From NCBI GenBank assembly GCA_014378465.1, contig JACMNQ010000029.1, positions 1-37,800 of the forward strand: a stretch of 37,800 nucleotides of DNA, read 5' to 3'. Shown piece after piece: positions 1 to 37,800 of the stretch. Both the position numbers and the translations under genes were made by a program. Under the pieces are notes generated by a model. The model saw only the letters and a list, made by a program, of their open reading frames with translations. It did not search any database and had not been told where the DNA came from. The stretch is from Oligoflexia bacterium (GTDB taxonomy: Bacteria; Bdellovibrionota; UBA1018). Every line of letters starts with the position of its first letter. Positions within the stretch are counted from its first letter, which is position 1.

Positions 1-372
1 AGTCAAAGCCGCTATCCAGATCACTCGCAGCAATTGATGCCCGTCCCGCGAAGGGAGCGCCAGCAGACAGACGGGAGTGAAGGTCCCCGCAATCAAAAGA
101 AAAATCGCGGAGTGATCCATTCGTTTCATCCGGGCCCGAGGGACAGGTTCCCAATGTGGACGATGATAGAGCGCACTGATCCCCAGCATCAGCAGAAGCC
201 CGCATGAATAAACCACGCTCGAGATCAGTGAGCTTGAATTCGAGCTTTTTGCGATGAGAAGTGAGCAAGCCCCCAGTGAGACGAAAAAGGTTTCCTGATG
301 AAGGTAACCGCGAAGAAGGGGCTTTTTCAAAGGCTTGCCCGGCAGTGCACGCTCATGATTGGAGGTATTCAT
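1..372 (-). CDS. Hemolysin III / PAQR family membrane protein, C-terminus cut by window edge
   Basis: The 124 visible residues read without a stop to base 1, so the gene continues outside the window. Residues 66-70 read SALYH and residues 86-87 are DH, followed by a hydrophobic helix ending in TFTP near residue 100. This is the pattern of the HlyIII/PAQR family (YqfA type), multi-helix membrane proteins whose conserved Ser, His and Asp residues form a metal site. The two more C-terminal histidines of the family would lie outside the window. Two hydrophobic segments are visible at about residues 50-67 and 87-106. The start ATG overlaps the TGA of the upstream cytochrome gene (ATGA), so the two are probably translated from one transcript. 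The family name comes from a hemolytic activity reported for one Bacillus member; the role here is unknown. Confidence 0.75.
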   Translation of the reverse strand, partial: MNTSNHERALPGKPLKKPLLRGYLHQETFFVSLGACSLLIAKSSNSSSLISSVVYSCGLLLMLGISALYHRPHWEPVPRARMKRMDHSAIFLLIAGTFTPVCLLALPSRDGHQLLRVIWIAALT

Positions 373-1223
373 TTGACGAGCTGCTTGTGTGATTTCATAT
401 ATCTGAAATACTCGATGACTTCACTGATCTGACCATCGCTCAACTGAGGAAACGCGGGCATCTTGCTTCGCTCCCGAAATTCACCCGGATTTTTAATGAA
501 ATGGGTCAAAAAGGCGTCATCACGGTACTCGGTGATGTTCTTGGAAATATTGAGTTCCGGTCCGAGATCACCGCCCTGAAGGTTCAGGGAGTGGCACCGA
601 AGGCATTCATTTTTAAACGTCTGAAAACCTTTGTACCCTGCACTCGTCTTCTCGAGTTCAGTTGGATAGAGCCGGTCGTACTTCTGTTTGAAGTTGATCA
701 CCTCTATCCCGATCACTTGATAAGGCCAGGGTTTCTCGGGTTGAGCGTTTTCCCACACGACATAAAAAGGCGCGGGAGTCATCCAGACTTTTCCCTGCTG
801 AAATCTCTCCCAGCCTCCTTTGCGACCTTTCTCACGAATGGCAAGAAGTCCTTTGTTGTCCGCAAGTCTTGCGAATTGCATGGCGGGAGAGTAACCATCC
901 ACGCAATGAAAGGCGATCTCATCCCCGGATGTCTGATCCATGCCTGCGATTCTGAACACGTCTGCAAGGAGATAGCCTTCATACGTCTTCTTCGAATGGT
1001 AAACAGGATCCTCAACCGTGAGCGTCGTCAGCTGTAACTTTTTCTCCAGGTCCCTGAGTGAAATAAAATGCCGCACGCCGGCCCTTTCCATTTTCAGTTC
1101 TGATTTCACGGATGCGGCGCCCACTGACACCGCAGAGTGCACTGCCGATATAAAAAGAGCCATAAACGCGATGTATTTCACAAGACCCACTTTCCAAATG
1201 GTTTCGTGCATCTTTTGTCTCAT
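369..1223 (-). CDS. Periplasmic c-type cytochrome with N-terminal sulfite-oxidase-like (molybdopterin-binding-like) domain
   Basis: About 284 residues from the ATG at 1223; the frame stays open upstream to a TTG at 1316. Residues 10-37 form a signal peptide. Residues 60-178 resemble the oxidoreductase molybdopterin-binding fold: an EDP strand, a CVDGY segment near 107-111, and APFYVVW then WPYQV at 151-170. The usual Mo-binding cysteine is not obvious, so cofactor binding is doubtful. Residues 195-284 form a class I cytochrome c domain with a CLRCH haem site at 207-211 and a likely axial Met at 255 in a KMP segment. It probably carries electrons in the periplasm for an unidentified partner. 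The gene overlaps the hemolysin III gene by four bases and is divergent from the FAS1 gene. An ATG at 1211 is an alternative start. Confidence 0.8.
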   Translation of the reverse strand: MRQKMHETIWKVGLVKYIAFMALFISAVHSAVSVGAASVKSELKMERAGVRHFISLRDLEKKLQLTTLTVEDPVYHSKKTYEGYLLADVFRIAGMDQTSGDEIAFHCVDGYSPAMQFARLADNKGLLAIREKGRKGGWERFQQGKVWMTPAPFYVVWENAQPEKPWPYQVIGIEVINFKQKYDRLYPTELEKTSAGYKGFQTFKNECLRCHSLNLQGGDLGPELNISKNITEYRDDAFLTHFIKNPGEFRERSKMPAFPQLSDGQISEVIEYFRYMKSHKQLVK

Positions 1224-1261
1224 GATTCCAGAGGCAACGCACCAGCTCCGATCCATGTCTG

Positions 1262-1289
1262 TTGTGCTTTCATTCAATGCCCTTATAAT
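1262..1289 (+). promoter_or_regulatory. Putative sigma70 promoter for the FAS1 gene
   Basis: A perfect TATAAT lies at 1284-1289, with TTGTGC at 1262-1267 as a plausible -35 hexamer and a 16-base spacer. Transcription would begin near 1296, leaving a leader of about 70 bases before the ATG at 1368. The site falls just upstream of the chosen start of the divergent cytochrome gene, which supports that shorter start. The assignment rests on hexamer matches only. Confidence 0.5.
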
Positions 1290-1367
1290 CGATAGTCGAA
1301 TCAAAAAGTAGTTCAACCGGAAGGACTCTCACGCACGTGTGATTCCTTCAAAAGAAAAGAGATCTCA

Positions 1368-1919
1368 ATGTTCAAAAAAATTCTAGTGATGAGCATGGCT
1401 TTGTCGATGACCGTGATGTCCGCGATGGCTTCCGAAAAGACTGTCGAAGTCGGCGGCGCTGCCATGTACCCAAGCAAAGATATCATCGACAATGCTGTGA
1501 ATTCCAAAGATCACACCACTCTCGTCGCTGCAATCAAAGCTGCAGGCCTCGTTGAAACCCTCAAAGGCAAAGGACCTTTCACTGTTTTCGCACCGACCAA
1601 TGACGCTTTCGCAAAGCTCCCAGCAGGTACCGTCGATACCCTTCTCAAGCCTGAGAGCAAAGCGACCCTGACCAAGATCCTGACCTACCACGTGGTTTCC
1701 GGCAATATGACTGCTAAAGTCATCGTTGCAGCCATCAAAAAGGGAAAAGGCAAAGCTGAAATGAAAACCGTTTCAGGTGGAATGCTCACCGCTTCATTGG
1801 ACGGCAAAGCCGTCAAGATCACCGATGAAAAAGGCGGCGTGGCCACCGTCACCGTCGCTGACGTCATTCAGAAGAATGGCGTGATTCACGTCGTCGATAC
1901 CGTTTTGGTGCCTCAGTAA
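1368..1919 (+). CDS. Secreted fasciclin (FAS1) domain protein
   Basis: This 183-residue protein has a signal peptide at residues 1-22 ending in an AMA-type cleavage site, followed by one FAS1 domain. The FAS1 hallmarks are clear: the H1 box [10 protein letters not shown] near 72-81, the YHVVSG segment near 107-112, and the C-terminal H2 box [11 protein letters not shown]. Single-FAS1 secreted proteins are common in bacteria and are thought to act in adhesion or at the cell surface; the partner cannot be read from sequence. The gene stands alone, with a good -10 box upstream and a strong intrinsic terminator 30 bases after its stop, so it is probably monocistronic. An AAGAGA stretch just before the ATG is a fair ribosome binding site. 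Confidence 0.92.
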
Positions 1920-1948
1920 GTTCAGTTTCCGTTGGATGAGTTATGACG

Positions 1949-1981
1949 GAGGGAGCACTTCAGTGCTTCCCTCTTTTTTTT
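1949..1981 (+). terminator. Intrinsic terminator after the FAS1 gene
   Basis: The left arm GAGGGAGCACT (1949-1959) pairs with AGTGCTTCCCTC (1962-1973) around a tiny loop, with one bulged base, and is followed by eight Ts. The T-run exists only on the plus strand, so the site serves the FAS1 gene and not the converging antiporter gene, which ends at 1983. Confidence 0.88.
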
Positions 1982-1982
1982 G

Positions 1983-3257
1983 TCAGAAAAACCAGAAACA
2001 GGCGGCGGAAATCAGGGTTGGAATCAGGGCACTGCGAAAAAGGCCCAGGGGACTGATGCCATCTTTTCCGAATGCCGGATTGAGAATCCCGTAGCCTGCG
2101 GGATTTGGAGCATTGGCGATGACGGTGAGCCCTCCTCCAACCACTGCTCCGGCCACCAGAGCATACCGTGAATCTTCTGAAAGAGTGGGCACCAGAGAAC
2201 CCAGATAGGTGAGCGCAGCGTTGTCCGTAAAAGCAGTCAGTCCAATTGCGCCCAGATAGAGAGGAAGCTTCTGCAAGCCGCTGAGCAGAGGTACAAGCCA
2301 CCAGCCCTGTCCGGCTCCGAGGACCACTATTCCACCTAGAAAAAAAGCGACCCGCAGACCTTCTCTAAGCTTCAGTTCTTGCTGGTACTCGCGGGTGACC
2401 GATGTCAGGCCCAGGAAAAACAGGAAGATACCAACGAAAATCACTGGAGAATGGCTCGTGAGCACGATGAAAACCAGGAAGATCAGGTGTGTTGCAATTA
2501 ACCAATGAGGAACTTTTTCAGTTTCAGATTCGCCATGCGACTCGATATTTTTCAGTTCATCGCGAAAACGAAAAGCGACCAGCGCAGTAGAAAGGATGCA
2601 GGCCAGCATTCCTTTCCAGCCAAAATGAGTCAGCATCCAGATCAGATTCCAATTCCATTTGGAAGCCACCATCAGTACTGGAGGCGCAGCGAAGTGGGTG
2701 AGCGTGCCGCCGATGGAGATATTCACGAAAAGCAGCCCCAGTGTCGCGTACTTCAGTGGATCGGAGATCTTCTTCCTGAAATAGTGACGATTGAGCAGAA
2801 CTGCGACAACGGTCATTGCAGCTGGCTCAGTGATCAAGCTTCCCAACCAGGGACCCAGAGTCAGAGTCGTCACATAAAACGCCAGTGGGCTCGGGAGAGG
2901 AAGGACGGAGGAGGACCGCTGTATCAGAAGAAATGCCAGATCCAGGATCGGTTTGGTCGAACAGATCACCAGAATCACGAAGACGAACATGGGCTCAGTG
3001 AAACTCAGAGACTGGACCATTTCAATCGTGCCGGGCGAGCCTTGAACCAGAGTCAGAAGGACCAGGTAGATTCCGGCCCAGAGACCGAAAACCACTTCCA
3101 CTTCGCCCAGGAGGTGAAATAGATTTTCGCCCATGGAACCCTCTTCATGCCTGCATGCCAGGTTCTGAAACCGTTTCACCAGAAAGGTATGGACCAACGC
3201 CAGAGCGAAGAAGACAGTAGCACCAAGTTGCATCGAAGTGACAGAATTGGGATTCAC
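1983..3257 (-). CDS. Putative Na+/H+ antiporter (NhaD/ArsB-like ion transporter superfamily)
   Basis: About 424 residues from a GTG at 3257, chosen because GAGG sits five bases upstream. The frame is open back to 3437, but the extra N-terminus has no recognisable content; an ATG at 3233 is the other option. The protein is almost wholly hydrophobic with ten or more membrane segments. Family-like motifs are GSLITEPAAM near residues 139-148, NISIGGTLTHFAAPP near 179-193, and a later FTDNAALTYLGS. Such paired helix-break motifs with Glu-Pro, Asp-Asn and Asn-Pro are typical of ion-transporter-superfamily sodium/proton exchangers. It most resembles the uncharacterised putative Na+/H+ antiporter family rather than NhaA or NhaB. 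The 180 bases between it and the dioxygenase gene hold nothing else recognisable. Ion specificity is inferred. Confidence 0.75.
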   Translation of the reverse strand: MNPNSVTSMQLGATVFFALALVHTFLVKRFQNLACRHEEGSMGENLFHLLGEVEVVFGLWAGIYLVLLTLVQGSPGTIEMVQSLSFTEPMFVFVILVICSTKPILDLAFLLIQRSSSVLPLPSPLAFYVTTLTLGPWLGSLITEPAAMTVVAVLLNRHYFRKKISDPLKYATLGLLFVNISIGGTLTHFAAPPVLMVASKWNWNLIWMLTHFGWKGMLACILSTALVAFRFRDELKNIESHGESETEKVPHWLIATHLIFLVFIVLTSHSPVIFVGIFLFFLGLTSVTREYQQELKLREGLRVAFFLGGIVVLGAGQGWWLVPLLSGLQKLPLYLGAIGLTAFTDNAALTYLGSLVPTLSEDSRYALVAGAVVGGGLTVIANAPNPAGYGILNPAFGKDGISPLGLFRSALIPTLISAACFWFF

Positions 3258-3437
3258 ATTGACCTCGTCTTCAGTGTACCCGAGACACAGAGCGAAAAGG
3301 TAGTCCTGCACTTCAATCTTTGCAGCCACCCTGCTTGATATGGAGCAGTATTCGCATCCCGGTATTGTTCTGTACAGTTCCGGATTTCTTCTCAGAAAAT
3401 TAGGCGACTGGGACACTCTTGGCCCTCTGCGAGCCAA

Positions 3438-4040
3438 TCAACGCTGAGTCTTGAACCATCCCGCGAAGCCGTACCGATCCGCGTGGCTGATGAGAACTTC
3501 GTGCTCATGTTCGCGACTGAGAAAACCCACAAGTGTGCCGGCGACTGGATCAACATCGACGTGAGTGGAGTCCAGGTCATAAATCCTGAGGCGCCCACCG
3601 TCGGAGCTTTTCCAGTCGGGATTGAGATACAGGATCAATGAAATTATGCGGGCGTCATCCTCCTTGAAACAGTCCAGGTGTCGCTTGTAGAAACCCCCGC
3701 TCGGGTAGGCAGCGTAGTGACCTTCGAATTCCGATAACCCGAGGTAGAGAGTCCGGTTCAAAGTGTTCTTCAGGTCCTCGATCTTCCCCAAGAGGATCTT
3801 TTGAATCGGGTTCGCTATGGCATCTTCCAGCCAATGAATTTCGTCCCGGCGAACTTGATCACGAACTTCGCGGCCTTTGCCTTGACCGGATTGCCCCGTC
3901 CCCGCGCGCACAAAGGTGCCTTCGGCCTGGATGCGCTCAAGGTCGGCTCGGATCTCCAGGATGAGCTCACGACTGAAAAAGTCTAAATCAATGAACTTGC
4001 CCGTCGCTTCCAGCTGCTCGGCCATCGATTCCAGGTCCAT
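3438..4040 (-). CDS. 2OG-Fe(II) dioxygenase, SM-20/prolyl hydroxylase-like
   Basis: This 200-residue protein has the double-stranded beta-helix iron site. The HxD pair is H121 and D123 in YKRHLDCF, the distal histidine is H180 (HEHEV), and the 2-oxoglutarate-binding arginine is probably R189, followed by the GFAGWF ending usual in this family. The order YKxHxD, LILYLN, GGxL and HxV...R...WF matches the Fe(II)/2-oxoglutarate-dependent SM-20 / P4Hc group, which hydroxylates protein or small-molecule substrates. Full length for the family. The substrate cannot be told from sequence. It is cytoplasmic, with no signal peptide. It is divergent from the lipoprotein gene across a 58-base gap, so the two promoters must be compact or overlapping. 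Confidence 0.87.
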   Translation of the reverse strand: MDLESMAEQLEATGKFIDLDFFSRELILEIRADLERIQAEGTFVRAGTGQSGQGKGREVRDQVRRDEIHWLEDAIANPIQKILLGKIEDLKNTLNRTLYLGLSEFEGHYAAYPSGGFYKRHLDCFKEDDARIISLILYLNPDWKSSDGGRLRIYDLDSTHVDVDPVAGTLVGFLSREHEHEVLISHADRYGFAGWFKTQR

Positions 4041-4098
4041 CGTCCAGACTTAGCGTGATGGCCCTGGAATAGCCATGCCTTTGGCCAGAGGACGCGGT

Positions 4099-4698
4099 AT
4101 GAATCTACTCATGTTCAAAGTGCGGATGCCCTTTTGCTTCCTAGTCCTGATTCTGCAAGTAATTTTATTGAACGCCTGCGGAAGGGTCGATGATTCTTCT
4201 GCTCGAGTGCGAGCGCGATCCACTTTTTCGCGGCTGCCTGCTGAGAACTCATCCCAACCCATGCAGAGAATCGACTTCAGTGAGCTCGAATCGGTACTGG
4301 ATGAAGCAGAAATGCGGGCATCGGTAGAAGGGCGCGCAGTGCTTCAGGCCGGGCGAAGGATGATCTCGCAGAAAGAACTCGTGATCGGCAGTTGCTGGGA
4401 TTACATTGACGCAATTTACAGACGGGCCGGATATCCGTCGAAGCGTCAGAAGACTCTTTATGAAACGAACGAAGCCGGACCTTATTCGGGCCTGAGCGAG
4501 ATCCAGCCGGGCGATTGGCTTTACTTCATCAATCACTCCTATGGAGATGTCGAACACAGCGCAATCTTCGTCGAATGGATTGACCGTGCTGCTGGCGAAG
4601 CACTGATGCTGAGTTATGCCGGCGGTGACCGGCAAGAGCCGGCCCGCTACAAGTCGTACGAACTCTCGAGCGTTTACACGATCATCCGCGGGGAGTGA
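4099..4698 (+). CDS. Lipoprotein with NlpC/P60-like Cys-His domain
   Basis: Starting at the ATG at 4099, with AGAGG seven bases upstream, the product has 199 residues. An in-frame ATG at 4075 lacks a ribosome site. Residues 10-27 form a lipoprotein signal ending in the lipobox LLNAC, with C27 as the lipidated residue. Residues 95-199 look like a compact NlpC/P60-type hydrolase: C99 in GSCWDYIDAIYRRAG is the likely nucleophile, a PGDWLYF strand follows, and H153 in EHSAIFVEW is the likely general base. The family usually cleaves peptidoglycan stem peptides, but the match is remote and the substrate is inferred. The protein would be anchored in the cell envelope. The third catalytic residue was not identified. 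Confidence 0.72.
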   Translation: MNLLMFKVRMPFCFLVLILQVILLNACGRVDDSSARVRARSTFSRLPAENSSQPMQRIDFSELESVLDEAEMRASVEGRAVLQAGRRMISQKELVIGSCWDYIDAIYRRAGYPSKRQKTLYETNEAGPYSGLSEIQPGDWLYFINHSYGDVEHSAIFVEWIDRAAGEALMLSYAGGDRQEPARYKSYELSSVYTIIRGE

Positions 4699-4793
4699 CT
4701 GACTCAACATTTTGGATTTGAAGAGGCTTAGCCACAACTATTACTTTACCAACTAAGTTCGTCGGTTGCGGAGAGGAAGTGCGTTTTGGCTCC

Positions 4794-4802
4794 GGGGGGG
4801 GG
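4794..4802. repeat. G9 homopolymer tract within a short inverted repeat
   Basis: Nine consecutive G residues lie in noncoding DNA, flanked by TCCGG on the left and CCGGA on the right. Such tracts slip during replication and are also prone to sequencing error. No gene covers it. Confidence 0.6.
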
Positions 4803-4877
4803 TGTCCGGATTGAATCAAATGTTATTTCGCTGCCAGCTTCGAGTGACGAAAGAACAAAAGCAGAACTGTGCACGCT

Positions 4878-4900
4878 CTCGGGACAACGATGTCCGCGAG
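4878..4900. terminator. Hairpin in the convergent gap between the lipoprotein gene and tRNA-Ser
   Basis: CTCG+GGACA (4878-4886) pairs with TGTCC+CGAG (4891-4900) around an ACGA loop with one bulged base, giving a nine-pair stem. On the plus strand it is followed by TCTGTTT, a weak T-rich tail; on the minus strand there is no T-run. Position between converging genes suggests transcription termination, but it could be part of a small RNA. The rest of 4699-4958 shows no open frame or motif apart from the G9 tract. Confidence 0.35.
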
Positions 4901-4958
4901 TCTGTTTGAGGGACCGAAAAAGGAAGAGATGAACTGGGCTGGAGATTCAAATTGAAAG

Positions 4959-5048
4959 TGGAGGAGAGAGTGGGATTCGAACCCACGGTCCCCGCAAAGG
5001 GACTCCGGTTTTCAAGACCGGTTCTTTAAGCCACTCAGACATCTCTCC
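4959..5048 (-). tRNA. tRNA-Ser (anticodon UGA)
   Basis: The 90-base gene folds as a class II tRNA. The acceptor stem is GGAGAGA pairing with TCTCTCC. The anticodon stem CCGGT/ACCGG encloses the loop CTTGAAA with anticodon TGA at 5014-5012. A long variable arm, GTCCC pairing with GGGAC, is diagnostic of serine. The T arm is GTGGG/CCCAC around TTCGAAT. The CCA end is encoded at 4961-4959. The discriminator base reads U rather than the G usual in bacterial tRNA-Ser. The gene lies 115 bases downstream of serS, its cognate synthetase gene, on the same strand. Confidence 0.97.
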
Positions 5049-5054
5049 GCATTC

Positions 5055-5094
5055 AAAAAACTGGCAGGAAGCTCACATGAGCCCATGGCTGCCA
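5055..5094 (-). terminator. Terminator-like hairpin between serS and tRNA-Ser
   Basis: On the minus strand TGGCAG pairs with CTGCCA. Inside is a perfect GCTCA-TG-TGAGC hairpin, and the stem is followed by GTTTTTT. The T-tract (5060-5055) ends only six bases before the first base of the tRNA. It may end the serS transcript or act as an attenuator in the tRNA leader, depending on where the tRNA promoter lies. Confidence 0.6.
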
Positions 5095-5097
5095 CTG

Positions 5098-5126
5098 TTT
5101 TCACAGAAATCAGGGGCGCTTGTCAA
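5098..5126 (-). promoter_or_regulatory. Possible promoter for tRNA-Ser
   Basis: A perfect TTGACA occurs on the minus strand at 5126-5121. Seventeen bases downstream is TGAAAA (5103-5098), a poor -10 match (three of six). If used, transcription would start near 5091 and place the terminator-like hairpin inside the tRNA leader. Evidence is the -35 match and position only. Confidence 0.35.
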
Positions 5127-5163
5127 TTCTTATGACCGCGCCCGCGGACTAAGTCGCTCCGCG

Positions 5164-6501
5164 TCAGGTCTTCTTTTTCATCCAGAGGTCTGCGCCATCC
5201 CGAGTGAAGCCGGGTGCCCCATCCAGATAGCGGTGCAGAGCTTGAGGAATCTTGACATTCCCATGAGCGTCTTGAAAATTCTCGAGAATGGCGACGAAGG
5301 TTCTCCCTACAGCCAAGCCGGAACCATTCAACGTATGGGCCAGCTTCGGCTTGCCCTGCGGCTCGCTTCGGTAGCGGATCGCAGCTCGTCTGGCCTGAAA
5401 ATCCTCGCAATTGGAACAGGAGGAAATTTCGCGGTACATCTGCTGGGACGGTAACCAGACTTCAAGGTCGTAGGTTTTCACGGCGCTGAAACCCATGTCG
5501 CCACCACACAGAAGCATGGTCCGGTAAGGGAGTTCGAGAAGCTCCAGAATGCGTTCCGCATTCTTGGTCATCTTCTCATGCTCTTCGTGCGAGTTTTCAG
5601 CTTCAACGATCTTCACCATTTCCACTTTTTGAAACTGGTGCTGACGGATCAGACCACGGGTGTCGCGGCCATACGAGCCTGCTTCGCTACGGAAGCAGGG
5701 TGAGTAGGCCGTGAAATAAAAGGGGAGCTTACCGTGCTCAATGATCTCATCCCGGTAGATATTGGTCAGTGGAACCTCAGAAGTGGGGATCAGAAAAAGC
5801 TCACGATCACCCACGCTCGTCTTGAAAAGATCCTCTTCAAACTTCGGAAGATTACCTGTACCCGTCATCGCCGCGCGATTGACCATGAATGGGGGAATCA
5901 CTTCTTCATACCCGTGCTCGCGAGTATGGAGATCCAGCATGAACTGAATCAACGAGCGCTCAAGCGTTGCGCCGGCACCCAGGTAGAGGCAGAATCTTGC
6001 GCCTGAGATTTTCCCGGCGCGTTCGAAATCAACGACCCCAAGCCCCTCGGCAATGGCGACGTGGTCCTTCACTTCGAAGGAGTAGTTGCCAGGCTTGCCC
6101 CATTTGCGCACCTCAACGTTGTCTTCGGCACCTTTGCCTTCCGGAACGCTGGAGTGAGGGAGATTCGGGATCCGAAGACTTTCTTCAGCAATCTTCTCTT
6201 CGACGACTTTGAGGTCTTCGTCCAGCTTCTTGATCTGGTCGCCGACGCCACGCATTTCGACCACGCGCTTTTCAGCCAGCGCGGCCGCTTCGGGGTCGGT
6301 CTTGGACTTTGATTTGAGCTGCGCGATTTCCTGAGAAGCCTTGTTGCGTTCGGCTTTCAAGGTCTCCACCTGGGCGATGAGTTCCTTGCGAGTCCTGGCG
6401 ACTTCGGCGACGCGCGCGATCACCTCGGGTCCGAGATGACGCTTTTTGAGGCCCTTTTCGAGTTCCGCACCCTGTTCCTGAAAATAACGAGGATCTAACA
6501 T
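5164..6501 (-). CDS. serS: Seryl-tRNA synthetase
   Basis: Residues 27-107 of this 445-residue protein form the long antiparallel coiled-coil arm that grips the serine tRNA variable arm. The class II catalytic core follows: a TSEVPLTN serine-site segment near 240-247, motif 2 with FRSEAG at 270-275 and GLIRQHQF at 283-290, and motif 3 [10 protein letters not shown] from 392 with its conserved arginine at 400. Length and motif order match bacterial SerRS. The enzyme charges tRNA-Ser in the cytoplasm and may also form Ser-tRNA-Sec where selenocysteine is used. The gene starts 26 bases after the TPR gene and is followed by tRNA-Ser(UGA), so enzyme and substrate genes are neighbours. The Shine-Dalgarno is weak. 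Confidence 0.97.
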
Positions 6502-6527
6502 TCCGATACTTTAACCCAAGTCCGGCC

Positions 6528-9500
6528 TCAAAGAAAACGTTCAAATTCGGCCCGGTCCTGGGCATCGGGTTCCATTTCGAGGTATTTTTTGAACGCATTT
6601 TTGGCTCCCGGCATGTCTCCCATATCGCGATAGACCATGCCAAGGCGTTTGTAGATCTGAGGGTTGCCCTTATCGTACACAAGCGCCGCGTTATAGAGGG
6701 CGATTGCGCCCTGATAGTTTTTCAGTATGAAATTCGCGTAAGCGGCTTGCGACTTGGGCTCTGCAGAAGTGGGAGCCATCTGCATCGCCTTGCTCAGATG
6801 CGTGAGCGCTTGCCGGGCATCACCGACTTCAATCAGCTCCTTGCCCAGAGAGACCATGGTGGTGACACCATTGGGATTATTCTTGAGCTCCAGCGTGTAC
6901 TCCTCGACGGCAGCCTTGTGATTTCCCATGACCCCATACAAAGCACCTTTGTAATAATGCAGATTCGGGTACTTCGGATAGAGCGAATAGATCTTTCCTA
7001 GTTCATCGGAGGCCTTTTCAAACTCTGACTTCTTCACGAAAACCCGGTAGCGCTCCAGGTAGCCGGAGGGGTCCGAGATGTTTCGGTCCGAGTAGGAACG
7101 GTAGGCATCCAGGGCCTTGTCGAGCGCCTTCTTGTCCATGCCTTCCTTGTTCATGTGGATCTGAGCTTGCAACTTCCACGGCAGAGCGTAATCGGGGTTG
7201 GCGGCTATGGCCTGATCCACATACTGCTGGGCGATTTCCCACTCTCCTTTTTGAATCTGAAACTCGCCGATCGCCGCAATGAGCTCAGCGCGCGTACCGC
7301 CTTCCTTTTGCATTTCATCCTGAAGAAAGGTGATGCCCGCGTCGATGGACTCAGCCGCAGCCACGCTCTTTGCCGTACCGATCAAGGCTTCCGTATTGGT
7401 CGGATCAAAGCGGAGAGCCAGGGCAAAAAAGAACGGAGCGTCCTTGAAATTATGGGAACCCATGAGGCTCTTTGCATAGGAGATGTAAACGTCGGTATCA
7501 ATTGAATCTCGGGCCATGGCTTTTTTGTAGAACATCTGGGCTTCGAGGTGACGGCCCTGCTTGGCAAACATGTCGCCTGCCGCCTTGTCGATCGCACTCT
7601 GGCTGACCGGAAGATTTCTGAATTTTTCCATCGCCTTCTGGGCGTCCTCCCACTCGTAACTCTGAATGAGAACGTCCATGTACTTCGACCAGATCTCGAT
7701 GTTGTTGGGAGCCTTCTCAGCCGCCATCTGGTAATTCATTCGCGCGTTGACCAGATCATTGAGGCTCACGAACATGTCACCGGCGCGAACCAGGGGCAGA
7801 GTTGAACTGAGGTTGACCTGTCTGGCTTCAAGAAATTGAGCGAGCGCCTCCTGATACTTGGCTTCCTTGATCCGCTTTTCGCCCTCGCCGAGGTAATAGT
7901 ACATCTTGGCTTCAGTCTGAGCATGCTTGACGGCGTCGCCGGTTTTGGCGCGCAGCGTGTACACTTCAAGCAGGTAGTCATGATTGTCATGATCCAGTTT
8001 CGTCGCGCGTTCGAACGCGCCCAATGCAATGCTGTCGCGGTGAAAAAGCTGGTTGTATTGTCCGTAAAGATAATTGCTGAGACCCAGTTCCTTCGGTGCC
8101 TGATACTGCGGGTGCTGGACCAGGTACTCAAGACCCTTGCCTGCTTCCTTCAGCTTTCCGGACTGGTAGTAGATCTGAGCGATGCGGAGGCGGGAATGAG
8201 TGTGTGAGACGCTGAACTTGAGGGCCTTGCGGTACTCAATCAGGGCCGCTTCCGTGTCCCCCAGCTTTTCAGCGATGAGGCCCTTGAGATAGAACACCCG
8301 CGGGGTGAATACCTTGTTGTCCGGGTACTGCGCGATGTATTTCGCCGCGTTCTGGGCGTCTCCACGACTGTAGAATGCGTACGAAAGGTAGAAGAACATT
8401 TCCAGGCCGAAATTCTCATGGGTCTTCGTGTATTCGATCACGCGGTTGAGTGCTGCGTCCGAGCGGTGAACGGTCACATAGAACTCGGCATCCGCGATGA
8501 CGGTCTCCGGAAGGTCGACACTCTTGGCTCGCGAGAGATCAATGAGCCTGGTGATGACTGAAAAGTAATTCTCATCCTTGTTGGAAGTGTCGATCAGGTT
8601 GATGTAGCAGGAGGCGAGCATTGCCAGAGCCTTCACATTGGAAATGTCGGCACTGGCTGACTGAAGCAGCAGAGATGCGGCGCTCTTGTAGCCCGCAACG
8701 TTATCGACCACATAATACTTCATGGCGTCCGCGTAGAGCTTCTGACTCTTTTGCGGATCTCCTTTTCCCTGCACAGTATTGGGGAGCTTGGGTCGGATGA
8801 GTTCAATCTTCGTCAGTTCGGCGTTCTCTTCAGCGGCATCATCAAAAACGTACTCGTACCCGAAACCGCCGAGCAGCAGGGCCACGACGATCACTTTGAT
8901 CAGTTCCTTGCGCTCGGGAATGCGCATCTTCTTCTTGCGCTTGGCAGGGTCCATTTCAAAAAGAACCGTCTTTTCCTGAGAAAGCTTTTTTGAGCCCACA
9001 TCGTACCCGTGCAGGGACTCCAGGGCGACCGGAAGGTTCGGGTCCATGAGTCTGGACTCTTCAGAGCGTTCAGGCATGACGGGAAGTTGGCTGGTCAGGA
9101 GGGTTGGATCTTCCGGGTCCCTCGGAACATCAACACTCGTTCGATTTGACTCCGCATCGAAATCGGCAGGCCGGATCAGCTCGCCGATCACGGTTGGTTC
9201 TTCGACTTCGGCTGGGACTCGTGCGGGTGGCTTCAATACGAGTGTTGGCTCAGCGGCCCCGGGGTTCAGAACGAGAGGCGCCGTGAATGCATGCTCTGCG
9301 CCCGGGAGGACATCATTTGTCGGGAATTTTTCCGAAGGCTGAAGAAGTTCGGTCGGCGCCATCGCGTCCGCGTAATTGCGTGCCTGTCCCTGTGCATTGG
9401 GGTTTCCCAGGATGGGTTGATAGCTGTTGGCGCGCGTACCTGAAGAATCCCTGGACTGAAACTTTCCACTCGAGCTCGCCTGCTGCAGCAGCAGCTCAGC

Positions 9501-9671
9501 GATTTCAGGAATCTTCGCGACGTCGGTCCATTCACCCTGCGGGTGAAGTCTGGCGATCTCCGTCCCATTGAGCTGTTTTTTGGCGATAAGCGCGCGAACG
9601 CGCTCGAGATCCAGCGGTCCCAGTATTCTTCCGGAGGAATGTTTGATCTTGTAATACTGTACCGAAGCCAT
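6528..9671 (-). CDS. Large GYF-domain / transmembrane / TPR-repeat protein
   Basis: This 1047-residue protein has three parts. Residues 1-62 form a GYF_2-type domain (YYKIKHSSGRILGPL at 6-20, then a GEWTDVAKIP segment at 46-55). Residues 65-250 are a low-complexity Pro/Ser/Glu linker ending in a basic KRKKKMR run at 245-250. A single membrane helix spans about 257-275, followed by a long helical region from about 300 to the end that reads as many TPR repeats (recurring A..Y, P...A and G-D/N patterns). The basic-inside rule puts the GYF domain in the cytoplasm and the TPR solenoid in the periplasm. A GYF domain followed by a membrane helix recalls the gliding-machinery protein GltJ of Myxococcus, but the periplasmic part differs. 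A scaffold role is inferred. GAAGG precedes the ATG. Confidence 0.85.
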   Translation of the reverse strand: MASVQYYKIKHSSGRILGPLDLERVRALIAKKQLNGTEIARLHPQGEWTDVAKIPEIAELLLQQASSSGKFQSRDSSGTRANSYQPILGNPNAQGQARNYADAMAPTELLQPSEKFPTNDVLPGAEHAFTAPLVLNPGAAEPTLVLKPPARVPAEVEEPTVIGELIRPADFDAESNRTSVDVPRDPEDPTLLTSQLPVMPERSEESRLMDPNLPVALESLHGYDVGSKKLSQEKTVLFEMDPAKRKKKMRIPERKELIKVIVVALLLGGFGYEYVFDDAAEENAELTKIELIRPKLPNTVQGKGDPQKSQKLYADAMKYYVVDNVAGYKSAASLLLQSASADISNVKALAMLASCYINLIDTSNKDENYFSVITRLIDLSRAKSVDLPETVIADAEFYVTVHRSDAALNRVIEYTKTHENFGLEMFFYLSYAFYSRGDAQNAAKYIAQYPDNKVFTPRVFYLKGLIAEKLGDTEAALIEYRKALKFSVSHTHSRLRIAQIYYQSGKLKEAGKGLEYLVQHPQYQAPKELGLSNYLYGQYNQLFHRDSIALGAFERATKLDHDNHDYLLEVYTLRAKTGDAVKHAQTEAKMYYYLGEGEKRIKEAKYQEALAQFLEARQVNLSSTLPLVRAGDMFVSLNDLVNARMNYQMAAEKAPNNIEIWSKYMDVLIQSYEWEDAQKAMEKFRNLPVSQSAIDKAAGDMFAKQGRHLEAQMFYKKAMARDSIDTDVYISYAKSLMGSHNFKDAPFFFALALRFDPTNTEALIGTAKSVAAAESIDAGITFLQDEMQKEGGTRAELIAAIGEFQIQKGEWEIAQQYVDQAIAANPDYALPWKLQAQIHMNKEGMDKKALDKALDAYRSYSDRNISDPSGYLERYRVFVKKSEFEKASDELGKIYSLYPKYPNLHYYKGALYGVMGNHKAAVEEYTLELKNNPNGVTTMVSLGKELIEVGDARQALTHLSKAMQMAPTSAEPKSQAAYANFILKNYQGAIALYNAALVYDKGNPQIYKRLGMVYRDMGDMPGAKNAFKKYLEMEPDAQDRAEFERFL

Positions 9672-9693
9672 CCTTTTCCTTCACCAAGGCCCA

Positions 9694-9714
9694 TTCGCGA
9701 AATCATTTCACGAA
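9694..9714. other. Near-perfect inverted repeat between nuoN and the TPR gene
   Basis: TTCGCGAAA (9694-9702) and TTTCACGAA (9706-9714) are inverted copies, with one position differing, around a three-base centre. The site is about 25 bases upstream of the TPR gene start on the minus strand, where an operator would be expected. No regulator is identified. Confidence 0.35.
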
Positions 9715-9735
9715 AGAGCATTGAAGATTTCGGGG

Positions 9736-9752
9736 CTTCAGTTTACCTGAAG
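9736..9752 (-). terminator. Hairpin after nuoN, possible weak terminator
   Basis: CTTCAG (9736-9741) and CTGAAG (9747-9752) form a perfect six-pair stem with a five-base loop, about 20 bases past the nuoN stop. On the minus strand it is followed by CCCCGAAAT rather than a T-run, so it is not a classical intrinsic terminator. It could mark the 3-prime end of the nuo transcript or do nothing. Confidence 0.25.
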
Positions 9753-9771
9753 GACGAGAGCTGCCAAAAGC

Positions 9772-11277
9772 TCAGAGGCTTGCGACCGCTCTTTTCGTCA
9801 CTTCAACCAGGCGGGCCGGGACAACTCCAAACTGAAGAGTCATCGCCACCATCAAGGCCACTGCCAGTGCCGACCACATCGAAACTCTCGAAGCGGGGGC
9901 GCTGCCAACGGGCTCGCGCATGTACATGTAAACCAATACCCTGAGGTAATAGTATACTGAAATTGAGCTGCAGAGCACGCTGATGATGACGAGTGGAGTC
10001 TCATGGGCTTGAATTGCCGAGTAGAAGAGCATGTACTTGGCGGCAAATCCTGCCGTGGGCGGAATTCCCGCCATCGAAAACAGAAAGACTGCCATGGCGA
10101 ACGACAGCCAGGGACTTCGGGACGCGAGACCTGATACGTCATGGAGGTTGAGACCGGTGTCTTCACGGTTGGAGATCACGGTCAGAATGATGAAAGCCCC
10201 GAGGTTCATGATCGCGTAGGCGACCAGATAAAATACAACTGCTGAATAACCGCCTGGAGTGCCGGAACCCGCAAGCAGGCCGACAAGCAGATATCCCGAG
10301 TGGGCGATCGACGAGTAAGCGAGCATGCGTTTGAGGTTGGTCTGTGTCAAAGCGATGACGTTTCCGACGATCATCGTAAGTACGGCTGAGACCCAGAGGA
10401 TGTCGTGGATGTGGGCCTGAAGCGTTGCCGAAAGAGTCGTTCCGTAGCCCATGGAGATGAAAAAACGCATGAACGAAGCGAAGGCCGCGGCCTTCAGGCC
10501 GGTCGTCATGAATCCGGTGACGGGAGCGGGAGCACCTTCATAAACGTCAGGCATCCACATGTGAAAGGGAACCGAAGCCACTTTGAAAAGAAACCCGATC
10601 ATGACCAGCCATACGCCCAAAGTGAAAAGAGGCGTCATGCCTGCGGGCTGTGCCTGGGTGAACTTGAGAATTTCATGAATGTTGGTCGACTGAGTCGCGC
10701 CGTAAAGAAGGGCAGCGCCGTAAAGAAGAATCGCGGAAGCGGCCGATCCAAGGATGAAGTATTTCATGGCTGCTTCATTGGATTTCTTGTCTGTACGGCG
10801 AAAGCCCACCAGGACGTAGACGGCCAAGGACATGATTTCAAGCGCGATGAAGATCACGATCAGATCGAGAGCCGAAGTCATCAGCATCATGCCGAGCGCG
10901 GACAGGAGCACGAGGACGTAATACTCAGGATGCTGAAGCTGCTCGCGGTCAAGATAGCGAAGCGACGCCAGAATCGTGATGCCGGCCGAAGCCATGAAAA
11001 TCACGTTGAAGAAGTGAGAGTAGGAATCTGAAACCATCATCCCGTTGAACATTCCGATCGTCGCGTCCGGAATCAGATTGGCCGAAGCCACCACTCCGAC
11101 CACTGCAGTGGCCACCGCCAGAAGAAAGACGGGCCACTTCGGCTTGATGCCTTTGACGACCGCAAGCAACGTAGCCAGCATGATGCCCCCGAAAACGAGG
11201 AAGTAAGGCATGAGGGCTCTCACCTGCTCAGACGAAAGCGACAGGGATTCGGGACGAATGATGGTTAAAGCTTCCAT
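9772..11277 (-). CDS. nuoN: NADH-quinone oxidoreductase subunit N (complete complex I operon)
   Basis: An antiporter-like membrane subunit of complex I, 501 residues and about 14 helices. The proton-channel residues are all present: E147 in FIALEIMS (TM5), K232 in FLFKVASVPFHMW (TM7), K262 in GLKAAAF (TM8), H326 in AHSGYL and K414 in GFAAKYM (TM12). In the family these residues carry one of the proton half-channels coupled to quinone reduction. It is the last gene of the nuoA-N operon, 14 bases after nuoM, with AAAGGA ten bases before the ATG. Because it keeps every channel residue, it is the in-window reference for the altered paralogue at 23418-24899. Confidence 0.97.
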   Translation of the reverse strand: MEALTIIRPESLSLSSEQVRALMPYFLVFGGIMLATLLAVVKGIKPKWPVFLLAVATAVVGVVASANLIPDATIGMFNGMMVSDSYSHFFNVIFMASAGITILASLRYLDREQLQHPEYYVLVLLSALGMMLMTSALDLIVIFIALEIMSLAVYVLVGFRRTDKKSNEAAMKYFILGSAASAILLYGAALLYGATQSTNIHEILKFTQAQPAGMTPLFTLGVWLVMIGFLFKVASVPFHMWMPDVYEGAPAPVTGFMTTGLKAAAFASFMRFFISMGYGTTLSATLQAHIHDILWVSAVLTMIVGNVIALTQTNLKRMLAYSSIAHSGYLLVGLLAGSGTPGGYSAVVFYLVAYAIMNLGAFIILTVISNREDTGLNLHDVSGLASRSPWLSFAMAVFLFSMAGIPPTAGFAAKYMLFYSAIQAHETPLVIISVLCSSISVYYYLRVLVYMYMREPVGSAPASRVSMWSALAVALMVAMTLQFGVVPARLVEVTKRAVASL

Positions 11278-11291
11278 TTGGTCTGGGTCCT

Positions 11292-12855
11292 TTAGTTTTT
11301 CTTGGAGAAAAAAGCGGCAATCGAGCTTGAACTCGGAACACTTGCGCGCGCGACTGCAGTGGCAGTGGATCGGGTTAAGAATCGCTCAATGGAGGGTTCC
11401 ATCTTTCTGAAAAAGAAGTTTGGAGCCACGCCCATCCAGAAAATACAGAAGAGCAGGGGAACCATGACCGCGATTTCACGAAAACTGAGATCCTTCAGTT
11501 TTTCGTTCTCCTTGTTCTTCACGGGACCAAACATGACTCGTTGAAAAAGCCAGAGCATGTAGACGGCACCGAAGATGACTCCAAGGGCGGAGATTGCGGC
11601 CAGACCCGGGCTGGTCTTCCAGGCTCCGAGCAGGATCAGAAATTCGCCGACGAATCCATTGGTTCCCGGCAGGGCGACTGACGACAAGGTCACGATCATG
11701 AAGATGATCGCGAAAATCGGCATCACTTTCGTGATCCCACCGAAGTCACTGATTTCGCGCGTGTGTCGGCGCTCATAAATCATGCCGACGAGGAGGAACA
11801 AGGCACCGGTCGAAACCCCGTGATTGAGCATCTGATAGATGGAACCCGTCACACCAATCGCGTTCATGGAGAAAAGTCCCAGCACCACATAGCCCATGTG
11901 ACTGACTGAGGAGTAGGCTACCAGCTTCTTCATGTCAGGCTGAACCGTCGCTACCCAGGCCCCGTACACGATGGCGATCGCGGCCAGAATCATGAAAGGG
12001 ATTTGAAAAGTTGCAACCGCGTCCGGAAAGAGCGGGAAAGCGAACCGAAGGAAGCCGTAGCCCCCCATTTTCAGAAGAACACCGGCCAGAATCACGGAAC
12101 CGGCGGTAGGTGCCTGAACGTGAGCGTCAGGCAACCAGGTATGCAGCGGGAAAAGCGGTACTTTGATCGCAAACGCCAGAGCAAATCCCATGAAGAGCAG
12201 GGACTGGGGCGAAGTGAAGCCGCCGCCAGGAATGTGCACCTTATAGAGGTCAAGAAGCGCAGTGGAGTAAGTCCCCATCTGAAGCTTGTGCTGATAAGCG
12301 AGAAAGAAGATCGCGACCAGCATCAGAAGAGAGCCGACCATCGTGTAGACGAAGAACTTCATTGCGGCGTAGATGCGGTCTTTGCCGCCCCAGATGCCAA
12401 CCAGAAAGTACATCGGGATGAGCATGACTTCCCAGAACACGTAGAAGAGGAACACGTCGAGGGCGACGAAGGCCCCAAGCATTCCTGTTTCGAGCGCCAG
12501 AAGCAGGAAGTAATAGCCGCGAAGCTTTTCCTCAACCGCAGTGAAGGAGGCCAGAATCACGATCGGGCTGAGGAAAGTCGTGAGGATGATCAACCAGAGA
12601 CTGATGCCGTCCATACCCAGGCTATAGGAAGTTCCGAGCCCAGGAATCCACTCGGCCAGCTCAGTGAGCTGAAACGCCGCGCCGTTCGCTTGAAAGGCGT
12701 AGTAGATCTTCAGAGAGAACGCGAAAGTGAGGAGAGATCCGATCAAGGTCCAGTACTTGAGAGCATTGCGTCCACTCTCGTTTGTGGTCGGGATCAGGAG
12801 TCCGAATACAGCCCACACGAGAGGAAAGAAGACGACGACGCTGAGAACATGAGAA

Positions 12856-12869
<14 letters not shown>
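11292..12869 (-). CDS. nuoM: NADH-quinone oxidoreductase subunit M
   Basis: A 525-residue antiporter-like subunit of the complex I membrane arm. The key charges are intact: E147 in FWEVML, K236 in FAIKVPLFPLHTWLPDAH, K267 in LLKMGG, H350 in MLNHG and E409 in GFVGEFL. The AHVQAPTAGSV loop and SHMGY segment are typical of NuoM. It would contribute one proton channel between NuoL and NuoN. The ATG lies inside the end of nuoL (14-base overlap), so translation is probably coupled. Length and order fit the standard operon. Confidence 0.97.
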
Positions 12870-14883
<2,014 letters not shown>

Positions 14884-14903
14884 TGAAATTCTCTCCCTTT
14901 ACT

Positions 14904-15224
14904 TTATTGCTTCAAGAGCTGGATTTCGTCCGTATCCACGGAGCGAACAGTTCTGAACATGGCGATCACAAGGCCGAGTCCGACAGCGGATTCGGCGGCT
15001 GCCACGGTAATGATGAAAAATACGGACATCTGACCACCCATGTGGTTGTGAATCTTCGAGAAAGTCACGAACGTGAGGTTGACGGCATTGAGCATGAGCT
15101 CGATGCACATCAGGATCACGAGGATGTTTCTGCGAATGAGAAGTCCGGCCAGGCCGATGAAGAAGATGGCCGAGCAGAAGGCGAGGACCAACCAGGGTTC
15201 AACTTGAAATTCCGAAAGTGCCAT
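14904..15224 (-). CDS. nuoK: NADH-quinone oxidoreductase subunit K
   Basis: A 106-residue protein with three membrane helices. It has the two buried glutamates needed for proton transfer, E42 in CIELMLNAVN and E78 in AAAESAVGL, 36 residues apart as in E. coli (E36 and E72). The start is the ATG at 15224, two bases after the nuoJ stop; an in-frame TTG two codons upstream is unlikely to be used. The subunit links the NuoH quinone-side channel to the antiporter-like subunits. Confidence 0.97.
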   Translation of the reverse strand: MALSEFQVEPWLVLAFCSAIFFIGLAGLLIRRNILVILMCIELMLNAVNLTFVTFSKIHNHMGGQMSVFFIITVAAAESAVGLGLVIAMFRTVRSVDTDEIQLLKQ

Positions 15225-15226
15225 AT

Positions 15227-15757
15227 TCAATTTTTTCCCAACTTGCGTTTGGCGATGGCGACAGCGCCGACGATCGCGGCCAGGAGAAGCACCGAAGTGA
15301 GTTCAAATGGCAGAATGTATTCGGAGAACATGAGTTCGGACACGACCTGAGTGTTTCCGCCCGATGCCTGGATGGCTTCAGGAGTGAAGCGCCCTGCAGG
15401 AATGTTGATCGGGCTCTCTTTGATGGCCCAGACGAACGTGCAGAACAGGATCGCACAGAGAGTTCCCGCGCCGATCTTGATCCCGATGTGGGATCTGCCC
15501 ATATCAAAGGAAGGTTCATCCGCATTCAGAAGCATGATCACGAAAATGAAGAGCACCATGATGGCGCCCGCGTAGACGAGGACCTGGAGTGCGGCGATCA
15601 GATGGGCCCCAAGGATCGCGTAAATCCCGGCAAACGCGAAGAAGACCATCACCAGACTGAAGGCGTTCCCTACGGGGTTCTTCTTCAGAATGACTGAAAG
15701 GGAAAATCCGATGGCCAGAGCGGCGAAAACGTAAAAGAATACAGGTGAGATATCCAT
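15227..15757 (-). CDS. nuoJ: NADH-quinone oxidoreductase subunit J
   Basis: A 176-residue subunit with five predicted membrane helices. The third carries the family hallmark QVLVYAGAIMVLFIFVIMLLN (about 58-78), whose Tyr62 and flexible helix region help gate proton transfer. Its ATG shares a base with the nuoI TAA (TAATG), a translational coupling arrangement. Normal length for NuoJ. Confidence 0.96.
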   Translation of the reverse strand: MDISPVFFYVFAALAIGFSLSVILKKNPVGNAFSLVMVFFAFAGIYAILGAHLIAALQVLVYAGAIMVLFIFVIMLLNADEPSFDMGRSHIGIKIGAGTLCAILFCTFVWAIKESPINIPAGRFTPEAIQASGGNTQVVSELMFSEYILPFELTSVLLLAAIVGAVAIAKRKLGKN

Positions 15758-16200
15758 TACTTGTTGCCCCTCTGTTCAAGGAGATAATCTTTTTCGAAAA
15801 CTTCGCGATGCGTCTGGCTCATTTCATAAATCGTGCTGAGCTTGATCGCGTCTTTCGGGCAGGCTTCTTCGCACATGCCGCAAAAGCAGCATCTGAGCAC
15901 GTCGATCTCGAACTTGACCGGGTACTTTTCCTTGTCCGGTCTTTCGCCGGCTTCGATATGAATGCACTCGGCAGGGCAGACGGTCGGGCAAAGCATGCAC
16001 GCCGTGCAGTTCTCCACTCCGTTGGTTGCCTTGATGTAGTGCATGCCACGGTAGCGATCGGAGTAGTCCCGGCGTTCTTCCGGATACTGAATCGTCACGG
16101 TCTTTCCGAAAAGCATGGCTCTCATCGTGATGTAGAGACCCTTGATGATCTCAACCAGATAGAATTTCTGTGTGCCGCTTGTCTTTGCTTTAACCAACAT
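15757..16200 (-). CDS. nuoI: NADH-quinone oxidoreductase subunit I (2x[4Fe-4S])
   Basis: A 147-residue ferredoxin-like subunit with two CxxCxxCxxxCP motifs: C65, C68, C71, C75 and C104, C107, C110, C114. These bind clusters N6a and N6b, which pass electrons from NuoG to N2 in NuoB. An N-terminal amphipathic stretch (residues 13-32) seats it on the membrane arm. It lies two bases after nuoH. Slightly shorter than E. coli NuoI (180) but complete in motifs. Confidence 0.97.
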   Translation of the reverse strand: MLVKAKTSGTQKFYLVEIIKGLYITMRAMLFGKTVTIQYPEERRDYSDRYRGMHYIKATNGVENCTACMLCPTVCPAECIHIEAGERPDKEKYPVKFEIDVLRCCFCGMCEEACPKDAIKLSTIYEMSQTHREVFEKDYLLEQRGNK

Positions 16201-16202
16201 AA

Positions 16203-17288
16203 TTACAACACCTTATAGTAAATGAGCACACCAGTGAGGAAGATGTTCACCAGGGAGAGAGGCAACATGACTTTCCAACCGAGATCCATGAGCTGATCGT
16301 AACGAAAGCGTGGGATCGTCCAGCGAACCCAGACGAAGAACCACATGAAGAAGCAGACTTTGGCTCCAAAGGACGCCGCTTCAAACAGGATGCGGACCCA
16401 TTCGTGAGCCATCCCGTCGAGGTTCATCACCTCGAGCAACCAGTGCATTCCGGGGAGCATCTGCCAGCCTCCGAAAAACAGGGTGGTGATGAGCGCCGCT
16501 CCGACCGTCATGTTGATATACTCGGCCATGAAGAACAGGGCGAACTTCATGGATCCGTACTCAATATGGTAACCGGCGACGATCTCAGACTCCCCTTCAG
16601 GCAAATCGAAGGGCAAGCGGTTGGTCTCGGCGAAGACTGAAGTCAGGAACACGATGAAACCGATGGGCTGAATGAAGATCCCCCACTTCGGAATGGTGAG
16701 CATCCCGACGGAGAAGAAAGCTTCCCCTTGGCCGCGAGCGATCGCGCCCAGTTCGACGCTTGAGAAAACCATGACGATCCCGATGATGGAGAGACCCATG
16801 GAGAGTTCATAGCTGATCATCTGAGAAGTGCTTCGAAGACTCCCGAGGAGCGCGTATTTGTTGTTCGAGGACCAGCCCGACATGATGATTCCGTAAACGC
16901 CGAGGGACGCGACGGAGAAGATGTAGAGGAGGCCGACGTTCAGGTCCGCGATCTGGAAGTTCACGGTCTGGCCATCGATCACGATGCTGCTGGCGAAAGG
17001 GATCACGGCAAAGGTCATGAAGGCCGGGACCAGAACGATGAGGGGCGCCAGCGTGTAGTAGAACTTGTTGACATGTCCTGGAGCGCGGTCTTCCTTGAAA
17101 AAGAACTTCACGACGTCACAGATGGACTGAAGAAGCCCCAGAGGTCCGATGCGGTTCGGACCCAGGCGGTTCTGCATGAGAGCCGAGCCGCGTCTTTCAA
17201 CCCAGACCATGATCGGAACGACCTGCAGGAGAACCACGACGATGAAGGCGATTTTCGCGCCCATCGTCAACCATTCGAAATTAGTCAT
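16203..17288 (-). CDS. nuoH: NADH-quinone oxidoreductase subunit H
   Basis: A 361-residue membrane subunit forming the quinone entry chamber and E-channel. It has E31 in VWVERRG, the LGPNRIGPLGLLQ loop (42-54), E161 in SYELSMG, and the conserved loop AETNRLPFDLPEGESEIVAGY at about 220-240 with E221, R224, D228, E231, E233 and E235. The start is the ATG at 17288, which overlaps the nuoG TGA by four bases; an upstream in-frame start would extend deep into nuoG. All functional charges are present, in contrast with the paralogue at 29836-30894. Confidence 0.97.
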   Translation of the reverse strand: MTNFEWLTMGAKIAFIVVVLLQVVPIMVWVERRGSALMQNRLGPNRIGPLGLLQSICDVVKFFFKEDRAPGHVNKFYYTLAPLIVLVPAFMTFAVIPFASSIVIDGQTVNFQIADLNVGLLYIFSVASLGVYGIIMSGWSSNNKYALLGSLRSTSQMISYELSMGLSIIGIVMVFSSVELGAIARGQGEAFFSVGMLTIPKWGIFIQPIGFIVFLTSVFAETNRLPFDLPEGESEIVAGYHIEYGSMKFALFFMAEYINMTVGAALITTLFFGGWQMLPGMHWLLEVMNLDGMAHEWVRILFEAASFGAKVCFFMWFFVWVRWTIPRFRYDQLMDLGWKVMLPLSLVNIFLTGVLIYYKVL

Positions 17289-18712
17289 GACGCCACTCCT
17301 GCGGACATTCCACGGTTCATCCACATCATCAGGATCTCAGGGAGCTGCTTGCACTGGCCGCGAGGATTGATGGAGCGCTTGAGCTTCTGCTCACGTCCCT
17401 CAAAATTCACGATTGTGCCGTCTTTTTCAGCGAAGCTCGTTCCAGGCAGAACGACTTCAAAACCGGGGTTCTCGGCCGTGTGAAACACACCAAGCCCCAC
17501 CACTTTGACTCCTGCCGCGAACTTCGGAATTTCCGCACGGCCGCCGCGAATGACCAGCACTGCTTCGATACCGGCCGGGAGGGATTCAAATCCCTTGAAG
17601 CCCAGCTTTTCAAAGCCATTGAGGTTCGAGGTCCTGCTCTTGCGCTTCAGGATCTGATCGGCTGGCGCGTCGTCTTGGGTCGAGGCTATGCCCGGAGTTC
17701 CGAAGTGAAACACGGGAGCATTTCCAAACTGCTTCGGAAGGAAGGTCTGGAGCTGAATCGCTTCTTCATTGGTCAGATCCGTGCCCACGAGAATGGCGAG
17801 CTTCTTTCCGTTGAAGACGGCCTTGGCCTGATCAATCGCCTGGTTCCAGTCGGTCGGCTGATAGCTTTCGCCCGCCTGGAGAGTCGGCAGGACGATGCGG
17901 TCTTCCTGATTCACATAGTGGTAGTTGAAGCGACCTTCGTCACAAAGCCAGTACTTGTTCACTTCCATGTTGGTGCGCGGGAGGCAGCGGTAGATGACGT
18001 TGGCGTCCTGATGAATCTCCATGTTGCAGCCGCGTGAGCAACCTTCGCAGACGGTTGGAGTCTTCTTCAGGAACCAGGCGCGCTTTCTGAACCGGAAATC
18101 CTTCAGGGTCAGGGAGCCGGTCGGACAGACGTCTGAGTAGTTGCCTGCGTAATCGGTTTCGAGTGGGCGACCGTCGACCGTGGTGATCTCGGTATTGCTC
18201 CCTCGCTGAACGGCGACCATTTCATGAATGCCCGCGACTTCAGTGCCGAAACGAATGCAGCGCGTGCAGTGAATGCAACGGTTCATGTTCTTCTTGATCA
18301 CTGGGCCCATGTCGAGATCGAGGTAGGTTCTGCGCTCTTCGGTGTAGCGCATGTAGGGATCGCCGTACTTGAAAGACTGGTCCTGAAGGTCGCACTCTCC
18401 GGACTTGTCGCAGATCGGACAATCGAGAGGGTGATTGATCAGGAGAAACTCCATCACGGACTTCTGATTCTGTCTCACGCGGTCCGAGCGGGTCTTGACG
18501 ACCATGCCTTCGGTTGCGGGAGTCGAACATGCCGTTTGAAGTTTTGGCATCTTTTCAATCTCAACGGCGCACATGCGGCACTGAGCGACGATGCTGAGAC
18601 CTGGGTGATAACAGAAATATGGGATTTCGATCCCTGCCTTGGCGGCCACTTCAATGAGATTGGTACCGGCCACGAATTCAACTTCGCGGCCATCGATCGT
18701 ACATTTAGCCAT
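17285..18712 (-). CDS. nuoG: NADH-quinone oxidoreductase subunit G, short form
   Basis: The start is the ATG at 18712, with GAGG and AGAAG upstream, overlapping nuoF by eight bases; 475 residues. Cluster ligands in order: [2Fe-2S] C34, C45, C48, C62; N5-type H94, C98, C101, C107; [4Fe-4S] C146, C149, C152, C196; and an N7-type CxxCxxxC plus C257 set at C222, C225, C229, 27 residues before C257. The C-terminal molybdopterin-oxidoreductase-like domain is only about 215 residues, so the protein is well below the roughly 780-900 residues of E. coli or Thermus NuoG. The electron-transfer part is complete. The gene looks intact, with no frameshift visible and nuoH following at once, so the shortening appears genuine. 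Confidence 0.93.
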   Translation of the reverse strand: MAKCTIDGREVEFVAGTNLIEVAAKAGIEIPYFCYHPGLSIVAQCRMCAVEIEKMPKLQTACSTPATEGMVVKTRSDRVRQNQKSVMEFLLINHPLDCPICDKSGECDLQDQSFKYGDPYMRYTEERRTYLDLDMGPVIKKNMNRCIHCTRCIRFGTEVAGIHEMVAVQRGSNTEITTVDGRPLETDYAGNYSDVCPTGSLTLKDFRFRKRAWFLKKTPTVCEGCSRGCNMEIHQDANVIYRCLPRTNMEVNKYWLCDEGRFNYHYVNQEDRIVLPTLQAGESYQPTDWNQAIDQAKAVFNGKKLAILVGTDLTNEEAIQLQTFLPKQFGNAPVFHFGTPGIASTQDDAPADQILKRKSRTSNLNGFEKLGFKGFESLPAGIEAVLVIRGGRAEIPKFAAGVKVVGLGVFHTAENPGFEVVLPGTSFAEKDGTIVNFEGREQKLKRSINPRGQCKQLPEILMMWMNRGMSAGVAS

Positions 18713-19979
18713 GCTTCTCACCTCGGATGTATGCTTCAAACTCGGGCTTGAACTTCTTGACGAAGCTGGCGACCGGACCGGCGGCCGCGTCACCCAGCGC
18801 GCAGAGGGTTTTACCGGCAATATTGTCTGTGATGTCCAAAAGAAGATTCAGATCCTGCTCGCGTCCTTTCCCATGAAGGATGCGCTCGAGCACGTCTTCC
18901 ATCCACTTGCAGCCTTCGCGGCAGGGAGTGCACTGGCCACAGGATTCGTGCGCGTAGAATTTGGTGATGCGCTGGATGAGCTTCACCATGCAGTAGTCTT
19001 CGCTCACGACCATCATGGCGGCAGATCCCATCATCGTGCCGACCTTCATCAGAGGCTCGATGTCATAGATGACGTCGATCTCGTCAGCGGTGAGGACCGG
19101 TGCGGAGGATCCGCCCGGAATGACTGCCTTGAGTTTCTTGCCGCCCAGAACTCCGCCTGCGAGGTCAATGATCTGACGAACGGTCATGCTGCCGGCGTTG
19201 ATTTCATACAGGCCTGGCTTGTTGACGTGACCGGAGACGCAGATGATTCGGGTTCCGCCGGACTTCTCGACTTTGCCGAGAGCCGAGAACCATTCGCCGC
19301 CCTTGTTGATGATATAAGGCACGGCGGTGAGGGTCTCGACGTTGTTGACGACCGTTGGGCCACCGAATGCGCCAGCTTGAGCCGGAAACGGCGGCTTCAC
19401 GCGGGGTTCACCGCGTTTGCCTTCGAGTGAGTTCAGAAGGCCGGTCTCTTCGCCGCAGATGTAAGCACCGGCACCGCGATGAACAGTGAGATCAAAATCA
19501 AAGCCTGAGCCCTGAACGTTCTTTCCGAGGTAACCTTTGGCGTAAGCTTCATCGATGGCAATCTGAAGGAGTTTGGCTTCACGTGTGTACTCACCCCGAA
19601 TGTAGATGTAACCGTGGTGCGCGCCGACTGCGAAAGCCGCAATGAGCATGCCTTCGATCAACAGGTGAGGGGTGTAGCGCATGAGATCGCGGTCTTTGAA
19701 AGTGCCTGGCTCAGACTCATCCGCATTGCAGACGAGGTACTTGGGCTTGGCGGACTGCTTGGGGATGAAGCCCCATTTCATGCCGGTCGGAAAACCCGCG
19801 CCGCCGCGACCGCGGAGATTGGACTTCTTCACTTCATTGATGATGTCGTCCTGGGACATTCCAAACGCTTTTTTGGAAGCCGCGTAGCCATTCATCTTCT
19901 CCAGGTAAAAGGAGAGGGGGCGGCACTCGTCATTGAAATACTGGATGTACATCGGTTCATGTTGCTGAGCCATAATCAT
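18705..19979 (-). CDS. nuoF: NADH-quinone oxidoreductase subunit F (NADH- and FMN-binding)
   Basis: This 424-residue subunit oxidises NADH. The FMN/NADH-binding segments are GRGGAGFPTGMKW at 57-69, NADESEPGTFKDR at 85-97 and GAYICGEETGLLNSLEG at 171-187. The N3 [4Fe-4S] cluster ligands are C347, C350 and C353 in SCGQCTPCREG, plus C393. Full length. The start ATG at 19979 overlaps the nuoE TGA (ATGA); an ATG two codons later is possible. With NuoE and NuoG it forms the NADH module that the second operon lacks. Confidence 0.97.
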   Translation of the reverse strand: MIMAQQHEPMYIQYFNDECRPLSFYLEKMNGYAASKKAFGMSQDDIINEVKKSNLRGRGGAGFPTGMKWGFIPKQSAKPKYLVCNADESEPGTFKDRDLMRYTPHLLIEGMLIAAFAVGAHHGYIYIRGEYTREAKLLQIAIDEAYAKGYLGKNVQGSGFDFDLTVHRGAGAYICGEETGLLNSLEGKRGEPRVKPPFPAQAGAFGGPTVVNNVETLTAVPYIINKGGEWFSALGKVEKSGGTRIICVSGHVNKPGLYEINAGSMTVRQIIDLAGGVLGGKKLKAVIPGGSSAPVLTADEIDVIYDIEPLMKVGTMMGSAAMMVVSEDYCMVKLIQRITKFYAHESCGQCTPCREGCKWMEDVLERILHGKGREQDLNLLLDITDNIAGKTLCALGDAAAGPVASFVKKFKPEFEAYIRGEKHG

Positions 19980-20449
19980 TTCAACCCGTCTAGAAGCTGG
20001 TCAATCGTCTTGATGTCCAGGTTCTCGTAATAATCGTCATTGAGCATCATGGCTGGAGCGGTCCCGCAGGCGCCCAGGCACTCTTCTTCCATCAGGGTGA
20101 ATTTCTTGTCCGGGGTCGTGCCGCCGCACGCGATGCCGAACTTCTTCTCGATGTGTTCAACGATCTCGTCCGCGCCGCGAAGGCAGCAGGCGACATTCGT
20201 ACACACTTTGATGTGGTACTTTCCGACCGGATTGAGGTTGTACATCGTGTAAAAACTCGCCACTTCTCGCACTTGGGCGGGGTGAATGCCGATGTACTCG
20301 CCGATTTCTTCCATCACTTCGGAGGGGAGCCAGCCGGCTTCTTCCTGCGCCTGATGAAGGGCCGGAAGCAGAAGGGCGACACGAGTCGGATACCGAGGCA
20401 CCAACTTGTTCATTTCGTCGTAAAATTTTTGAGAAAGTATTTTTGCCAT
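19976..20449 (-). CDS. nuoE: NADH-quinone oxidoreductase subunit E ([2Fe-2S], N1a)
   Basis: A 157-residue thioredoxin-fold subunit of the NADH module. The [2Fe-2S] ligands are C83 and C88 in VCTNVACC and C124 and C128 in ECLGACGTAP. The N-terminal helical region (residues 15-75) contains the usual LLPALHQAQEEAGWLP and REVASFYTMY segments. Length and motif spacing match the family. It lies 38 bases downstream of nuoD and overlaps nuoF. Confidence 0.97.
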   Translation of the reverse strand: MAKILSQKFYDEMNKLVPRYPTRVALLLPALHQAQEEAGWLPSEVMEEIGEYIGIHPAQVREVASFYTMYNLNPVGKYHIKVCTNVACCLRGADEIVEHIEKKFGIACGGTTPDKKFTLMEEECLGACGTAPAMMLNDDYYENLDIKTIDQLLDGLK

Positions 20450-20487
20450 AAACTTCTGATCAAACTCAGTGAGGGGCTCGCGCCGCC

Positions 20488-21741
20488 TTACCGGTCCAAC
20501 TCTCCCGCGATGATGTTGATGCTTCCAAGTGCCGCCACGGCATCGGCGATCTTCGAGCCCTTGACCATCGGGTCAAGTCCCTGAAAGTGCCAGACCGAAG
20601 GTCCACGAATGCGCATGCGATGGGCTCTTGGGGAGCCTTTGCTGACGATGTAGAAGCCCAGCTCGCCGTTTGCCGCTTCAAACTGCGTATAGGCTTCACC
20701 TTCTGGGACGTCAAAGCCGTGCATGAAGAATTTGAAGTGATGAATCATTCCTTCCATCGTGTTGTGAACGACGTCCTTGTCAGGAATTCTCACACGCTTG
20801 TCTTCTGCCCAGATCGGACCGGGCTGAATCTTGTCCGCACACTGGGAAACGATGTTCAGCGACTGACGGATCTCTTCCATGCGAACCATGTAACGGTCGA
20901 AAACGTCACCGTTGCGAGCGATGGGTACGTCAAACTCGACGTTCTTGTAGAACATGCAGGGCTGGTCACGTCTCAGGTCCAGATCAATGCCGGCAGCGCG
21001 GGCAACGGGGCCCGAAAAACTGTAGTCCAGGCACTGTTGCCTGCTGAAGACACCGACTCCAATGGTGCGCTGGCACCAGATCTTGTTACCGGTGAGGAGT
21101 TCGTCCATTTCATCGATGACTTTGCGGGTCTTGACGACCCAGGCTTTGCACCGCTTCTCCCAGCCTTCAGGAGCATCATGCATGAGGCCGCCGATGCGCG
21201 TGTAGGACGTGGTCAGGCGCGCGCCGCAAAGCTCTTCGATGAGGGAGTAGCCTTCTTCGCGCTGGTGGAAGCCATAGAGAAAGAAGGAAAACGCACCGAG
21301 ATCGACGGCATTGATGCCGACGCAGACCAGGTGATCCATGATTCGCGCGATCTCAGCGCACATCATGCGGATCCAGATCGCCCGCGGCGGGAGTTCAACT
21401 CCCATGAGCTTTTCGACAGCCATCGCGTAAGCGACATTGTTGATCAGGGCCGAACAGTAGTTCAGGCGGTCGGTGTAGACGACGAATTGATGATAAGTGC
21501 GGTTTTCGCCGAGCTTTTCTTTCGCGCGGTGGGTATAGCCGAACTCACAGTAGGACTTCTCAATCGTCTCACCGTTCAGTTGCGCGACCATTCGGAGGGC
21601 ACCGTGCATGGACGGATGAGTCGGGCCGATATTCATCAGAACCCGGGAATCACCCCAGAGGTCATCCGTGTCGTGCTCCATCACACCGTGTTCGATGTTG
21701 GAACTGAGACTTCCGATTTCTCTTTTGCTGTCGTTAGGCAT
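20488..21741 (-). CDS. nuoD: NADH-quinone oxidoreductase subunit D
   Basis: The 49 kDa-type subunit, 417 residues from the ATG at 21741. A TTG three codons upstream is an alternative, and AAGGA precedes both. The quinone pocket is intact: H42 and H46 in GPTHPSMHG, and Y95 in YTDRLNY. In Thermus the equivalents of H46 and Y95 (His38, Tyr87) bind the quinone headgroup. The C-terminal arginine-containing ending of NuoD (ELDR) is present. With NuoB and NuoH it forms the quinone-reducing site. This is the reference sequence for the altered NuoD at 30891-32021. Confidence 0.97.
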   Translation of the reverse strand: MPNDSKREIGSLSSNIEHGVMEHDTDDLWGDSRVLMNIGPTHPSMHGALRMVAQLNGETIEKSYCEFGYTHRAKEKLGENRTYHQFVVYTDRLNYCSALINNVAYAMAVEKLMGVELPPRAIWIRMMCAEIARIMDHLVCVGINAVDLGAFSFFLYGFHQREEGYSLIEELCGARLTTSYTRIGGLMHDAPEGWEKRCKAWVVKTRKVIDEMDELLTGNKIWCQRTIGVGVFSRQQCLDYSFSGPVARAAGIDLDLRRDQPCMFYKNVEFDVPIARNGDVFDRYMVRMEEIRQSLNIVSQCADKIQPGPIWAEDKRVRIPDKDVVHNTMEGMIHHFKFFMHGFDVPEGEAYTQFEAANGELGFYIVSKGSPRAHRMRIRGPSVWHFQGLDPMVKGSKIADAVAALGSINIIAGELDR

Positions 21742-21753
21742 AAATTCCAATCC

Positions 21754-22338
21754 TTATCTCAAAAACGATGGGTCAATCGGTTCCGCACTTGGGAAAATCT
21801 GGTAGCCCTTCAGAGGGTAATCCTTGCGGAGGGGGTGCCCCACCCAGCGCGCGTCCATCAGGATCCTTCTCAGATCCGGGTGGCCCGAGAATTTCACACC
21901 GAACATGTCGAAGACTTCGCGCTCAGCCCAGTTGGCGCCTTTCCAGACGCCCGTTGCGGTCGGAACTTCCGCCCCTTCGCTCACGCGAACCTTGAAGCGG
22001 ATTCTCCAGAATTTGGAATGGGAGAAAAGGTTATAGACGACTTCGAAGCGGGGTTCCATTTCTTCATCGGTCGCGGTGATGTCGGACAGGAAATTGTATT
22101 CAAAGCCTGCCTCGTTCTTGGCAAATTCCAGAACCTGCGCGATGGCTTCCTTTTTCACATAGATGATCGGCACATCGGTCGGATAATCCGGCGGCATGCG
22201 CACCTCTTCGATCGACGCTCCGAATTTTTCCTGAAGTCGGGCGACCTGGGACTTCCAACCCTCTCCCCACTGTGCGAGCCAGCTGCCTCCGTTGGAGGGG
22301 ATCGGCTGCCTGATATCCATGTCGAACTTGATATCCAT
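21754..22338 (-). CDS. nuoC: NADH-quinone oxidoreductase subunit C
   Basis: A 194-residue 30 kDa-type subunit with the C-terminal signature EREVFDMFGVKFSGHPDLRR at about 139-158, then GHPLRKDYPLKGY. It packs against NuoD and NuoI in the connecting module. It is a separate gene, not fused to nuoD as in E. coli. It starts 27 bases after nuoB. An internal ATG six codons in is a possible alternative start. Confidence 0.96.
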   Translation of the reverse strand: MDIKFDMDIRQPIPSNGGSWLAQWGEGWKSQVARLQEKFGASIEEVRMPPDYPTDVPIIYVKKEAIAQVLEFAKNEAGFEYNFLSDITATDEEMEPRFEVVYNLFSHSKFWRIRFKVRVSEGAEVPTATGVWKGANWAEREVFDMFGVKFSGHPDLRRILMDARWVGHPLRKDYPLKGYQIFPSAEPIDPSFLR

Positions 22339-22365
22339 TTTGAAAGCGTCCTTATGAGGGTGAAA

Positions 22366-22878
22366 TTACTTGAGCTTGAGCTGAGCACTCTTCAAATTTT
22401 GTTCGCGGCGCTGAGAATAGGTTTCGCCTTTTTGAACGCTGTCCTGAAGTCGCATCAATGCGTGGATGACGCCTTCAGGTGAAGGTGGGCAGCCAGGCAC
22501 ATAAACATCAACCGGAATCACGGTGTCGATTCCCTGAGTGACGCTATACACGTTGAAGATCCCGCCCGAAGAAGCACAGGCCCCAAAAGACATCACCCAC
22601 TTGGGTTCGCTCATCTGGTCGTAGATGGTCTTGAGTACGGGTGCCATTTTCGTATTGATGATGCCTGCGACGATCAGCAGATCTGACTGGCGCGGGGAGA
22701 AACGCATGGCTTCCGCTCCGAAACGAGCCATGTCGTAGTCCGAAGCGAGAGTCGCCATCATCTCAATCCCACAACAGCTCGTGCCGAAAGGGAGCGGCCA
22801 CATGGAATTCTTGCGGCCCCAATTGACGAAGTCGTCGAGTCGAGTGGTGAGGTAAGTAGCTGATCCATCTTTACTCAT
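22366..22878 (-). CDS. nuoB: NADH-quinone oxidoreductase subunit B (cluster N2)
   Basis: A 170-residue subunit carrying the terminal [4Fe-4S] cluster N2. Ligands are the tandem C35-C36 in [11 protein letters not shown]101 in GACASSGG and C130 in VPGCPPSPE. The [13 protein letters not shown] stretch (58-70) is typical of complex I. Electrons pass from N2 to quinone held by NuoD. It starts 25 bases downstream of nuoA. Confidence 0.97.
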
Positions 22879-22903
22879 AAAAATTCCTTAGCTGAACAGA
22901 AGT

Positions 22904-23263
22904 TCATTCCCACTCCAGCGCGCCCTTGCCGAGCACATAGAAGTATCCCACCAAAAGGATTCCGACGAAGAGGCCCATATCAAGAATGATGAACGAATTG
23001 ACGGAGAGGAGTTTTTTGTAAACTACCGCAAATGGAAAAAAGAAAACCGCCTCAACGTCAAAGAGGAGGAACAAAATTGCGACAAGGTAGAAGCGGACGG
23101 AAAAGCGCTGCTTGGTATCTCCATAAACGGGCATGCCGCATTCAAACGGAAGTTCCTTCGCTTTGTTCTTGATCTTGGGTCCGAGCATTCCGGAAAGTGT
23201 GATGATCACGACGCCGAGAAAAACTCCGATTGCCATCAAAATTAAAACGGGGATGTAAGACAT
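22904..23263 (-). CDS. nuoA: NADH-quinone oxidoreductase subunit A
   Basis: A three-helix subunit of 119 residues from the ATG at 23263; an upstream in-frame start adds 17 residues without family similarity. The ECG of the first loop is at 41-43, and RFSVRFYLVAILFLLFDVEAV carries D69 and E71, the charges equivalent to E. coli D79 and E81 near the quinone channel. AGAGG lies upstream. First gene of the 14-gene operon. Confidence 0.94.
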   Translation of the reverse strand: MSYIPVLILMAIGVFLGVVIITLSGMLGPKIKNKAKELPFECGMPVYGDTKQRFSVRFYLVAILFLLFDVEAVFFFPFAVVYKKLLSVNSFIILDMGLFVGILLVGYFYVLGKGALEWE

Positions 23264-23417
23264 CGTTGAGCCAACCTCTTGTCTGTTGTCGAAAGAGGGT
23301 GTCAAAGACTCCATGACTCGGTCGCCTGGGTCTGCGACTGGCCGGATTTGCCCCTCTGTTCATATTTCTTACTTATGAATGATCTTGTATGTTTATAGCG
23401 CCACGGGTTGCCAGGTG
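23264..23417 (-). promoter_or_regulatory. Intergenic region between the two nuo operons
   Basis: This 154-base AT-rich spacer separates the second operon's nuoN from the first nuoA. On the minus strand it holds TATAAA (23397-23392) and CATAAG-like elements that could be -10 boxes, but no good -35 hexamer at the right distance. There is no hairpin with a T-run. Read-through from the second operon into the first is therefore possible. Promoter presence is a guess from position and base composition. Confidence 0.25.
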
Positions 23418-24899
23418 CTACCACAAAATGAATTGAATAGACTGACCTGCCCAGGACAGGACTGTCTCTGCGAAGACGGCCAGCAGAATCATCGGGAGCA
23501 GAAGACCGACCAGCAGGGCGCGATGGCCGCCGCCTGTGATGATGGCCGTTGAAGTTGGATTTTCAATTTGAGTTTTGAAGTCACCGACCAGGCTGTAGGC
23601 AAGTCGGGCAATTGCGACTGCTCCGATCGCACTTGAAAGAATGGCCAGAGCGGCTAGAAAATTCCATTCATGACGAATTGCGGCGCCAATAAGCGTGAAT
23701 TTTCCGATGAAACCGGGGAGTGGCGGGATTCCGACCAGGCAGGCGAGAAAAAGAATGAGGGCGACGCATTCCGGCACCGCGCGCCTGAGCGTGCCTTTCA
23801 GCGCTGAGAGCTGGTCTGAGCCGACTTCATCAAAGAGAAAGGAAAGGATGTAAAAGATTCCCATGAGAGCGAAGAGTTCAACGACCAGATTGAAGAGAAG
23901 GGCCGAGAGGCCCACTTCGTCCAGAACCAGAAGTCCCATGAGCAGATAACCACTTTGGGCCACGACCAGATAAGCGACCAACCTCTTGGCCCCATTTTGT
24001 CTAAAGGCGAGCAGGGAGCCGACCACCATCGTGATCCCCGAGACCAGTGCGACGATACGAGTCCAGTCCACATGACCCAGCACTTGCCACTCGCCTTGGG
24101 CAAGAGCGGGCTGTGCAAAAACGACAATGATCAGACGAAGAGCAAAGGCAAAGCCGGCCGCGCGAGTTCCCACTGAAATGAAGGCGGAAACCGGAGTGGG
24201 AGCCCCTTCAAGTACATCCGGAGCCCAGAGATGCATGGGAAATGCGGCGAACTGAAAACTGAGAGCCATGAAGACCAGGATAAATACGACCAATGCAGTC
24301 TCATTTGGAAGGCCAGTGGTCGAAAGAATCCTGTGCATTTCATAAATATTCAGCGACTGGGTTCCCGCGAAGAGCAAGGCGACTCCGTAAAGAAGAAGCG
24401 CCGCCGAAACAGCTCCGAAAGCCAGGTGCTTGAAAGACGCTTCAGTCGACAGGACGCTGAGTTTTCTCTGAGCGGAGAGGATGTAACTCATTCCGTTCAG
24501 AAACTGAAGACAGAGAAAAGCCAGAAGGAGATCCGCCGCCGACGCGATCAGGCACATCGCGATCGTTGAACCCAGAATCAGGGCCGTGAACTCGGCTCGT
24601 TTATCCTTCGGAATTTCCCGGGAGCGGGCTGAAGTCAGAACTGAAAGCATGGCCAGCGTGATGAAAAACAGTTTGAAGAAGAGAGAGAAGCCATCCACCA
24701 CGATCGCATTCGAAAAGAGCTGGGACGCTCCGTACGGATAAGTGAGCAGGGTCTGGATGAAAGCTCCGACCAGGCCGGTCAGCGCGATCCAGGTGATGAG
24801 GCGCAATTTTTCACCATGGTAACCCACTTCGCTGAGAATGATCCCAGCGACCGTCAGAGTCAAAAAGATCTCAGGAAGGAGAAAAACGAAATCCTTCAT
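23418..24899 (-). CDS. nuoN: NuoN-like subunit, second 11-gene complex I operon, channel residues altered
   Basis: A 493-residue homologue of NuoN, aligning with the neighbour copy through WAPDVLEGAPTPVSAF and GIPPLPGF. The TM5 glutamate is Q132 (FLCLQFLNG against FIALEIMS). The TM7 lysine is Q216 in LSFQFAAFPMHLW. The TM8 lysine is R246. The AHSGYL histidine is Q315. Only the TM12 lysine is kept (K400). In E. coli NuoN the first three correspond to E133, K217 and K247, which are important for pumping. The reading frame is intact and the start overlaps nuoM (ATGA). I infer a folded subunit unable to conduct protons by the usual route. Last gene of its operon. Confidence 0.9.
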   Translation of the reverse strand: MKDFVFLLPEIFLTLTVAGIILSEVGYHGEKLRLITWIALTGLVGAFIQTLLTYPYGASQLFSNAIVVDGFSLFFKLFFITLAMLSVLTSARSREIPKDKRAEFTALILGSTIAMCLIASAADLLLAFLCLQFLNGMSYILSAQRKLSVLSTEASFKHLAFGAVSAALLLYGVALLFAGTQSLNIYEMHRILSTTGLPNETALVVFILVFMALSFQFAAFPMHLWAPDVLEGAPTPVSAFISVGTRAAGFAFALRLIIVVFAQPALAQGEWQVLGHVDWTRIVALVSGITMVVGSLLAFRQNGAKRLVAYLVVAQSGYLLMGLLVLDEVGLSALLFNLVVELFALMGIFYILSFLFDEVGSDQLSALKGTLRRAVPECVALILFLACLVGIPPLPGFIGKFTLIGAAIRHEWNFLAALAILSSAIGAVAIARLAYSLVGDFKTQIENPTSTAIITGGGHRALLVGLLLPMILLAVFAETVLSWAGQSIQFILW

Positions 24900-26416
24900 T
24901 TGATCGTTCCCAGCAAGCTCATGACCGTGGGGCGAACCAGCTCGATCAGGGGCTTTGGATAGATCCCGAAAAGCAGGATGCTTGCGACGAGAGGAAGAAG
25001 AAAGGCCTGCTCTCTCAGGCTCAGGTCAGGAAACGACAGGCCTTTGCGATTCTTCCCGAGAAAGAGCTGACGGTACATCGTGAAGAGAAAGTAGCTCGCA
25101 AGAAGAAAGATGAGGCCCGCGAGAATGACGACGATCGGATGAATGGAGTAGCTGCCGATCAGAAGCAGAGCATGACCCACGAATCCACTCAGCCCCGGAA
25201 AACCCAGGAGTGAGGCGACGATGACTCCGGCCACCATGGCCATCTGCGGAGCATAGGTGACGATACCCCCATAGGTCGACTCTCCATCTGGGTTCTGAAA
25301 ACTGGCGTCTCCACCCTTTTCAAAGAGCAGCCCCGCAAAAAGACCGAAGCCTGCCAGTCCAAGCCCGAGCGAAAGTTCCTGAAAGACCGAACCCACCACT
25401 CCGGCAGCATTCAGGGAACCGATCCCGATCAGAATCATGCCTACTTCACTGAGGCAGATGTACGCCGACAACTGCTTGAGACCCTTCTGAGCCAGAGCAC
25501 AGATGCCACCCATCACGAGATTGATGCCTCCAATGACGACGATCACGGTCGCACTCTGGACCAGCGTTGCCGGAAACAGTGAGTACGAGAGTCGAGTGAA
25601 GATGTACATCGCGACCGGAACACCCACTGCAGACAAAGCAACGAACACGGGAGAAGGCGCTTCTTTCGCGGCTTGAGAGAACCAGCCGTGAAAAGGCCAG
25701 ATCGGAGCACGAAGAGTCAGGCCCGCGCTGGCAAGAATGAACGCGACCGTTGAAACCTTGAAATCCGATCCCAGAAACTGAAAGACCTTGTCCTCGAGCT
25801 TTCCGCCGGAAAGTTCACGCAGGGAAAAAGTATGTGGCTCCAGGGCGTGATAGACGAGAATCAATGCGCAGAAAAGCAGCGCATTGCCGATGGATGCGGA
25901 GACGATGGTTCTGAAAGCCGCACTTTCACGGTTTTCGCCACCCCAGATTCCAATGAGGAAATAAAAGGGAAGTGCGCTGAGAGCCCAGAAGAAAAACAGC
26001 AGGAAAAGATCCTGAGCGCAGACCGCACCCAGAAAAGCGGTTTGAAGAACGAGCAGAAGACCATAGAGTCCCTGCGTACCGATTTTCTGTTTCCATTCCG
26101 CGGCGACGAGCAGCGGGAACACGATCGAAATCAGGAGAACGAGCAGGACATTGAGCCCGTCCAGGGCCATGTCGTAGCTGATCGCGTAGGAACCGATCCA
26201 GGGCGTGATTTCCTGAATGGGCAGATCCACGAGCTGCAATTTCATGGCGATGACCAGGAACACTCCGCAGAGTGCGCTGGCGAGACTCGTTCCAAGCGCC
26301 GTCCAGCGGCTGATTGAGAACTTTCCTCTCACCATCTGGGAAGTGGGCAGGAAAGCCTGTAAAAGGGCTCCTAGAAAGGGGAGAAAAACCATCAAAGTGA
26401 TCAAGTGGCGAGTCAC
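24896..26416 (-). CDS. nuoM: NuoM-like subunit, second complex I operon, channel residues altered
   Basis: A 506-residue NuoM homologue with a GTG start at 26416 preceded by AGAGGA at six bases. The fold-defining segments are kept (LFFFWALSALPFYFLIGIWG, PIWPFHGW, GFPGLSGFVGH). The channel residues are not: TM5 Glu is A145, TM7 Lys is R236, TM8 Lys is P267, the NHG histidine is L350 and TM12 Glu is H415. In E. coli the first three and the last correspond to E144, K234, K265 and E407. The alignment in these blocks is ungapped against the neighbour NuoM, so the replacements are not alignment noise. It lies 16 bases after the L-like gene and overlaps the N-like gene. Confidence 0.9.
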   Translation of the reverse strand: MTRHLITLMVFLPFLGALLQAFLPTSQMVRGKFSISRWTALGTSLASALCGVFLVIAMKLQLVDLPIQEITPWIGSYAISYDMALDGLNVLLVLLISIVFPLLVAAEWKQKIGTQGLYGLLLVLQTAFLGAVCAQDLFLLFFFWALSALPFYFLIGIWGGENRESAAFRTIVSASIGNALLFCALILVYHALEPHTFSLRELSGGKLEDKVFQFLGSDFKVSTVAFILASAGLTLRAPIWPFHGWFSQAAKEAPSPVFVALSAVGVPVAMYIFTRLSYSLFPATLVQSATVIVVIGGINLVMGGICALAQKGLKQLSAYICLSEVGMILIGIGSLNAAGVVGSVFQELSLGLGLAGFGLFAGLLFEKGGDASFQNPDGESTYGGIVTYAPQMAMVAGVIVASLLGFPGLSGFVGHALLLIGSYSIHPIVVILAGLIFLLASYFLFTMYRQLFLGKNRKGLSFPDLSLREQAFLLPLVASILLFGIYPKPLIELVRPTVMSLLGTIK

Positions 26417-26432
26417 GCGCTATCCTCTCAAT

Positions 26433-28403
26433 TTAAAATCTCAAAAAATGAATCAAAACCGCAATGCCTGAAGCGATTGCAAAAAACAGATACCACTGCA
26501 CGTCACCGTTGTGGATCAGCTGCAATAGTTTAGCGGGAACATCGACGAAGTGTCGCACTCCCGAAGTGATGCGAACGGTGATGGCTTCATCCAGGCTCGC
26601 GCTCGTCTTTCCCACGAACTCCGTGGTCGCTTTTGAAACTCGGGGCACGAAACGGTTCCAGAATCTGTCATTGATGGCGGTCTCAAGCATGTTTCCGACC
26701 CAGTGGATTCCGGCAAACGTGCGGGTCAGGACCAGATCCATGCCGTAACCGTGGGCCACGAAGCTCGAGAACTTCGGAAACCTCTCCGTGATGGACACAA
26801 CAGCGTCACGCTTTCCAACTGAAAACCAATAAGCGGCGAGTCCAGCGATGACCAGCACCCACCAGTGGATCCAGGAGGCGGTGAGAAAACCGTTCTCATC
26901 CAGGGTGATGAGCTTGGGATTCAGGTAAGCGGGCAGATCCCAGATGGTCATGACCTGAACCAGGTCCACTCCCGCCGGAAGCGCGCCCCCACTGATGGAG
27001 CCATTCCAGAGAATTCCAACTCCCGGAATCAAGAGCAGATAGGGGGAGAGCACTGAAAACCACGATGCCGGAGTCGATCGAGAGAGCTGGGTCTGCTGCA
27101 GAGCCAGTCGAAAAATGAGTGCGCTGAGGAGAAAAAGCACGATTCCAAAACCAACGGCAAGACCCACGTCATAAAGGCTTCTTCCCAGGGTCTGAATGAA
27201 TCCAAAACACGATGCGAAGCCGATCATTCCAGTACCGACTGCAGCGGCGAAAAAAGCGGAGACCTTGGCCCAGGTGGCTTTGGAGTTTCCATTAACGGTC
27301 GAGGCTTTCGGAGTTTCGGACGAGGACTTTCCGTCTTCGAGAGTGCAACCGCTCTGCGCGAGCATGCAGGCCGCAAGCCCGGTGCAGATCAGGCAGGCAA
27401 AGGCGGCAGTGGGTCCGCAGAACAGGAGAGAGGCCGCTGAAAAACCGAAGGCCGAGGAAAGCCAGCAGTTCAGTGCGAGCTTCCAGTCCTTCTGAAGAAA
27501 ACCCATGAACGAGCTCAGAACCGAAGCAGCCAGGGCAAGCCAGCCGAAGTACGGAAGCACTCCCGTGGCCTGCAATTGTGGATAGAGCCGAAAGAGAATG
27601 GCAAACGCTCCCCAGCTGGGCAGCAGCTGGGCGAAGGTGAGACGCGACGCAGGCAGAACGGACGAGGGACGCGCGAGGTAAGTGAGGAATGGAAAAGGCA
27701 GAACGAAAAGCACCCAACCGAAGACCAGGAGACCTGCACCCAGGGCCTGCACTTCAAGACCGCTTGAAAAATCCCAGGCTTTGACCGTCTCCAGATGCGC
27801 GAATTGAAGCGGTACACCCATGCTCGCCAGGGCAGATGCGCCGATGACCATCAGAGTGAGCGAGGCGACTCGTTCCTTGATGAAGCTGGCGACGATGCCG
27901 GCATCAGCATCCTGATCCCAGGAGGCCGCAAGAGAGATCACTCCTCCAAGCAGGGTGATCCCCAGACCCACGAACACGAGCCAGGGGGTGAGCGCGTACC
28001 AGCAGAAAGCGAGACCTGAAACGCTGAGGGCGGAAGCTGAATACTGACGTTCAACTCGCTGTGGTGCATCTCCTGCTGAGCGCCTGGAGAGCAGAAGAAT
28101 TCCTGCGAGGAGAGCTCCAACGAAAGTGAGTGTGGAACCCAATACATCTGACCAGATTCCGATCTGCAGGGAGATCGCTTCATTTTTCGGCCAGATCCAG
28201 CCCACAAGCCACTGATGATCCGTGCCCCAGCTCAGAATCACCCAGGCGAAAATCAGCAGAACCCCGAGGCCCGCAAGCCAGTCGCCCTGACGAGGGAGGC
28301 GCTTGCCGGACGAGAGCACGATGACCCCGAACAGTACGCTGCTCAGGCCCGCGATCAGAAGTCCATTGGGAATCAGAAAATCCGCGCTGAGAATTCCTAA
28401 CAT
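26433..28403 (-). CDS. Highly diverged NuoL-like subunit, second complex I operon
   Basis: A 656-residue membrane protein placed where nuoL belongs. Similarity is low but the length, helix pattern and C-terminus agree: residues 545-656 contain an HGYGMDLVLTR entry, an amphipathic lateral-helix region and a final anchor, as in NuoL. None of the NuoL channel residues is seen. E156 of the neighbour aligns with L147, K249 with F233 and H274 with A258. The HxxxH...K block has no His or Lys at all (331-352), and the SKDE lysine is gone. The LPDAMxGPTPVSALIHAATM signature is absent. The frame is open throughout. It lies 24 bases after the K-like gene. Function is unknown; probably a structural remnant of the distal antiporter-like subunit. 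Confidence 0.82.
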   Translation of the reverse strand: MLGILSADFLIPNGLLIAGLSSVLFGVIVLSSGKRLPRQGDWLAGLGVLLIFAWVILSWGTDHQWLVGWIWPKNEAISLQIGIWSDVLGSTLTFVGALLAGILLLSRRSAGDAPQRVERQYSASALSVSGLAFCWYALTPWLVFVGLGITLLGGVISLAASWDQDADAGIVASFIKERVASLTLMVIGASALASMGVPLQFAHLETVKAWDFSSGLEVQALGAGLLVFGWVLFVLPFPFLTYLARPSSVLPASRLTFAQLLPSWGAFAILFRLYPQLQATGVLPYFGWLALAASVLSSFMGFLQKDWKLALNCWLSSAFGFSAASLLFCGPTAAFACLICTGLAACMLAQSGCTLEDGKSSSETPKASTVNGNSKATWAKVSAFFAAAVGTGMIGFASCFGFIQTLGRSLYDVGLAVGFGIVLFLLSALIFRLALQQTQLSRSTPASWFSVLSPYLLLIPGVGILWNGSISGGALPAGVDLVQVMTIWDLPAYLNPKLITLDENGFLTASWIHWWVLVIAGLAAYWFSVGKRDAVVSITERFPKFSSFVAHGYGMDLVLTRTFAGIHWVGNMLETAINDRFWNRFVPRVSKATTEFVGKTSASLDEAITVRITSGVRHFVDVPAKLLQLIHNGDVQWYLFFAIASGIAVLIHFLRF

Positions 28404-28427
28404 TTTGATTCGTTCCCGTAAGTCATT

Positions 28428-28718
28428 TTAATGTTTGAGTGAGCGCAGCTCATCCATCCCCGTTCTGTTCTTGAGATAAAAAAGTCTCACTGCAAGGGCA
28501 AAGCCGATGATCAGCTGAGCCACACTTCCCAGTACAATGAAAAAACCGAACAAGTAGCCCTGGTCAATGACCTTGGACGAGACGCCGATGGAGACGATCA
28601 TGCTGCTGGCGCCCAGCACGAGGAGTTGCGTTCCGATCAGAAAACCCAGAAAACTTTTGCGGTAAAGCAGGCAGATGATGCCCGTCCCCCCCAGGAGAGC
28701 CGAAATGAGAACCATCAT
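28428..28718 (-). CDS. nuoK: NuoK-like subunit, second operon, both key glutamates replaced by Gln
   Basis: A 96-residue, three-helix protein that aligns without gaps around both critical sites of the neighbour NuoK. E42 there is Q31 here (IGTQLLVLG) and E78 there is Q68 here (GSVAQLIIG). The equivalent E. coli residues, E36 and E72, are required for proton translocation. Glu to Gln keeps shape but removes charge. The C-terminal DELRSLKH tail resembles the DEIQLLKQ tail of the neighbour. The start overlaps the J-like stop (ATGA). Confidence 0.9.
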   Translation of the reverse strand: MMVLISALLGGTGIICLLYRKSFLGFLIGTQLLVLGASSMIVSIGVSSKVIDQGYLFGFFIVLGSVAQLIIGFALAVRLFYLKNRTGMDELRSLKH

Positions 28719-29278
28719 GAGGATTTCTCCTTCATTTCCGGGCGAGCGATGACCCCGGCGCCGACCACCACCAGAAAAAGGGTCAGACCCAGGATCTGAA
28801 GTGACAGAAACTGCTTGTCCATCAGTGATTTTCCGATGGTCGCCAGATTGTGCGCGTTCTCAGGGGATGGGGGGGCCATGTTCAAGGCGTTGGCTCCGGC
28901 ATTCGCCGAGGAGAGAGAACGGCTTCCGAGCCAGATCACGCCACTGAAACCCAGGCCAGCCAGAGTCGGCAGTATGGCCGAAACCAGCTTTCGCTTGAGA
29001 GGGGTGGTCTCTTCAGAATGATACTCACCCAGCATGACCGAATAGAAGATGAAGCAAAGTGCACCCAGAGTGGAAATGATCCACTGAGTGATGGCCAGAA
29101 GCTCCGCTCCCTGCGAAAGAAATATCCCGCCCACCGCAAGTCCACAGACCCAGAGCGAAAGAATTGCAAAGCGAATGGAGCTCATGAAAGTCGCAGTCAG
29201 AGCCGCACCGAGGGCGACCGCGCTGCAGATCCAGTAGACCAGTTCGATCAGTGTGAGGTTGGTGTTCACGATGGCCAT
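28715..29278 (-). CDS. nuoJ: NuoJ-like subunit, second operon
   Basis: A 187-residue membrane protein at the nuoJ position, with four or five helices. The third helix reads QGAELLAITQWIISTLGALC at 56-75 against GAHLIAALQVLVYAGAIMV in the neighbour. The conserved Gln is kept (Q65), but the VYxGA gating motif is lost and Tyr62 aligns with S69. It carries a longer loop rich in Ala, Asn and Pro (about 125-145) before the last helix. It overlaps the I-like gene by 13 bases and the K-like gene by four. Confidence 0.85.
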   Translation of the reverse strand: MAIVNTNLTLIELVYWICSAVALGAALTATFMSSIRFAILSLWVCGLAVGGIFLSQGAELLAITQWIISTLGALCFIFYSVMLGEYHSEETTPLKRKLVSAILPTLAGLGFSGVIWLGSRSLSSANAGANALNMAPPSPENAHNLATIGKSLMDKQFLSLQILGLTLFLVVVGAGVIARPEMKEKSS

Positions 29279-29823
29279 TCTCCCCGTTTCGGATCTTCAC
29301 GACCTTCATCCAGGGCCTGGGCTCTTGCCCACTTGCGGCGCTGATCTTCGCCGATCGGCCCGCGACCAAAACTCTTCTTGAGATCCCGCACATCATAGAC
29401 CGAACCTTCAAACTGCTTGGTGTGTATGAGGGATGCCGGCTGACAGACCTCCACGCAAAGGCCACAGAAAATGCATTTTGCGAAATCGATGTCAAACTTC
29501 GACACCCAGACCTTCGCATCGGCAGGAACACTCTGAGTTTCGACTTCGATGCAGTGAACGGGGCAGACCCATTCACACTCTCGGCAGGCGGAACAGCGGT
29601 CGATGTCATTGAAGAGCAGTCCGCGAGTGCGAGGCGGCAGATCATCTGCCGTCTTTGAAGAGACCGGGTCCGGATACTGTTCAGTCACTTCTTTTCTCAA
29701 GTCGCCTGAATTGACGTTCAGAAGATAGGGCAGTGCCGTCATGAAAGATCCAAACAGGGACCTCGCGCCCCTGAAAACGTCTCTGAAGTATTCGGCCAGA
29801 GTTGACAATACTGAACTCGTCAT
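29266..29823 (-). CDS. nuoI: NuoI-like ferredoxin subunit, second operon, both clusters kept
   Basis: 185 residues with two complete CxxCxxCxxxC sets: C77, C80, C83, C87 and C117, C120, C123, C127. Clusters equivalent to N6a and N6b can therefore form. The second set ends CQP where CP is usual. The N-terminal helix (1-35) and a charged, basic C-terminal tail (140-185) are longer than in the neighbour copy (147 residues). There is no NuoG in this operon to feed it, so the exposed cluster would have to take electrons from a soluble donor or another complex. It lies 12 bases after the H-like gene. Confidence 0.92.
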   Translation of the reverse strand: MTSSVLSTLAEYFRDVFRGARSLFGSFMTALPYLLNVNSGDLRKEVTEQYPDPVSSKTADDLPPRTRGLLFNDIDRCSACRECEWVCPVHCIEVETQSVPADAKVWVSKFDIDFAKCIFCGLCVEVCQPASLIHTKQFEGSVYDVRDLKKSFGRGPIGEDQRRKWARAQALDEGREDPKRGEWPS

Positions 29824-29835
29824 TTTAATTCTTCC

Positions 29836-30894
29836 TCATCCGTGCAACCACGCTGTCCAGAAGGCAAACCCCACCAGTGAGATCAGGGAGAAGGGACTGA
29901 GCACCTTCCAGTTGAGATCGGTGACCTGATCCACGCGCATTCGCGGAGTGACCTGTGAAAACATCACGATCAGAAGCATGACGGCAAAAGTCTTGATCAA
30001 CAGCACGAACAGCTCGATCAGGACGATGACACCAAAAGAGTTCGAGTCTCTCAAGGCTTCGGTCAGTCCTTCGGGGATGGACCAGCCTCCCAGAAAAAGA
30101 ACCACCGCCATCACACACCAGAGAAACATCCCGTAGAAGCGACTGAGCCTGAACATCCCGAGCTTGGGACCCGACAGGTGAGCCGCGGTGCCGCCTCGAA
30201 GTTCAGAAAATGAAATGGCACCATCCAGGGGTGCCACTCCCAGCACGATCATCCCGCTCATGAGAAACACGATGAGGGAGATCGCGCCAAAGGGATTGTT
30301 GAATGCGGTCCAGTGATAGGGAGCCGCGCTTTGCGCAGCCGCAATGTGGCTCCAGCTGAAACCACCGGCCGGGAGACCCGCGCAGAGCACGGCGATGAGT
30401 GCCGGGAACACGCCCGCCATGCCCCGAAGTGAGGTTCTCAATCCGCCGAGCCACCCGGAAACGGTATCTTGAGTGAGCCCCATCATCAAAGTCGCGAAAG
30501 TGAGAACGATCACGCCCCAGAAAGGCAGGAAGACACTCATGTCAGTATCGACCAGAAGAATGAGGGATCCGAGCGGCAGCACGGCCACCGTTGAGTAAAG
30601 CGCCATTCCGGCAATTCCCAGCCAGATCGCTTCAGCCCGGTTGCTCGAGGGTGAATCGACTTTCTGCATGAGCTTGAGCGCATCCGACACCGGCTGAAAG
30701 AATCCCGCCGGGCCGGAACGATTCGGACCCACTCGTGCTTGAAGATCGGCACTGAGTTTTCGTTCCATGAATGCCATGATCAGGCTGCAGGGAAGAACGA
30801 CGAACAGATAGGAAATGATCAGCACCAGGATCATCACGACCGCGTGAGGGGTGTGCTCAGGAAGATTCAGGATGCTTTGCCAGGCGGTGATCAT
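29836..30894 (-). CDS. nuoH: NuoH-like subunit, second operon, E-channel residues lost
   Basis: A 352-residue NuoH homologue retaining E44 in AFMERKLS, RVGPNRSGPAGFFQPVSDALK at 54-74 and the C-terminal RVDQVTDLNWK region. The proton-entry residues are gone in gap-free alignment with the neighbour: E161 to V162, E221 to V217, R224 to V220, E231 to I227 and E233 to F229. D224 and E231 remain from the PFDLPEGESE loop. In canonical NuoH this loop couples quinone chemistry to the membrane arm. The start overlaps the D-like stop (ATGA). Confidence 0.9.
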   Translation of the reverse strand: MITAWQSILNLPEHTPHAVVMILVLIISYLFVVLPCSLIMAFMERKLSADLQARVGPNRSGPAGFFQPVSDALKLMQKVDSPSSNRAEAIWLGIAGMALYSTVAVLPLGSLILLVDTDMSVFLPFWGVIVLTFATLMMGLTQDTVSGWLGGLRTSLRGMAGVFPALIAVLCAGLPAGGFSWSHIAAAQSAAPYHWTAFNNPFGAISLIVFLMSGMIVLGVAPLDGAISFSELRGGTAAHLSGPKLGMFRLSRFYGMFLWCVMAVVLFLGGWSIPEGLTEALRDSNSFGVIVLIELFVLLIKTFAVMLLIVMFSQVTPRMRVDQVTDLNWKVLSPFSLISLVGFAFWTAWLHG

Positions 30895-32021
30895 CGGTCG
30901 AACTCCGCCAGGGAAATATCCAGACTGAGCAGAATGACGGAGATGTCCTCAACCCGTGTTCCAATCACGAGTTCCGGAATGGTGAGCATATGACCGGTCG
31001 AAGGTGTCTTGAATTGCACGCGAGCGGGGCGGGTGCCCCCGTCTGAAACCAGATGACAGCCCAGAGTTCCTCGCGGACTTTCCACACGAGAGTACGCTTC
31101 ACCCGGAGCAATGGTGAATTCCCGAGAAATCTTGACACTCTGAAACTGTCCAGCCGGAATCGAGTCCACGGACTGCTTGAGGATTTCAAGACTCTGCGTG
31201 ATCTCGCGGAGCCTCAGCACGAAGCGATCATGCGCGTCTCCGATGGTGCCGCCTTCACCACGCCCCACCGGAATTTCGAAATCAATCAGCTCATAGCCGC
31301 TGTAAGGTGCACTCTTGCGGACATCAAGTGAAAGACCCGCGGCGCGAGCGTTGGGCCCCGTCACTCCGAGTGCTCGCGCTCGCTCCGATGACAGAACGCC
31401 AATCCACGACGAGCGCTTGAGAAAAGCATGATTGAAGGAAAACAGATCGTTATATTCCTTGAGACGGATCCGGATGAGTTCACAGACGTCAATCACACGC
31501 TCAATGAAGCCTTCAGTCACATCGGCGGAGACTCCGCCGAGCCTCAGAAAGTTGATGGAGAAGCGTGCACCTGTCAGAAGCTCAAAGAGATCCAGAACCC
31601 TCTCACGGTCTCTCAGGACATAGTGAAACATGGGGGTGGATCCGACCGCTTTGGCCATGCGGGCAAGGAAGCCCAGGTGAGAGGAGATGCGCGTGAGTTC
31701 TGAAAGAATCACCCGGATATTCTGGGCCCGGCGAGGAACATCGATCCCGGCGATCTCCTCGGCGGCAAGACAAACGGCCAACTCACCAAAAATCGCGGAC
31801 TCGGGATCAAGCCGATCCGCATACGTGAGCGAAGACTGCCAGCTGTGGCGCTCCAGCGCTTTTTCAAGTCCACGGTGCAGAAAACCCGCTTCTGTTTCAC
31901 CTGAAACGATGATTTCACCGTCGAGCTGCAGCCTGAGCATCATGGGGCCCGGCAAAGCTGGATGGTAGGGTCCCAGGCTCCAGTTCGTGAAATCAGTTGC
32001 GAGGTACTCTCTCAGGCTCAT
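30891..32021 (-). CDS. nuoD: NuoD-like subunit, second operon, quinone-binding His and Tyr both Pro
   Basis: A 376-residue NuoD homologue. GPYHPALPG (17-25) matches GPTHPSMHG but the second His is P24. YADRLDP (67-73) matches YTDRLNY but the Tyr is P73. In Thermus Nqo4 these are His38 and Tyr87, the two residues that hold the quinone headgroup. The GFLHRGLEK helix (46-54) and the C-terminal EFDR ending are kept. The protein has only isolated cysteines and no CxxC pairs, so it is not a NiFe-hydrogenase large subunit. The start overlaps nuoC (ATGA). Quinone reduction by the standard mechanism seems excluded. Confidence 0.92.
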   Translation of the reverse strand: MSLREYLATDFTNWSLGPYHPALPGPMMLRLQLDGEIIVSGETEAGFLHRGLEKALERHSWQSSLTYADRLDPESAIFGELAVCLAAEEIAGIDVPRRAQNIRVILSELTRISSHLGFLARMAKAVGSTPMFHYVLRDRERVLDLFELLTGARFSINFLRLGGVSADVTEGFIERVIDVCELIRIRLKEYNDLFSFNHAFLKRSSWIGVLSSERARALGVTGPNARAAGLSLDVRKSAPYSGYELIDFEIPVGRGEGGTIGDAHDRFVLRLREITQSLEILKQSVDSIPAGQFQSVKISREFTIAPGEAYSRVESPRGTLGCHLVSDGGTRPARVQFKTPSTGHMLTIPELVIGTRVEDISVILLSLDISLAEFDR

Positions 32022-32494
32022 TCGTGCTCATGCCTCTGATGCTTGATCGAAGCGAACTCGATCGGAAATACATACGACTTGCGAAGGGGGAAGCCTCTCC
32101 AGCCTTCAGGCAACACCTGGTGTGGCCTGGTCTTTCCACCTTGAAAGCGAACGCCGAAAAGTTCGGAGATTTCCTGCTCAAGAGGAATCGCGATCGCCCA
32201 GAGGTGAGAAACCGATACGGCATCGACTTCTGAAGTTTCCGTTTTGGGAGTGACGGTCGCACGAAGCACCATCGTCTTGCCGGTTGAAGAGGATTTCAGA
32301 AAGTAGGTGAGGAGGATATCCCCCTTCATTTCAAAGGCCGAGATGTTTTCAAGGTCGTCCATCTGCCAGTTCGGCTCATCCCTCAGAAACTGTGCAGTAT
32401 GCGCGAGCGAACCCACATCAATCGCAAGCGATTGCTTCAGAGAGGAGCCCGCTCCTTTGATTTCAAGCTTCCGTTTGAGTTCGTTGGTATCCAC
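32018..32494 (-). CDS. nuoC: NuoC-like subunit, second operon
   Basis: 158 residues from a GTG at 32494 with AGGA eight bases upstream; the next Met is residue 45, so GTG is the likely start despite a 32-base overlap with nuoB. The C-terminal block LEQEISELFGVRFQGG (about 104-119), followed by WRGFPLRKSYVFP, matches the NuoC signature, with GKTRPHQVL in place of the usual GHPDLRRIL. It is shorter than the neighbour copy at the N-terminus. It should pair with the D-like subunit. Confidence 0.9.
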   Translation of the reverse strand: MDTNELKRKLEIKGAGSSLKQSLAIDVGSLAHTAQFLRDEPNWQMDDLENISAFEMKGDILLTYFLKSSSTGKTMVLRATVTPKTETSEVDAVSVSHLWAIAIPLEQEISELFGVRFQGGKTRPHQVLPEGWRGFPLRKSYVFPIEFASIKHQRHEHE

Positions 32495-32933
32495 GAATTT
32501 TTTCCTGCAAAGTGATGAGTCCGTTCATGATGGCTTCGGGACGAGGGGGGCAGCCCGGAACATAGACGTCCACCGGGATGATCTTGTCGACTCCTGCAAC
32601 GACTGAGTAGCTTGACTCAGGAGAGAAGGCCCCGCCACAGCTCGCGCAAGCCCCGACTGCCAGAACATATTTGGGCGAGAGCATGGCGTCGTAGAGCGCT
32701 CGCAGATGAGGAGCTGCCTTGTAAGAAGTGATGCCACTCACGATCAGTAAATCTGCCTGTTCAGGATTGACCTGGGGGACGCAACCAAACCGCTCCAGAT
32801 CATAACGACACCCCACTGTCTCCATGACTTCGTCACCGCAACAGCCTGAGCCGACGCTCACGTACCAGAGGGACCCGGCGCGAGCCCATTCAATGGCTTT
32901 GGAAAGCGTGGAGGAAAAAAAGTTACCGCTCAT
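32463..32933 (-). CDS. nuoB: NuoB-like subunit, second operon, N2 ligands kept, extra cysteines
   Basis: 156 residues with all four N2 ligands: C31-C32 in GSGCCGDEVME, C96 in GACASCGG and C128 in VPGCPPRPEA. The tandem cysteine pair is typical of complex I rather than of hydrogenase small subunits. Three further cysteines near the cluster (C42, C51, C99) are absent from the neighbour NuoB, and the MRFSPRQSD stretch is replaced by PQVNPEQAD. The start ATG overlaps the A-like stop (ATGA). Retention of the cluster ligands argues for a redox role. Confidence 0.93.
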   Translation of the reverse strand: MSGNFFSSTLSKAIEWARAGSLWYVSVGSGCCGDEVMETVGCRYDLERFGCVPQVNPEQADLLIVSGITSYKAAPHLRALYDAMLSPKYVLAVGACASCGGAFSPESSYSVVAGVDKIIPVDVYVPGCPPRPEAIMNGLITLQEKIRGYQRTQTEA

Positions 32934-33406
32934 GGGAGCTCCTCTTCGCTGGATGATCCGGTCCGGGAAGGTTCACTCGCGCGGGCAGGCGACGGCTTCT
33001 GGAAGGACCGCTCCCAGGTCAAGTCGCCCTTTCTCACGGCGTAGAACAGCCCGAGTGAGGCCAGGGCAGCCAGTGTCACGATGCTGATGAGGCCACGAGC
33101 AGACTCTGGCTTTTCATGAAGAGTCCCGACGCACGGGATGAGAAGAAATCCGAGCGTGATCAGAAGGAAAGCCGCGTTGGTTCCGAGAAAGAATCGGACG
33201 TTGATCTTCCGGCCCAGAGTATCTGAATTTTTTTTGGGAGTGAGCTCTGGAGGCGTGGTGTGCGTTCGTTTGGTCCGGCGTGAAACGGACCGAAGGAGCA
33301 GGGATACGGCAACGCCCAATAACGCCGAAATGAAGACGACGTAATACGTGTCCCAGCTGCTTGGTAAGAGTGCATGCACTGCATTCACCGTGTTTTCAGT
33401 ACCCAT
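32930..33406 (-). CDS. NuoA-like subunit, second operon, strongly diverged
   Basis: 158 residues with three hydrophobic helices at about 21-40, 72-92 and 105-122. It aligns without gaps with the neighbour NuoA from VRFYL (here VRFFL, 70-74) through the conserved proline. D69 and E71 of the neighbour fall on I83 and L85, and the ECG loop is absent. A charged, Ser/Glu-rich tail of about 25 residues is added. Identity as subunit A rests on position, helix pattern and this short block. First gene of the 11-gene operon, divergent from mfd. Confidence 0.78.
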   Translation of the reverse strand: MGTENTVNAVHALLPSSWDTYYVVFISALLGVAVSLLLRSVSRRTKRTHTTPPELTPKKNSDTLGRKINVRFFLGTNAAFLLITLGFLLIPCVGTLHEKPESARGLISIVTLAALASLGLFYAVRKGDLTWERSFQKPSPARASEPSRTGSSSEEELP

Positions 33407-33459
33407 TTTCTTATGATTGTTCTTTCTTCAACTGACTGATCTTTGAACCTTTGGACTTT

Positions 33460-33476
33460 CAGACTTTTGGTCTGAC
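33460..33476. other. Hairpin in the nuo/mfd divergent region
   Basis: TCAGAC (33460-33465) and GTCTGA (33471-33476) are perfect inverted copies around TTTTG. On the plus strand CTTTTT follows, giving a weak terminator-like look. It lies about 55 bases upstream of the A-like gene start, within the expected promoter zone of the second nuo operon. Confidence 0.4.
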
Positions 33477-33516
33477 TTTTTGGCTTCTGCCGAATTGTGA
33501 CTGCGACGATTGCTTC

Positions 33517-33538
33517 TGGCTGAGCTTTTGCTCAGTCA
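33517..33538. other. Strong hairpin or operator in the nuo/mfd divergent region
   Basis: TGGCTGAGC (33517-33525) pairs with GCTCAGTCA (33530-33538) around TTTT: nine pairs including one G-T wobble. No T-run follows in either direction, so it is more likely a regulator site or an mRNA leader structure than a terminator. It is central in the 252-base gap. The rest of 33407-33658 shows no convincing gene; a 73-codon plus-strand frame there has no recognisable content. Confidence 0.4.
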
Positions 33539-33658
33539 TGGGTGCCCGCGTGTCCACTCTATTTCTAAAATTCCGTTTGAGAGACGGTGACTTGGACAAA
33601 AAAAAGGTAACGAAGTTGAAATATGGTGTCAATGATAGTGTAGAAGTAAAAGGCGCTT

Positions 33659-36600
33659 ATGGCTTCGAGTAAAATCTCAGCAATTCTTCAGTCCATCGCT
33701 GATCTTTCGGAACCGATACGTGTTCTTGGGGCGCCTGCTTCTCCTCAAGCGCTGGTGATCGCGCGCTGGGCGCTTGCCTTGAGAGATTCGACAACCCCTC
33801 GTGACGCAGTCTTTCGGCCACTCGTCATCCTTTGCCCGAGTGACGATGCTGCAGCTGAGCTTGCGTCCGACATGGAAACTCTCAGTGCCTTGATACTTGG
33901 TGAGCGCGTCACATATTCGGTGCTTCCGAGCTGGGATCAATCGCTTTACTCCCCGATCGCTCCTTCGATTCAAACTCGCCTGTCTCGAATTGCGGCTCTG
34001 ACCGACCTTCATTCGGCTTTGCCGCCTCAAGTCATCTTCACGACTCTGGTCGCGACTTCTCAAAGAACGATTCCGGTCCAGACGCTTCTGGATCACTCCA
34101 TCACACTTGAGGTCGAAGCTTCCGTGGAGACGCGTGAAGCATTGATGCAACGACTCGCTGACGCGGGGTACCTCAGAGTGGATCCGGTCGAGGATCCGGG
34201 AACCTTTGCAGTCCGTGGAGACATCGTTGACGTGTTTCCTCCCGGAAGAAACCGACCCCTTCGAGTTGAGCTTTTCGGAGACGTCATCGAAAAGATCCGT
34301 GAGTTTGACCCTGAGTCTCAGCGTGCCGCCGCAGAGCCCACACTTCAAAAAGTCACCGTCGGCCCAGCTCGTGAAGTCCTCATCAATCGTAAAACCTCGT
34401 CGGGCCTCCGCGAACGACTGAAATCGCGTGCGGATGACATTGATATCCCTCGAAGCGTGCGCGACCCGGTACTCAATTCGATTCATGAAGGAATTTACCC
34501 CGATCACAGTGATGCCTGGGGACCGCTTGTCTATCCTGATTCGCCCACCTTCTGGGAGCACCTTCTGAGTCGGGTCGGAGGCATTGGCGGCGTCGCTTTC
34601 TCGGATGAGCTCTCCTGCTTCCAGGCGTGGGACGAATTCATCGAGGAGCAGAAAAGGCTTGAACCTGAATCCATCAACTCACAGCTGATCCTCCCTGCCG
34701 TTCAGTCCCTTTACGTTTCTTCGGAGCACTTCAAACCGTTTCTGGACCTGAAGACTCGACTCTACTTTGATCGCTTCGAATCCGCCCGATTCGCTGAATC
34801 CTCCGCAGGTCCGGAAGAACAGGTGGACACTGGAGGCGGGGACAGGATCTCCAATCACCATAAAGTGTTCGTCAAATCGAACGGTGATCTCACTCATGGC
34901 TCCAGGCAGCCCCTCGAAGAGCTCGATCCTCAGTTCAAGCTCTGGATTCGGCAGGGGTTCAGGATCCTGGCACTCGCACCCACTCAGAGTCAGGCCGAGC
35001 GCATTCGCTACCTTCTTGAAGAGCGCTCGCTCCCCTGTCGGATGGAAGGACCTCTGGATCCTTCCGTGATCTGCATCTGCATCGGTACGGTGGCAGAAGG
35101 TTTTCGTTGGCCGACCGAAGGAATCGTCCTTCTCACTGAAAGTGACATTCTCGGCGCAAAACATACGAAAAAAGGGAAGAGGCGCGTCTCAAAAGCAAGC
35201 GAGGAGTCTGGCTCCGCATCCAAGGACTGGTCCAACCTCCAGGCACTCTCGGATCTGGCGCTGGGAGACGCGATTGTTCACGTGGATCACGGCATTGGCC
35301 GCTACCAGGGTCTGGTACGACTGGATCTTTCCGGTGCGCCGAGCGACTTCCTGCTTCTCGAGTATGCGAACAAGGACAAACTTTACCTGCCGGTCTACCG
35401 ACTCAATGTGATTCAGAAATACATCGGGGCAGGAGAGGGTGTGTTGCTCGATCGCCTCGGCAGCCAGCAATTCGCTCGCGCCAAGGAGAAGGTTCGCGAT
35501 GCGGTCAAGAAGATCGCGATCGATCTCATCCAGCTCTACGCCGAGAGGAAAGTCCGCTCGGGTTTTCAATTCTCGATGCGCGACAGCGCTTACACGGAAT
35601 TCGAAGCCAAGTTTCCCTTTGATGAGACTCCTGATCAGATCAAAGCGATCGATGCCACGCTCAAGGACATGGAAGAAGGCAAGATCATGGATCGCCTCGT
35701 CTGCGGAGACGTGGGTTACGGCAAGACGGAAGTCGCCATCCGCGCGGCTTTCAGGGCCGTTTCTGACGGAAAACAGGTGGCCGTTCTCGTCCCCACGACG
35801 GTACTTGCGCACCAGCATGAGCAGTCTTTCAAAAATCGTCTGAAGGATTACCCGATTCTGGTCGATTCCGTTTCACGTTTCAAATCGGCGAAGGAACAGA
35901 AAAAAGTCCTCGAGTCTCTCAAAGCCGGCAAGCTCGATATCATCATCGGCACGCACCGCCTGCTCTCGCGTGACGTCGAATTCAATGACCTGGGTCTCAT
36001 CATCGTGGACGAAGAGCAGCGCTTCGGAGTTGAACACAAGGAGAAGCTCAAGACCTTTCGCCTCAACACTTCGGTACTGACCCTGACTGCCACCCCCATC
36101 CCAAGAACGCTTCACATGGCACTCTCAGGACTTCGCGACATCAGCCTGATCAATACTCCGCCCGTGACCCGGCTCTCCATCCGCACTTATGTTTCGAAAT
36201 TTGATGAGCCCCTCATCAAACGCGCCATCGAAGTGGAGCTCAACCGCGGGGGTCAGGTCTTCTTCCTTCATAACCGCGTTCAGACGATTGCCGAGATCAC
36301 GAAACTGATCAAGGAACTCGTACCTTCCGCCAAAGTCATCGTAGGCCACGGGCAGATGGGCGAGGGGGAGCTCGAAAAGGCCATGATGGAATTTTATGAA
36401 AAGCGCGCCAACGTGCTGGTCTGCACTTCGATCATCGAGTCGGGCCTCGACGTACCGTCCGCCAACACGATCATCGTGAACCGTGCCGATGCGTTCGGAC
36501 TCTCGCAACTCTATCAGATCCGGGGGCGCGTGGGACGAGGTCAACAGCGTGCGTATGCCTACCTGCTGCTCCCGGCTGAAGGCAGCATCAGTGAGGATGC

Positions 36601-37267
36601 GAAGAAACGCCTTGAAGTGATTCAGCGCTTCGTGGAACTCGGGAGCGGCTTCAACATCGCTTCTCATGACCTTGAGCTGCGAGGGGGCGGAGACCTGCTC
36701 GGGGCCCAGCAGTCGGGCCAGATCGCGGCGGTGGGGTTTGATCTCTACACTGAGCTTCTCGAGGAAGCGATTCGTGAAATTGAAGGCAAACCTCTGAAGC
36801 CCGAGGACTCGAGACGCGAGCCTGAGATCAAGGCGCCCTTCTCCGCATTTCTCAGTGAAGAGTACGTGCCGGACGTGCACCAGAGGCTCTCGCTTTACCG
36901 CAGGTTTTCGGCCGCCAACGAAGAGTCCGCGCTCGACTCCATGGAAGAGGAACTCAAGGACCGCTTCGGCGCACTTCCCGTCGAAGCTCTGAATCTCATG
37001 TGGTTGATCCGGGTTAAACAGGTCCTGAAAAAGATCGGGATTGATTCCCTCACTGTGGGCCCGGAACGCATCGTGCTGGTTCCGGGTCCGAACAGCCAGC
37101 TGGATCCCGTGAGGGCGATCGCGCTCATCTCAAGTCACGCTCAGAAGTATCAACTCACACCGGATTCAAAATTCGTCACAAAAGTGACGATCACTTCCCT
37201 GCGGGATCTCTACTTCACGCTTCAGACCCTGCTGAAGGAACTCCTTCCTCGTCTTGCCAAGCTTTGA
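33659..37267 (+). CDS. mfd: Transcription-repair coupling factor Mfd
   Basis: This 1202-residue protein has the full Mfd plan. An N-terminal UvrB-homology region includes VEDPGTFAVRGDIVDVFPPG (about 179-198). The RNA polymerase-interacting domain begins near 533 with LGDAIVHVDHGIGRYQG. The translocase modules have Walker A GDVGYGKTE near 682-690, VLVPTTVLAHQH, the DEEQ box near 783-786, TLTATPIPRTL and GLDVPSANTIIVNRAD. A C-terminal TRCF domain follows from about 1040. Mfd displaces stalled RNA polymerase at DNA lesions and recruits UvrA. AAGG lies upstream of the ATG. The likely partner downstream is the parvulin gene, 22 bases on. Confidence 0.98.
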   Translation: MASSKISAILQSIADLSEPIRVLGAPASPQALVIARWALALRDSTTPRDAVFRPLVILCPSDDAAAELASDMETLSALILGERVTYSVLPSWDQSLYSPIAPSIQTRLSRIAALTDLHSALPPQVIFTTLVATSQRTIPVQTLLDHSITLEVEASVETREALMQRLADAGYLRVDPVEDPGTFAVRGDIVDVFPPGRNRPLRVELFGDVIEKIREFDPESQRAAAEPTLQKVTVGPAREVLINRKTSSGLRERLKSRADDIDIPRSVRDPVLNSIHEGIYPDHSDAWGPLVYPDSPTFWEHLLSRVGGIGGVAFSDELSCFQAWDEFIEEQKRLEPESINSQLILPAVQSLYVSSEHFKPFLDLKTRLYFDRFESARFAESSAGPEEQVDTGGGDRISNHHKVFVKSNGDLTHGSRQPLEELDPQFKLWIRQGFRILALAPTQSQAERIRYLLEERSLPCRMEGPLDPSVICICIGTVAEGFRWPTEGIVLLTESDILGAKHTKKGKRRVSKASEESGSASKDWSNLQALSDLALGDAIVHVDHGIGRYQGLVRLDLSGAPSDFLLLEYANKDKLYLPVYRLNVIQKYIGAGEGVLLDRLGSQQFARAKEKVRDAVKKIAIDLIQLYAERKVRSGFQFSMRDSAYTEFEAKFPFDETPDQIKAIDATLKDMEEGKIMDRLVCGDVGYGKTEVAIRAAFRAVSDGKQVAVLVPTTVLAHQHEQSFKNRLKDYPILVDSVSRFKSAKEQKKVLESLKAGKLDIIIGTHRLLSRDVEFNDLGLIIVDEEQRFGVEHKEKLKTFRLNTSVLTLTATPIPRTLHMALSGLRDISLINTPPVTRLSIRTYVSKFDEPLIKRAIEVELNRGGQVFFLHNRVQTIAEITKLIKELVPSAKVIVGHGQMGEGELEKAMMEFYEKRANVLVCTSIIESGLDVPSANTIIVNRADAFGLSQLYQIRGRVGRGQQRAYAYLLLPAEGSISEDAKKRLEVIQRFVELGSGFNIASHDLELRGGGDLLGAQQSGQIAAVGFDLYTELLEEAIREIEGKPLKPEDSRREPEIKAPFSAFLSEEYVPDVHQRLSLYRRFSAANEESALDSMEEELKDRFGALPVEALNLMWLIRVKQVLKKIGIDSLTVGPERIVLVPGPNSQLDPVRAIALISSHAQKYQLTPDSKFVTKVTITSLRDLYFTLQTLLKELLPRLAKL

Positions 37268-37289
37268 ATTGATGATAAGCTGTTGATCT

Positions 37290-37800
37290 ATGAACACTAA
37301 AAGACTCTCGCTCACTGTGCTTGCAGCCATGATCATTCCCTTGATGGCGCTCAAGACCATCGAAGCCGCCACGGAGCTCGCGCGCATCAACGGCACGGTC
37401 ATCAGCCTGGAAGATTTCAACAAGAAATACCGGGAAAATCTGAAATTCTTTCAATTCAAGGCGCCGACCAAAAAGGGTGTATTGGACGATCTCATCAAGC
37501 GAGAACTCGGAATTCAGGAGGCCAGACGCCTGAAGCTGGACCGTGATCCGGAAATCGTCGACCGCATGAACACCGTTCTCTATCACGCACTTCTGGACAA
37601 ACAGCTGGGAAAGGAGTTCGAGAAGATCAACATCACGGATGCCGAGGCCAAGGATTTCTATTCCAAAAATCCTGAGCTGCGCACCAGCCACATCTTCGTG
37701 CAGCTGAAACCTGACGCGAGCAAGGAAGACCAGGCCAAGGCGTACGCCAAGATCAAGAACGTCCAGGACACTGAGCTCAAGGCCGGCAAGACCAGCTTCG
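37290..37800 (+). CDS. SurA/PrsA-like peptidyl-prolyl cis-trans isomerase, 3-prime end cut by window
   Basis: The 170 visible residues begin with a signal peptide (MNTKRLSLTV...; cleavage probable after EAA near residue 27). A SurA_N-type helical chaperone region follows, with NGTVISLEDFNKKY at 34-47 and LIKRELGIQEARRLKL. Then comes the start of a parvulin domain, RTSHIFVQLKP near 131-141, whose His is a parvulin core residue. The protein would help fold outer-membrane or secreted proteins in the periplasm. The rest of the catalytic domain lies beyond base 37800. It is 22 bases after mfd and probably co-transcribed. Confidence 0.87.
   Translation, partial: MNTKRLSLTVLAAMIIPLMALKTIEAATELARINGTVISLEDFNKKYRENLKFFQFKAPTKKGVLDDLIKRELGIQEARRLKLDRDPEIVDRMNTVLYHALLDKQLGKEFEKINITDAEAKDFYSKNPELRTSHIFVQLKPDASKEDQAKAYAKIKNVQDTELKAGKTSF

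What the first reader, a model, noticed from the sequence alone, without database searches (positions are those of the whole stretch)
23418..33406. Intact 11-subunit complex I paralogue stripped of its quinone and proton-pumping residues
Seen: a tight operon nuoABCDHIJKLMN with all frames open, lying directly upstream of a full nuoA-N operon. Compared gene by gene with that neighbour, the Fe-S ligands survive, but more than 20 functional residues in A, D, H, J, K, L, M and N are replaced by uncharged or unsuitable ones. Known: the replaced sites match residues shown in E. coli and Thermus complex I to bind quinone or carry protons. Inferred: selection keeps a folded, electron-wired assembly that does not use the classical coupling mechanism. 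It might be a non-pumping electron conduit, a regulatory or structural partner of the adjacent complex I, or a machine with another substrate. I know of no named complex I class with this combination.
Basis: partly seen in the sequence, partly recalled or inferred. Interest (0 to 1): 0.95.

Follow-up and report, generated by a model that had tools for sequence, protein, structure and literature searches.

The report
Complex I twin without its pump
Next to their normal respiratory complex I genes, a group of Bdellovibrio-related bacteria carries a second gene set that has kept its iron-sulfur ligands but replaced most of the residues for using quinone and pumping protons, so it is likely a membrane electron relay with a different, still unknown task.

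Summary
In detail: eleven open genes (nuoABCDHIJKLMN, minus strand, 23418-33406) lie 103 bp upstream of a full nuoA-N operon. It is not a decaying copy. The paralogue was found in 54 of 58 genomes searched of one class, upstream of nuoA where context was read; two more lack it cleanly. NuoD forms one clade. Of columns invariant in other complex I, 12 of 12 Fe-S ligands are kept; of quinone/proton residues named in papers I saw, 1 of 15; of my own earlier candidate list, 9 of 39; of other columns, about half. dN/dS is 0.02-0.06 for ten genes of a close pair. NuoI carries a signature in 41 of 41 paralogues and 0 of 110 others. Where NuoD lost the quinone tyrosine (36 sequences), an acidic residue (36) and a histidine (34) appear nearby, so the N2 pocket looks refitted rather than dead. 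In one family the membrane proteins are much shorter, yet the Fe-S ligands stay. Best reading: a non-pumping membrane Fe-S electron relay with unknown partners (0.47). Rivals: dead regulatory partner of complex I, redox sensor, rewired pump. Eight literature searches found no description.

The parts
32930..33406 (-). paralogue nuoA
   Evidence: (Oxidored_q4 below cut-off), position; Asp79/Glu81 sites are Ile/Leu
32463..32933 (-). paralogue nuoB; four N2 cysteines at residues 31, 32, 96, 128
32018..32494 (-). paralogue nuoC
   Evidence: Complex1_30kDa
30891..32021 (-). paralogue nuoD; quinone triad sites are Pro24, Pro73, Ala125; conserved new residues Glu74 and His133
29836..30894 (-). paralogue nuoH
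29266..29823 (-). paralogue nuoI; eight N6a/N6b cysteines at residues 77-127; signature EQYPDPVSSK at residues 48-57
28715..29278 (-). paralogue nuoJ
   Evidence: Tyr59 site is Ser
28428..28718 (-). paralogue nuoK; Glu36 and Glu72 sites are Gln31 and Gln68
26433..28403 (-). paralogue nuoL
   Evidence: no family match; AlphaFold2 model matches NuoL
24896..26416 (-). paralogue nuoM
23418..24899 (-). paralogue nuoN
   Evidence: (Proton_antipo_M)
9772..23314 (-). canonical nuoA-N operon used as the local control
33659..37267 (+). mfd, divergent flank that is shared with distant relatives
   Evidence: TIGR00580; also next to the cluster or to nuoA in L142, L143, L166, L172, L173

Best explanation
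The 11 genes at 23418-33406 encode a second complex I-type assembly that keeps all 12 cysteine ligands of the three NuoB/NuoI iron-sulfur clusters while most of its quinone and proton-channel residues are replaced, and it likely works as a membrane-anchored electron relay that neither reduces quinone in the classical way nor pumps protons. Shown: gene set, ligand retention, site losses, shared ancestry, purifying selection. Inferred: electrons would enter at NuoI from a soluble donor, pass N6a-N6b-N2, and leave at N2 to an acceptor bound in or docked at the refitted NuoD pocket (Pro24, Pro73-Glu74, His133). The membrane arm would serve as anchor and scaffold. Donor and acceptor are unknown.
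For: Fe-S ligand columns kept 12 of 12, paper-named quinone/proton columns 1 of 15, remaining invariant columns 114 of 232. NuoD His228 and Asp329 absent in 42 of 42. All twelve ligands still present in the very divergent f7 and f8 clusters L166 and L142. dN/dS 0.020-0.055. Coupled gain of Glu/Asp and His next to the lost tyrosine and a NuoI signature in 41 of 41. In f5 the membrane proteins are much shorter but B and I ligands are complete in 7 of 7.
Against: No electron donor or acceptor is identified. Fe-S ligands could be kept for folding alone. Several charged membrane sites are kept (NuoH Arg37, Arg46, Asp63, Lys274; NuoM His241, Arg273; NuoN Glu104, Glu154, Lys158, Lys295), and lysines changed to arginine keep charge. 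Two species live without the cluster. Only 13 of 57 class genomes carry a 2-oxoacid:ferredoxin oxidoreductase domain, so that ferredoxin source is not general.
Confidence: 0.47

Rival explanations
1. It is a catalytically dead partner that binds, regulates or stabilises the canonical complex I encoded next to it; the clusters are kept for folding.
For: Directly upstream of nuoA on the same strand in 24 of 24 loci measured, gap 6-264 bp. Dead paralogues that activate their partners exist (trypanosomatid prozyme PMC5201418 and deoxyhypusine synthase PMC3663545, seen as listings with abstract starts).
Against: G035 and G037 keep the canonical operon after clean absence of the cluster. New conserved residues sit at the old quinone site, which a docking role does not require.
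Confidence: 0.22
2. It still couples redox chemistry to ion movement, by a rewired set of charged residues and another substrate.
For: Nine of 39 pre-listed sites are kept; NuoM Lys234 and NuoN Lys247 became arginine; new charged residues in NuoM, NuoN and NuoJ.
Against: NuoM Glu144, NuoK Glu36 and Glu72, NuoA Asp79 and NuoJ Tyr59 are kept in 0 of the 26-30 paralogues aligned. In f5 the two proteins in the places of NuoL and NuoM have 299 and 327 residues, too short for the usual double half-channel (inference).
Confidence: 0.15
3. It is a membrane redox sensor: the clusters report the state of a soluble carrier without steady turnover.
For: Ligands and fold kept, coupling sites lost; dispensable in two species.
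Against: No regulatory gene or output domain is seen among the eleven proteins.
Confidence: 0.1
4. It is a decaying relic of a complex I operon.
For: It evolves faster than the canonical operon (NuoD dN 0.050 against 0.015 in L044/L048). NuoD is interrupted in G028 and a stop lies inside it in G045. Two species lack the cluster.
Against: Found in 54 of 58 class genomes; dN/dS 0.02-0.06; a single old clade; coordinated gains.
Confidence: 0.03

Closest known systems
11-subunit complex I-like enzyme (e.g. Desulfitobacterium hafniense, PMC11238625, abstract seen)
   Same: Same eleven subunits without the NADH module; Fe-S ligands kept.
   Different: Comparable complexes here (L068, L070, L071 and others) keep NuoD His228, Tyr277 and Asp329; the D. 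hafniense protein itself was not aligned. The paralogue has lost the triad and most pre-listed coupling sites.
Canonical respiratory complex I (NDH-1), encoded next door
   Same: Homologous subunits and gene order apart from nuoEFG.
   Different: No nuoEFG in the cluster; quinone triad absent; separate NuoD clade.
Group 4 [NiFe] hydrogenases and related complexes
   Same: Distant fold relatives of NuoB, D, H, I (recalled).
   Different: Window NuoD has no CxxC nickel-ligand motif (sequence) and its best models are NuoD.
Catalytically dead paralogue partners such as prozyme (PMC5201418, abstract start)
   Same: An impaired paralogue kept beside an active enzyme.
   Different: Those are single proteins; here it is a whole eleven-gene assembly with cofactor ligands.

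Membership tests
Respiratory complex I (NDH-1) | Homologous Q- and P-module core subunits | tested here: met
   for ten subunits (A below cut-off); fold match for L
Respiratory complex I (NDH-1) | Ligands of N2, N6a and N6b | tested here: met
   12 of 12 columns kept
Respiratory complex I (NDH-1) | NADH module NuoEFG in the same gene set | tested here: not met
   absent from the paralogue cluster; present only in the adjacent operon
Respiratory complex I (NDH-1) | Quinone triad His/Asp/Tyr in NuoD | tested here: not met
   123 of 123 others have His and Tyr
Respiratory complex I (NDH-1) | Conserved proton-path residues of the membrane arm | tested here: not met
   most lost, some kept
Respiratory complex I (NDH-1) | NADH:quinone activity with proton pumping | not testable with these tools
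   needs biochemistry
11-subunit complex I-like enzyme | nuoABCDHIJKLMN without nuoEFG | tested here: met
11-subunit complex I-like enzyme | Quinone triad intact | tested here: not met
11-subunit complex I-like enzyme | Ferredoxin or another soluble donor | tested here: inconclusive
   13 of 57 class genomes have POR_N; other donors not searched
Group 4 [NiFe] hydrogenase | CxxC nickel ligands in the large subunit | tested here: not met
   window NuoD sequence
Pseudogene / decaying copy | Broken frames or dN/dS near 1 | tested here: not met
   window frames open; dN/dS 0.020-0.055; exceptions G028 and G045

The most novel reading that the evidence does not exclude
A separate functional class of the complex I fold: an energy-uncoupled membrane Fe-S machine whose quinone triad has been exchanged for a Pro-Glu/His site beside cluster N2, which acts on a non-quinone partner, and whose membrane arm is free to shrink because it no longer pumps.
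Probability: 0.4. Interest if true: 0.92.

Novelty: new variant of a known kind. Interest (0 to 1): 0.82.

Why it matters
Complex I is usually read as an inseparable coupling of electron transfer to proton pumping. Here evolution seems to have run the uncoupling experiment across a bacterial class: wiring kept, most coupling sites replaced, frame held under purifying selection. The class offers natural stages (f2, f7 and f8 keep the tyrosine; the core order has the Pro-Glu/His site; f5 has much shorter membrane proteins; two species lack the cluster) for asking which parts of complex I serve pumping and which serve electron transfer or assembly. Names such as 'NADH-quinone oxidoreductase subunit I', which sources give to its proteins, likely mislead.

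Tried and rejected
Decay of one copy: disfavoured. Recent duplication of the adjacent operon: rejected, because in the NuoD tree the 41 paralogue rows lie on one side of a branch, SH-aLRT 98, apart from 79 other rows. That tree is a quick one with long branches; before it I dropped x_L152, rows under 250 residues and every second row of the group y, and L166 was not in it. Hydrogenase: rejected (no CxxC). Assembly artefact: rejected, the arrangement recurs in separately assembled contigs. Ferredoxin from 2-oxoacid oxidoreductases as the general donor: not supported. NuoB residues that looked new (Arg75, Glu79) also occur in other NuoB proteins (sequences) and were dropped. dS is saturated for seven of nine genes in window/L055, so that pair is not used; L060 and L150 are mostly saturated and not used. 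The script stopped on a division by zero; the f5 pair was redone.

A selection fault, mended: the first site count (0 of 27 kept) used a list that I had shaped after seeing losses. Some of its sites were added from the LOST rows, and kept sites of my one search list were left out. One search repeats the count with the whole one search list (9 of 39 kept; others against it P = 0.0015) and with residues named in paper passages (1 of 15; P = 0.001). I lowered the best explanation from 0.50 to 0.47 and raised the rewired-pump rival to 0.15 for this.

Not possible: multi-chain prediction; coordinates of the models were not available, so closeness of Glu74 and His133 to N2 is inferred from alignment. 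In f5 the proteins A, H, J, K, L, M, N are named by position only; in L060 the second of the two proteins between K and N is best matched to NuoL by BLAST (25%). Literature searches found no description; the library holds open-licence papers only.
Full report
What is there. The window holds two complex I gene sets in tandem on the minus strand: nuoABCDHIJKLMN at 33406-23418 and, 103 bp further on, nuoA-N at 23314-9772. All eleven frames of the first set are open. Pfam recognises nine of its proteins over cut-off, NuoA below cut-off and NuoL not at all. NuoL is predicted in the NuoL fold (pLDDT 82.9; best PDB match E. coli NuoL, 16% identity), NuoD in the 49-kDa fold (pLDDT 92.7). The divergent flank is mfd.

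How far it reaches. A NuoD profile found the paralogue in 50 of 58 genomes of the class (assigned by score, gene context read for most but not for G044, G045, G047, G049, G050, G053 and G054). Four more came by context or contig fragments: G005, G041, G010 and G051, so 54 of 58. Of the other four, G035 and G037 have mfd directly beside nuoA and no paralogue, the G040 contig starts at nuoA, and G009 is 56% complete with no hit. Five genomes of other classes of the phylum have none upstream of nuoB. One search covered 368 phylum genomes; of the hits outside the class I fetched 13, and all 13 keep the quinone triad. The NuoI profile matched 481 protein clusters at E 1e-25 or better; the 120 listed, one of them the window's own, all carry the signature and eight cysteines.

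One old clade. In a NuoD tree of 120 rows the 41 paralogue rows are one side of a branch (SH-aLRT 98) and do not join the adjacent canonical nuoD (quick method, long branches). The cluster stands between mfd and nuoA also in L142 (f8) and L166 (f7), which lie in the class but outside the order. In 24 of 24 loci measured the paralogue nuoN and nuoA lie on one strand, 6-264 bp apart.

What was lost and kept. Nine subunits (A, B, D, H, I, J, K, M, N) of 26-42 paralogues each were aligned with 52-123 other complexes from E. coli, this class and many phyla; columns at least 95% invariant in the others were scored as kept if at least 80% of the paralogues agree. Fe-S ligands: 12 of 12. Residues named in paper passages: 1 of 15 (NuoCD Arg407), against 114 of 232 remaining columns (P = 0.001). 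My own candidate list: 9 of 39, against 106 of 208 (P = 0.0015). A list shaped after inspection gave 0 of 27 and should not be used alone. Kept from the list: NuoH Arg37, Arg46, Asp63; NuoM His241, Arg273; NuoN Glu104, Glu154, Lys158, Lys295. Partly kept: NuoD His224 (71%), NuoN Lys395 (75%), NuoH Asp213 (55%), NuoJ position 55 (67%). Absent in every paralogue: NuoD His228, Asp329; NuoH Glu157, Glu216; NuoM Glu144; NuoN Lys217, Lys247; NuoA Asp79; NuoK Glu36, Glu72; NuoJ Tyr59. Related sequences are not independent, so the P values describe columns, not events. NuoL was compared only. Two ligand cells miss: one NuoB (L028) and one NuoI (L039).

The refitted pocket. The proton-donating triad of the 49-kDa subunit (His59/Asp160/Tyr108, passage of PMC7613608; E. 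coli His228-Asp329 in a passage of PMC10212512) is Pro/Ala/Pro in the window. Tyr277 is absent in 36 of 42 paralogues; in those 36, position 278, hydrophobic in nearly all others, is Glu or Asp in 36 and position 337 is His in 34. In the six that keep the tyrosine (four f2, one f7, one f8) each occurs once. This reads as His and Asp lost first, then a Tyr to Pro-Glu plus His switch; it may be one event. NuoI gained an insertion and the signature [ED]xYPDx[VI]S[SA][RK], in 41 of 41 paralogues and 0 of 110 others.

Selection. In L044/L048 (f5) dN/dS is A 0.020, B 0.029, D 0.035, H 0.034, I 0.031, J 0.055, K 0.032, L 0.045, M 0.025, N 0.027, against 0.007-0.061 for eight canonical genes. In L021/L024 nine of eleven genes run from 0.07 (B) to 0.27 (C), with dS 1.4-2.7. 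NuoD is interrupted in G028, and a stop lies inside it in G045.

A shrinking arm. In f5 locus L044 the lengths are A 74, B 125, D 335, H 269, I 137, J 116, K 80, then two membrane proteins of 299 and 327 in the places of NuoL (656 in the window) and NuoM (506), and N 454; no NuoC lies between B and D there, in L046, L060 or in f4 locus L043. Except for B, D and I these names rest on position. In f7 and f8 an extra membrane protein of 446-475 residues stands between L and M; of six f7 membrane proteins tested only NuoH passes a Pfam cut-off. All twelve Fe-S ligands persist in both.

How it most likely works. Shown: composition, ligands, losses, gains, selection. Inferred: electrons enter at NuoI, run N6a-N6b-N2 and leave to a partner other than quinone in the classical pocket, with the arm as anchor. 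The donor is unknown: 13 of 57 class genomes, not the window's, have a 2-oxoacid:ferredoxin oxidoreductase domain, and NADH through the neighbour's NuoEFG is possible but doubtful where NuoC is missing. Loss in G035 and G037 shows that the canonical operon persists without it.

Known or new. The closest kind is the 11-subunit complex I-like enzyme (abstract of PMC11238625). A term search of the 2025 complex I survey PMC12361115 found no mention of Bdellovibrio or paralogues. Eight literature searches found no description of this set. I call it a new variant of a known kind.

Noticed in passing
L172 (G037) 6199-10113; L173 (G035) 6623-10530: Clean absence of the whole cluster in two f5 species: mfd stands directly beside nuoA with about 100 bp between. 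A natural deletion for comparison.
   Followed up: partly
L142 9934-11361; L166 7732-9072: In f8 and f7 an extra 446-475 aa membrane protein of about 12 segments lies between the NuoL-like and NuoM-like frames; no Pfam match.
   Followed up: partly
L050, L051, L052, L147, L148, L151: A third complex I-like gene set in some class genomes; a 2-oxoacid:ferredoxin oxidoreductase domain lies about 4 kb from its NuoD in G003, G004, G007, G011, G019, G021, G024 and G057. It keeps the quinone triad.
   Followed up: partly
L153-L165: Phylum members outside the class have nuoB, C, D, I in a group with no NuoH, J, K, L, M or N match in the fetched stretch; NuoD keeps the quinone triad.
   Followed up: no
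window 17285-18820: The canonical NuoG is short (511 aa as listed), with only a small match to the molybdopterin domain.
   Followed up: no
window 6528-9671: A 1047-aa TPR-repeat protein follows the canonical operon on the same strand.
   Followed up: no
window 372-4040: A cytochrome c domain protein, a Na+/H+ antiporter family protein and a 2OG-Fe(II) oxygenase family protein near the end of the window.
   Followed up: no
L038 (G028): The paralogue nuoD is split into frames of 215 and 168 aa: a sequencing error or a recently broken copy.
   Followed up: no
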